Below are positions 1 through 64,000 of a DNA stretch of 64,000 nt, piece by piece. The position numbers and the translations under genes were made by a program. The stretch's first letter is position 1. The number at the start of each line of letters is the position of its first letter. Below the pieces are notes generated by a model. That model searched no databases and was not told the DNA's origin. It saw only the letters and a list, made by a program, of their open reading frames with translations. Origin of the DNA: Amyloporia xantha (taxonomy: Eukaryota > Basidiomycota > Agaricomycetes > Polyporales > Adustoporiaceae); NCBI GenBank assembly GCA_036971615.1, contig JAYKKR010000013.1, positions 1-64,000 of the forward strand, given 5' to 3'.

Positions 1-174
1 ACCTAACCTAATCCCTAACCTAACCTAACCTAACCTAACCTAACCTAACCTAACCTAACCTAACCTAACCTAACCTAACCTAACCTAACCTAACCTAACC
101 TAACCTAACCTAACCTAACCTAACCTAACCTAACCTAACCTAACCTAACCTAACCTAACCTAACCTAACCTAAC
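1..174. repeat. Terminal telomere repeat, 5-bp unit CCTAA
   Basis: The window opens with a nearly perfect tandem array of CCTAA (TTAGG on the complementary strand), about 32 copies, with one irregular unit near position 10 that carries CCC. The C-rich strand runs inward, as expected for a left chromosome end. Most fungi studied use the 6-bp TTAGGG; a 5-bp TTAGG unit is best known from insects. The same 5-bp period appears in the internal tract at 31621-31640. Loss of one G per unit by base calling cannot be excluded. Confidence 0.93.
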
Positions 175-175
175 T

Positions 176-640
176 CTGCCGTTTACAAGTGCACGATACC
201 AAGAGCTCGATATCGGCCAATGGGCGGCGCAGTTCAACTACTATTTCCCTGATCGAGGCTACCAACCCAAGAGCCATGTTCAAAACTTCCCGAATGCCAC
301 ATATTTCAAACAATGGAACGCGATGATGAACCGAGTTGCCGATCGCAATCAATTTAAAACGATTCGTAACGAATTGCGGAAGCGGTTCAATACACTCGCA
401 TGGATCCCGATGGCCTCGGGGGATCGGATGTGGGATACCCGCAAAATAACCAACATGAAGGAGCTGGGGACCACGTCGTCTAAAACGGCACCGAAGATAG
501 CCTTGAACCCTTTAAAGTATACCGATAAGCCAGTGAAGCTACGGGCGGTTAGGGTAGAGGAAGAGGATGAAGAAGACGAGAACGATGAGGAAGAGGAGGA
601 CAATCAAGAAGCGGAGGATAATGACATCTTTGAAGTGTAG
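176..640 (+). pseudogene. 3' fragment of an unknown gene, cut by the telomere
   Basis: The reading frame is open from the last telomere unit to a stop at 638-640, about 154 codons, and has no convincing start. It begins directly at the telomere boundary, so the 5' part was probably lost in a terminal break that was then capped. The amino-terminal part is aromatic-rich (motif FNYYFPDRGY near codon 23); the last 40 residues are almost entirely Glu/Asp. The ATG at 323 is internal to the conserved-looking region and is unlikely to be the native start. It converges on the helicase gene, which ends at 1759. I do not recognise the family. It could be another subtelomeric repeat gene. Confidence 0.55.
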
Positions 641-734
641 ACAGAAAGTTGGACTAGACTTGAGTCGGGAAATAAAATATGAGGATGTCTTGAAAATTGG
701 TTTCCATATATTCATCATCAAGACTCACTCCAAT

Positions 735-1480
735 TTGGCCGTCTTGGACTGCCACTGCGCATGGGCTCTCAGAAATTCCCCGCCAGCACGTGTCTCGCTC
801 CGGGCACCATAGGGAGGGGAGCACATAGCCGTCCAAGACGGCGCGCTGCGGGCTTATACGGGTACTCGCCGATAGAGGCCTCAAGACAGCTGGTCTTATT
901 GGCGATGCTAAAGTGGCTCCACGTCGCGGCATTGCGACTGTATCTGACGATTGGCATGGTCCTCATATCCCTGTACATGCTCGAGATATGTATGTATTAT
1001 TATACAACATGCAGGAGGAGGACGGGATGCAGCCATGTGCCGGAGAGACGAAGTAAGTAATGCAAAGGGATAGAGGGTATATATAAATGGTCCTGGGCAG
1101 GCCGGGTTAAAGCTATGAATGTATTATTATACAACATGCAGGAGGAGGACGGGATGCAACCATGTGCCGGAGAGACGAAGTAAGTAATGCAAAGGGATAG
1201 AGGGTATATATAAATGGTCCTGGGCAGGCCGGGTTAAAGCTATGAATGTATTATTATAACTGCCCATTTGCCCTGATCCTCGAGGACGGCCGTCCTGGAC
1301 GGCCACCACCGTGACTTAACGAAATGCAGTGCGCGCGACGCGACGCAGTGTGATGGCAGTCCGGGACGGCCGTCCGGCGATGCGCGCTGCCATCAGGATG
1401 CCATAGACCCCGGTTACACGAATGGCACTGCGATGGGTTTTCCACAGGCGCAGGGAGTGGCCGTCCAGGACGTCCATTCT
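735..1480. repeat. P1 palindromes, dispersed cluster at the left end
   Basis: Several copies of the P1 palindrome (consensus TGGCCGTCCWGGACGGCCA) lie at about 735-755, 828-846, 1286-1303, 1358-1376 and 1459-1478. Some are perfect inverted repeats and others have one decayed arm. No gene is supported between 640 and 1759 apart from these and the 127-bp element. Confidence 0.7.
1010..1258 (+). repeat. Tandem pair of a 127-bp TG...CA element with a TATA box
   Basis: Unit 1 (1010-1136) starts TGCAGGAGGAGG and ends TTATACAACA; unit 2 (1137-1258) is nearly identical but loses its last bases. Each has GGGTATATATAAATGG, a good TATA box. The TG...CA ends and an internal promoter suggest a very short LTR-like (TRIM-like) element. 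Inverted copies lie at 7539-7727 and a partial copy is inserted in block B at about 29090-29222. The element class is an inference; no coding capacity or primer site is visible. Confidence 0.6.
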
Positions 1481-1758
1481 GGCATGACGTGCTCCTCAGG
1501 ATCATTCACAATTATCATCAGGGCTGCAGCGTAGATAGCCTAGAACATATCTATCACGCTTATTCAATTGGTTACTCCCACTTGCAACGAGTCAAGCGTT
1601 CATCAAATACAGCAGTTCAAAACCTGAATATCATTACAAAACTTCATTATAGTCGTTAAAAATCATTACAGCCATTAGAAATCATTAGTTCATGATGCGA
1701 AAACAATAAGTCCGGCATATGCATAGGGAGAATGGTCGAGGAGGGACACCGAGCCACC

Positions 1759-4700
1759 TTAACGCCTACCACGATTCGACCGTGCGCCGTATCTCTTAGT
1801 CACCTTTCGATTCCTCAAGTCGGGCAACCTGGTGTCATCAGGCTCAATTGCCGCGCTTGCGCTGACCCTCGGCTTGCGCTGCTTCTTTGGAGGCGAATTG
1901 GACGGTCCGCGCTTGGTGCCTTTCTTGGGCTGGCTGGATTCAGCATCTAAGGATTATATGGGTCGCAGGTGAGATAGCAGACTGGTACATAAGATGAATG
2001 ACTCACTGTCGTCATCTCCCGAAGTTGGCGGTTCAGTGAGTGGGGATGAGGCGCGGGACCCCATCACGGTATCGTTATCAGGCTGGCTGGGAACCGGCTC
2101 CGGTGGGAAATTGCTCTCGTTGGCCTCCGATGGCAGTAGAGGAGCATCTGCCAGGGGATTGGCTCGCTTCTCACCCAGGCGATTGGCTCGCTTCTCACCC
2201 GATCCTCGCATCATGTTCGCGATCATGTCAAGCGCATCCTGGTCCGGGAAATCTTCCTCTGGCAAGACAGAGGGGGTCTCGGGCGGGGATTGCGCGGGTA
2301 ATTCGGGCGCGCCGCTACTCTCCGCCGGAACCAACTGCAGATCCAGGAAGCGATTGTTCTTCCTCCTCGGTTTCGGGCGCAGCGGGGGTTCTGGTGAGGG
2401 CGAAGGTTCGGCCAGGTCCGAGCTTTCCTTCTCCTTCTCAGGGGCGTGCTCAGGCTGGCTGGCTTTTGCCCGCCCCTTCTCGCCGCGAGAACTGCTCGAA
2501 GGGGCCGGTGTCGCTGTCTTCTCGCGGTCAGAAGTGGGCGGAGGGGACGATGCCGCTCGCCCCTCAGCAATTGCAGCCTTCTTGGCCTGGTATTGCTTCG
2601 CCTTCTCGATGGCCGCAAGGTCCTTCGTTGCTTACGCTTGGTGGCATTGGCTTCCTTTTGGGCAGTCTTTTCCGCCTCTGCCTCCACGTCGATCGCATCG
2701 TCCGTAATCACCCCTGCCGGCTGCTTCCCTTTCCGCTTGCGTGATTTTGAGGCCTTGGCAGGGCCCGGCTGCGTGTCATCGTTTTCGACAACATCGTTGT
2801 CTTCGTCGTCGCTTCCACCCATATCGTCAGAGCGGAACGCATTGCCTGTAAACGATGTAGAATAAAGAAATCAGCAAGAATGTCTGTGTGAAGACGAACT
2901 GAGACGCACGCATTTTCTTGCTCGCGCCTATGAATGCTTCGTGCATCGTAGCCTTGTCGAAAGAAATGTTATTAAGGAAAGACGTCCGGCGTGTTCTCCG
3001 CGATAAACCTGTAGACGTGAACGCGCTTCTTCTGGGGATAGCGCCACAACCTGCCGATAAGTTGGGCATCCTCCTGCGCTGACCAGAGAGTATCCTGTAC
3101 AGGCAATTAGGTTGTCGAAATACTCCAAATTGAAAATAACCCACCATCATCACGAGAATGTTCGCCCGAGCGAGATTGAGCCCGACCATACCGACACCGG
3201 AGAGGAGCATAACTCGGCAGCCATCGGGCTTCTTGAAGTTCTCGATAGTGGTCATTCTCTTGGCCATAGGGACGCTCCCATTGACCGTTTCATACTTGAT
3301 GTTGTACAGGTCCAAGAACTGTCAAATCCTCAGCATGTCAACAATTAAAGAGAAGCTCGCAGCGTACTGTAGTGATGACATCCAGGTTGGACGGGAAGGC
3401 GACGAAGACAATTATCTTGTCGCTGGGAGCGTCCTCATCGCGGATCGTACTCAAGCGAGCTGTGTGTAAGCTTGTTGCGCCCTGGCGTCTCAACCATCAG
3501 CGGGGCTAAAGCGTCTTCGGCGAGATGATACGACAAGACTTCGATCAACATCGAGATCTTCGTCGAGATCGAGTCACCAATGTCTTGGAGGGTCTTGGGC
3601 TCATCGAACTCCTCATCCTCATCCACTGCTCCGCAGAAGGACCAATGTGTGAGGCAACGCCGGAGAGCAAGATAGAAATTCTGTGAAGTTTCAGTTAGTG
3701 CAGGTTAAACAAAATCACTGCAAGTCGCCGTCCTCGACGTCCATCGCTCGCAGTGAAGAAACAAAATCTCCGCAGCTAAATCAGGTGGCGATGGCAAGGA
3801 ATAGGACGTCCCGGACTGCCACCGCTGGTGCTCCTGAACGAACTGCCCAAATGGGCGAAATTGGGAGGCGTGAGCGGTGGCCGTCCAAGACGGCCAATCC
3901 GGGCCACGGCAGCTGCGCTCTTAGTTTTACGCACGCACGCCCGTGGCCGTCCTGGACGGCCATCGTCGTCCGCACATCCATGCCTTGCGTACTTACCTTT
4001 CCATACACATGGACGTTTCCATCTCCAGTCTCACTTTCACCCGCAATCTTGTCGAGGTACTTGTGCTCCTTCTCTGTCAGAGTCAGCAGGAGATTGTGCT
4101 CCTGGTACATCTCGAGACCGGAGATGGGGTTCCCGTCGTAGTCGAGGGACTGCACCGTACGTCGGATAACGCTGGGGGCGAACTTGTCGCGCAGCTCCTT
4201 CATCGCCTTCCTAACCTCTGTCGTGTGCGCACTCTTTTCAATTGCTCGAGACGACTCGCCATGTGCGAGCTTTTGTAGCGCTTCTCGATTGCCCTTCGCG
4301 TCTGCCTTGTCCCGCCTGCGTGCGGATGCCAACGTTGCCTCGACACTTTTCACATCATGAAAGTGCTTTTGCTCGCACCCTGGGACTTTGATCACCCTCC
4401 CCAAGTTATACATATCCTTCACAGAATCATCAAATAATATGAATACGAAGATAACAGATAATAGACTTACCATTGGCCGAGTCAGAACGGGCGTGGCAGT
4501 CATCGCGATGCACGCCTGTGAACGGTCGCCCAGAGCAATCCCGGCACGGAAGGTCTTGTTCATGTTTTTCAGCGCGTGCGCCTCATCAATCACCATCAGC
4601 CCAAAGTCGTGGGCGAAGACGGTCTTGGGGAGAATCGCCTCCACTTTCCTGCGTGGGACAGGCGCTGCCCATTTCTCTTGGGGCAGACGCATCGTGCTGT

Positions 4701-6458
4701 CCAAATCCGCTGTCACTGCCTAGATAGTTCGAAAACGTTATTTACATGTGGATCATCATGACTCGAAGGTTTACTCACCGAAAAGGTCGCCACTATGATC
4801 CGCCGATGCAGCGGCTGTTGAGACTTGGCGAAAGCGTCGCTCCAGAAAGTGGACCTGGTGGCAAGGCTGCCCACATACGGGAAAACATCGAAGGTGCCGC
4901 GCTTGAGGTATCGATGCATCTCCGCAATGACCTGATTGACGAGGTTCGCGGGGACAATGAAAATAGTCGGCAGGTCGGGCAGGTTACCGCTCTCCGTTCT
5001 CAGATTGCCTGCAAGAGCAGTCAGCGTGGCCGTCCAGGACGGCCAGATGGGACTCACCGAATACTCCCGGAAACGTCCCGTGTTGCTCCCAGTATTCGTG
5101 AAACCACGAGCGCACCGCGATCGTACCCACAGCCTGCATTGTTTTCCCGACACCAACCTCGTCCATCTGCAGAGTTGGCTCGCCCTCCAGTGATCGACGT
5201 ACCATCTTAACGATGCCGACGAATTGATGCCATCTCGGAGAAAGGGGGACGCCGTGCTCCCGGATATACTCCTCTCCTTCCGGCGTCCACGCATCATGCT
5301 GCCCAGTCGGATCGTCTTTCTCATTGAAGAACGGGAGTCGCCCATCATGGAGGCCCAATGCTTCATGAAGCCGCGCGCTATCCCAATTCTGGTATTCCTC
5401 CACTCCGGATGACCACTCATCGGTAGGTAAAGGGTCGTCAAAGTCGAGATCGAGCGTGGAGTCGTCCTGCTCGTGGATAAGGTTCAGCGTCTCCGCGACT
5501 TCATGCGCCAACGCATCGACCTGGTTTTTCGTCGCCAGGAATCGTAGAGCGTCCCGGATTACCTTGGGCAAGCCTGCATCACATTAAGAACAGAATGGAT
5601 TTAAGTGATTGCAATGATTATTTATTCAGTTATTCAGTTACTTACGCGTGGAGTCGCCCTGTCCATTGCCTTTGCCCATCGCGTCCAACATGGCTTTTAG
5701 CATCTCCTCCTGTTTCGCCAATGTCTCTAACGCGGGTCGTCTCCGAAGAAACGGGCCTCCTTCACTAGCGCCGCGCACTTGGCAATTAGATTCTTCACAT
5801 CGTCACGCGTGGCATTGCCATTGTCCGCGTTCCAGAAAGCTTGTCATAAAAGTGCAATCAGTTATTGAATTTGCACTAGAAGCACACTTCTTACCAGCCC
5901 ACGCAGCATTCGAAGCCTCCTGCTTTGTTTCAAACGAACGCGCGTGTCGATCTACTCCCTTCTTCCACCGATTCCATACAGTTGGAATGATATCGGTGAC
6001 GAACTTTTCTGCCTTTCGGTTGGGCAACACGACCATGCCATTCTCTACCAGGGCGTCATCTCCGAAGATCTTCTCTACAGGCCCGTTGATGTAATGGGGC
6101 CATTGAGAGTGGAGCATATCTGGCATCTAAAGCATTGCTTAGAATATGTAAATCAATCCGTGACAATATTGATACCCACCTTGAAACCGCTGTGCTGGAT
6201 CTTCATGACATCCACCAGGCGAAAACCAGCGGTGGCGAACCCCTCATCGATCGCTTTGTTCATCTCCCACTTGGTCCACATTGCGCCGCTCCATTGAAAC
6301 CACGCCTGGCGACCTACCTTGTTCTGGTCGTCCTTTCGCGCATCCTGGACAAAAGTTACCCGCTTCTCTGCGCTCTTTGCGCGGAAGTTTGCGACAAAGG
6401 TGTCTACCGCATCTAACTGGGCCTCGCTCCACTCAGGGGTGTGTTGCCAGGCATCCAA
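1759..6458 (-). CDS. SNF2-family DNA helicase/translocase, subtelomeric
   Basis: Multi-exon gene encoding roughly 1,250-1,350 residues. Helicase motifs appear in order: a degenerate Walker A (MDEVGVGKTMQ, about 5133-5160), the DEAH box (VIDEAHALKN, about 4576-4600), TATPVLT (motif III), then the C-terminal lobe with GMVGLNLARAN and QLIGRLWR (motif VI, about 3050-3075). These define an SNF2-type ATP-driven DNA translocase, probably nuclear. The tail from 2860 to 1759 is charged and low complexity, with Lys/Arg clusters resembling nuclear localisation signals. Splice sites GTRAGT/AG define introns at 5009-5057 (49 nt) and 3681-3996 (316 nt); both contain P1 palindromes. The amino terminus is uncertain because the frame is closed just upstream of 6458, beside a run of five C. 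A one-base frame break lies near 2990 in a T run. Such helicases are often repeated near fungal telomeres; the exact subfamily is not clear. Confidence 0.8.
3681..3996 (-). repeat. Helicase intron carrying a four-copy P1 palindrome array
   Basis: This intron (GTAAGT ... TTCACAG on the minus strand) is about six times longer than its neighbours. It contains P1-type inverted repeats at about 3728-3746, 3803-3821, 3879-3897 and 3942-3961. Centres are 60-80 bp apart. Two copies are near-perfect palindromes and two are decayed. Confidence 0.75.
5009..5057 (-). repeat. 49-nt helicase intron with a perfect P1 palindrome
   Basis: The intron runs from GTGAGTCCC to TCTTGCAG and restores the reading frame (VFG|NLRTE). 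A perfect TGGCCGTCCTGGACGGCCA palindrome takes up over a third of it, between the 5' splice site and the polypyrimidine stretch. Confidence 0.8.
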
Positions 6459-6509
6459 GGGGGCCAGTCATGCCAGTACGAGCTCGCCAAACAGGCCAGT
6501 CCCAGATGT

Positions 6510-7538
6510 CCGGTAATTCAAGAAATAAGGTGAGCAATGCGGCGGCAACGCTGATAGAGGGCATTATGCAGCAGAGCGAGATTGTGTTGACTTGGAACGG
6601 GGGTCGGGTGAAAATTGGCGAAAACTGGCAAGAGCAGTTACTCGAGTGGCTTCTTATAATACTTTCCACACGTGGACGCCTCACGAGGAAAAATGGCGGT
6701 CTTAGACGGCCACGCACATCACGCCGATGGGGAAGCTTAGCGGGAGACGATATTTGCGCTCGGCATTCGCCTCGTGTTTGATTATCGCTCCCCTCCATGA
6801 ATCAAGCTGCTTCCATTTCCATAGGAAAGGTGCGGGTTGTCATCTGCGGGTTGGCCGTCCAGGACGTCCACGCTCCGCCTGATCTGTTACGCGCGGATCC
6901 CGCTCAGCTTGCGGGATTCATAGATCCATATACCCGTCCAAATATGGCTGCTCCTCGCCCATTCCGGGTCCCATGAGACCTACCGATTACGAGTCAGGGG
7001 GTCTCGTTTGCTGCAAGCGGGAGATGGCCGTCCAGGACGGCCATGCGCGCGGCTCCTGCCTGTCAGCAGGGGTTGCCGCGTGGCCGATGGCAGCGAGGCG
7101 CTAGCCACATGCGGTAGGCAACAATCTTAGATCATGATCTGATGATGCCTGCTGTGAGTCACTAACCACATGGGATAAGTGACGATCTCAGATCATCTCA
7201 AGTCGAAGTTGGTCCCCTACGTCACGGCCGTCCGGGACGTTCTTCTTCCCTCATCTCCACCCATGGTGGCAATCATCCGGCGTCTCGGAACAGTGTCCAT
7301 ATGCGGTAACCGACAATCTTCGATCTCCCGAAGTCTGAGTTGGTATCGCGCATCACGGCCGTCCGGGACGGTCACTCTTCTTCTTCACCCATCGTGGATA
7401 TTCTCCGGCTCTGAGATAACTATGCATATGCGGTAAGTGACAATCTTAGATCTCCCGAAGTCTAAACTGGTAACTGCGCATCATGCCAGAACGGCTATTG
7501 CTTCGGGCTCACATCCCATTGCATCTCGTCCTCCTGCA
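6510..7538. other. Non-coding stretch with P1 palindromes
   Basis: About 1 kb with no supported gene. P1 copies occur at about 6693-6711, 6853-6871, 7025-7043, 7224-7240 and 7357-7375. From 7080 to 7480 a loose repeat recurs three or four times (CACATGNGGTAAGTGACAAT followed by a short ATCTC-rich stretch). The helicase promoter presumably lies here, but I see no clear TATA element. Confidence 0.5.
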
Positions 7539-7727
7539 TGTTGTATAATAATACATACATATTTCTAACCCGGCCTCCTCAGGACCATTTATATATACCC
7601 TCTATCCCTTTGCATTACTTACTTCGTCTCTCCGGCACATGGTTGCATCCCGTCCTCCTCCTGCATGTTGTATAATAATACATTCATAGCTTTAACCCGG
7701 CCTCCTCAGGACCATTTATATATACCC
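7539..7727 (-). repeat. Inverted copies of the 127-bp TG...CA element
   Basis: One complete reverse-complement copy (7539-7664) is followed directly by a partial copy (7665 to about 7727), which breaks off after the TATA box. With the direct-orientation pair at 1010-1258 it brackets the helicase gene in inverted orientation. Confidence 0.65.
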
Positions 7728-8205
7728 TTGCTGTGTCTAGCTCTGATTCATCCGAAACAGACACCGTGCGCGTTTCCGACGGTGCCATCTCTATGCCTGT
7801 TACGCCGGCATCGCTATACGAACATGACAATAGTCAGGGATCAATCCATCCTCCTTCTCCGTCGAAAATTCGACAGTCTGCACCTCTACCTCCACTTCCG
7901 CCACTTCCCTCCCCACTTCTCTGTCCCCGCCGTACATATCCCATCGCATTACTTACTTCGTCTCTACGGCACATTGGTAGTCATTCACTTCATCGTCTTT
8001 TCTTTCTCATGCTGCATGTCGGGGAATTAAATTCGCACACAACACTCGGTGTCTATTGACTTTGCTCGGACACAATATTGGATGTCATTGAGTTTACAAA
8101 CCAAGCTGATACATTCATGTATATATAGAGAGGCAATATTATATTATGGCCATTTCCCATGAGCATGAATTTAGTTAGTTCAAGGATATATGCCAGTGAA
8201 CAATC
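7728..8205. other. No supported feature
   Basis: Reading frames on the plus strand here are short and have no recognisable domain. A TATA-like stretch (ATGTATATATAGAGAGG) lies at about 8117. I see nothing that can be assigned. Confidence 0.4.
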
Positions 8206-8225
8206 GTCACTTACAGCAAAGGGGC

Positions 8226-8587
8226 TCACAGATGAACCATCGAGTCCGCCTCTCCTGCTCGTATGAGCGCAGCGGCCAGTTCAATCATCGCTTTGAATTC
8301 CCTGAGGACGCAATGCATCACAACGCCCGGGCGATGCGGCCGTACGGTGCTGATAAGTAGCCTGGCCTGTGGAACTAAGATCAGAACTTGCATGCGGTGT
8401 TTGTCTGGATTTCATCACTTACTGCGTGCCACAGCACTCTCGTGGCCCATTGATGCCAATGATTCGGAGAATATACTTGTGGACCCAGCGCTGGGCCCCG
8501 CTCACGTTCCTCCCGCAATCCTGCGTATGCTTCGCGCGCAATCTCGAACATTCGCGCGATATACTGATCGTTGGCGTTGGCGGTCAT
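8226..8587 (-). CDS. Small two-exon protein A1, W-x-H/Q-WA family
   Basis: Exon 1 (8587 to about 8423) encodes MTANANDQYIAR... and ends in VLWHA at a GTAAGT donor. Exon 2 (8366-8226) starts after TTCCACAG and encodes ARLLISTVRPHR... to the stop. The product is about 101 residues. The start is the ATG at 8587, because sequence upstream of it is broken in the block B copy while the ATG is kept. The motif PxVYSxxxWxQWAxxV near the end of exon 1 is shared with A2 and A3, and the intron sits at the same place in all three. No signal peptide or membrane segment is visible. The function is unknown; exon 2 looks alpha-helical. Confidence 0.6.
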
Positions 8588-8968
8588 GGGGAGGGGATTT
8601 TCTATCTCTCCTATGGACGGTCCTGGCACTCTTATGAATATTTTGCGCGCTCTGGCTTACGTTGCAGAAGCATTCGCGTAGGAGACTCAATACCCTGAAG
8701 TCTTCTCCAATGACTACCCGATGACAGGACGATGCGAATAGAACACCCATCCAGGACCTCAAATCTTCTAATCTGGTACCTTCTATCTGGGTCTAATCGA
8801 GTCACCTGTTTGATGCGCCTTATTTTACGTTATTTTTAGGCGTATCAAACACAAGGTTAAGGTTGGAAATATATCTTTTCAAGGCATTTATTGATGTGCA
8901 TGTTTTGCTGGAAGGGAACTGGTCGAGGGAAGTGATATGCACGTGACTATAGGATCCTCGCAGAGGGC

Positions 8969-9059
8969 GCCGTCCAGGACGGCCACGCCACCTGCTGGAC
9001 GTTTGTGCCTAGCATCAGATTCCCATTCCGGACAAGCAGAGCGGCCGTCCAGGACGGCG
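8969..9059. repeat. Two P1 palindromes in block A
   Basis: Near-perfect P1 copies at about 8969-8987 and 9042-9059, 73 bp apart. They are matched by copies at about 28901-28920 and 28960-28978 in block B. Confidence 0.7.
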
Positions 9060-9210
9060 ACTCTGCGCGCCCTCCGCATACGCTTAACGAAACAAAAGTG
9101 TTCGTATGTACAGATTCATATGAAAATATCTGCCGACTGTTTACAGTATTTCTAAAGGAACAACCCATGCATAATAAGACATCAATTAATTAACGTTCAT
9201 TTATTTTCTA

Positions 9211-9721
9211 CTACTCACCGGACACTAGGGTCATCCCTTCCTCCTCGGCGGCCTCGCACTCAAACAAGAGTATGTCTACTGCATCTTGGAGCACGATATC
9301 CTGGTACCCGCCTGCAGCCCACTCTAAGTCGCCATATTCGCTCCGACGTATTTGCCTTTTCAGCTCGTGCAATGTAACCGATTCGTACTGTTAGCGTGGT
9401 TCAAACCCTTGCATATGTTTCTGTACTTACTTTGTAATACACAACTCGAAGTGCCCAATGCACCCAGTGTTTCCGAGAGTACACTTTGGGTGCCTCCGCC
9501 GGCCTCTCCGTATATGCATGTTCCAGAGCATGGGCATACATGAGCACTTTATGAAGTAACCGCACTGTCGCCCACGACGTTTGCCCGTACCATGACATCC
9601 TGAACAACAGGGCAAGGGAGTTTGCATTCCGCCCACGTATAGCACTGTCTTTTAAGCACAATTGTTGTCTTCCTACTGACGTCCAAGCTCTACCCGCTGA
9701 CGCGCCTCGTGTGATGCGCAA
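9211..9721 (-). CDS. Small two-exon protein A2, W-x-H/Q-WA family
   Basis: Exon 1 (9721-9431) ends in RVVYYK at a GTAAGT donor. A 43-44 nt intron with an acceptor CTAACAG leads to exon 2 (9387-9211), which begins YESVTLHELK and ends VSGE-stop. Total is about 155 residues. It shares VYSRKHWVHWALRV with the matching segment of A1 and A3. Exon 2 has an acidic helical-looking tail (FECEAAEEEG). The copy in block B is frame-broken. The start is taken at the first codon after an in-frame stop. Function unknown. Confidence 0.6.
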
Positions 9722-10006
9722 TACCTAATCGATAACACAAGCGATCCTACTTCTCACCGCTTAGCCATGTTCCGTCCACTCCGTCAAATGACAATCTCCT
9801 AGTGAGCGCATTACGTTGTGATTACATAGTTAAATATTAATACAACATATATGATCATCTCGTTTATTTGTGATCTAGTCATCGCATCAAGCGCATCAAT
9901 GTTCCTATACACGTTTACATTTCAAATAATCACAAGTATGTCATGATCTACAACTTGTGCCATCCCACGCGGGACTCAGTCAATGCTCACAGGGCACTCA
10001 CGGCAC

Positions 10007-10083
10007 TGGCCGTCCAGGACTGCCATGCCTGCCACGGGACTCTTGTACTCCGCCCCATTCACGTTGGCCGTCCAGGACGGCCA
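10007..10083. repeat. Two P1 palindromes in block A
   Basis: P1 copies at about 10007-10025 (one arm decayed) and 10065-10083 (perfect), in the gap between A2 and A3. They are conserved at about 30098-30174 in block B. Confidence 0.7.
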
Positions 10084-10265
10084 CAACAGTGTAGCGCTTT
10101 CTCGCACGTGCCCTCATGCATGTCGACTCATTTCCTGCATATAAAGCGTACACCCAAAAACTGTGCATCTCACATCTAGACACGATCTACGCGCACACTG
10201 AATCCATCCATTATTGTCTATCAGTATAGTTCGGTTCCACTATTCTCTTTGCTACTCACCGGGTA

Positions 10266-10640
10266 CTACGGTGTCCACAGTATTAGCCCTCTCGCCTCTT
10301 CAAACATGTCATGAAAAACCTCCAGCCCAGCCCCCACGCGAAGCTCTCGCGCATACACCTCACTCATCAACCCTCCGACCGTGAGCTGTTCAAGTCATCA
10401 ATATATTTATCCCCCATGTAGTAACCCAACTTCTCTACTCACCTCGGTTTCTAATACCTGCAACGCCCAGTGTGTCCACACTGCCCGAGACAATACCCGC
10501 GGCATTACCGCTGGCCTACGCATGAACAATAGCCCCAATTGGTAACATTGACCACGTAGGTCCAAGATCAGCAACCTCGAAACTGCGTCGAGATGGTCAG
10601 GCATATCAATCACGAATGGCGGAACAGTGTTTTCGGCCAT
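10266..10640 (-). CDS. Small two-exon protein A3, W-x-H/Q-WA family
   Basis: Exon 1 ends at 10443 (VLETE at a GTGAGT donor); exon 2 (10385-10266) starts after TTGAACAG and encodes LTVGGLMSEV... to the stop. The ATG at 10640 (MAENTVPPF) gives about 105 residues; the frame is open further upstream, so an extra 5' exon is possible. It shares PRVLSRAVWTHWALQV with A1 and A2. Exon 2 contains EVFHDMFEEARG, again helical in appearance. Kept intact in block B (30357-30731), the strongest sign that the frame is real. Confidence 0.6.
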
Positions 10641-11002
10641 TCTGACTGGGATGGGTGGTTTCCGAATCCCAATGACATTGCCCACTCTTATATGTATCTC
10701 GTCTCTCTCCCTTACGTTACGTGACAACCCTAACCGCACACACTTTCAATTCAATTCATGAGCTTACCGCCGCATGTCAATTTTAAACTCAATTCCTACG
10801 CGAGGTGCAACGCCGCATAGAAGATCCATCTGCGATCAAAGAATCTGTCAACAATCTCATTGCTATCCACCCGATCTTTTGCTCCTCGCTTAAATTTCAT
10901 ATCTAAGGTTAGGGTTTAATATTATTCTCTTTATAGGAAACCACTGTATGCAGCACATACCCCATATTTCATGGACGGTGGGTGAGGAGCTCTCCGCCTC
11001 TC

Positions 11003-11670
11003 ATGGCCGTCCTGGAAGGCCATATCTCTCTCTACAGTAATATAGACACTTTTACCGGAGATTTCTCTTACCGCAGAGTCTGTTCCTAATAAGGTGTGCA
11101 CATGTTTGGAATGCCGTTGCAGTGATAGACGTCCAGGACGTCCACCTCCGGTGCTACGCATACATAAGGTCTGTCTAATACAACATATGGCCTACCTTTC
11201 TCATGTCCTGTAGCAAATATGGACGTCCAGGACGCCCCCTTCTCGCGCTATGCATTGATGAGGTCCGTCTAATCCAATATACGGCCTACTTTTTTATCAT
11301 TCTGTAGCACATGTCGACGTCCTGGACGTCCACCTCCGATGCTATGCATGCATAAGGTCTGTCTAATGCAACATAAGGCCTACCGTTCTCGCGTCCTGTA
11401 GCAAATATGGACGTCCTGGACGTCCCCTGCTTGCGCTATGCATTTACAAGGGCTGTCGATTCCAATATAGGGACTACTTCTCTATTGTCCTGTAGCACAT
11501 GTAGGCGTCCTGGACGCCCGCCTCCGATGCTATGTATATACCAGGTTTGTCTAAGCCAATGTACGGACTACGTGTTTGTATTCTCTAGACAATATGGACG
11601 TCCTGGACTGCCATCTCCACCGCTGCACCCATTGTGCTAAGTAGCGCAGACGGACGTCCAGGACGGCTCC
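11003..11670. repeat. Tandem P1 array with about 93-bp period
   Basis: P1-type palindromes recur at about 11003, 11128, 11222, 11315, 11408, 11503, 11595 and 11651. Between them is a partly conserved spacer (AAGGTCTGTCTAATNCAA, then a CTGTAGCA box). Arms differ between units but stay paired: GCCGTCC/GGACGGC, GACGTCC/GGACGTC and GGCGTCC/GGACGCC all occur. Block B has only two or three of these units (31230-31400). Confidence 0.8.
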
Positions 11671-11689
11671 TGCTGCGTTGGCCCCCTCC

Positions 11690-11936
11690 GCAGGCCTAGG
11701 GACGTGCTATGCGCCAGCCTATGCACTGGCCACACCAGGCGAGCCCACTAGGCGCTCACCTAGGAGCGCACCAGGTGCCGACCTAGGCAATAAGCACCTC
11801 TCTAGGTGCGCGCTAGGCGCCGACCTAGGCATTAAGCGCCTCTCTAGGTGCGCGCTAGGCGCCGACCTAGGCATTAAGCGCCTGCCTAGGATTCCGGTCC
11901 TAGCTCAGCCTAGGAGGTCTCATAACCTAACACTTT
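11690..11936. repeat. CCTAGG-rich tandem repeat ending in a telomere-like motif
   Basis: Imperfect units, best seen as a 42-bp period, with CGCTAGGCGCCGACCTAGG as the core. The six-base palindrome CCTAGG recurs through it. The run ends in TCATAACCTAAC, the junction that in block B opens into four CCTAA units. Confidence 0.75.
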
Positions 11937-12085
11937 GTCGCATACTAGCACATGAGGAGCTGCTTTTACTGCATCATGTCTCCTTTAAGGATCGTCCAGC
12001 AAGGCACCCAGTCGGTACAAATAGCCCTTGCACAATGCATGCTATGGTTGGTGTGACTACAGCCGGGTTCCAATGTAATCCTTTT

Positions 12086-14414
12086 CAATATCCTTCAGCC
12101 TCATTCCAAATTCTGTCCTGTGTCTCTCCCGCTTCAGGCCCCACACCAGTGAATGAAAGTGTTGGCACCATGTAAGAATTGAACAAGAGGAACACATGCA
12201 AGAGCATGATGGAGGTGAGCATTGTCAGCACGTAGATCCTCCAGCATGGCGCAGACATATTCTCACTACGAAAAGGTTAGACACTACTCTCAACATGGTG
12301 GGCATCACATACCACACCATCGGCCAATAGATCGTTTTCTGTCAGCTCTCGACTGATAAACTTGAGAGCAGCAGCCACAGCGTCGGAAGAATCAACGAAC
12401 GCACAAAAAGATCACGGTCAATAGTGTGATCGTTGACGCTGGTGACAACAACGAGATGTAGAACCCGATGTTTTATCCAGAATTCTACAAAAAGGAAAGT
12501 ACGCTTTGGCGGGCACATTCAGAATGTACCACGCAAACTGTGTGCTAACATAGATGTTGCTTTACCGACAGTTTTCAGTTGTCCTTGCAGAGAGTTGACA
12601 AGCAACTTACGGGACGATTTCAAGAGCACCCGAATCTGGATTAGTGGAGATGTGGTGGACATTGAACTCGAGTATCACATGCATTGTCGGCATTCAGTTT
12701 CATGTGCTCGCGAAAGCGACTGTTGCGCGAATGTCATGGTGTGGCGAAGGCGACCATCGCGCGAAGGCGATCGTTGCGCGAAGACGATCGTTGCGCGAAG
12801 ACGATCGTTGCGCGAAGACGATCGTTGCGCGAAGGCGATGGTGTGGCGAAGGCGGTCATTGCGCGAAGGCGATCATCGTGCGAAGGCGATGGTGTGGCGA
12901 AGGCGATGGTGTGGCGAAGGCGATGGTGTGGCGAAGGCGATCGTTGCGCGAAGGCGGTCATTGCGCGAAGGCGGTCATTGCGCGAAGACGATTGTTGCGC
13001 GAAGACGATTGTTGCGCGAAGACGATCGTTGCGCGAAGGTGGTCATTGCGCGAAGACGATCGTTGCGCGAAGGTGGTCATTGCGCGAAGGCGATCGTTGC
13101 GTGAAGGCGGTCATTGCGCGAATGTCATAGTATTGCGAAGGCGACCATCGCGCGAAGGCGATCGTTGCGCGAAGACGATGGCGTGGCGAAGGTGGTCATT
13201 GCGCGAAGGCGATCGTTGCGCGAAGGCGGTCATTGCGCGAATGTCATAGTATTGCGAAGGCGACCATCGCGCGAAGGCGACCGTTGCGCGAAGGCGGTCA
13301 TTGCGCGAAGGCGATGGTGTGGCGAAGGCGATCATTGCGCGAAGGCGATGGTGTGGCGAAGGCGGTGGTGTGGCGAAGGCGGTCATTGCACGAAGGCGGT
13401 CATTGCGCGTAGGCGATGGTGTGGCGAAGGCGATCCTTGCGCGAAGGCGATGATGTGGCGGAGGTGATGGTGTGGCGAATGCGACCATCGTGTGAATGTC
13501 ATGGTGTGGCGAAGGTGACTCTCCTAATCTGGATTAGTGGAGATGTAGTGGACATTGAACTCAAGTATTTCCGAGAGCTTCACCCTTGGTGGATCTGTGT
13601 ACAAATGAATGAGGGAATACGTGCGCGAGCACCACAGAGCTTGGCATTGTCGGCATTTAGTTTCATATGCTCGCGAAAGCGACCGTTGCACAAATGGTGT
13701 GGCGAATGCGACCGTTGCGCGAAGGCGACTGTTGCGCGAATGTCATGGTGTGGTGAAGGCGACCATCACCCGAATGTCATAGTATCACGAATGCGACCAT
13801 TGCGCGAAGGCGATCGTTGCGCGAATGTCATAGTATCGCGAATGCCACTGTGCCACCATTGCGCGAATGTCACGGTGGGGCGAATGCAACCATTGCGCGA
13901 ATGTCATAGTATTGCGAATGCGACTCTCCTAATCTGGATTAGTGGAGATGTAGTGGACATTGAACTCGAGTATCACATGCATTGTCGGCATTCAGTTTCA
14001 TGTGCTCATGGCGACCGTTGTGCGAATGTCATCGTGTCGTGAATTGTGTGAATGTCATAGTATCGCGAATGCGACCATTGCTTGCGCGAATGCGACCGTT
14101 GCGCGAATGTCATGGTGTGGTGAAGGTGACTGTTGCGCGAGTTGCATAGTATTGCCAACGCAACCGTTGCGCAAATGTCATGGTGTGGTGAAGGCGACTG
14201 TTGCGCGAAAGTGACCATTGCGCGACTTCCATAGCATCGCGAATGCGACTGTTGCGCGAGTTGCATAGCATCGTGAAAGCGAAGTGGTTTCATGGGGTCG
14301 CAAAAGCATCGGGTTCCGATGTAATCCTTTTCAATATTCTTCTGCCTCTTTCGGAATTCTGTCTTGTGGTTCTCCCGCTTCAGGCCCCACACGAATGAAT
14401 GTGTTGGTACCATG
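12086..14414. repeat. Minisatellite region with matching flanks
   Basis: About 85 bp at 12086-12177 (TTCTGTCCTGTGTCTCTCCC ... ACCATGTAAG) is repeated at 14341-14414, and the 30 bp before each also match, so the minisatellite sits between direct repeats. A second segment (GGATTAGTGGAGATGT ... GAACTCGAGTAT) occurs three times, at about 12636, 13531 and 13931. No gene is supported despite long open frames, which result from the repeat itself. Confidence 0.7.
12705..13520. repeat. 17-bp minisatellite, about 48 units
   Basis: Continuous 17-bp units such as GAAGACGATCGTTGCGC, with variants GAAGGCGATGGTGTGGC and GAAGGCGGTCATTGCGC. Because 17 is not a multiple of 3 and no frame has a stop, all three plus frames appear as Arg/Ala-rich proteins with a 17-residue period; these are artefacts. 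Neighbouring units can pair (CGATCGT ... ACGATCG around TGCGCGAAG). A decayed version continues from 13690 to about 14290. Confidence 0.9.
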
Positions 14415-14544
14415 TAAGAAAGTCGGCATTCAGATCTTTCAGCATGGCACAGATATATGCTCGCTACCAAAGAGTTAGAGACTACCCTTCAATCACATAC
14501 TACACTATCGGCCAATGAGTTGTTTTCTGTTCACAATGGCTGTG

Positions 14545-14770
14545 GTTTCAAGCAGGTGTGATTGCACAAACAATGCGGAATCGGGATCGGTGGCAGTTTA
14601 ATATAAGTGCAATTGCAAGCACGAGGCGGAAGCGATAGCCAAAACGATGCGGAATACAGGTGTGATTGCAAGAATGATGCGGCAGCGATTTCAAAAACGA
14701 TGTGGTTAGGTTGTGGTGTAATACAGGTGTGATTGCCAGAACGTTGCAGAGGTTATTGCATGCACGATTG
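14545..14770. repeat. Degenerate GTGTGATTGC repeat
   Basis: Imperfect units contain GGTGTGATTGCAAGAA and GATGCGGNA, spaced 60-70 bp apart. There is no coding signal. It lies just downstream of the gene Y stop codon. Confidence 0.45.
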
Positions 14771-14905
14771 CCCTTCTGCAGGAATACATGAAAACACCCT
14801 GGCGCTTGTGACGCAGCCAACATGATGTCTTATTCTCTTTAAAATCTCTGTTCGTGCTAAACTACTTGACTTAAATTGATATCAAAAATAAACTAAACCT
14901 GTAAA

Positions 14906-17900
14906 CTACATAGCATCTGCAATAGGCCTGGTGTAAGCCACCGTGGGACGCATCCGTTTCTTGGGCTGTGACAAAGGAATATCAAAAGGATCTACATCTG
15001 CATCATCTTCATCATCACTGGGGACCATTGCACGCCTCTTGCCTCGTGCGGTGGCACTGAGACCTGTCCTGGACCTTGGGTTTGATGAAGATGGCCTAGC
15101 ATCGTCAAGGAGGATGATGGGCTGAGAAATGGAACCCCCTGTGATGTTACTTGGCCTTCTGATGAGCTGCCCATCCTCCACCAACCTGTCTGCCATCCAC
15201 TGCCCTCCGATGGCTTTGACCGCATCATAAGGACCGTATGGAGCAGAGTTGAAGAGGGTGAGCAGCCTTTGGTAGTACCTGATGAGCTCCTCGTCCTTGT
15301 GGAATTTCCAGTCCTGGCCGAAGATGGGCTTGATGATTTTTGTCGAGGTGGCACAGGCGATACCCATGCGAACGAGATTGAATGCGGTCAAACCTTTGGC
15401 GTTGTGCTTGGCAGTCCATTGGGGACCAAGTGCGTTTGATTTGCTCTTGGCGACTGATTTGCGAAGGGGTGACTGTGGGTCCCACAAAGCGAGGATGAAG
15501 ACTGTCATCATAGGGATGAAGGGATCTTGACGTGTGTTGCCCTTGCGACCCATGTTTGACAACCAGGGAGCGTGTCTGACGGCCTCTGTGAGGGCATTTG
15601 CCGAATGGGTGTTGGGTAGGACACACTTGGAGTCCTTGGTCTCGAAGAAAACGTTGGGGATGAAATGGGAAAAGACGATGGCGAGGATGAGAGCGAGATG
15701 GTGGATTTGGTTTCCAAAGTCGAAGCGGTCGAAGACGTAGTGATAAGTCTTGGTGACGATATGCTCGCGGTCGCTGTCCAAGGTACAATTGTCGATGGTG
15801 AACTCGGAGGGGGGGACTTGGCGAGTCAAGACGGAGGAGAGTTGAGAGAGGGGGATGGCAGATGCGGACCAGTCGGCACGGGTGCTGAGCTGAAGGGCAC
15901 GAGAGGTGATGGCTGCTGCGAGTTGTTCCTGGTTCTCCTCATGGTTCTGTACGGCAGGGCGGATGAGTCTTGGAATGGTGTGTGCGTCTGGAGCGTCGAC
16001 CATGATCCAAGAATCGAACTGGGGTTTCCTGGATGTTCTTCCGCCTTTCTTCTTGCCCTTGGGTGACTCATAGTGCCAAGGTACGAAGGTGATGTCGTGG
16101 GCTTGGATGACGAGAAGGAAGAAGTCGACCATCCAGATGTGAAGGTGCTTGTCGGACATGTTAGGCGGGGCCAAGTTGAGCATACCGGTGATGGCGAAGC
16201 GGAGGACGGCGGGAGCTGTGCCCTTGGAAATGAGGGTGCGGCGATGGTGTGTGAACTGCCTGGTTTGCCCATCTCGAAGAGGAGGCGTGCGAGAGCCCTG
16301 TGAGGCATGCAACCGTCTGTGGGATTCGGGAGGCCTCGAGCCATGGAGGTGATGTCTGCATTGACCGCTCTGATCAAGGCGGCGTAAGCGATACCTTTGT
16401 TAGACATGCTGAGGGGGTTCTTCATCTTGAGCCACGCTGCGAGCTGCTTGAGCCTGTTGTTGTGGAAGTGGCGTGCCTCTGGCGACATGTTCTCTATGTC
16501 GATGGAGGAGACCTTCTTGACGTCGAGGCGAACGGCGTGGGCGACGTACTGCTTAATGTCCTCTATGATGACGGTTAGCGATGTCGGCCATCATGATGGC
16601 CTGACGATGTGCTGAGTTGCCCTCGTACTTGATGTACTTGATGGGGATGGGCTTGTCCTTCATGAGGGAGAAGCGAAAGTTGGCCATGTACGCCTGTGGA
16701 GAGCAAAGAGAAATATATGTCAGTGTGTGTGTGTGTGGGATAAAGCATGTATAGAGAGGGACCGTGGACGCGCATCGGCCCGAGCAAACGGAAGCGCGAA
16801 ACGGACGCCAGGAGCGACTGTGATGGACGTCCATGCACGATAGGGGCCGTTTGCGCGCATCGGCCCGAGCGAACGGAGCGCGAAAACACGCCATAATTGT
16901 ACGGCGTGCGAGGCAGGGTCGGTGTCGCAGTGTGCAAAAACGCGCTTTTGCACGGTCGTGCAAAAGCGCCAACGGGACGCTATTGTGGTGATGGTTGACA
17001 ATAAGGAAAAAAACACTCACCGCTGCGACGGATGCTCCCCAGGTTAACATGATGGCACGTGTGGAAGCCGTGGCAGGCAGTCCATCAGGGCCGTATGTGG
17101 GCCACTTGGCGGGGCGATGCTGAGGGGTTTCTTCTGATTGAGATGGAAGCGGATGTCAGGGTGGAAACAGGGGAGACCGTGCTCGAGGATGCCGCGATCG
17201 ATGAAGAGAGGGCGCATCAACTTTGTGGCCAAGACCTGGGCGTTGCCGGTACATGCGAAGGCGACCAGGCGCTCAAAGATGGAAATCATCTCGACGTCCG
17301 TGGGGGAGATGGTGTTACCCTTTGCGATATCGGGAGCGAGGGCCAAGTACAAACGCTCCAACAGAACACATATGGCATATGTGGTCCATATGTAGAGGGC
17401 GGGAAGGACTGTTGTGGACCCAAAAAGGTTCATACATAAGTAATAATGCGAGATACCGCTGTGTGGACTCAGGACTGACCTCCGGTTTGAAGACGACGAG
17501 ATGGCTTCGGAGTCTTTGGAAAATGTTCTGAGAGATGGTGGCGTTCACCAGGCGCATGACGATGTCGCGATAGAACGTTCTACATAAAGGGAGGTCAGGT
17601 TGGGAACACGTTAATGTTAAAGGAAACCACGATAGTACTGACAATCCCGAGCGCTTGATGGGAGGAATGTTGTCCATGAGAATGGTGACGACGTTCTCGA
17701 TGCGCAGCGATCTGGGAACGGTGCCGGACTCGATCTTTTGACGGAATCGCTCGTGGGGGAGGCCGAGATCGTGTTGATGCAAGAGGCGAGTGTGAATAGA
17801 TTTGCTGCGAGTGTCGGAGGCCCATCCGCCTGTGCAGGCCTGAGTGAGACCACCTGTACAGACCTCCTGGAGACCTGCGGTGGGCCTGATGCGATGGGAG

Positions 17901-20690
17901 ACCTCGTTGTAGATCTGGCAGGCGATGGGGAGAACGATAGGGCCTTGTCCTCCGTTTTCTCGAACGTAGTCGTCCATCTGCTCGAGCAATTCGGCGTCTT
18001 GGAGCTCTTCGATGACTTCTTCCTCGTCACGACCGTCTTCGTCCATATAGTCCTCGTCATCGTCATCGTTGTCGTTGTTGAGGACCCCGGTGCGGGGCGG
18101 AGGAGGACGTCTGTGGCGGAAACCTGGAGGGGGAGGAGGGACATCCTTGCGAATTTCCTTCTCAAGGTCAATGATGAAGGGGATGTAGAGGGGAAAGAGG
18201 CGATTCGCCTGAACGTTCCCGTAGATCTTCAAGAGGGCTTGGGGGTAGCCATGTAGCTTCAAGCCCTTGTCTTCCGTTCCTCGGTTGCGGAAAAAGTCCT
18301 CTATCTCTTGACTCGCCTTCTTGAGTTCCTCGGCTTGGTCGTGGATATTGTCCGGGAAAGGGTTGTTGTCATCATCGTCGTCGTCGCCGCCGTCGTGTTG
18401 GTTGTCATAGTCTGGGGGGTCGCTGGAGCCAAAGTCGCTTTCCTCCATGAACCAGTTGGGATTGTCCTCTGATGGGTTGCCTTGGGGGTCGTGGTCCTCC
18501 TCTTGGTCCTCGTCGCCCTCGTCCACTGTGTTGCGTCGTGGAGGTCGCTGGTGATACTGACTTTGTTGGGACTGGGACTTGCGTGCGCGATCTGCCTGGC
18601 GGATGTATTGCAAGCCTTCGCCGTTGTCGTTGAGGTCGTTGAACATGTCGTGGATGTTGCGGAGGTCGAGGAGAGCGGCGCACTCTGGTTTTGTGAGGTC
18701 GACGGGTCTGTGGATGCGAGGGATGCGACGGCCATCTGGGGTATAGATGGGGATCTCGTTTCCTTTCTCGTCTTCGAGGGGATAGGAGTGGAGATCGAGA
18801 CCGTCTTCGTCGTCTTCGTGGGTGTAGCTCGGGAAGACTCGCGGGTATTGAGCGTAGATGTCCTCCACCGGGATGGGTTGGAAGGAGGTGACCTGTCTGA
18901 TCCTGTTATTGTGAAAGGGAGGGAAGGAGAGATGAGTTGGTGTGTACATTATTGTATATATTGAGAGCATCGAGGAATGTACATACTGAATGTGTGTGGC
19001 GATGGCGATGTCGACGGACTTGAGACCGAGCCAGTTGCGTTCTTCGTCCCACTGCTTCATCTCTTGGACTGCTGCGCCTTTTACGCCGACGGGTTGGTTC
19101 TGGCCGTACCTGCAGGTGATGAAGATGGGGGAGTGTTTCGTGATGAAACCGGCTTTGCGCCAGCGACCGGGGGTGTTCTGTACCCAAGGTTCCCAGGAGG
19201 AGCTGAGGAGGTCGTGAAGACGGCGTGCATGGGGAAGGGTGAGTCGAATGTTGCGATGCTCGCTGCGAAATGAATATCATGAGTGAGCGGATATAGAGAC
19301 GAGGATGGTGAGTGAAAGACGCAATAACGCGCATCGGCCCGAGCGAACGGAAGCGCGATATGAGCGTATATTTATATGCATGACGTGGACGACGACGGAC
19401 ACCAGTAACGCGCTTCCGCGGAAGCGAACGGAAGCGCGATCTGGGCACCTATGTGGTGTGTGCGCACGACGTGGATATGACCAACACGGGGCCGATAACG
19501 CACTTCCGCACGGCGATGCGGAAGCGCGATATATACGCTACATATATATATACACGCACGTGATCTATGTGACGCTAGAAGCGTGCGGAACGCGCTTCCG
19601 CACGGCCGTGCAGAAGTGGGAACGGGGCACAGTAACGTAAAGAAAAGAAAAGACTTACAAGACGTTGGTCACGTCCGAAAGGGACCACGCGTTGAGGTCC
19701 TTGTCCAGACCGTACCGATGCTGCGGATGGACAGTGATGCCTTGGAATCCCATCTCGGCCAGCTGCGTCGAAAACCAGAGGAGAAAGATCTTGACGTTGT
19801 GGGCGCTGAGGCGGGAGTCTTTGCGCGTCGGGGCGACAAAGGTGACGCTCTCCTTGGAGCTGTCCAAGAAGTCGTTCGGCGCAAAGGCGACCCATAGCTC
19901 CTCGTCTCGACAGCGGCCGACGTACATCATGCGCCCGTCAGGGTTGAAACCCATGTCCCCGTGCTTGGCGCGCCATTCGCGATAGGGCTGCTTGAGGTCC
20001 AACTCGAGAGTGAAATGACGATCGGAGAGTACGGTGGGGAGACAGGCGTCGAGACCCATACCGGAGGGAACGCACCGCATGTAGTCGATGAAGTGGTTGT
20101 CTGCGGTCCACTTGAGAGACTTGTCGAGGGTGGGGATGATGAATTCGTCGTCGACGATGATGGCGGTGCGTTTCTTGAGGACGTTGACGGCATGCTCTGT
20201 GCTGCTCGCGGTGCGGGAGAGGGCTGCGTTGCGCAAGACGGACAGGGAGAGCTTCTGCTGATAGGTGCGATTCCACAAGTTCTCGTTGTTGGCGTCGTGG
20301 TTGTCGTCGAGGACGTCCTCGCGCAAGACGTGCTCGAGGACCTCGCTCTGGTCTATGTGGGTGTCTGCGGTGAGGCCATCTGGGAGGTCGTCCAAAAGAA
20401 CGGCTGGCGGCGCGCGGAGAGCACGTCATCGAGACATGCAGAGCTGAAAGAAAACGAAGATATATTTAATAAGTTGATAGACGAGAGGATGAGGACGTAC
20501 TTTGCGTATTGCTGAAGGACTTGGTGGGGCAGGAGGTCCGGGGCTCTCGAGTCTTCGTCAACCTGTGCGCTGGAGGTTGAAAACGATAAGAATACGAAAG
20601 AAATGAGAGAAAAACGAGAACATACTGGGAACTGCGAGGAGGAGGAGGAGGAGGAGGCATGCGAGCTGAGGACGAGGTTGCGACGGACAT
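14906..20690 (-). CDS. Gene Y: large unknown multi-exon protein
   Basis: Eight exons with good GTRNGT/AG sites (about 20690-20627, 20569-20501, 20443-19659, 19262-18987, 18902-17643, 17579-17480, 17408-17021, 16693-14906) would give roughly 1,570 residues. The start MSVATSSSAR follows a clean CCAAC context. The protein has a Pro-rich amino end, a central Asp/Glu-rich region (about 18.05-18.45 kb) and a basic, Ser-rich C terminus with KKRMRP, suggesting a nuclear location. Aromatic-rich conserved-looking stretches include WEPWVQNTPGRWRKAGF and HLHIWMVDFFLLV. I recognise no domain. Two introns (19658-19263 and 17020-16694) are several-fold longer than the rest and hold P2 palindromes. Frame breaks near 20424, 17480, 17100, 16573 and 16265 mostly need one added base in a homopolymer, so the gene is either recently broken or carries sequencing errors. 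Confidence 0.6.
16769..16970. repeat. P2 palindrome array, three copies, in a gene Y intron
   Basis: Hairpins at 16769-16798, about 16854-16882 and 16937-16966 within the 327-nt intron. The first two carry CGCGCATCGG ... CGGA(A)GCGCG arms; the third is a variant with AAAACGCGCTTTTGCACG pairing to CGTGCAAAAGCGCC. They are spaced about 84 bp apart. Confidence 0.85.
19328..19620. repeat. P2 palindrome array, four copies, in a gene Y intron
   Basis: Copies at 19328-19357, 19409-19439, 19499-19528 and 19591-19620 in the 396-nt intron. Core arms CGCGCTTCCG and CGGAAGCGCG enclose a loop of about 10 nt. Spacing is 81-92 bp. The last copy has a decayed right arm. Confidence 0.85.
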
Positions 20691-21855
20691 GTTGGCTTAG
20701 AACAGAGTGGGAGCTGAGCTGACAGTACGAGACTCGAGAAGATGAGAGGAGGAGGAGGAGGAGGAGGAGGAGGGGGTCAGTGACACGTCTGAATGAACTG
20801 GTAGACGAACCGGTATGGATCGGTCCAGGCTGGGACATTAATTAGTGTGTGGCAACCAGGGTTGGATGGGAGGAGATCGGAGAAAATTAGTGTGGAGCGA
20901 TCGAGGTAGGATCGGCTATAGTGCTGAAACAGGGGAGAAATGTTAACCATTGAATTGATTGAACGGATAGTATGGGTACCTTGGGGATACTACATGATGA
21001 TGCGTGTACGCTGTGAGTACAGTGCAGCTATAGGACGAGTATGAAGAGCGTGAACGGAGAATGAGCGGGCGGAATCGAGGACTTACTACGAAGACGAAGA
21101 TGATGATGATGATTTGATCGAGTCGGACGAATCGGAAGCGAGAAGCGGAAGCCGGAGCGGAAGACGCGCAGGAATCTTGAGATAAAGTAATAAGCGAAAA
21201 GATGGAGAGTATATTGAGAAGATGATGGGGATGAAACAGGGGCGTACGCAGGTCGGGCGCAGTATGGGATCGAACGGTATCGCTCGCGATGACATAAACA
21301 TGAATGCATTGCGCGTAGATAGCGACGGTAATACATGAGTACGATTATACGTCCGAGTGCGATATATCGACGGGGCGTAGCGAAGACGTACATGACGAGA
21401 GAGGAGAGAACGACGATACAATTACATGAGTATGATGGGTTGAACCATCTGCGAGGGAACATAGTTGTACAGGAAGAATCATGCATCATATGGGTTGAAC
21501 CATATGATGATGCGATAAAGACGAGAAATGTACGCAGCGTGGAGACACTCAGAGCTCATTGATCGTGTCGTCGTTCTCTTCGTGAGCAGGCAGAGAGGCT
21601 ATGGTGAAGGATAAGGGGAGTCAGATCGCGCGTGCTGGAGGGTTCGGTTAGGTCTGAAGGAAGCGCTGCTCACCGAGGAAACTTCCGGACGGGCGAGCGG
21701 AGGTGTTGCCTCCACCGCGAACGCCACTGCCACTGCCACTGCCACCGCGAACACCACCGCGAACACCAATGGCAAGTCCACCGCGACGAGGACGAGGACG
21801 AGGAGGGCCCGAGGGTTCCATGGGGCGAAGAGAGGCTGCACGGCGGGGCTGCTCT
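20691..21855. other. Inter-gene region between X and Y
   Basis: About 1.1 kb. Immediately upstream of the gene Y start is a run of GAG triplets (20743-20772), CTC on the coding strand, possibly a CT-rich promoter or leader. At 21640-21800 a minus-strand frame encodes an Arg/Gly-rich stretch (RGGVRGGSGSGSG) that may be the true 3' part of gene X if the frame is broken upstream. No other feature is clear. Confidence 0.4.
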
Positions 21856-24800
21856 CTACGTGGAAGAGGGGAGGCGGGGGAGGCGTGGGGGACGACCTCT
21901 GGGAGAGGGTAGGGGGGTCAAGGGGCGGGAGGGATCCTGAGTGAAAGGATGGTGGAAGAGGTTGGTGCGGCGGGGTGGAGGAAGAGGGTTGGCGGAGGAG
22001 GGGGTGAACATGTCAGGGAGCTGGCTGCCTTGCTCAGCGATGACCGAGGCCTGCGTGTTGTCTAAGGAGCGAAGGCAACAACATATTTGTCAGAAATATA
22101 TAGGTATATATACGAGACGGAGAAGGTGCCGATAACGCGCATCCGCCAGAGCGAACGGAAGCGCGTCAAACGGTTTAGTATGCACGAATAATATTCGATA
22201 TGACGCGCTTCGGCCCGAGCGTACGGAAGCGCGTCACGCGGGGGTACATGAAAATACTACCCCGTATGACGCGCTTCCGTTCGGTCGTGCGGATGCGCGT
22301 CGGACGAATATGTGTGTGCACACCACGCGTATATCGCGCTTCCGTTCGCTCGTGCGGATGCGCGTCGTACGGGTAGTATTTTCATGTACCCCGTGTGACG
22401 CGCTTCCGTTCGCTCGTGCGGATGCGCGTTCGATGGAGTGTCCCGAGCACTCTCGAGGTGCGTGGATCGCGCTTCCGTTCGTCCGTGCGGATGCGCGTTC
22501 GACGCACCAATACGATACATATGTGTGTCTCGTTCGCGCTTCCGTTCGCCTTGGCCGAAGCGCGAAACGAGACACACAGAGGCGAACATGTTTACTCACC
22601 GATGAAGTTGTCGTCCATCTCTTGGTCGTCGTCATCAGGCTGACCGGGTGCGAAGAGCACGTCACCCTGGATGTCCTGCTGCTCCTGGTGCGCAGACACG
22701 CCGGGCTCAGAGGTCGTCTTGCCCTTCCCCGTGTCGTCCCCCATCTCCGCATCCTCCTCATCCTCCTCCTCCTCCTCCTCGTTGCGCTCAGGGGTCTCTC
22801 CACGGCGCGGACGCTTCTTATCCGGAGAGGGTGTCGTCGCCTTTTCGAATTCTTGGAGACGTTCGAGTTGCTGCGCTTCTTGCCCGCAGGCCCACTCTCC
22901 CCCTGCCCATCTCCGCCTCCTTCGCCTTGCTCACCCGGGGCCTCCGGTTCATCATCCCCACCCTCCTCTGGCTCTGGCTCTTGCTCTTCCTCCTCATCGT
23001 CGTTCTGCTCCTGCGTCAGCTCCGGCTCACCAGCACCTTCAGGTGCAGCAGCGATCTCTGCCATGGCCTTCTTCTTGGCAGCCCGCCTCGCCCGTTTCTT
23101 CTCCTCCTCCTCCTGTTGCAGCGCCTGGATGTGGGACTCCTCGAGGTCCATCAGCTCCTTCAGGTCGGTCTCAGTAGGTACGTCCTGTGAACACATATAA
23201 AAATAATAGGTCAGATGTCGGTATCCGTCTCTCTCGCACGCTCAAACGCACCCAAGGATATTCAAAGCGATCCGAGTATTGCGCATTGGGCAGCTGCAGC
23301 GAATTCGCGTCATACGACTTGAGCAGAACGGAGGCATCGAGCCGCTCCGTCCAGTTCTCGGTAACTTGACGCTCGCGATTGTGCGCCACGGTACTGACGA
23401 TCGCCTGCGAACACATTATAATGAGGAGTACGTCAAAGTACGCGCGCGCGAGAGAGAGACACGATCGCTCACCTTGTGCATCTGGCGCATCGTGAACGCG
23501 ACCAGTCCGTCCAGTGGACGCGTCGTTGGATCCTCGTCCACGTTATCCTGCGTGACCAGCCGAACCGACGGGAGGTTCGCGATCAGCGTGATGAGACGCT
23601 TCGCCTCCTCCAAGTCGTGGTCCGCCTGATCCGAGATCTCCAACGCCGAAAGGTCCTTGACGGTCTCAGCGGCCTTGCCCTTGCCCCGGCTCTTCCTGAC
23701 TGGCTTCGCTGCTTTCGACGCCGACCCAGAAGCCTCCGCCTTCCGCTCATCTTTCGCTTTGGCCCCGGCCTTCGCCTGAGTCGTTCCACCGGACGCACGA
23801 CTCGTGCTCTCCGCCGTCGCCGTCCCTGCCGCCTTCTCCAACCTCTTCTTCTTCTCCTGATCCACCACGTCCATCTGTTTCTTGCGCTGCGGGTTGGCCT
23901 CCCGCGTTTCGGACTCGACCCACGTCGGATTCGACACCTCCTTCGTCTGCTTCGTGAGATCGCACTCATCCCACCACTCGAACTTGACCTCCGCAGACGA
24001 GTCCATACCCTCCGACATGATCTTGGCGATGTCATCCCGCAGATCCAGGACGACCGGAGGCGTCGAGTCGAACATGAACGCACGGAAGTGGCTCATCTCC
24101 AGAGCCGTCACCACCGCCATCGACGAGATGTCCCGCCGGAGGTTCTTGAGGCACGTCCAGCCCTTCCTGCCCGTCTTCGGGTCCTCCGCCAGCTCGCCCC
24201 TCCACGGCATGCCCGAGAACCACAACGCTCGCCACCCGAACAGACGCTCGACCTTCTTGTGGTCCTCCCGAGCGACGAACTCGTTCCGCGCATCTATCAA
24301 CGCCGACACGGTCTGCACGAGCGACCTCGGCGCCATCACCTTGTCGAAGTCGATGTACTTGAGGTACTCCTTCGCACTCTCCACTTCTTCCGCCGACGGC
24401 TCCCTGACGCGCGTCTTCTTCCACCCACTCGACCAGAACATCGCGAACATGCCGGTCCCGAGCTCTTTCTTCGTGTTCAAACGGCTCCAGTCGCCGACTC
24501 CGGCATCAGTCTCCAGTGCACGTCCAGGAACGACGCCGCTTCGTCTCGCGTGCTCCACACCAGCCTGGCCAGCCTGGCGCACGTCTTCTCCACCTGCCCC
24601 GGCATGATCCCCGGCCATTGCTCGATCGTGTTGAACACCGTCAGCCAGTGGTCGGCGATGAACTCGGTCGAGTTTGTCATCGACGTGCACAGTGCGAACG
24701 GTTCGATGAACCACGCGATCTGTAAAAAAGAACATCCGTCAGCATACTCATAGCGTCGTCAGATCGCGCTTCCGTTCGCGCTGGCCGATGCGCGAAAACG

Positions 24801-27438
24801 GAGGCCCCCAGGGACGTCGTCCGATAGACGTCGATATCGCGCATCCGCTCACGCGGGCGGATGCGCGTCATTCGACGTTCATGCACACGCACGTGTGTCG
24901 TCACACACTCGTATGACGCGCATCCGCCCGAGCGAGCGGATGCGCGATATACGCACCTTGTGCGCATTCAATCGAGGTGCGTTTGACGCGCTTCCGTTCG
25001 ACCGTGCTGAAGCGCGTCAGACGCACCTCTCGTCACGCATATACAAAAATATGTCCCGATATCGCGCATCCGTTCGCTCGGGCGGATGCGCGTTATCGGA
25101 CATATTGGAACAGAGTATAGAAAAATGTTCACTCACCACAGACCATCCCGACGAGTACAGCTGCAGCTCGCTATCCAGCGACGCAAGATACGCACGGGAC
25201 AGGGGCGGAGGAGGTATGAACAGGTCGTATGCGTACATCTCCGCAGGCAGCGGCGTGTACAGCATCTTGATCCGCGCTAGCACCACCTGCCGGAACGCCT
25301 TCTCCTCCTCGTTCGCCGCCGGGTTCCGCTGCCAATGCCCCTCCAGACTGTCCATCAGCTGCACGCTGATGTCCTCCAGCTGCTTCCGCGACGCCTCCGT
25401 CGTCTTCCCCAGCTTCCAGTCCTCCGTCCGCACAGCAGCACGGAACGCACCGTCAGCAAGAACCATCACCGCGTCGTCCTGCCAAACCTCCCAATCAGGC
25501 GTACCACGCATCATCAGCATACGCTCCTCGTGGTACCCTATCCACGACAGTCGCTTGCTCAGTCGCGTCATCCTCGCATGCAGGTCCTCGTCCCGGTACT
25601 GCTTCTCCAGGTCCTCGAAGTCCTCCATCAACTTCCGCTGGAGCTTCGAGACATCCGCCACAGTCTTCATCTCAGAGTGCACCTCCTTCGACCCCAGCAA
25701 GCCCATGATGTCCGACGACTGCTGCCCCAGGAACATGAACAGCTGCAATATATATATATATTTCAGCATATGTCTCTCCATCGTAAGCACACATACTCAC
25801 CCCGAAGTGCGTCTTGAACATCGTCGTCACCTTCTCGATCCGCAGGTACGGCGATTGCAGGAAATCCCGCCCGTATCTCGTAAGAGACATCAGGAACTTC
25901 ACCGCCCGCGGGTGCGCCCACAGCTTCGCGAAGTGATTCGCGTGCTTCCGACGCGATTCCCCCGTGCGCGACCGCACATCGTTCAGCTCCTTCGCGAGCC
26001 TCGCATCGAACTTCCCCGGGACGCGGTCCAGCTCCCGCAACGCACGCAGCGTCATCAGGAAATACTCGTCCTCCGTCTCGTAGAACCGATGCATCTCTCG
26101 GTTCCGAGACAGATGCAACCCCATCTCCGTACTCAACTTCTCTGTAATGCGTATTAATAAAAACGTCCAATAATAATAGTTCAATCGCACTCACCGTAGA
26201 CGTACACCTCCGCCGACCACATCGCCTTCTCCTCGAGACGTGCCCGAGCCTTCTCGTACATCTCCACCAACTTCGTCAGCATATCGTTCTCCACCTCCGT
26301 CCGCGCCGTCTTCGCTCTCAGCAACTCCATCTCCGCCTCCGCCTTCACGTACGAGTCCAGCAACCGCTTGCAGTACATCGCGTTCGCCTCCCTCCGGTGG
26401 TGCCCACCGATGATGTACACCTCCGCCGGCGCCAACGTACCGTCCTCCAGCTCCGCCCGCGCACTGGGATCGATCTTCAGCTCCGGTAGAAGGTGTCCGG
26501 CCCGGCGCTGCAGCTCCCGAGGCGTCAGCGTATCGTCCAGGAACTTCTCCGAGATCGCAATCTGGATCATGTTCCCCGCTAGCAGCCCACCGTGCTCGAC
26601 GTTCAACTCCGCCAGCAGCCGAGTCGCCTCCATCTTGTTGATCGGCCGATCGTTCCACTGGTGCGGAACGAACACCATCCCCAACTCCTTCGCGAGGAAG
26701 TCCAGCAACGGCACCCGCACATGCCCGTACAGCGCCTCCGAAATCTTCGCCTCCAGCTTCGCCACCTCCTCCCCGCGTTCCTTCGAGTCGTCCGTCAGCC
26801 CGATCGCAGTCGTCATCTTCCGCAACGCATTCTAGATCCCCGTACGATCGAACGTCAATATCACATCCATCCCGATCATGTTAATCTTACGTACCTCCGA
26901 TCGCTCTGCTTCCCTCTCCGCCTTCGTCTGCTCGTCTTCCTCCTCCGCGGCCTCCTCCCCGTCCTCCTCCTCACTCTCCCCGTCCCCGTCGCTCACCTCC
27001 TGCGCCTTCTCCTTCCCCTTCCCCTTCCCCTTCGCCTTACCTTTCGCCTTCGCCTTACCTTTCTTCTTCCCCTTCGCCACAGGAACAACCTCCTCCACCT
27101 CCACCACATCGTCCTCGTCCTCGTCGATGACTGCGCCGACTTTCGACGGCCCAGCGATCGTTGCCTGCTTCACCGGCGGCGCAGCAGGCTTCGACTGCCG
27201 ACGTGGCGGCGCATACCCCTGCGGCACCCCAGCACGCTGACCGCGCAGCGTGATCGGCCGACTCAGCTGTGTCACAGCTGGCACTGTCCACAGCGTTATC
27301 CATGCACACTCTCATAGGTATATGCTACTCACCTTCTCCTTCTCCTTCTCCTTCTCCAGAGCTGCTATCGATCTCAGGAGGATCCGGTTGCTTGCGGCGG
27401 CGGCCTCCTCCGGTTGTCGTTGCTTTCTTTGGAGGCAT
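21856..27438 (-). CDS. Gene X: unknown protein with ParB/sulfiredoxin-like motif
   Basis: Nine exons (about 27438-27333, 27283-26895, 26831-26195, 26141-25801, 25742-25137, 24719-23473, 23404-23252, 23184-22600, 22061-21856), roughly 1,420 residues. The amino end is basic/acidic low complexity (MPPKKATTT, then KGKKKGKAKAKGKAKGKGKG), resembling a chromatin protein. Near residue 305 lies EVYIIGGHHRREANA, which resembles the GxHR box of ParB/sulfiredoxin-fold domains; the match is by eye. The rest is charged and helical, with a coiled-coil-like region around residues 320-370. Two introns (25136-24720 and 22599-22062) hold P2 palindromes, while the other six are 50-70 nt. Frame breaks near 24500 and 22900 are each mended by one added base. 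A 5' copy lies at 31641-32174. The 3' end is uncertain. Confidence 0.6.
22136..22564. repeat. P2 palindrome array, seven copies, in a gene X intron
   Basis: Copies begin at 22136, 22204, 22270, 22335, 22399, 22468 and 22535, spaced 64-69 bp, and fill most of the 538-nt intron. Typical arms are CGCGCTTCCG and CGGATGCGCG around a loop TTCGCTCGTG. Flanks also pair for some copies, for example GGTGCGTGGAT with the complement of GTTCGACGCACC around 22468, and TGTGTGTCTCGTT around 22535. The spacers at 22234-22269 and 22365-22398 are near reverse complements of each other. Confidence 0.9.
24765..25092. repeat. P2 palindrome array, five copies, in a gene X intron
   Basis: Copies begin at 24765, 24838, 24917, 24987 and 25063 in the 417-nt intron, spaced 70-79 bp. 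Outer arms pair around the last two: GAGGTGCGT and ACGCACCTC around 24987, and ATATGTCC and GGACATAT around 25063. Copies 24838, 24917 and 25063 have CGCGCATCCG as the left arm and CGGATGCGCG as the right arm, a perfect pair. Confidence 0.9.
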
Positions 27439-27568
27439 GGTACAGGTACGTCTCAGTCTCAGTGTGGAAGTCGAGGCGTATCGAACGACCAACGCATCCC
27501 AGCGCCCAGTCGATCGATACGATCACTCGACTCTCACAGTCACATGCATCGCCCGCACGTGCCTTCTT

Positions 27569-27959
27569 CGCGCATCCGCATGACCGAACGGATGCGCGAT
27601 ATCGAGGGTATTTTCGTGGTCTACACAAGTGCGCAGATCGCGCTTCCGTTCGCTCGTGCGGATGCGCGTTCGACGCGGTAAATATATCCCCAAATGTATA
27701 GCCCCAAAGGGCAAAAAACGCGCTTCCGTTCAATCGTGCCGATGCGCGTTTTTTGCACTTTGACACTACACATATTTACCCCATCGATCGCGCTTCCGTT
27801 CGATCGTGCGGATGCGCGTTCGACGAGGTATATGCGTATAGTACCCGAGTGCGTCGAACGCGCATCCGCACGAGCAAACGGAAGCGCGTTCGTGCATATA
27901 TTTCACTTCTGTACATTCAGTACTCCGTTCGCGCTTCAGCACGCTCTATCCGAAGCGCG
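27569..27959. repeat. P2 palindrome array, six copies, upstream of gene X
   Basis: Copies begin at 27569, 27639, 27719, 27789, 27859 and 27930, spaced 70-80 bp, between the gene X start and the LTR-like segment at 28037. Around 27719 the pairing extends to GCAAAAAACGCGC with GCGCGTTTTTTGC. This is the only P2 array outside an intron apart from its own duplicate, and it could lie in a 5' untranslated intron. Confidence 0.9.
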
Positions 27960-28036
27960 CTATTTTCTCTCAACTCATGTATTTATGGTATATTACCCTA
28001 CTGTACAGGGTTTCGCTACATAAATGTACCTCCCCG

Positions 28037-28106
28037 CTCCTAATCGGACCTACCCAAACCCAGAAGGGAGGTAAGTGTACCCCAACCCAGTTACGAAAAC
28101 CCTATA
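28037..28106 (+). repeat. LTR-like promoter segment, copy 1
   Basis: About 70 bp from CCTAATCGGACCTACCC to CCCTATATAAT, repeated at 32776-32848 and 33457-33527. It ends at a TATA box exactly where block B begins, so the block B left border is inside or next to a mobile-element remnant. Confidence 0.6.
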
Positions 28107-28134
28107 TAATAGTCATCACTTACAGCAAGGTGGC

Positions 28135-28501
28135 TCAGAGATGAACCATCGACCCCACCTCTTGTCCTGATCTGATGAGCGCCGCAGCAAATTCAATCAT
28201 TGCTTTGAATTCCCTGAGGACGCAATGCATCACAACGCCCGGGCGATGCGGCCGTACGGTGCTGATGAGTAACCTGGCCTGTGGAACTAAGATCAGAAAA
28301 CTTGCATGTGTTGTATGTCTAGATTTCATCACTTACTGCGTGCCACAGCACTCTCGTGGCCCACTGATGCCAATAATTTGGAGAATATACTTGTGGACTC
28401 AGCGCTGGGCCCCGCTCACGTTCCTCCCGCAATCCTGCGTATGCTTCGCGCGCAATCTCGAACATTCGCGCGATATACTGATCGTTGGCGTTGGCGGTCA
28501 T
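28135..28501 (-). CDS. Small two-exon protein B1, copy of A1
   Basis: Exon 1 (28501 to about 28337) and exon 2 (28278-28135) match A1 with a few substitutions (PQVYSPNYWHQWATRV here). Both exons remain open and the splice sites are kept, giving about 103 residues. Conservation of the frame through divergence supports a real protein. Function unknown. Confidence 0.58.
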
Positions 28502-29089
28502 GGGGGTTGGAGGGGATTTTCTATCTCTCCTATGGACGGTCCTGGCACTCTTATGAATATTTTGCGCTCTCTCTTACGTTTGCAGAAGCATTCGCGTAGC
28601 AGACTCAATACCCTGAGATCTTCTCCAATGGACTACCCGATGACAGGACGTGCGAATAGAACACGCATTCAGCACCTCAAATCTTCTAGTCTGTTCTAGT
28701 CTGTTAGTCTGTTACTAACCGAGTCACCTGCTTGATGCGCCCTGTTTTAGGTTCATACTCAAGCGCATCAGCATCTCCCACACAGGGTTAGGGTTGGAAA
28801 TATATCTAATCAAGGCATTCATTGATGTGAATGTTTGGCTAGAATCACAGTGATCGAGAGAACTCATATGCACGTGACTCCATCATCCCGCGCAGAGGGC
28901 GCCGTCCAGGACGGCCACCCGCTCCGCACCTCAGGCTCAAATGTACACACAAGGGAGCGGCCGTCCAGGACTGCCACTCCGCACACATCTCGCCACCTCC
29001 ACTTACGATTTGACGAGACCCATGTGTACGGATTGATATGTAAATATATTCAGGGTGTAGGGCCGAAGCAATGCAGAAGATAAGGGACA

Positions 29090-29222
29090 TGCAGCATGGA
29101 TACACTACCATGTTGCCAACAGACGAAGTAAGTAATGCAATGGGATAGAGGGTATATAAATGGTCCTGAGTAGGCCGGGTTTAGAGACATGTGTGTATTA
29201 TTATACAACATGCACGAGGACG
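29090..29222 (+). repeat. Partial 127-bp TG...CA element inserted in block B
   Basis: Contains GACGAAGTAAGTAATGCA, GGGTATATAAATGG and TTATACAACATGCACGAGG, as in the units at 1010-1258. Block A lacks it at the same position, so it arrived (or was lost) after the blocks duplicated. Confidence 0.65.
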
Positions 29223-29299
29223 GGACTGTTCACAGTATTTCTGAAGGAACAACCCATGCATAATAAGACATCAATTGATTGTCGTTCATTTATTTTCTA

Positions 29300-29812
29300 C
29301 TACTCACCGGACACTAGGGTCATCCCTTCCTCCTCGGCGGCCTCGCACTCAAACAAGAGTATGTCTACTGCATCTTGGAGCACGATATCCTGGTACCCGC
29401 CTGCAGCCCACTTTAAGTCGCCATATCCACTCCGACGTATTTGTCTTTTCAGCTCGTGCAATGTAACCTATTCGTACTGTTAGCGTCGTTTCAAACCCTT
29501 GCATATGTTTCCGTACTTACTTTGTAATACACAACTCGAAGTGCCCAGTGCACCCAGTATTTCCGAGAGTACACTTTGGGTGCCTCCGCCGGCCTCTCCG
29601 TATATGCATGTTCCTAGAGCATGGGCATACATGAGCACTTTATGAAGTAACCGCACTGTCGCCCACGACGTTTGCCCGTACCATGACATCCTGAACAACA
29701 GGGCAAGGGAGTTTGCATTCCGCCCACGTATAGCACTGTCTTTTAAGCACAATTGTTGTCTTCCTACTGACGTCCAAGCTCTACCCGCTGACGCGCCTCG
29801 TGTGATGCGCAA
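29300..29812 (-). pseudogene. Copy of A2 with a one-base frameshift
   Basis: Nearly identical to A2 but carries one extra base at about 29612 (TTCCTAGAGC against TTCCAGAGC), which shifts exon 1 before the VYSRKHW motif. Splice sites and exon 2 are preserved. It is either an inactive copy or a base error. Confidence 0.6.
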
Positions 29813-30356
29813 TACCTAATCGATAACACAAGCGATCCTACTTCTCACCGCTTAGCCATGTTCCGTCCACTCCGTCAAATGACAATCTCCTAGTGAGCGC
29901 ATTACGTTGTGATTACATAGTTAAATATTAATACAACATATATGATCATCTCGTTTATTTGTGATCTAGTCATCGCATCAAGCGCATCAATGTTCCTATA
30001 CACGTTTACATTTCAAATAATCATAAGTATGTCATGATCTACAACTTGTGCCATCCCACGCGGGACTCAGTCAATGCTCACAGGGCACTCACGGCACTGG
30101 CCGTCCAGGACTGCCATGCCTGCCACGGGACTCTTGTACTCCGCCCCATTCACACTGGCCGTCCAGGACGGCCACAACAGTGTAGCGCTTTCTCGCACGT
30201 GCCCTCATGCATGTCGACTCATTTCCTGCATATAAAGCGTACACCCAAAAACTGTGCATCTCACATCTAGACACGATCTACGCGCACACTGAATCCATCC
30301 ATTATTGTCTATCAGTATAGTTCGGTTCCACTATTCTCTTTGCTACTCACCGGGTA

Positions 30357-30731
30357 CTACGGTGTCCACAGTATTAGCCCTCTCGCCTCTTCAAACATGT
30401 CATGAAAAACCTCCAGCCCAGCCCCCACGCGAAGCTCTCGCGCATACACCTCACTCATCAACCCTCCGACCGTGAGCTGTTCAAGTCATCAATATATTTA
30501 TCCCCCATGTAGTAACCCAACTTCTCTACTCACCTCGGTTTCTAATACCTGCAACGCCCAGTGTGTCCACACTGCCCGAGACAATACCCGCGGCATTACC
30601 GCTGGCCTACGCATGAACAATAGCCCCAATTGGTAACATTGACCACGTAGGTCCAAGATCAGCAACCTCGAAACTGCGTCGAGATGGTCAGGCATATCAA
30701 TCACGAATGGCGGAACAGTGTTTTCGGCCAT
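30357..30731 (-). CDS. Small two-exon protein B3, copy of A3
   Basis: Exon 1 ends at about 30534; exon 2 ends at 30357. The sequence is almost identical to A3 and both exons are open. The ATG at 30731 (MAENTVPPF) is used; the DNA diverges from block A just upstream of about 30,800, which fits a coding region starting nearby. Confidence 0.58.
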
Positions 30732-31229
30732 TCTGACTGGGATGGGTGGTTTCCGAATCCCAATGACATTGCCCACTCTTATATGTATCTCGTCTCTCCT
30801 CTTACGTTACAGCTCTATCCGCACACACAAAATCAATTCAATTCATGAGCTTTAACACCGCATGTGAATCTTGAACTCAGTACCTACACGAGGTCGAAAC
30901 ACCGCGTAGAAGATCCATCTGCGATCAAAGAATCTGTCAACAATCTCATTGCTATCCACCCGATCTTTTGCTCCTCGCTTAAATTTCATATCTAAGGTTA
31001 GGGTTTAATATTATTCTCTTTATAGGAAACCACTGTGTGCAGCACATACCCCATATTTCACGGACGGTGGGTGCGGAGCTCTCCGCCTCTCATGGCTGTC
31101 CTGGAAGGCCATATCTCTCTCTACAGTAATATAGACACTTTTACCGGAGATTTCTCTTACTGCAGATAGATATCCACATAGGGAAGGTCTGTTCCTAATA
31201 AGGTGTGCACATAACCTATATGCTGTGTT

Positions 31230-31620
31230 GCAGCGAGGGACATCCAGGACGTCCGCCTCCGGTGCTATATATCAAGTCTGCCAAATCTAACATGCGCACT
31301 ACGTGTATGTGTTCCAGAAAATATGGACGTCCTGGACTGCCATCTGCACCGCTGCGCCATTATGCTCTGTAGCGCGGATGGACGTCCAGGACGGCTGCCC
31401 CCGTGTCTGCCCCCCTCTGCTCGCCTAGGCACGTGCTAGGCGCCAACCTAGGCACTGGGTGCTGACCTAGGAGCACGCCTGGGCATTGTGCGCCAGCCTA
31501 GGAACACGCTAAGCGCTGAAACCTAGGCATTGTGCGCCAGCCTAGGTGCACGCTAGGCGCCGACCTAGGCATTAAGCGCCAGCCTAGGATTTCGATCCTA
31601 GCTCAGCCTAGGAGGCCTCA
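31230..31620. repeat. P1 units and CCTAGG repeat of block B
   Basis: P1-type inverted repeats at about 31238, 31325 and 31380 are followed by CCTAGG-rich units (about 31425-31615) with CGCTAGGCGCCGACCTAGG as in block A. Confidence 0.7.
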
Positions 31621-31640
31621 TAACCTAACCTAACCTAACC
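31621..31640. repeat. Interstitial telomere repeat, four CCTAA units
   Basis: TAACCTAACCTAACCTAACC sits between the CCTAGG repeat of block B and a gene X fragment that is cut in mid-exon. Orientation matches the left telomere, so the sequence to its right behaves like an old, healed chromosome end. Confidence 0.85.
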
Positions 31641-32174
31641 GCCTTCGTCTGCTCGTCTTCCTCCTCCGCGGCCTCCTCCTCCCCGTCCCCCTCCCCACTC
31701 TCCCCGTCCCCGTCGCTCACCTCCTGCGCCTTCTCCTTCCCCTTCCCCTTCCCCTTCGCCTTACCTTTCGCCTTCGCCTTACCTTTCTTCTTCCCCTTCG
31801 CCACAGGAACAACCTCCTCCTCCTCCACCACATCATCCTCGTCCTCGTCCTCGTCGATGACTGCACCGACTTTCGACGGCCCAGCGATCGTCGCCTGCTT
31901 CACAGGCGGCGCAGCAGGCTTCGACTGCCGACGTGGCGGCGCATACCCCTGCGGCACCCCAGCACGCTGACCGCGCAGCGTGATCGGCCGACTCAGCTGT
32001 GTTACAGCCGGCACTGTCCACAGTGTTATCCATGCACACTCTCATAGGTATATGCTACTCACCTTCTCCTCCTCCTCCTCCTTCTCCAGAGCTGCTATCG
32101 AGCTCCTCCACCTCAGGAGGATCTGGTTGCTTTCGGCGGCGGCCTCCAGTTGTTGTCGCTTTCTTCGGAGGCAT
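31641..32174 (-). pseudogene. 5' fragment of gene X, truncated at the telomere tract
   Basis: Starts at ATG 32174 (MPPKKATTT) and matches gene X exon 1, intron 1 and most of exon 2, then stops at the interstitial telomere repeat. The breakpoint corresponds to about 26925 in gene X. Identity is high, with small in-frame differences in the Gly/Glu and acidic runs. Its upstream region, including six P2 palindromes, is duplicated too. Confidence 0.8.
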
Positions 32175-32302
32175 GTTAAAGGTACGTCTCAGTTACAAGT
32201 GAAGTCGAGGCGTATCGAACGACCAACGCATCCCAGCGCCCAGTCGATCGATACGATCACTTGACTCTCACAGTCACATGCATCGCCCGCACGTGCCTTC
32301 TT

Positions 32303-32697
32303 CGCGCATCCGCATGTCCGAACGGATGCGCGATATCGAGGGTATATTTGTGGTCTACACAAGTGCGCAGATCGCGCTTCCGTTCGCTCGAACGGAAGCG
32401 CGATCGACGGGGTAAATATATCCCCAAATGTATAGCCCCAAAGGGCAAAAAACGCGCTTCCGCCCACTCGTGCGGATGCGCGTTGTTTGCACTTTGACAC
32501 TACACACATTTACCCCGTCGATCGCGCTTCCGTTCAATCGTGCGGATGCGCGTTTGACGGGGTATATGTGTATAGTACTCGAGTGCCTCGAACGCGCATC
32601 CGCACAAGCAAACGGATGTGCGTTCGTACATACATATACTTCACGTGTGTACATTCAGTACTACATTCGCGCTTCAGCACACTCTATCCGAAGCGCG
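32303..32697. repeat. P2 palindrome array, six copies, upstream of the gene X fragment
   Basis: Copies begin at 32303, 32373, 32453, 32523, 32592 and 32668, with the same spacing as 27569-27959. The second copy has become a perfect hairpin (CGCGCTTCCGTTCG with CGAACGGAAGCGCG) where the original has CGGATGCGCG as its right arm. Confidence 0.9.
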
Positions 32698-32775
32698 TTC
32701 TTGTCTCTCAACTCATATATTTACGGTATAGTACCCTACTGTACAGGGTTTCGCTACGTAAATGTACCTCCCCCA

Positions 32776-32848
32776 TCCTAATCGGACCTACCCAAACCCA
32801 GAAGGGAGGTAAGTGTACCCCAACCCAGTTACGAAAACCCTATATAAT
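32776..32848 (+). repeat. LTR-like promoter segment, copy 2
   Basis: Matches 28037-28106 and ends in CCCTATATAAT, after which the sequence differs. It marks the right end of the duplicated gene X upstream region. Confidence 0.6.
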
Positions 32849-33456
32849 TAAGTATGACCACTACACCACAAGACCATAAATATATCAAACTACTTAAACA
32901 TTATGCTCCGAAGTTTCTCCAAGGGTTTCAATCTATTTGGACTTCAACAAATTTCGACTTTTTGACTTCTTTTATATTGAGTCAAAGGAAGCCAGATTAG
33001 GGAAATACCAATTCAGATACAGACCTATGCAATGCTGATTATCTTCAAAACAATGTCAAATAGTATTGCATAGACTCCACCATTATAATATATCAGGTTG
33101 CATGTAATTCCAAGCCTTGTTAGAGTGCACATATTTGAAGACCCTTGGGGATTAATTATGATATATTGATTAAATAGTTAGCTTTAAAGAAGCTGTTATG
33201 GTGTAGGTGTTATGTTGCACTCATACTTATCATATATGTTGATGCATGAGTTCAATTCCTGTGAATGGCATTTTATTTTCAGAGTTTTAGTTAGTTCTCT
33301 GACAAACACTGACAACCCTGAGCATCCTGACGGGTTTTCTCTGATGGAGTATCTAACCCAAACTGACAGCTGGTGTCCTGACATCCCTGACAGGTCCTGA
33401 AAGGCCCTGACAAGCCGTTTGTCAGGGCTGTCAGGGCATTTGCAGAAGTTCTGATG
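32849..33456. repeat. AT-rich stretch with CCTGACA motif cluster
   Basis: AT-rich with no coding signal from 32849 to 33290. From about 33298 to 33445 the motif CTGACA and its complement TGTCAG occur about nine times, including CCTGACATCCCTGACAGG. Such subterminal clusters are common in DNA transposons. The same motif starts at the right edge of the window (63983-64000). Confidence 0.5.
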
Positions 33457-33665
33457 TCCTAATCGGACCTACCCAAACCTAGAAGGGAGGTAAGTGTACC
33501 CCAACCCAGTTACGAAAACCCTATATAATTCTACGCGAGCATCAACGGCGCGCAGGAGTACGACTCGCAGAACGGTTACGAAAAACCTATATAATGTCTC
33601 TGGTATCTTGTGCATCATCAGTACTATAACGAATTATTGCCGTTGCGTAGAGTTATACAACATGG
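33457..33665 (+). mobile_element. Probable Copia-type LTR remnant
   Basis: Begins with the shared promoter segment (CCTAATCGGACC ... CCCTATATAAT), has a second CCTATATAATG at about 33587, and ends GAGTTATACAACA. The next bases are TGGTATCA, the start of the usual Copia primer-binding site complementary to initiator tRNA-Met. No internal coding region follows; the Slm1-type gene ends 100 bp further on. It is a solo or truncated LTR. Confidence 0.5.
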
Positions 33666-33766
33666 TATCAAGGACTATAATACAGGCACGAGCGAACCAA
33701 CATTAGACACAGCCTACCATGATAGCAAACTAAGTACCGAAAGACAAGGTGACCAAAATACGAATT

Positions 33767-35697
33767 TCACAAGTTTTCGGCGAAACGACTCCCTGGTGCA
33801 CCCCCTGGACCAGTACCACCTGTCGCCTCATGTTCATCAGGACCGGGAGCGGTATCGTCACCATCAGAGACAACGTGAGGTGGTCGGCCTTCCGGTGCCT
33901 TCTCTTGCTGACGCTTGCTAGGCTTGCGGCCTAGGTTAGTTCCGCCCTCGTTGACAGTCGTCCCATTGGTGCGCGGTTTCTTGTCAATCTACATACCGAT
34001 CCATTAGGTTTGTATGGGAGAGCTCAGTGGGAGGGACGAGACCGACGCACAGGGTAACCATGAGCACCAAGTTCCCAGTCCTTGGCGTTGTGGCTGTATT
34101 CAGGAGGAACCTCATCTTCGTCGTCCACATTCTCCCTCGCCGGTTCAAAGACTTCTTCATCATCAGCGTCCTGTTCTTCCTCGATACTAGACCCCTCCTC
34201 CTCGTCTTCCTCCATATCGTCCTCGCTCCCGTAGCCAGCAGCCCTGACTGCCGCGGCAACGGGCCCGCTCCGCTCCATCGACTCGCTGGCTACTAGATAC
34301 CGCGCACACAACATGCGGACGTCGTTCCACCACTCCATCATATCATCATGAGAGCGACCTCGGAATGCCCAAGCGCGCCCACTGCTTCCACCACGCCGCG
34401 TGATGGAGTTCGTGAGCCCGCGGAACGAGCCCGTCTTGATCGAACCTGTACCGTCCTTGCGCTCTTCGATGTGAAACTTGTGACTCTTCGCTGAAGGGGC
34501 ACTGGGAGGGCCGAGTGTGCACATCGGGAGGAAGAGGCTGAATAGGGGCTTGTCCGAAATGGCAGGGTCAGAGGACGCGTATTCGTGGAGGAATCCGGCG
34601 GGTGTCAGAACATAATATGCCTCGCGGTAGGAGCGCGTGTATCGCTTCTTACGCTCGAGAAGTCCAGTGTGAACAGGAATAACAGACGGGTCTTCCTTGG
34701 ATGGGTAGGCGATATTCTCTGGATCACGTAAAGGCGTCTCCGGATCAACTAGGTGGTCCTCACGGGCGGCGAACGCGATCCATTCGCGATCCGGAGGTAG
34801 AGCAGACATATCACGCTCGAGCGTGTTCCAGGTGTCACGAATGCTCGCGTCCATCCGCGTGCGCCATTCGGCAAAGGTCGACCATGCGGATTGGAGGGCC
34901 TGGATAAGCGACGCCTCGAAGAGAGCAGAAGAAGACTGTGTGAGAAGCAACGACTTCTGCAGGGCATTCTCGGTGTGGACCTGCTTAACGAGCTGGCGCG
35001 CGACCACTTGATTAGCTACGTACGGATCGGTCCTGGCGGTAACGCTGAGAGGCGTATTCTTTAGAATGGAGATGTTGGTGCCGAGGTCACCGATCAGCTT
35101 GGAAGACAGCTCGCGTTCCTTTGCCACAGCTGTAGCCAGCTTCCCTGTGTCGTTTTGTATATTCTGTGTACATTGAGCATCTATGAAAATCTAGTAGCGG
35201 GTGGACACATACCTTGATATGAGCCTTGATCTCCACACGTAGTTTTTGCAGGTGTTGCACGATAGAGCCGTCAACGGTACGGCCGAAGTTCGCGTGCTGG
35301 TCCGCAATGGCACGAGTCTTGTCTCGGATACCATAGTATATATCCTGCATCGCAATTAGAGGTTTCCGAGACGAATTCCAACGCATATATGCACCTGTAG
35401 ACCCCCTTCACCTAGAAACTGGTTCCCGGAGCGAAAGGGAACTTGTATAACTCCTGCCAGCTTCGTCATTTCTCGGGCGACATTGTTCTCAATGTCTGCG
35501 ATTCCTTCAAAGTACGCAATGAGCTGCTTGACGATGATTTTCCATGCTGTGAACCGCTCGATGAGGATGTCGGAGGGGCGAAGGTCGTGAGGTGCGATGC
35601 TCTTCTTGATGAGAGACTGGCTGCGGGAGACGGTAGAACCGTGCTTGCTGGCTCGAGAGACGGATCGTGCGCGTGAAATGGAGACGCTGTCGTTCAT
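33767..35697 (-). CDS. Slm1-type PH-domain protein
   Basis: Four exons (35697-35395, 35344-35213, 35163-34051, 33988-33767) encode 589 residues. The first half is a helical, BAR/F-BAR-like region (PSDILIERFTAWK, then IRDKTRAIADQHANFGRTVD). A PH domain follows (about residues 320-440), with GLLERKKRYTRSYREAYYVLT opening and a closing helix DDMMEWWNDVRMLCARYL. This order matches fungal Slm1/Slm2-type proteins, which bind PI(4,5)P2 at plasma-membrane eisosomes and act with TORC2; the role is inferred from that family. The C terminus is acidic and ends GSRFAENL. An upstream in-frame ATG exists at 35910, but a TATA box (CTCCTATAAAGGC, about 35754-35766) lies between it and 35697, which favours the shorter start. 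Confidence 0.85.
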
Positions 35698-35960
35698 GGC
35701 GACGGCGAGGGGAGGGTTGGAGTAAGAGTAGGATGATAGGGCTGACTTGGAGTGGGCCTTTATAGGAGCCGCCGCGACCTGCGAATGACCTGACGTCACT
35801 TCCGCCAACGTCCATCCAACCGTGCGTTTACTTATATGGAAACTCTCCGTAGAACATACATAGCCTGACTCCGAATACAACGGTGTCCAGTCAGCCATGG
35901 TGTCTATCATTCAAACCGCGCAAGGCACTACATGGCAGCAGTAAACAGCGAAGTAATAGT

Positions 35961-36671
35961 CTATTCAACCTTGTATCCCACCAAACTCCTCCGTCCGATG
36001 ATTTCTCCAATCTGCACATGCGCATCGCAGGCCCGACGAAATAGAGCATATGCGGTTAGCGACGGCAGTTTATACGTGAAAGACACCACCCACTTTGTAG
36101 ATACCGTATGCTTCCACCGCATACACGCCCACTTTTGCCCAGTCGCCGGATCGCACGATCTCGCGCCAGTACGCAGGGTTGCTTGCGCGCGACCAGAGTG
36201 TGGAGTAGGCATTTGTGATGGTGGGCAAGGACGCTGGTGGTTGCAGGCGTTCGGCGACGTACACCTGCTTGAGGAATTCGCGTGCGACGGTAAGGTTGTA
36301 CCTGAGGGGCTCGCGATAGGCTAACGGGGACAGAAGCAGAGGATCAGCATACTCCCAGCACGTAATCACCCCAACCACAAACAAGCAGAGCGAGCGAGAG
36401 AGGTAGTACGTTGGCCAACTACGGGACACTCACAACCCAGCATATTCCCAGCCTTCTCGCCTACGGGCCCCAAAACCTTCTTGCCCATCTCGGCGGCCTC
36501 TCCCAGCCGCTTTTGCACTGTTACCATCGCATCCTGTGCCTTCTTCTGCACCTCCTCCGAGTTCAAGCTGCTGCCGGGTGTGCTGGACGCGAACCGCTGC
36601 TGGCGGACGCCGGGCACACGCGGCGGACGGAAGGGCTGAGACAGGCGAAAGGGGACCGACGCGCGCACCAT
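35961..36671 (-). CDS. ATP20: Mitochondrial ATP synthase subunit g
   Basis: Three exons (36671-36434, 36320-36094, 36011-35961) encode 171 residues. The amino end (MVRASVPFRLSQPFRPPR) looks like a mitochondrial presequence. The body has the subunit g pattern: a helical KAQDAMVTVQKRLGEA segment, then FLKQVYVAERLQPP, WSRASNPAYWREIV, and the ending IGEIIGRRSLVGYKVE. The short last exon is needed to supply that conserved ending. The protein sits in the inner-membrane Fo sector and helps ATP synthase dimerise. The gene is divergent from urate oxidase with 354 bp between the starts. Confidence 0.93.
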
Positions 36672-37025
36672 GTGTCTATGAGCAGGACAAGGAAAGAGAG
36701 TGTAGTGAGGTATCGTCTGGACTCTGGACGACGACAGTCGGTGTCGTGGATGGTGGTGACGAGAAATTGTCCGACGCACGCTGGCGGCCGTACCCGGGAT
36801 GGGTCGGGAGGGCCGGCCGCGGCCGATGGCTAAATTAGGACGGACGGCCGTGTTATCTTATCTCTCCCTGTTGTCTGCGAGATGGCGTTCCTGGCGAGTT
36901 TGCTCTCGACTGTTCCCGCCCCATACCAAACGCCCGTGCCCCGCAAATTATAATTATAACGGATCTCGCGAGGGGACTATCTAGCATATCCTAGCCCACA
37001 TTCCTACCCCAGACAGCTTTGCACC
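36672..37025. promoter_or_regulatory. Shared divergent promoter of ATP20 and urate oxidase
   Basis: 354 bp between two outward-facing starts. It contains an AT-rich box (AAATTATAATTATAACGG, about 36945) about 70 bp upstream of the urate oxidase ATG, and a GC-rich palindrome (GGCCGGCCGCGGCC, about 36812). No precise factor site can be named. Confidence 0.5.
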
Positions 37026-39166
37026 ATGTCCGCATCCCCCGAATCCTATCTCTCGCACGCCCGCTATGGCAAAGACAAGGTGCGCGTGTTCCGTGTCGTG
37101 CGCGAGGGCAAGTGGCATCAGGTTGTCGAGTACAACGTTACCGCCTTGTTGGAGGGTGACATCGACGTGAGGTGAGTTCCGATCGCACGATGCCCATCCG
37201 AGTCTGGGACAGCCAGGACGGCTCGATGACCATCGCGCCCCGATCGCAGCAGGCGTTCCTGCGAGTGCTCACTCACTTTACAGCTATACGAAGGCAGACA
37301 ACTCTGTCGTAGTTGCAACGGACTCTAGTGTGTGCTTCCTATCTATCTTCGCGTGTGCACTGAACAGGATTCCCATTTCTTTTTCAGTCAAGAACATCAC
37401 GTACTGTACGCCGTTTTTGTTCTCGACCTATCCGCATATAGACCCCCCTCCGCAGACCTCGCCAAGACGTCCCCGCACATCCTCTATCCCGAGCGCTTCG
37501 CGATCCACTTGGGGACCCACCTTGTCTCCAAGTATGCGCACATCCACAAGGCGTTCGTGACGATCGAGAAGCTGCGCTGGGCGCGCATCCCGGTGAAGAC
37601 CGGCGCCGACGGCCAGGAAGATCTGAAACTGCACTCTCATGCATTTTATCGCGATGGGGAGGACAAGCGTGTTACGAGCGTCGAGGTAAGAACGCCGTGC
37701 TCGTATTGGGATCTGGCTAACGGGTAACACAGATTGACGCGACAAAGGGCAAGGAGAACATTGTTGCAAAGGTCACCTCTGGCATCTCCGATTTACTTGG
37801 TGCGTGGCTGCGTCTGCAACTCCCACGCGAGGCCCATATAGATTCTAAATGTCGCTTACTCCTGGCTTGCCCACGCAGTGCTCAAGTCTACCGGGTCTGC
37901 ATTCGAGTCGTTCGTCCGCGACGAGTACACGACGCTCGTGGAGGTGAACGATCGTATCTTCAGTACGGCGGTCGACCTTTCATACGTCTACAAGCCGTTC
38001 GCGGTCCCGCCGCCGACGGACGAAAAGAAGCTCCTCGTGAACGTAAGCGGGACGGACGCGGAGGCTGGAACGCCGTGGGAGGGAGAAACGGTGGCGGAGA
38101 ACGCACGGAAGATTACGCTGGAGACATTCGCAGAGGACGAGAGCGCGAGCGTGCAGGTGCGTCTCGCTGGGCGTCGTGGATGCGCCTGTACTGACGATGG
38201 CGCGGATTGCTGATGCAGGCGACGCTGTACAAGATGGCTCAGCAGATCGTGGCGGAGAACCCATATGTGGAGAGCGTGACGTACTCGCTTCCGAACAAAC
38301 ACTACATCCCTGTGGACATGCGGTACATCGGGGTAGACAACATGACACCGTTGAGTGGATTTCTTTGCTGTTGTTGTTTCTCTATTATGGTATCGCATGA
38401 TGCATCAACTGGGGTGCCCTCAATCACGCTGGGCGCAGCGTCGGGCATATGTCGGGGAAGAGAGCGCGCACGGGTGAGGACATGCGGACAGCGACGCTAG
38501 CGAAGGCTTCTGCGGGCTACAAGGGTGTGAAGGGCGGTTCGCGTGAGGGTCGCGACGTGTCGGATAGCGTGGTGGTCGCAGCCGGTGGATCATTGGGCCG
38601 ATGGTGACCTGACGACGGGCAGCTTCTGTGACGCAGGCTTCATTCTGTGCGGCTGCGTCTCAGATGGTGTGTGAACGCGCGAGGCGATTGGGTTCTGGGG
38701 GAGGAATGTGGTGGCTATGCCGTATTGGGCGAGGAGGGAAGGCGTGTGGGCGGCCGCAGCAGGTCGTGCTTCCCATGACGAAAGACGACCGGAGGCGGAC
38801 CGGGTGCGATATGTATGGCAGGACGTCGATGGAGGGCCAAGTGGCCTGCTTCCCGATGGTTATCGGGGGTAGGCTACGTCCAGGGTGGCTACAGCTGGGC
38901 GGACGTGTGAAGGTCGTGATGTCGTTAGCTGATCGGGGTCTTGGCGCCTGCGAGAGCGTGGACTGGCGGGATCTGGCGGGATGCGCTGTGGGCGGGAGTC
39001 GGGGGGCGGGAATGCTGACGTTGGTTTCACGTACAGGTCGGAGGCGGAGGTGTTCGTGCCCATCGCTGCGCCAAGGTACGGGGACGCGATTTCTGCGGTG
39101 GAGGGCTCGGACTGACGCCGAGTGTGTATCAGCGGATTGATCTCAGCCACCATCTCACGCAAGTGA
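37026..39166 (+). CDS. Urate oxidase (uricase)
   Basis: Nine exons (37026-37171, 37284-37327, 37388-37405, 37456-37685, 37733-37799, 37879-38156, 38219-38349, 39037-39075, 39133-39166) encode 328 residues. Signature segments include ARYGKDKVRV, VKNITYY with an 18-nt exon, HLVSKYAHIHKAFVTIEK, HSHAFYRDG, SAFESFVRDEYTTL and NPYVESVTYSLPNKHYIP. The enzyme oxidises urate to 5-hydroxyisourate in purine breakdown, usually in peroxisomes. The last two exons supply SEAEVFVPIAAPSGLISA and are separated from the rest by a 687-nt intron with a weak donor (GTTGAG). The C terminus reads ISRK, one residue beyond an SR-x form, so a standard PTS1 is not evident. Confidence 0.9.
38350..39036 (+). other. Exceptionally long intron of the urate oxidase gene
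   Basis: 687 nt, while the other introns are 47-112 nt. Reading straight through gives a Cys-rich, family-unlike tail ending about 38500. Splicing from GTTGAG to GTACAG|GTCGG restores the conserved C terminus in frame. The insert is GC-rich and I see no transposon ends or P1/P2 palindromes in it. Confidence 0.6.
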
Positions 39167-39538
39167 TAGCCTGACGTCACCGGCTCCACAACGCTTATGC
39201 GCTCCGCAGCAAGCCCGGGGGCTGCTAGCGTAGGGCTTTCGCAGCAGGCTAGGGGCCCTCTTAGGGGGGGACGCGTGTGTGGGCCGTGCGTGTGCCGTGC
39301 GTGTGCGTGCGTGTGGTCTGTGTATTTACGGTGTATGTACCCTTGTGCTCTCCAAATATCAATTCAATATCCCTGTGTGACAGCCGTTCGCGAGGAGAAT
39401 GCGGGGGTGTGACGGAGGGTGACGTCATGAGCGTGGCATCGCAATGTGACGATGGGCGCCTAGAGAGCCCCAAGTCTCGGTCACAAAGGCGCCATTGCGC
39501 TTTTCCTCTTCTCCACCAACATCCAACGCGTTCCAACC

Positions 39539-42500
39539 ATGGCCGGCGATCACAAAGTGCGCCCTCCTCCTCGTCGTCCTCGACGTTCACTAACACTGAC
39601 CCACCCACCCCGCCCCCCAGTGCCCCGTCTGCCAGTCTACTTTCACCCGCCCACAACATGTCGCTCGCCATATGCGTTCCCGTGAGTTTGCTCCGTTTCT
39701 CCACTGGCACCCGTCTCGGTTACGCCCCGAATCCTTCTCTCCATTGGAGTCCTCCGCACCGACTTCACACCATCCTTCTTCTACTTACCGACGCAGCGCC
39801 CAAACGCTAACATTGCTCCCTCAACAGACACCGGCGATCGCCCATATAAATGTCAACATTGCGGTGATCAATTCGCCCGCAGGTGCGCGCTCAATCGCCC
39901 CCCTCCTTGGATCATCTCATTTATCTTCATTTCTTTTTATCAGTGACCTGCTTTCCAGACACGTAAATAAATGTCATGCCTCCGAAAAACCACCTACCAC
40001 AACAGCTCCTAACCGTCGCAAAGGTGCCGCAGCAGCCTCTAGAGCGACAACCTCCAAGCAAGCCTGCGACCAGTGCGTCCAGTCAAGTCTTCCTTGCGAC
40101 GGCGCCAATCCATGTTGTAAGTTCAATTCTTTTTCGGCCTTCGTCGCTCTTAGTCACCAACTTTATCGCCTTTCACAGCCAAATGTCTCCAGCGTAAATG
40201 TCGGTGCACCTACGTCAAGTTTCATCGGCAGACCGCACCGCAGGGTCCAGGCCACCCCGTCCCCAACCAGGCCCCTCCCCCCGGCCGCCCCTTATTACCG
40301 GGCTCCTCCCGTCTTCCCGAAGACTTCATCCTTGCTCCTCCTCAGACAGGGTTCACCTTCCCATCCGTGTACGCCCCCAATGCCAACGCCAACCCCGAAT
40401 ATAATCACCCGCCCTCTTCAAACTTACTATATGCTCAGGGTTACCCTCAGGCCGCTGATCCCCGCGACGCTAACCCGTCTCTCTCACTACCCCCTGGCAC
40501 CAGGGAAGCGATCAACAGCTCCCCAGACCTCATGGCTCGCTATCGAGCACAGGCTGAACTCCTCTCTCGTGCCGGCGTCCTCCCCAACGGTAGCCTCGCC
40601 ATGGGCGCTGCTCCCGGCGCTGACGGTGTGATTCACGCGAACGCGCTTTACACCGACCCTCAGACGCATGCTCACTTTAACCGTTACTCGCTCCCCATGC
40701 CCGCCACTTCCTGGGGTCAGTCACATGATGCCTCTGGTCAGCAGTCCTTTCAGGACGTCGACGGACACCGAAAGGAGTACGAGACCACCTACCGACAATC
40801 CTTTCCTGCGCGGGAGGGAAGCATCTCCACCGACTCAGGCGAGCCGTCGCTTCAGACCCATCCTCCCGCGCACGGATCAGCGTTTCCGCCCCTATCCTCC
40901 AACGCAGGAGGCGCTAGCGGCTACCACCCGTCAGGTCTCCCCTACCATCATCATCCCGAGGACCTGAACGATGATTTTGGTAGTGACGGCGGAAGCACGG
41001 GCCATTCGCGCTCCATCCCGGGTAGCGCCAACTCGAGTAGCGTCCATCTACCGCTGCCCGATGGTAATCAATCCGCACGCCAGCAGGCATACACGCTACC
41101 TGGTTTTACGCACCTAGACTCCCTGCACGATACGGGCGGGTCGCATCACGGCCACAGCGGCCAGAATAAGCACACCTACGGGAACGGCGCCTTTGGGCAT
41201 GATGGCCAGGGTGAGGGAGGCTTCTCGTCCGCATTCGGACTCATGTCGCTCGATGATCCAAACGTCCTTGCTGGGCTCTCCGCAGATTCCGCGCCCTTCT
41301 TCTCGAACCTTTCTGGCTCTTCCGGTTCTGGGAATGCCTCCGCGAGCAACTTGAGCCTGCCAACGCCCACGCAGGACCTCATTGCGGCGCTGAAGACGGG
41401 TAAGAGCGATATGGACTCGAAGGAGATGCGGGACTTTTGGAAGATGTACGTCAGGACGCCGCTTAGTGGACCTGGCAGTGCGAATGGGCTGGCACTTGCC
41501 ACGCCCACGGGCCCAGGGCAGATGCTCGGTGCGGGGAGGCCGTCACCAACGAGGCGACATTCTAGAGTGGCCTCTCTACCGAGCATGAAGACCCCACCGC
41601 TGCATGCGGATCAGAACATGAGCGGGTTCCTGCCCCTCGGTCGGTTCAATTTGAACTTGAACGAGAATTCGCGGTACAATCAGGATCACGGCAGGGTGCA
41701 ACGCGAGGGTGGCGGGGATCCGAATGGTAATACCAACGGGAATTCGAATTCGAACTCCTTTTCGTCGATGCGCACGACGCTGCACGATGCAGACGATCTG
41801 AAGAGTTACGAGCAGGCCGTACTCGCACGCAAGGCGCCTATGAACCTCAACCTCGTGCCGAAACGCAGGGGCACCATACACTCTGGAACAGCACCCAGCG
41901 GATTCCAACAGCCGCAGAATATGGCGGCCAATATGCATACGAGCAAGAGCGCAAGCCCGGTAGTACCACACCTCCCACCCCCGCCGTTCATGTCGAACAA
42001 GATCCCAGACTTGTTGAACCGACCATCATCGGCATCATCCCACACGTCATCGCTAGCCCATGCGTTCGGTTCTGCCGAAATTGCTGCGCAGCAGCAGCAA
42101 CAGAAGCAACACGACTTGCGACCATCATCGCAAGGCGGATACGGCGCGATGCGCCCACCATCCGTAGCATCGAGTACAGTCGTAGGGAGCGACACGGGCA
42201 CCGAATCCGATTCGTCCTATCGCCCGTCCTTCAAGCGTCTTGCTTCGCAGACACTTGGACCTGAGAACCCGAAACGAGCGCTTCTAGGCCCTGCTGGATG
42301 GGACGATGATGTCGTCGATGATGACGACGACGATGACGGCGACTTTGGCAGGAGCTCCGCGTCGTCGGGTGCAGATGTGGACCAGAATGCGGCGGAGAAG
42401 TATGCTGATCCCCTCAATCGCCCTATGGTGGGCCTGTCCGATCGCAATCGCAGGGCGAGCTGTCCCACGACGACAGGCCCGTCATCGGTCCCTGTGGGTG

Positions 42501-42556
42501 TGTCGCTCGCGCCGTCGCTCGCGCGGGCGGAGGAAGCGGTTGCGTCAGGGAGCTGA
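39539..42556 (+). CDS. C2H2 plus Zn2Cys6 zinc-finger transcription factor
   Basis: Starts MAGDHK with an immediate intron. The second exon gives CPVCQSTFTRPQHVARH (first C2H2 finger). After an intron, CQHCGDQFARSDLLSRH gives a second finger interrupted by one more intron, with the spacer TGDRPYK typical of C2H2 arrays. A Zn2Cys6 cluster follows (CDQCVQSSLPCDGANPC, then KCLQRKCRCTY). This tandem arrangement is found in a group of fungal regulators. The remaining roughly 730 residues (from about 40367) are low complexity, rich in Ser, Pro, Gly and Asn, with an acidic run DDDDDDDGDFG near the end. I see no fungal-specific middle homology domain. It is probably a nuclear DNA-binding regulator; targets unknown. 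Confidence 0.88.
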
Positions 42557-43080
42557 ATGTGTCGTGGTCGTCCAGGAGCACGCCCTTACGTGCGAGGATA
42601 GGATTACCGGAGCCTTTTCCTCATATTATTAGTCTTGGTCATGTGTCTCTGTAGTGGCGCGCACGAGGACGCTATACACGATGCGTGTCTAACTCGTGGT
42701 TATGTACGGTAGTTATACCTGCTGTCGCCCTTGCTGTTTGGGAGGTTCGCACCGCATGTCAGCGTGCCGAACAAGTATCGCTGCCGTTTTATATGCCTTC
42801 TTTCTTCGCCTTTTTTTTCTTGTCCGGTCCGCGATATTGAACGAACTTACTTTACGTGTATGATTAGTAGTTATGACATGTGCGAGACAGACCATACTAT
42901 GTAGATGGCCCGTATTATAATATTACGAAAATGCGGCTGCCGTGGTGACGGTCTCCTGAAACGCGATGATGGTCATCGAAACATATTGAGTGGCTCAGTA
43001 CATTATCAGACACAAGCGATCGAGCAGCTGGCGTATAAAACCAGAGTGTTTCCGGTGAGTAAAAATTTCCAGAAGTAAAT
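42557..43080. other. Convergent intergenic region
   Basis: 524 bp between two converging genes, presumably holding both 3' ends. AT-rich stretches (about 42610-42650 and 42790-42840) could serve polyadenylation. No gene is seen. Confidence 0.4.
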
Positions 43081-44451
43081 CTACCATGCACGGTGACCGC
43101 CGTCAACAATAATGCTAGAGGAACATGTCAGTGATTTTTAGGATTACCCGAAAGAGTACGGATACTGACTCGCTGCCGGTGCAGTATGTGCTTGCATCGC
43201 TGGCCAACCATGTAACGACGCCTCTTAGCTCATCCGGCCGTCCCAAGCGTCCCGAGGGGTTTTGACTAGACCACTTCTCAAGCAAGCCAGGTTGTGAGTC
43301 CACGAACAGGCCGGTGAGCCTGCGACGCAAAGCGTTCAACGAATGAATCATCGGAGACGACGATATGGATCACACGTACTTGGTGTAGATATATCCAGGA
43401 CTGAGCGTATTCACTCTGATATGCTTCGGCCCGAGTTCACAAGCCATGCTGCGCCCCATTTGCAGCACCGCGGATTTGGACGTATTATAGGACACCCAGC
43501 TCTGGTGCTGTTAAGAATAGTAAATATAATATCTGACAGCCGTATATGGAATGGCGTACCGTGTTGGTGATGCTCCCGCTCATGCTAGCGATCAGGATGA
43601 TGCTGCCGCCGTTGCCAAATCGCTGCATCTGCCGACCTGCTGCTTGTGCCGTGAAAAGAACGCCATTCACATTCACGTCCATCACCTGAGTTCGGCGCAT
43701 GATGAACACATGAGAGACGGGAATAATGAGCGACGGTACTAGCCTCTCTGAAAGTCTTGGACGGATACTCCAAGCAGTCGATATCGGGTCTGAGAATGCC
43801 TGCTGCGGCAACGCACACGTCCATGCGTCCTTCCTTGTCGCCTATCATGTCTCCAATCTTCCATATCGCCTCCTGGGACCATGTGCTTGTAGTCAGTGAT
43901 ACCTAATTAGAGCGTATCCAACCTACCTGGTCTCGCACGTCTGCAGAGACATACTCCAGCTTGCCCTTACCCTCCATTCTTGAGACATACTCCTTAACTT
44001 TAATAAATTCATCGCCTGGTGTGTCCGGAAGATCCAAGCAGTAGACAGTGCGCGCTCCAGCTTCGGCGAGCGCCATGGCCATCTCGAGCCCGAGACCGCG
44101 GTTCGCTCCAGATACCATGGCCACCCTATCAGCGAGAGAAAATTCTTTTTCGAGCAATGTCGGCTTCGCGGCTTCGAGTGATACAGTTGCTCAGTTTTCG
44201 GTCCCACAGATCAGTAGATTGTTCAGGCACTCACGAGACGAAGGCGAAGCTTCGAGAGCTGCAGCAACACCGACAGTGCCGTACGGTGGCAACACGCTCG
44301 TCTTCTTCTGCGCCGTCATACTCGAAGTTGATGCGCGTGTAATTGGTGCTGTAGAGTACGGAGCGCGGCACGAGATCATCCCAACATTGACCCGGCGGGC
44401 GAGATGCATGGAGGCCGATCGTCGAAGGACTCCCGTGAAAGAAATAGACAT
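43081..44451 (-). CDS. Short-chain dehydrogenase/reductase, mitochondrial-type presequence
   Basis: Seven exons (44451-44235, 44171-43927, 43872-43744, 43685-43560, 43507-43380, 43319-43170, 43114-43081) encode 342 residues. The amino end MSISFTGVLRRSASMHLARR is basic and hydroxylated, like a mitochondrial presequence. The Rossmann fold is clear: VSGANRGLGLEMA (cofactor loop), SADVRDQ, CVAAAGIL (NAG-like), IASMSGS (catalytic Ser), YNTSK (catalytic Tyr and Lys), and the closing IIVDGGHRAW. It belongs to the classical SDR family that uses NAD(P)H; the substrate cannot be told. The intron after exon 3 uses GCTAGT as its donor, so it is a GC-AG intron or a small frame break. Confidence 0.88.
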
Positions 44452-47400
44452 GGTCGGGGTTCACAGAGGTAGAAGTGCACGATATACTTGTGACTGCGCT
44501 GATACTTGGTTGCGAGAGCCAGCTCCAGCGTCCCCCCTTTATCTGAGCTGTGTGCATCATAGGACATGAGCTCATGCTCAGGCGAGGCGTCAGGAGGTCA
44601 CTGACAGGTGCCGGTGAACGGTCATGGGTGCAACACGGATAGGCGCATCGGCAGCCCTTTGGAGTTTTATGCATGGTTGAAAGCTTGGAAAACATCACGC
44701 GCTAGAGATTTATCATAGACAAAGAGTTGAAGGAGACTGGCTAAGAGAAACCTGGCCGGACTCGAAGCTGGATTTAGCCGCTTAACCCCGTGATCGACAT
44801 CTGAGATCTGTGTGGGGAAGGCAGGTCCTGACAGGACCTGCCATTCTGTCCGGAGCGCTGAACGCTGGCGCACTGGCGATCGGTGTCTACACCTGAAGTT
44901 ATTGTGTTTTTACTAAATATGTGCTAGGGTCCGCCTTGCCTAGAAGTAACTATATTTCACCACAGTTATACAACCATGGTGGGTCCCAGGCTCTTGGCAA
45001 CCAAAGCGGCGGCGGGGACGCCATGAGAGAACTGCGCCCCTATACCGACGGGCACCAGTCACCACGCTAGGTGTTCCCCGTTCCCGCCCATGAGCCTGCC
45101 GCGACATACGCTTTTACCTACCTAATTGCGGGATGTGGCCCATGTCGCCGGACAAGTTCGTCGGACACTTTCGCCAGACCAGCTCGCCGGACAAGTTCGC
45201 CGAACATGAGCGCCGGACACTTTCGGCGAACCAGACTCCCTGCTCACAGGACGTTCTCCCTACCTCCCTCGCGCTATCACCACCAGTTTGCATCAGGGAG
45301 CTCTTAATATACCGACTGTATAGTACAAACGTCGGGGTGGTGTTCTTACAGCGCAGCCGCCAGTTTTATGCTCTTATTTCAAGGATTTCTGACTCACTGG
45401 CTCGCAAACTTGAATGGATCCTCTGGCGAATACTAGTAGACGAGTCTGTCGATGGCAGGAGTGCCAATAAATAAATAAATTTATGCTCCGAAAGCTTTTT
45501 ATGGACTGCGAGTCTATGTTAACACTACTTTCCAGTACCGCATCCAAGGTCTTTCCCGCCGATTTTTACAACCGGCCAACCGGTGTCGTCGAGCTCCTCG
45601 AAGCAGAACTCGTGACTAAATTTCAGCAGGGAGGATTGTCCCTCCATATGTACCCTATTACTGATCATGAATCACGATTCTGTATTATAGAATATGTCTG
45701 GGTTGCTGAGACTACCTCTCGACAATATAATTCACGATGATCAATGCATACGAGGCATTTCGAGTCCCTAAAGACTGTCTAGTATGTGCAATGAGCTCCA
45801 ATGGGCTTTAATTCCGTTGTCCTCAGCAGCAAACACAATTCACCCAGCGGCCAATTCCCGGATCGGTCACACGTATTGCATTTCGTGTCCTCAACATTCC
45901 CATTGCAGCCACAAATACTGTCGCCGCTACATCAAATAGGGAAGAAGGGGAAGAAGTAGTTGGTAGCAGGTCTTCGCGTCACTGCAGAACGCTATGATTC
46001 CCAATCCTCCTGATGCTGAGCCGTGTAACCGTCCCAAGAAAGTATCGAGGCCTTCCAGACTCAGAAATGACTCAGGAAAGAGTTGCAGCTGTCCCTTGAT
46101 TGTTTGAGTGACTGCGAGCTCGGTCTGCGATTATGAATTGGACAGACCAGCGATCGTGCGCGCTGCACAGGTGCTTGATTTTGAAGTGCGTCAAAATTTG
46201 ATGGTCCTGTTGAACAAGTAGCAGAGCAGCCGTAGCAACGAGAGCGACACATATGGTTGCTGCTATAGAGCATGATAGTCTATGTTGAGATGAAGGCAAA
46301 GCAGGACCTCGAGGAAATGATTTGAATAGAAGACAAGCCACATACTCGTGTATATCTTATTAAAGTTTCTACTCCTTTCTCTTGCCGTCCTTCCAGCCTC
46401 CCTGACAATGTTGACTGCGTCATTGATATAATGACGCATCAGTGCGCCGCATCAAGACCGGTCCATCTGTCCTAAAAACGTCTGCATCACTGGAGGCCGG
46501 GACTACAGAAGGTCTCGGGTAAATCAGTAATTTCCGCTGAGGTAGAAATATGGTATTCACAATCCTCAAGGTCAAATAGAAACCATGGTACATCAAGATC
46601 ATACCATACTCGATATTGAGCAATCAGATGAATCTACTGTTGGATAAGTTCAAAAGCGCCTCAAGAACTGAGGCAGTAAATTTTACGACGCACCGTAAGC
46701 CAAGCATTACGACGCATGCTCAGCGAGTACGGATGGTGTCGAGGAGAAGGCCGTCCAAATGAATAACGTTCATGTCCAAGAGTGCGGTAGACCGGCATAG
46801 TACTGAGGAGATGCGAACGCTGCACGGAGTTTTCAGACGGGGCTGAAGGGTAAAAAAAGGAGTGAGAGATGAGTGAGCCTATGTGAACATCTGAGGGTCG
46901 TGCTCAAAAGGGGGTGTCTGCGTTTATGTAAAAAGACACACCTCTTTCAGGGCCGCTTAGATGCCCGATGCCGCGTGCTGTCGCAGCTTCCCATAGCAGT
47001 AGGCCCGACCTGACGAAAATGATTATAGGCAGTCCAAATTGCCTTCATGATCTTGAATAGGCTATGACGAGCGATCCACAGGCCCTGCATTTTCGTTCGA
47101 GAAGTCGGGTCTTCATTGACTTGAAGACGATACTGACTGTAGCTCAACTGCGAGGGACCGCGAGTTCGGCGCCGTCGTTAACGTCTTGACGGCGCGTAAC
47201 GTCATCCCGAGCAACGCTACTCACGGGACCAATCGCGCAGTGGCTCGAGGCGTTCTGAAAAGTCTTCCCAGCGGATCCTGTAGAGAGTGCTTACCTTCTC
47301 TACGTTCTGACTACATTCTGACACGGTGCTAGTTGTTTCAGATTTATGATCTGTCCTCCGGCTGGGATCCCTGGTCTGTCTAGGGATAATATTGACTGAA

Positions 47401-48300
47401 AGGCCGCAAGGAACAGAACGCGAAATGAATGAGTTGAGAACACCGTAGCCGAGGTGGAAGATGCCGTGAATTCCGGACCCGGTGTCACGGCACGTTGCTG
47501 ATTTAAATTTAAATTTAAATTGCGCTGTGAGCTAGTCAGATCAGGTCAGAATTGCAACAAAGCCCTTATTCCCATGTCTTCCACTACAAGGTTATCAGCT
47601 ACAGATTCATTATCTGTCCCACTGTGCAATGCTCTCATTGGAGTTCAATACCATTCTCTGGCTGCACAACATCTCGGGGTGATGACAACGGGGAACAATT
47701 ACGTACATACTCGGTACGGTTGCTATTCATGGAAGCTTGGCCCTGGAGTACAGTTTGGAGCCTTTCTTGAAATCCTGTTATCAGCGTTAGATGAGTTGAC
47801 TAGCATATGTGGCAGGTGTAGCATACGGGAGGCACGGTCGTGCGGAATCTCGGGAAGGAAGGCGTTGACAAGGACTGTGAACGTCGTCAACTTTGTTGAC
47901 AAGAATACGTTTGGGGTCATTGTCCATGCAACAATTGAAGAATGGTTCCTCATTCCAGCGAGGCTTGAGAGGATGGAGTTTTAACCAGAGAATCAGCGGT
48001 ATGATGGCCCCACAGCAGCGGTGCGGGTGCAGTAAGACTGTAAGCTGTGCGGATGATAACATTATCGAAGGACTGCACTAGTTGCACGGTTGTGGAGGAG
48101 AAGGTACCGTGTTTATCATTGGGATGGCAGGTGGAGAAGTTCAAATTGGGCCACCTTGACCCAAGCGCACTACCTTCTACCTTCACCATTCGAGATCATG
48201 GAAAGAAGAGATATTTGATGTCCGGATTGACATCAGACAGACTTGGTATGCTGGAGCTAGTCATCGGGGGGTGAAAGCATTGAGGATAGTTGAGGTTAGG
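44452..48300. other. Gene-poor stretch
   Basis: About 3.8 kb with no gene I can support. It holds a small palindrome (GGCAGGTCCTGACAGGACCTGCC, split across two arms at about 44820-44842) and short CCGGACAAGTTCGCCG-type repeats at 45140-45230. Plus-strand frames at 45483-45740 and 47520-47984 are open but show no conserved motif or splice logic. Confidence 0.4.
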
Positions 48301-48350
48301 TCTAGGGACCGCCGATCATCATGACCCCGTTGAAACGTTGATCGACCAAG

Positions 48351-48599
48351 TCCAAATGGGCGATCGCGGACGAAGACGACGATGATGACTACTACGACGA
48401 CATTCTCAGCGACAGTCCCGGTGAACTCTGGTAAAATGCTCCTACCGTGATCCCTTTCATCGCACTTGCCTCTCAGATTTATCCTTTGCCTTTCAGGCGA
48501 TGGCGCGCCGACGTGGATATGCTTGTTCCGATACAGGATGACGATTCACGATGCGGTCGGTCGGGTGCCGGTCAAGCACATCGCGCGCAAGACAACTAA
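48351..48599 (+). pseudogene. Possible 3' end of a decayed gene
   Basis: Two exons joined by GTAAAA ... TTTCAG (48351-48430, 48497-48599) read SKWAIADEDDDDDYYDD ... SPGELWRWRADVDMLVPIQ to a stop, 60 codons in phase. No start or upstream exon is visible because the frame is closed by a stop just before. It may be a remnant; the family is not recognised. Confidence 0.3.
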
Positions 48600-50640
48600 T
48601 TAGGAGATACCGTTCTATCTTTCTCCCTTGCCAGGCACAAAATCTATTGCAATGACTGTGTTCACAGTTAAATGGTGATTATCTTCTACATCTGTGGCAG
48701 TTTGAGCGAGTACGTCTCCTCTCTGGACTCACACTTTCTGCATAATATCCGAATCCTCCCCAGTCTGCTCTTCTTAGCTTGAAAAAGCAAAAATCCAAAC
48801 CTAGTCTATTCCGATATAGATCATATTGAAAGATCGGGGCCAGCCAGCTATGTATGCCTTGTCCGTGTCCTCAGTCGCTACCCAACATCCTCCCTATCTT
48901 GCACACGGAGTACTAGTCTGCTACTCTTGAATAACTCTCTTACGTGAAATTTACACGCGTCTAACATCTGAATTCTTACTTTCAGGACTGTTTCACGTCG
49001 TGATTGGCCCTGTCTAACACGGAAATTTTGTCATTAGGACATCGATGGAGGATGCATCAGAACCAAAACGAGGGTCATGAAGCCGAAGGTCAATGTGTCC
49101 GGGCACGCTGTTCGGCCGTGGCATCATCATCCAAGTGTACGTCGCCCATTTGAAAGAAAGGTAGAATCTTCGAAACTCTTCATTCTTCCCAGCGAATAAA
49201 TCATTTTGAGGTGCTCATCCTTGAGGCTGCTACACTAGAAAGGCTACAAGGCATTAGCCGAGATGCATAATTTCTAGGAAAGCAGTGCCTTTGGATAGGT
49301 TCTAATGGTCTCGTCCTCAGACATCCTACATAATGGCATTGTGGACATTCAATACCCACGGCGGTCACGGTGTGGGTCGATGGATGAGCGTTGCAAACAA
49401 CGCGTGCCTTAAAGGCTGTCCTTCATCGCTCATCGCCCGGGCGTTTCGGCTGATCCTCCCGTTGATTGACATGGGCCCGCTCGGATGTCCAACTGTGTTG
49501 ATTGACATCGGCCTCTTTGTGCTGTTCCGAGGTTATCCTAGGTTCTCGCTCGGTTGTCTGCAGACGCCCTCCGACGTGGCTGGTCATAGCACTGCAAGCA
49601 GCACTTCAAACCACGGAACCCAAGTATAATCTAGTAGCAGTCGTTATAACATCAGTAATCCAAGCAAATATGCGAACCCCACCACATCCTGGAAATATCA
49701 GTCTATCAACTTCGTGTTGATATCGATACGGATGTTTATCCTGGCAGTTAGACTGCATCGCTACTTTTTACAGCTCGACACGTTCCCGACTGATTCGTTT
49801 CTTAGACGCAGGATAGTAGAGGTCTCTGATCCGTGCCTGACTTGTCATTTCCCACCACGAGGCTCTGTCGATCTAGGTCCAAGTTCGAAGCCACGTTCCG
49901 AAATTTATTCATGTTGTCGGTGATTTACAAAACCTAGTTTCCGACTCACCGGGGGTTATAGTAGGGCTGGGAATCGCAGCGCTCGGTCTACACTCTGCGA
50001 TTTGCAGCAATCTCAGCTATCCTTGCGAGCTGTGGAAGGTGGATCTGGTTGAGATCATTAGCCGTGGCTGTCCATTGATCGTCTATGCTCGACATCCGAT
50101 AGTCCATTGCTTATGCCTCGCGTCGGTGGTCTCAACTCCTGAGTCCTTGGCATGAGCGTCGGTGATGTGTCTTCTTGTTTCACCATTCTGTTTTCTGTTC
50201 ATCTGACTGTTACAGCCCACGCTCGTCGTTCCTTGTGATGATATGTCCTCTTTCCATCATCTACGTCCAACAGCTGATCTATTCGTATGTACAGCCTGTG
50301 TACTATTGGACGTTGCAAGGCACGCAGGATCAACTAGAATAGTTCCCGGTGCGACGCGAGGAAGATCCGTAGTGCTTTCAAATTTATTCCGCGGCTGGAT
50401 GGGTGGCAGACTTGCAGTGTGAACTCCAAAGGTATTATTCCGCTTCTGTCAATCCGTCGGTTGAGGCATGGCATATGTGCGAAATCAAGTGAGTCTGGAG
50501 GCGGTTCTTCTGAAGCCATGCTCGGGTAGAAGTGTATCTTCGGCCATGTCAATTCACCGACAGTGAATAGCAGTGCAATCGTGGAATTGTGCAGCATTTT
50601 CGGAATACTCGATACGTCGAAATATGCGCTGGGTGTGTTC
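48600..50640. other. No supported gene
   Basis: About 2 kb. The frames at 49333-49629 and 49502-49720 overlap each other and lack family-like features. I see nothing else. Confidence 0.4.
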
Positions 50641-50647
50641 GCGGGTG

Positions 50648-50655
50648 TATAAAAG
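50648..50655 (+). promoter_or_regulatory. TATA box of the secreted protein gene
   Basis: TATAAAAG lies 42 bp upstream of the ATG at 50697, leaving a very short leader. A strong TATA box fits a highly or conditionally expressed gene. Confidence 0.65.
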
Positions 50656-50696
50656 GGATGTCGTTCACCCAATGTCTCCAGTCAGAAAGCTTCAAA

Positions 50697-51315
50697 ATGT
50701 TCGCCTACATCCCCTTCACTGCAGTTGCTACCCTCACTCTCGCAGCCCTCGTTCAGGCAAATCCCTCCACCTTCGCTCATCGTCGCTCGCTCGCAGGCCA
50801 GACCGTTGCTTTCGCTTGCTACGGCGGTGGAGGCGATTGTGAATGCCCGACGGATTTGACTGGGGACACCAGCGGCGTCCTGATCAACGTCTATCCCGGG
50901 TTCCAGTGCGCGTACGCCGGTGGTGCCTGCACTTGGGATGATAAGGTATGCATTCTCAGCCACTCTTGACCCCACTCTGTATATCCTGACACGTTGGTGC
51001 GATGGTAGACAGGCGCCCTCCAAAACACGGCTCAGACAAATTGCCCCACATCTGCGCCCTGCAGCACCGTCAGCGGCTGTAGCTGCCCGACGGACCTCAA
51101 TGGTGATAATGGAGTGATGATAAATCAGTTCAGCGGGTATCAGTGCGCTTACGTGCATGGCGCATGTACCTGGGACTACGTATGTGATTCATCTACCATC
51201 CGAAATATCAAGTTTAATAATCAGACTTCGTTGTCAGACTGGCGTTCTGCAGAATACGGCGCAGACCAATTGCCCCACCAACGCTGTATGCGCACAGCTG
51301 GCCTCTGACGCTTAG
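50697..51315 (+). CDS. Secreted cysteine-rich protein with a duplicated domain
   Basis: Three exons (50697-50945, 51009-51179, 51238-51315) encode 165 residues. A signal peptide is evident (MFAYIPFTAVATLTLAAL, cleavage near VQANP). Two repeats follow, each with CxCPTDLxGDxxGVxIN, GxQCAYxxGACTWD, then TGxLQNTAQTNCPT, with six to eight cysteines likely to form disulfides. Introns fall at the same place in both repeats, after TWDD/TWDY, so the domain was duplicated together with its intron. Similar small proteins are common in Agaricomycetes secretomes; the function is unknown. Confidence 0.75.
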
Positions 51316-52510
51316 AGGTAGCATGTGTAGTTATGAGTCCGACGCTGGGATGGCCGCGGTGTAGAGATAATAGTGTCTACGAAAATACGGTCTCTTCGAC
51401 TGGCATCCGGCGAAACAATTTTCTGGGAAACCTCACAATGTAGGGTGCAAAGCCTCAGAAATGTCATAATCGGTCTCATTTCCGTTGTGCGCGCACCTCT
51501 ATGAAAACCTGCCATGTCCCAATCCAAGGCATCAACTTTCATTTGGAACGAGGATTGACGACCGTATGTTCATCGGTCTGACTCACCACACAAATGATAA
51601 ATAGTAGATGATACGTCGACGTCATCTTAATATTCAAGATTGCAAGGCGACTGCTCTGTCAATTATCAGCAGCACGCATAATGTATGAGCGTACAACTAA
51701 CGATAAATGATATCCAAATAAAACACAACTGTCCAGCGTGCGTCTCAGTTCTAAATGAATCGTGACTGGAGTGACAAGCATTGTTGGAGAGATAGGTACA
51801 GCGTACAGAAATATACACAAACGGGCAGCGGACTGATCGCCAAGCAGAGATCGTACAGCTGTGGGCACGCATGACCAAACGATTTCTATGCACCCGATCG
51901 CACCTTTGACTTCGACAGTCGTGGTTCTTACCTGTACTGCCATGAGTCTGTCCGGGGCTATCACTTCTGCATCTTTGCATAAACGCATATTTTGTATGTA
52001 TGTAGCCCACCCTGACAGCTCTGATCTCAAGGACATGGCCGCCAATCGTGCAGACCAGGCCCAGTTTATGCAGCTTCTCGAAACAAAAGCACACCTAGAT
52101 GCCAGCGGCAGAGAGCTAGCCGTGCAATACTGTTTCTTGATAAGTTCAACGCAATACGTACGAACGTCAGGTCTTCAAGCCTTGCCTAGCCTATATTCCT
52201 TGCCGCGGTAGCAACGTTAGCAATCTGCTTAGCAGGACATGATTTCATGCAATAGTCGCCAGATTGTCAGAAAAAAAATTGAGCATTTCAGCCCTTTATG
52301 AAAAACATGAAAAACCTCTTCAGTTTCGTTAGAGTCAGTGAGTAGCTATAGGAGGCAGGCGGGGTTTCCTATTCTGGAAGGATTGACACGTCACGTTCGA
52401 TCAAGTGGGGAAAGGGAAAAGAGTCGTCGGACGCGTCACGCTCACTACCACCACCACCGGGCCTCCTCCCTATCTCTCCCTCTCGTCGTGTATACTTTCG
52501 AAAATTCATC
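51316..52510. other. No supported gene
   Basis: About 1.2 kb between two plus-strand genes. Overlapping frames on both strands at 51660-52210 have no recognisable features. The promoter of the next gene lies at the right end, with pyrimidine-rich sequence at 52460-52500. Confidence 0.4.
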
Positions 52511-53415
52511 ATGAATGCAGCAGCCTCCAACCTCGTCATCTCTCTCGTGGCAATGCAAGGTAAGCCTTCCTTTCAACCTGCCACGTCTCGCATCTCAATG
52601 ACACCCGTCCAGTCGCGAGGAAGATTGACTTCAACGAACCCCAAATCCTCTTGTTAGTTCGCATTGCGTACGTCTCTGTCCAGGCGATCATCCTTGCTGC
52701 ATACTACTATGTATCAATGAAGGTATGTCAATCGCAATGCACACCTGTATGATGCGTCGAGCCCAAGTTGTATACCTGTAGATCAAGCAAAAGAATGATC
52801 TGACGGTTCTCAAATATGGTGCGTCCATCCTCTCATCTCCCAGCGTACTTTCTGACCTGTTTTCCTGAAGTCGAACCCGCAAGTCCAATGGTCAGTCTAG
52901 CGTCTTGATCCGAGCTTGAGCTTGACTCATCGCCTTTCTTCGCATCTTCACCGCAGAGTCAAGAAGAGGGGACACTTGTAACCACAACCGTGAAGGATTA
53001 TGACCTCGCGGAGACGTCCAAGCTCATCCGTTCGCAACTGATGGGCATTGCCATGATGGCATTCATGCACGGATATATGAAGTATGTATCTCGATAGCAT
53101 TCGCTATTTTGCATGTCTTGTTTACTCACGGGCGTTCTATCCAGCTACACTCAACCATTATTTATTCAAGCTCTCATGGGTCTCAAGGGTATCTACGACG
53201 CGAAGCCTGTCGCGATTCACATCCTTGGCAAGGCTGCTGAAGGCGACCTCAAGCGGCCGTTCAAGGCTGGCGGTCTCATGGGTGGTAAGTACAATGCGTA
53301 TCCTGAATCAACATATGTCTCATGTTTCGTACATGCACAGCGGCTGGAGGTCCTCAGACAGATAAGGCGGCGATCGACGAGGCAGAAAAGCGTGTGGCTA
53401 AGAAGGAGGAGTAGA
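52511..53415 (+). CDS. PHO88: PHO88/SND3-type ER membrane protein
   Basis: Seven exons (52511-52559, 52613-52722, 52782-52818, 52871-52890, 52957-53081, 53145-53284, 53341-53415) encode about 184 residues. It has an amino-terminal hydrophobic segment (LVISLVAMQ) and a second one (RIAYVSVQAIILAAYYYV), the loop KQKNDLTVLKYVEP, and the family stretch YDLAETSKLIRSQLMGIAMM ... HGYMNYTQPLFIQALMGLK. The Lys/Glu-rich tail (EAEKRVAKKEE) is typical. Yeast Pho88 (Snd3) is an ER membrane protein first linked to phosphate uptake and later shown to act in SRP-independent targeting. The small 20-nt and 37-nt exons are well defined. Confidence 0.9.
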
Positions 53416-53758
53416 CTTCCCGCCATTCTGCTATGTTCGGGTGAGCTTGAGAAGGACCGGAGGGTTACCAGGTTGTATTGAATTTGCGTTTCGATAAAAA
53501 TACATTACGGCCCTGGTGGTAGTCGTGATTTGCTGCATCTTCACGGAGTGTTCATCCACCCATAGCAACATGAATTCAACATAGGTAACAACCACAATAT
53601 GGTGACGTGGTCCGACATGAGCTGGGATGTGTTTGAGATTGCGATAGTAATAAACAATGCGAAGAACATGTTGGACGTATTAGCCATGATAGGGAAGTAT
53701 ATGCTAGCAAACTTTTGATCGACTCGACTGGTCAGACTCGCCAAGCGACGACCACACC

Positions 53759-54273
53759 TCACTCCTTGATCTTCGCGAGGATCTCCGAGTCCCTGAACAA
53801 GAAGTACTCCTGCACACACATGACACGTTTCGTGTAGTGAGCATCTCATACGGGTCAAAATCACAGCTACGCAGACAGAACTGACCTCCTCGCCGACCTT
53901 GATCGAGTTTCCTCCCCACCCAGGGAGCAGGACCCGGTCGCCGGCCTGCACGGTGGTAGGCACAACCTGGCCATCCTTGTTCGGCGCACCAGGGCCGACC
54001 GCAATGACGGTCGCCTCTGGAAGGGGATTCGTCGTGGCAGAGGTGGGCAGGAAGATACCCGTGGAGGTTTTCTACGAGTCGCAGAGTGAGCTGACCGATA
54101 GACGTGCCGCACACTGGCTGGGACATGACGCACCGTCTCGGGCTTGAACCTCTGGACAAGGACACGGTCAAGGAGAGGGACGAGGGACTTGATGGACTTG
54201 AACGTTGCCTGGGCAGCCTAGAAGTATTCCAGTCAGCATCATACGGATAGCAATAAGCACAAGAGGATACCAT
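53759..54273 (-). CDS. HSP10: Mitochondrial 10-kDa chaperonin
   Basis: Encodes about 107 residues: AAQATFKSIKSLVPLLDRVL, VQRFKPET, KTSTGIFLPTSA, VIAVGPGAPNKDGQ, TTVQAGDRVLLPGWGG, EEYFLFRDSEILAKIKE. This is the full GroES/Cpn10 fold, with the mobile loop at KTSTGIFLP. It forms the lid of the Hsp60 chamber in the mitochondrial matrix. The first coding exon appears to be just the ATG (54271-54273) at a GTATCC donor; exon 2 starts at 54217. Three further exons end at 53759. It converges on PHO88. Confidence 0.92.
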
Positions 54274-54646
54274 TGGGATAGAGAGCAAGAGCAAGACGAG
54301 GACGCGAACGCTGGCGGATGAGAGACAAGCGCTGCGTTCGCCCGATCACATTTTCTTCGGCCTTATTTGTTCCGACCAAACAACACGTACCGACCATGGA
54401 ATGCTCTCGAAGTCTGCAGACAGGCTTTAGGACAAGAGGTACTAGAACGTGGTATTGCGATAGTATGAATGTGTATGTAGCTACATTGCGGATGACGAGA
54501 CAATGGATGCGGTAGGTACAAGTGATGAGGTTGACTTCTGGGTAACTAAAGATCACCAGCAACAGTGACACCGGAATGACAAGAAGGGAAGGCGAAACGC
54601 GGAAGGCACCGTAGGGTGGATGAGAGATAGACCAGTCGACAAATCC

Positions 54647-57497
54647 TCACCCGATGATCATGTCATCCCCGGTGCCGTCCTCTAAAGCAGCGTGCGCAAG
54701 GCGCTCTGTTGACGGGTCTTCTTCTGTGACCCCAATGGTGGGCGATCGTGGAGCGTTCAACGTTGCGAGTGTATCGTTGGCATTGACGCTGAGTGTCGAG
54801 ACGACGGAGCGCATTGCATTAAGCGGTGGCCGTACGGCACCGGCGTGCTCTGCCAGTCGCGCCTCAGCAGCCACGCTACGCGCGAGTCGCTCGCGCTCGC
54901 GTTCAGCCCTACGCTCGGCGCGGCCTGTGATGGTGCCCCCTGGAGTTGCAGCCGCCCCAGTGGCTGTAGGAGTATTGGCCGTAGCGGTAGCATTAGCACT
55001 TGCAGCCCGAGAGGAGCCTTCGCCATGATGTGAGTGGTGGTGGTCCCCGTCTTCCTCCGAGTCCTTCGCACTGCACCAAAACCGGTGCCCCTCGCTCCAC
55101 GCCGTGCTCTGACACTCTTTTCCGCAATACTTTGCCTTCCTGCACCTCCTGCATTTTGCAAACTCACGCGGGAATGACTCCCATCGGCCGCATAACACTA
55201 TGAAACGATTACCGTCAGTGCTAAGTTCTAGCAGAACTGGTCTCTAAACTCACTATTAGCGCATTGTCTGATCCCACCGCGGCTCTCGTCTTTTCTGCAT
55301 GCATTACGCATGATGACGCCCGCCCAGTACTGAATCTCCGGGGGAGCGAAGGCGGTGGGTTGGACGAGTCAAGGTCCGCCGAACTGTGTCGGAACGTGAA
55401 TCTTTCCACCAACGAGAACACATTGGTCATGCGCGGGGGACTAGAAGGCGAGGTAGGAGTAACCGTAACGGATGAGGTCAGATCCACCGGCGCAGCAGCG
55501 GGCGCCTTTTCCTTCTCCTTGCCGCGTCCCGTAGCTGTTGCGAATGCCCTCATGAATGAATTCGGCTCCTTCGTTGGGGTAGTTGCTGGGGGAGACGATA
55601 CGCCTGCTACAGGCACCCTGCTACTGCTCGCTGCCCCGCTCGACCCAGGAGTGGGCTGCATGAATCTGCTCTCGCCCACAGGTAATTGAGCGGTGGCAGG
55701 GTGGAACGTGGTCCGCGGCTTATAGAAGGCCTGGCGGACATGGGGGTATTTACTGAGGTATGCCAGAAGCTGCAGGCTGAGAAGCACGTCTTCGTCTCGG
55801 TACGGCCCTGAGTCCGAATCGCGTGCGTGATGGTGGACGTGAGACGCAACAGGCCCCGCACCGTTGGTATTTACACCCGTCGTTGTCGTGTTCGTGCCGC
55901 GGCTAGCGTGTGTCCGCGCAGTACGTGCAATGCCAGTCTCTCCGGCTCCTGTCACTCGGACGGCAGTGTTTGGAACAGGGGGGACTGCGATCGGGATGAC
56001 ATGAGGCAGATTAGTCGTCCCCGCCCGGGGCGTCCGCTCACCAGCACCGTGAGTATCAGGGGAAACCCGCGCAGGTGGCCCATCGATCGCGCCTGGTGCA
56101 CCCGGTGGTGCACCCATAGCAAAGTCGTCGTTAGTTTCGAGAGATACTAGACCATCCTCCACCGTGACACCTTCTACACCGACATCTTGGTTGTTGATGA
56201 TGATATGTGCGTCGCTGTTGATGTCGATCGAAGCGCCGGGGGCGTTGGCTGCAGTATCAGAGACGATGCCTACAGCCCGCCTCGAATGCACGGTTGGACC
56301 GCGGATGGTAGCTGTGCTGGCGATCGAGCCACGACGCTCGGGGGGAGTGCCCGAAATCGATCCTCCGTCGCCTTCGCGGCTGCTCTCACGATCCATATCT
56401 ACATCACCATCGTCCTCCGTCTCTGTCTCAGGCCGTGAATTGTCTGCTGAAGTAGAAGTTGATGCACCGGCTGACGCAGCGGGCACAGCGTGACGTGATC
56501 GATGCCCACGACGATGGATGTTGGTCGATGCGCCAGCCGAGTCCCACGCTGGACGTGCAATCACAGTCCCGCTACGATCTCGGCCAGGTACGACAACTAC
56601 ACCAGTTGGTGTATCTGTCCCTCCAGGCGTCGCATCGGAGGATGAGTCGTTCGGCGTATCTGTATCCTGCAATCGACCAGCATCCGCAGTCGCTGGGTCA
56701 GCTTCCATGCTGTCATCCTGCAGCGACGATCAATATCAATGCAGCTGATGTAGATGCGAATACCTACCTCTTGATCATGAGATCCGGCCGCAACTGTCGC
56801 ACGCACGAACCTGAGGCCGCGTTCGACGTTGACCTGCCGTTGCAGAGCCCTGGCGAGAGCGTCAGCCTGCTCTCTCTGACGCGCCTCCGATTGGGCCTGT
56901 CGTCTAGCAAGCCGCTGCTCCCTGGTCTCGCGAGGCATCCCGCTCGCACTGACGCTCGGACCTACAGCAAACCCTCTGCCCGCGAGCCATGCCTCTAGAA
57001 TGCATCCTACGACGTCGAGTGTGCCCGCCTGCACAACACGACTGCGAATAGGCTCACTACCGCGCACGCCAATGTTGACGACGCACTGAAACGCGAGACT
57101 GAACCGATATTGAGCCTGTTTGTCGAAAGATTTGGGGTTGAGAGTGGGAACAAGTTTCGGCGGGTGATGAGAGGGTGGCGAAAGACCGTAGAACACCGTT
57201 GGGTTTTCGGGGGGAGGTGGACACATGCAGAAGTCGTGAAGAATACGAACGAGACGCTCCAGGCCTCCATCCATGGTCATGATCTCGCGGATACGCGGGG
57301 AGGTGGAGGTAAGATAGGTGAGGTGGGTCAGTGAGTTGAACAACGGCAAAGAAGAATTGGTATCGAGGGCTGTTCATTCGCGTTAGAGATGTACTCTATG
57401 ATACAGATTGAAGCATACCTCGTCGGTCATAAAGCTGGGAAGAAATGCAGACACATGCCCGATTCTGCGCTGGAAAGGCGAAGTTGGATTCCCGCAT
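54647..57497 (-). CDS. MUB1: MUB1/SamB-type MYND zinc-finger protein
   Basis: Exon 1 (57497-57419) gives MRESNFAFPAQNRACV; exon 2 from 57369 gives PLFNSLTHLTYLTSTSPRIR, then EIMTMDGGLERLVRIL, an armadillo-like start typical of MUB1. A long Ser/Thr/Ala-rich centre follows, then EIQYWAGVIMRNACRKDESR, an intron, and the MYND finger (CRRCRKAKYCGKECQ ... HRFWC, about 55080-55190). Yeast Mub1 pairs with Ubr2 to ubiquitinate Rpn4; SamB acts in hyphal morphogenesis. The frame breaks at about 55345 in a run of five C and is mended by one added base. Since the coding sequence on both sides is well kept, a base error is more likely than a dead gene. Confidence 0.85.
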
Positions 57498-58455
57498 GAC
57501 GCGAAAACGAGTGGAGGAGTAGAGATGCCAATAATCTTGAAGATGGCGGGAGACAATGGGGGGGAGACTGTGTCGTCGTCGTGTTGGTATGTGACGGTTA
57601 GGCCGTCGTCGTCGTCGTCGTCGATGTTGAGGTCGTCTGCCGCTCAGGCGGTGCGATCTGACTGATAGTTGTGGTCTGTTTGCTTGTGGCTGCCCAGGGC
57701 CCGCCTTCTTTCCTTTTTCGGAGGCTAAAGAATCCGAAGCGGGCTCGATGACTAATCAGCCCACGCCGTTTCGAATTTCGCGGATCTGTTCATTCCGCGC
57801 GGTTTTAATCATATAGGCATGTTTTATTTTCTCCTGCCGAAACTATTCGGTCTGACTCGAGGCATATTGGGGAAGTTCTATCCAGCTGCAGAACAGTTTT
57901 CTCAACTGGTCCGCAGATTTTGTCGGCAGGCAAGTTCCGCAACCGCCATTATGTGCCAACTATCTAGGATTGGTTTCATGTACTAGAGCTAGAACGGCGT
58001 CGGAATCAAGGACAGTGATTTTCTCGGACAGACTCGTACTAGCGCTTCTCAAATACCAAAGCACTGATCAGCCGCAGCCAACCTGTATTAGCGTCATCAA
58101 TTCGAGGTCTCCTCATCTCAAAATCGGATGGATTGTCACTTCTAGTCATGATGACCTAAATGCACGGCCACTATTTTTGTAGGACGTTCTCACTGTGGCA
58201 TGCAGCCAAGAAGTTGACGTGACCGAGTTACAAGATATTGGAGTCCTCGAGGGATAACAAGATTTCTTACAACGGCGCGCACCCACAATACATGAGACAC
58301 AATTTGTACATTTCTGAAACTTTGTACGACCGCAATACTATGGACAGAGTGCTGAACTGCTACGGGATTAGGAACGCGATGTGTACACGACGAACAGAGT
58401 ACCAAAGCGAATGCCGACGAGAAGCCACTGCAGCCCATATACAACACGAGTCCAT
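57498..58455. other. Upstream region of MUB1 and gap
   Basis: About 950 bp. A minus-strand run of GTCGTCGTC complement (57602-57622) lies in the leader of MUB1. From 57700 on there is nothing I can assign. Confidence 0.4.
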
Positions 58456-58797
58456 TTACGAAATCAACCAGTTGCCGGTGCCGCTGAGGCTCTGGCCGTG
58501 GTTAGGGCCCCCGATGATGTCCGCCGTAATGGTCGTGCCAACCGGGTCGACGTTGAGGGCGACCTTCTCGTTTCCAATGATGCCGTTGTAGCGGCGGTCA
58601 CCGGTGAGGTCGGACACCTTCGCGTACGTCAGCTTCGCCGCGGCAGTCGAGGACGTGAAGCCGGCGACGGAGACGTTCAAATTGCCGGTGTAGGTGACCA
58701 CCTGGCCATTGTCGAGCGTGAAGGTGGCAGTGAACCTGCTGGCGACTCCGGCAATGGGGTCTGAGACGATGGTTCCGTTGGCGACGGGCATCTTCAT
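58456..58797 (-). CDS. Small beta-rich protein, paralogue 1 of 3
   Basis: Encodes 113 residues from MKMPVANGTIVSD to the ending TGNWLIS. The centre has FTLDNGQVVTYTGNLNV and YNGIIGNEKVALNVDPVGTT, an alternating pattern that suggests a beta sandwich. There is no signal peptide, no cysteine and no membrane segment. A 5' untranslated intron is likely: donor CAACAG|GTATGT near 58938, acceptor GCTTACAG just before the ATG. A TATA box (GTATAAATACCC) lies at about 59016. It is closest to paralogue 2. I do not recognise the family. Confidence 0.7.
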   Translation of the reverse strand: MKMPVANGTIVSDPIAGVASRFTATFTLDNGQVVTYTGNLNVSVAGFTSSTAAAKLTYAKVSDLTGDRRYNGIIGNEKVALNVDPVGTTITADIIGGPNHGQSLSGTGNWLIS

Positions 58798-61310
58798 AAG
58801 CGACACTGTAAGCACCTGGGCAAGGACAGGACCATTGGGTTCCACAGCGTACCTCGATACTTATGAAACTGTGATTGAAAGGTGGATGGTCAGACCACGA
58901 CACTAGGAGTACGAATAAGCCTTAAGCAACATACCTGTTGTTTGAGTTGAGGTAGAAGACGATAAGATGCAAGTTGGGGTAGCTGGAGCTGAGGAACGGT
59001 AAAAACAATGGGGGGTATTTATACGTCTTGCAGCTACCTAGGCACCTACACCAATATTTGGGATATTACCCTGGTGATATTCTGAAATATCGGAGTCGAT
59101 GTCGTGCTACTTGCGATGCCATGTTGATGACAGCCCATTCTACAGGCGTAGACATATCGCGGCACATCTCTGCCATCTATGGCGTGAATGGCGATGTCGA
59201 GAATCGGCCATAAACGAATAAGGACCCTTGGTATGAACAAAGGGACACGAGGAACGTACTTCCATTCAGCCAAGAATCGATATAGTCCGTCTCGTGCTTC
59301 GATATTTGACATCACCACTGTTCAAAAAAGGCATCGGAAATGTGTCGCCGCCGATGTTCATGACTTGCAGGATTTGTACATATGCGCAGGTCATAAGTCT
59401 TGTGCGATAGTCGGAGGAATCGTGACCGTCTAGTGACTCCTTCATCATCACATTTCTCAACACGTAGGTTGGCTTCTATATCTTTGATATGTCGAACACG
59501 TGCGCAGGCGTAAGTCGAAAGCATTGTTCTGCTAATCGTAGTGAATATGCACATGTAACGAGGGATTGACGGTCAGGCCAAGTTTCTGGTAGAACAGACC
59601 GGTGGATCGACAAGCTGTAATAGGTGTAATGTGGAGAAACACGAATAAGAGCAGCCAATATTGAGACGACACTCACCACAGCCGAGCTTGTAAAAGGAAT
59701 AAACCTCCAAGATTTTATTACGATGGATCATTTCAACAACGTGCACGCCGTAGTAATGACTGCAAGCAGAGTAGTCCAAGTTTTCAGGCTACCAATCGCA
59801 GATGCCCTGAGGGAAAAACAAAAATGTTGACAAATGAATTATACCGTCACAGGCTTTCCTATACACATCTAATATCCGCCGAAGGTTCAGCTCGGCCCGT
59901 CTGAGCGGCTAAGATCGAGCCATCTACCGGCGATGGAATATGAGCGAGATCCAAGTTCGCACTCATTGTTCGCCGATCTGTTCTTTGCAATACGACCCCT
60001 TCGTCAATTTCCATTCAACAACACGTGAGGAATCTTCGCTGTTACGCGATATCGAACAACCCACCCGCTTGGGTTACGCGATGTCGCTAGCACGTAGTCT
60101 GCTTCCATTCAATGTCAAGGATTCAACTGCGCGTCCAGAGCGAGTGACAGCATGAGAAAAGTCTGGAAACGCCGTGAAGGCAGACAAGCAGTCTAATTGG
60201 ACGAAGTGCTGCATTGACTCCCACCCCTGAAAGTCCGAGAATGATGGTTGTCCCTAAGTCTCATTCCGCAATCATAACAGGTACACGTCGACCAAAGCAG
60301 CCATAGTTGTTGTGCGGCAGCTCAAAGAGCAAATCCGAGCACGTCCTGGGCCTGGGCGCGCTGACAAAATTACAGCGATGAAGGTTTCCCTGGTCTCAGA
60401 CTGCGCAATGACAAAGCGAGATCTCCGGAGCCCAAGCAAATAAATGGACGACGATGGTGAAAGATGGATCTGAATTTCGGTTCCAATTTCCACTATACTC
60501 TCGCGGAAGACCGACGCCAAGCAACTGGCGCTCTATATATGGTAAGTAAGATGATCACAAACTCCGCTGGCGGAGTCGACTGATGGAACAAAGTTGTGTT
60601 GTGAACCAGTCGTCCAATAGTCGTCCGTCCAGACACCGCATCCCGGGGCTACATATTGCGGAGGAACTAGCCAGTTATATGTGTCTAGCATACAATTCTG
60701 AAGACGGCTTGCTTTTCCACAGTCTATATCAGTTCAATCATCTGGATCATCGATGACATTCGTACTGGTACCATTGTATTGCTGACAGACAACAGAGTGA
60801 GTCTTGTATCATGTGCTGCGCGGAGCATTTCCGCCCTTCATTAGAATCTGGTGTGTATCTCGTGCTGTCTATGGCATGTATGGGCTCATCATGCATATTG
60901 GCCGAGGCATACAATTTGAATTTTATCTAAGAAACACGTTGCGTCAGCCCGATTCCAATTCTAGACAAGCAAATTCAGAATTTTTGGTGAACATACGCCA
61001 TTGCGCCGGATCTCCACGAATCCTGGAACCATTTCGAAGTCGAAGCTCGAGCATTTGAGCCGCCGAAATTCTCGAACAGAAAGCATATATTCCTTGTATA
61101 GCTCGCCACAGCAACAGCCATTCTTACTTTCCCGACCCTCACCCTCGAATTTGACGCTCGCACTAGGTATGACTTGTGTCCCTTCACCGTGCGTCTTGTC
61201 CCTGAGCTAATGCCTTTGTTCTCAACTCAACAGTGACATACATATTGAGGTATGCAGAGCAGCACATTAGCTCCAGCGGTGGCCTTATTCTCACCGTTAA
61301 CTTATACAAG
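58798..61310. other. Intergenic region between paralogues 1 and 2
   Basis: Contains the promoter and leader intron of paralogue 1 (to about 59025) and, at 61085-61310, the leader of paralogue 2. Between them (59030-61080) I see no supported gene; several overlapping short frames occur on both strands. A TATA-like AGCATATATTCC is at about 61082. Confidence 0.4.
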
Positions 61311-61646
61311 ATGCCGACCGTCAAAGGAACCATCCAGTCTGACCCTTTGGCCGGGATTGCCAGCCGATTCACTGCCACTTTCACACTCGACAATAGCCAA
61401 ATCGTGACATACACCGCGAGCTTGAACGTTTCAACTGCGGGATTCACCTCAGCCCAAGCGGCGGCGAGTTTGACATACGCTAAGCTGTCCGACCTCTCTG
61501 GAGATAAGCGCTACAACGGTATCTTGGGGAACGAGCAGGTGGCTTTCAACGTCGACCCTGTTGGTACCACGATTACATCGCAGATCATTGGAGGTCCTCC
61601 TCACGGGCAGAGTGTGAGTGGTACAGGAAACTGGTCTATCTCTTAG
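61311..61646 (+). CDS. Small beta-rich protein, paralogue 2 of 3
   Basis: Encodes 111 residues from MPTVKGTIQSDPLAG to TGNWSIS. It shares most positions with paralogue 1, including FTLDNSQIVTYTASLNV and YNGILGNEQVAFNVDPVGTT. Opposite strand to the other two copies. The DNA before the ATG also resembles paralogue 1, and an acceptor CTTATACAAG precedes it, so a spliced leader is likely. Unknown function. Confidence 0.7.
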   Translation: MPTVKGTIQSDPLAGIASRFTATFTLDNSQIVTYTASLNVSTAGFTSAQAAASLTYAKLSDLSGDKRYNGILGNEQVAFNVDPVGTTITSQIIGGPPHGQSVSGTGNWSIS

Positions 61647-61910
61647 ATAATGGAATTTAAGACCGTTCAATTTGATATATCGACATCGGCCCGTAGCACG
61701 TAGCAATGCGTTAAACTGTATCATGACTTGAGCGTTGATCTGTAAACAATCTGGATGCCTCCTCACTTTATGTCACTCGCAGACGAAATCAAGTTTATTA
61801 GATATATGATAGGATGAAATTGAGGTCACGTTCATACAAACCACTGGAAACGAGTACTTCTTATTGTCTTATCAACGGATTCGAAAAAAGGTACAAAGGT
61901 TACAATGAGT

Positions 61911-62261
61911 TCAAGATATCAGCCAATTCCCAAATCCGCTGACACTTGTTCCGACTCTGGGTCCACCTTCAATGGGTCCGGAAATCGTAACTTGCGTATC
62001 GCTGCCTGGTGAGAGAGTGACGCGTAACTTTCCTACCCCAATAATGCCAAAGTAACCTTGCGTTCCGCATAGTTGAGTTTCCGTATCATAGGTCAACGTC
62101 GCTTCTCCCTCGCCGGTACGGAATGCGGGAAACGCGACATTCATATTAGCTGTGAAGGTCGTTCTTTGACCGTTTGCTAGGGTGAAAACCGCATCGAGCC
62201 TGCTCGAGGGGCTGCACCCTGGAGGTTGCGAAGCAACCATCCCTTGCGCATGTTGAGACAT
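61911..62261 (-). CDS. Small beta-rich protein, paralogue 3 of 3, diverged
   Basis: Encodes about 116 residues, MSQHAQGMVASQPP to GFGNWLIS. It keeps the layout (FTLANGQRTTFTANMNV, GYFGIIGVGKLRVTL, the GNWLIS end) but has changed most other positions and gained a cysteine pair (GCSPSS, LCGTQ). An alternative ATG at 62273 is in frame. A GTTCGTAG acceptor sits just before the ATG at 62261. Confidence 0.65.
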   Translation of the reverse strand: MSQHAQGMVASQPPGCSPSSRLDAVFTLANGQRTTFTANMNVAFPAFRTGEGEATLTYDTETQLCGTQGYFGIIGVGKLRVTLSPGSDTQVTISGPIEGGPRVGTSVSGFGNWLIS

Positions 62262-62273
62262 CTCTACGAACAT

Positions 62274-63616
62274 GTTCGAATATTGCGCGACGGAAAATGT
62301 GCAATGATGGAAGGACTCACATTTCGTGAGGGATGACTATCGACGACGTAAGCGTCGCGCAACTTTACGAAGGAATACGAACAGCGAACACACACCTGAG
62401 TCTTCGAATGGCGTCAAGTTTGCTATGCATTCACTGAGTCGCCCTCCGGTGGCTTTTTAAGAACACACATACAGTAAGCCGTGAAAGTGTAGGTGGTCTG
62501 GAATTCCACGGATATCAGCGAACAGTAGAGCGTCCTTACCTTCGCATTGGTAATATCGCTATAACAGGGAAAGGAAGAATGATACTTATGCCTCATGACT
62601 TCAATTATTTGGCTAAGACAGATGGAGGAACGGGCACTCACTTCATTTAATGACGCCCAGACGGGGCCGGGTCTGGATGACATGATCTATCTTAGCCGCC
62701 TACCTGGCTGACTGATTCCATTCGCGAGCCGGAACAAAAATCGGCACTGAGTGGTCCAGGACACAATATGGAGTGGAAGGAGCTGCATCGGCTAGAAGGC
62801 TTCCATTAATTGTCAAAGGTGAGGGCTGCATCACACCGTCCATTTAGGCCCCTGCAAAGATACCTGGCAGGGACCAGCACTGTCTGGACCACTCTTCCCG
62901 CGACCCTATCCTATGATGGGCTTGATATGAATAGCAGAAAGGTGCTAGGCCCTATGCAAGCCCGATATGACCTGGAACTGAGAAATTGGGACCCTTGCGG
63001 ACAAGAGAATGTCCGGAATGCTGTGCAGCCGTCAGGGATGAACCAACTTACCTTTTGAGGAAAGTGAGAGGGATTGTTCCCACGCATGTACTACTGGCAG
63101 ACCCTGAGCCTGGTTGCTGTTTCGCGACTTCCGACTACCAAAGCAGCACTTTCGGTCCTGCTTTGTGTCTATTCAAGGCACTCTAGGTGGAAGCTTTTGT
63201 TGATTTGTACCGAACTTCTGACCACGTCGTTTCTCACATGGGACTCTGGGAGGCATTCTCCCAAGTGCGAAAGGAAGCGGGCGTTGCAAGCCACGTTCTA
63301 CCAATATTTCTCACAGTGAACGCCGGTGCTGGTTAGGGTCACCCAGTTGGCGGGTTGAATCACACTTCCACCCTGTGACTGGGTTAAACTCAGGCGGGTT
63401 ATTTTGGAGTGACTTTTACCCTCGTCATTCAACCCCGATTCAGGGCTGTTTTCACCGCAAACGAAGATTTTGCATGGTGAAAGCGGACATTTTTCGTGTT
63501 ATTTTCACCATGTACGTGGGGGGTTAGGACAACCCGATATTAGCTAAAATAACCATGTAGACGGGCGAAAATTACCCATATCTAAGGGTTGATTTCACCA
63601 GATTTCGTCCCCACAG
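62274..63616. other. No supported gene
   Basis: About 1.3 kb. At 63330-63600 a G-rich stretch has loose repeats of GGGTT with CACC on either side (for example GGCGGGTTGAATCACAC, GGGTTGATTTCACC); the origin is unclear. Confidence 0.35.
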
Positions 63617-63815
63617 TGTCTGTATTGACAGGCACATACGCTACTGTATTCATTGGCGGCGACGTCAGGAGGTGCTCACGGGCATAGCCATCTCCGAACT
63701 TGGTAATTTGTCTAAGCGTCAGGAGGACGCTGCAGCGTATCGCAGACAATTGTCGCGACTTAGAGTCAAGCGACAGGGGAAGAACAAACCTAAAAGGCCG
63801 AGGGCGTTCGACTAG
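63617..63815 (+). pseudogene. Possible C-terminal fragment of a mobile-element protein
   Basis: After a CCCCACAG acceptor a frame runs to TAG at 63815: CIHWRRRQEVLTGIA, then SKRQEDAAAYRRQLSRLRVK and a basic tail GKNKPKRPRAFD. The helical, basic character and nearby CCTGACA motifs hint at a transposase or integrase tail. No domain can be named. Confidence 0.25.
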
Positions 63816-63974
63816 GCCTTACCGAAGCGATGACGAGCTTATGCTCAAGTCTAAGGCTAGTGACAAGTTAAATAGAGCGTAAGTAGAAGTAAGTAAGTAC
63901 AAGCAGGGCTGGGCTTACCTAGGGACAAGAGGTCGAAACTGAAGTCCCCAGGCAGAGGCGTGCATCAGTACTTC

Positions 63975-64000
63975 TGCATTGGTCCTGACAGTCCTGACAA
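63975..64000. repeat. CCTGACA motif at the window edge
   Basis: GGTCCTGACAGTCCTGACAA ends the window and repeats the motif cluster of 33298-33445. It may be the edge of a transposon that continues beyond the window. Confidence 0.35.

Follow-up and report, generated by a model that had tools for sequence, protein, structure and literature searches.

The hairpin arrays in the window, the whole 64-kb stretch of DNA analysed here, belong to a multi-copy mobile element of about 16.3 kb. Divergent relatives of this element carry dyads of another sequence at matching places, and each element carries solely its own motif; the arms of the dyads are conserved in sequence, and in one lineage the spacing is near constant. 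We propose that the arrays act in cis as DNA sites of this fungal element and would be read by its own protein, most likely for anti-silencing or activation, a proposal that leans on analogy with a plant system and to which we give about even weight.

The window holds 31 dyads of 30 bp with the half-site CGCGCWTCCG, grouped from left to right in six arrays of 3, 4, 7, 5, 6 and 6. The strict dyad pattern matches 17 times in the window and not once in 100 shuffles, and the half-site with at most one mismatch occurs 68 times against an expectation of 12.1. Looser scoring gave 35 segments at 15 or more of 20, four of which (at 1852, 19411, 23280 and 25941) were discarded as stray or overlapping. 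The estimate of about 31 hairpin copies in six arrays, made in a preliminary description from the letters of the sequence, is thus borne out by scoring and shuffling. Four arrays lie in long introns of two genes, ORF1 and ORF2 (genes X and Y of that description), one is upstream of ORF1, and one is within a truncated duplicate. The features are as follows:

11931-28110, minus strand: mobile element copy, delimited by blastn against other copies; right end fixed, left end truncated against telomere-associated sequence
14906-20690, minus strand: ORF2, ~1550 aa as modelled (gene model)
16694-17020, minus strand: ORF2 intron at codon ~963, 327 nt, GT-AG, 3 dyads (16769-16970)
19263-19658, minus strand: ORF2 intron at codon ~292, 396 nt, GT-AG, 4 dyads (19328-19620)
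21600-27438, minus strand: ORF1, ~1300 aa, start at 27438, 3' end uncertain (gene model)
22062-22599, minus strand: last long ORF1 intron, 538 nt, GT-AG, 7 dyads (22136-22564)
24720-25136, minus strand: ORF1 intron, 417 nt, GT-AG, 5 dyads (24765-25092)
27569-27959, no strand: upstream array of ORF1, 6 dyads (dyad scoring)
28066-28110, plus strand: fixed end of the element (...GTTACGAAAACCCTATATAAT), 38 genome copies with at most 3 mismatches
31639-32848, minus strand: truncated element copy with the 5' part of ORF1, 6 dyads at 32303-32697 and the fixed end

The hairpin motif described earlier is present, but its arms are often mismatched (stem pair 6 is unpaired in 14 of 30 copies and pair 9 in 11 of 31), and two of the three dyads in the ORF2 array at 16769-16970, those at 16854 and 16941, are degenerate. 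The length of the array introns does rise with copy number, as had been noticed, with 3, 4, 5 and 7 copies in 327, 396, 417 and 538 nt. These introns are based on splice signals, the reading frame and Suillus proteins that cross the first ORF2 junction; since the latter continue uninterrupted over this junction in protein comparison, a real intron is supported there. The short introns measure 49-97 nt in the gene models, in which the 3' end of ORF1 and some exon edges are uncertain, and some longer introns of the automatic models span several exons. Helical phasing of the dyads was considered for the window lineage and rejected (R 0.27).

The 45-base end sequence that closes in CCCTATATAAT at 28110 occurs 38 times over 20 contigs (at most 3 mismatches). 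Contig C34 has two complete units, of 16,275 and 16,268 bp, arranged head to tail ~0.41 Mb from its end. In many copies the other end is cut, and on C11, C12, C17 and C23 the fixed end abuts the cut end of another copy. Truncated copies retain the fixed end, mostly together with its array, the exceptions being an end at 33505-33529 with no dyad and an end on C23 with one. On C42, the fixed end, with one base missing, adjoins a frame matching the copia-type reverse transcriptase RVT_2 (E 3.6e-23). The contig of the window opens with a (CCTAA)n telomere repeat 174 bases long, the cut end of the copy at 31639-32848 adjoins three telomere repeats at 31624-31638, and several copies lie near contig ends with telomere repeats; internal insertions are also present (C42, C34). 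A 213-residue piece of ORF1 has 25 genome matches at ~18 places, 14 of which cover at least 193 residues, and a 248-residue piece of ORF2 has 19 matches, at 10 near-identical and 8 divergent places. The two genes with arrays in their long introns, as the preliminary description had correctly placed them, are therefore genes of a repeated mobile element and not of the host.

The distribution of the dyads in the genome agrees with this assignment. Counting all forms, the strict dyad has 198 sites, 107 of them of the A form, and the 100 A-form sites listed all fall in element copies: 53 are at most 700 bp from a fixed end, 43 are at most 6 kb from an ORF match, and the remaining four are on C42 in a copy terminating at the fixed end. 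Random scatter of copies over the genome, which the preliminary description had named as a contrary result, was not seen among these 100 classified sites. As a separate observation, the 3' noncoding part of the element contains 17-bp tandem repeats (consensus CGCGAAGGCGATCGTTG) at 12709-14282, with 43.7 copies in the block 12709-13451.

One fixed end with the other truncated, copies that abut cut ends, and the nearness of telomere repeats are features shared with HeT-A/TART and the endonuclease-lacking Penelope elements, which are telomere-attaching retroelements. Unlike these, the fungal ORF1 and ORF2 have no reverse transcriptase match in Pfam, the window copy has its genes oriented towards the telomere, and internal insertions occur. 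Classification as a telomeric retrotransposon was rejected for want of a reverse transcriptase among the Pfam matches of ORF1 and ORF2.

Of the eight divergent ORF2 places, which are 32-37% identical over the piece searched, three were read in part, all in one genome: D1 (C10), D2 (C17) and D3 (C15). ORF2 is identical in 73% of aligned residues between D1 and D2 and in 30-37% for the other pairs. The gene order ORF1-ORF2 is common to all three, with ORF1 assigned by position and by one exon picked by eye that is 23-25% identical; tblastn of the window ORF1 against D1-D3 gave nothing below E 0.1. D1 and D2 share the dyad GGAATANCGTCC-N2-GGACGNTATTCC, which numbers 23 sites in D1 and 14 in D2 within the initial 14.5 kb read, against 0.1 in shuffles; 7 of the D1 sites belong to the terminal array of a neighbouring copy. 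D3 has the dyad GCGGCATTSG-N10-CSAATGCCGC, with 12 sites after removal of 2 low-scoring ones. Counting the three motifs in the four elements gave the following, with 0 for the reversed-motif controls:

Window motif: 23 in the window element, 0 in D1, 0 in D2, 0 in D3
GGAATANCGTCC motif: 0 in the window element, 22 in D1, 14 in D2, 0 in D3
GCGGCATTSG motif: 0 in the window element, 0 in D1, 0 in D2, 12 in D3

Genome-wide, the GGAATANCGTCC motif has 78 strict sites and the GCGGCATTSG motif 37, with 0 for both reversed controls. Among the 50 GGAATANCGTCC sites listed of the 78, 40 are on C10 and C17, which are contigs with a divergent ORF2; 34 of the 37 GCGGCATTSG sites are on C15, C36, C57 and C59, which carry divergent ORF2 copies as well. 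The remaining listed sites of the two motifs are on C6, C19, C22, C23 and C35. It should be noted that at C15, C57, C36 and C59 the D3-type dyads extend over ~18-35 kb per locus; this may reflect a D3 element longer than that of the window, or several neighbouring copies.

The places of the arrays are retained between the lineages. In the two array introns of ORF2, the numbers of dyads and the intron lengths are as follows, the splice sites of D1-D3 at codon ~292 having been chosen by hand:

ORF2 intron at codon ~292: window 4 dyads, 396 nt; D1 3 dyads, 248 nt; D2 2 dyads, 195 nt; D3 2 dyads, 300 nt
ORF2 intron at codon ~963: window 3 dyads, 327 nt; D1 0 dyads, 91 nt; D2 0 dyads, 70 nt; D3 2 dyads, 189 nt

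Intron length tracks the number of dyads, down to short introns where there are none. Further arrays of D1 and D2 are situated upstream of ORF1 and, in two stretches, between its exons. In D2, a terminal array of 11 dyads stands directly inside the fixed end, which resembles that of the window element, and 6 of its 10 gaps are 72-74 bp. Among the D1 and D2 gaps below 100 bp, 21 of 26 measure 51-53 bp, with spacers that are on average 35-36% alike; between D1 and D2, the arms are 93.5% identical (14 site pairs) and the spacers 36% (10 spacers). The 51-53 bp step itself is firm. Since 52.5 bp corresponds to five DNA turns, phasing is conceivable, but the phase statistic of D1/D2 is weak (R 0.39, 7 distinct step classes) and five-turn phasing is only suggestive.

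Conservation was compared across the 4-11 element copies per array contained in the fetched stretches. The mean pairwise difference is 0.012 in the arms (450 positions) and 0.010 in exons (three stretches); it is 0.043 at the degenerate arm positions (50 positions), 0.046 in the loops and 0.035 in the spacers, and none of 5000 permutations reached the difference between arms and spacers. The degenerate ORF2 array at 16769-16970 departs from this: in four copies its arms (0.046) exceed the spacers (0.017). At the degenerate arm position, the two sides vary independently, being matched in 16 of 30 copies, with 14.7 expected. The percentage of paired positions was reached by 110 of 500 column shuffles and the covariation score by 118 of 500; in one of the five measures, stem pairs changed on both sides, the observed three were reached by 30 of 500 shuffles. 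Because the arms are conserved as exons are, the degenerate position, loops and spacers are not, and most covariation measures lie within the shuffles, the dyads look like DNA sites and not RNA hairpins. Selected stem pairing of the Dicer or miRNA type was rejected as a candidate, with most covariation measures within shuffles and no Rfam match for the dyads. The likeness to CRISPR was superficial, as first supposed: the repeats are not near-identical, conservation is limited to the arms, and no cas family is among the Pfam matches of ORF1 and ORF2, so a CRISPR array was rejected too.

Protein binding, intron folding and Dicer substrates had all been offered as roles, and only the first of them gained support, the different dyads of the relatives at the same places making the case for protein-binding sites. 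Pre-mRNA hairpins that compact long introns for splicing, or that feed Dicer, we now consider quite improbable, even though the four array introns are long, with a length that goes up with copy number, and pairing of the outer flanks at positions 3-5 exceeds that of swapped flanks (a value found in 15 of 2000 shuffles; for positions 1-10, the result is less clear, with 87 of 2000), to which the three double-changed pairs may be added. Overall pairing and covariation do not exceed the shuffles, mismatches are free at two stem positions, and one array lies outside the genes, ahead of the ORF1 start codon. Moreover, introns without dyads are simply short, which indicates that intron length is a consequence of the arrays and not a problem that they solve. 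Functionless tandem or palindromic repeats that arise neutrally through slippage and gene conversion would account for the likeness of some neighbouring spacers (identity up to 0.92), but not for arms that stay conserved around a degenerate position left free to vary, nor for matching introns that hold different dyad sequences; this is the least probable of the explanations that we weighed.

ORF1 and ORF2 have no Pfam match and no DNA-binding domain in the Pfam copy scanned, which was without PF26608.1. No ORF1 homologue was found among 8000 candidates scored. ORF2 has at least three relatives in a search of the same size, which may miss others: proteins of Suillus clintonianus (950 aa), Suillus hirtellus (1338 aa) and Boletus edulis (1396 aa), the latter two species being of the order Boletales. 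All three bear a precomputed PF26608.1, and that of Boletus edulis is labelled DUF8190. In the open-licence literature, we found no paper on DUF8190 and no description that we recognised as these elements. The telomeres of Boletus edulis are (TTAGG)n, as in the contig of the window (PMC12134998). From these relatives and the shared telomere repeat, a host in the order Boletales seems probable. Neither the ORF1 and ORF2 exons nor the three ORF2 homologues match a Mutator-type transposase or VANC family in Pfam. For the ORF1 exon with the best conservation, the AlphaFold model has a pLDDT of 42.7, a confidence too low for use. Viral origin was rejected, no relative being present in viral contigs scanned with two short patterns.

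Place and geometry of the arrays are kept between lineages while their sequence is replaced, so a reader protein that changes together with its sites is to be expected, and the simplest candidate for such a protein is one encoded by the element. We therefore consider it highly probable that the dyad binder is element-encoded, and we lean moderately towards ORF1 rather than ORF2 as this binder. In the mechanism that we propose, the protein would bind to the individual dyads in the form of a dimer or paired unit and would cover the noncoding parts of every copy, on the promoter side and in the introns. Acting as a sequence-specific anti-silencing or activating factor, it would most likely keep the element's own copies expressed, and the sites would change together with the protein between element lineages.

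That the outcome would be anti-silencing or activation is suggested by analogy with VANDAL transposons. In the VANDAL/VANC system of Arabidopsis, too, short motifs recur in the introns of the element's own genes and in noncoding DNA upstream of them, the motif differs between related families, and the motif regions diverge fast (PMC5735166; PMC10398659). In VANDAL21, the tandem repeats that bear the motif are located within introns of VANC21 and VANB21 and ahead of VANA21, and VANC6 uses motifs that differ from those of VANDAL21; VANC motifs are short, stand in arrays of a single orientation and are not dyads (PMC5735166). The fungal motif, in contrast, is a dyad of 26-30 bp, and one fungal lineage has steps of 51-53 bp. 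Anti-silencing has been demonstrated in VANDAL, whereas for the fungal element it is our inference. VANDAL also encodes a Mutator-type transposase, whereas neither fungal gene product matches the Pfam copy scanned. In the open-licence literature, we found transposon self-recognition through arrays of noncoding motifs solely for Arabidopsis VANDAL.

Anti-silencing or transcription control, as opposed to transposition, is a job that we assign to the dyads with evenly divided confidence. The main rival holds that the dyads are binding sites of a transposase or replication initiator that serve synapsis or mobilisation and not expression. It is rather unlikely in our view, although sites stand close to the fixed end in both lineages whose fixed end was read (6 in the window element, 11 in D2) and truncated copies retain the fixed end, usually with its array. 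In CACTA/En-Spm elements, subterminal repeats consisting of many short motif copies are bound by an element-encoded protein and are known only from the ends. Many sites of the fungal element, by contrast, are in internal introns: in the window element, introns of the two genes hold 19 of 25, at distances of as much as 11 kb from the fixed end, and in D2 they hold 11 of 25. The near-constant spacing of the dyad arrays raises another explanation, namely that they serve to tether or partition element copies or chromosome ends, or to gather them in clusters. Regularly spaced dyad arrays are known from bacterial ParB-parS and from sopC of the F plasmid, and the fungal element resembles these systems in having an array of palindromic sites. 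In addition, the ORF1 exon at 26196-26831 contains a G-x-x-R-x-x-A that is invariant in the four aligned ORF1 sequences (window, D1-D3) and that we take to be reminiscent of ParB box II. The ParB homology suspected from this motif was rejected, however, since it is absent in Pfam and PDB profile searches, a ParB_N search of the genome gave 0 matches at E 10 with a control positive in 11 of 14 genomes, and profile comparison with 80 bacterial ParB sequences gave 0.85% probability, with a score within 30 column shuffles. A partition role is accordingly improbable.

Returning to the anti-silencing or activating reading, we tentatively extend it, at somewhat less than even confidence, to an undescribed superfamily of large fungal elements with one fixed attaching end, often near chromosome ends, in which each lineage would possess a private dyad, present in tens of copies in promoter and introns, and its own sequence-specific binder. 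If this is true, the dyads would form an address-label system that permits self-only activation or anti-silencing and drives the splitting of lineages. An anatomy like that of VANDAL without detected kinship, and with the motif fully replaced between lineages of a single genome, would then mean that self-recognition systems arise repeatedly, and the evolution of DNA recognition could be studied on proteins and sites that nature has already paired. A reason for the long introns in these fungal genes is also suggested, namely that they house the sites.

Outside the element, a second type of dyad, approximately GGCCGTCCWGGACGGCC, occurs 28 times in the window against 0.35 in first-order shuffles. 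Within the window, these dyads are found only at 737-11668 and 28900-31396, flanking the element; in one run they are 93-94 bp apart, and pairs are spaced at 55-75 bp. A second element linked to telomeres may have this as its private dyad. A telomere-associated sequence ending in GGAGGYCTCAT (11890-11931, 31600-31640 and ~756 of L032) joins short telomere repeats or, directly, variously truncated element copies, resembling in this the fixed end of some other chromosome-end element. At 176-640, a 154-residue open frame starts almost directly at the telomere repeats and seems to be the truncated 3' portion of a larger gene.
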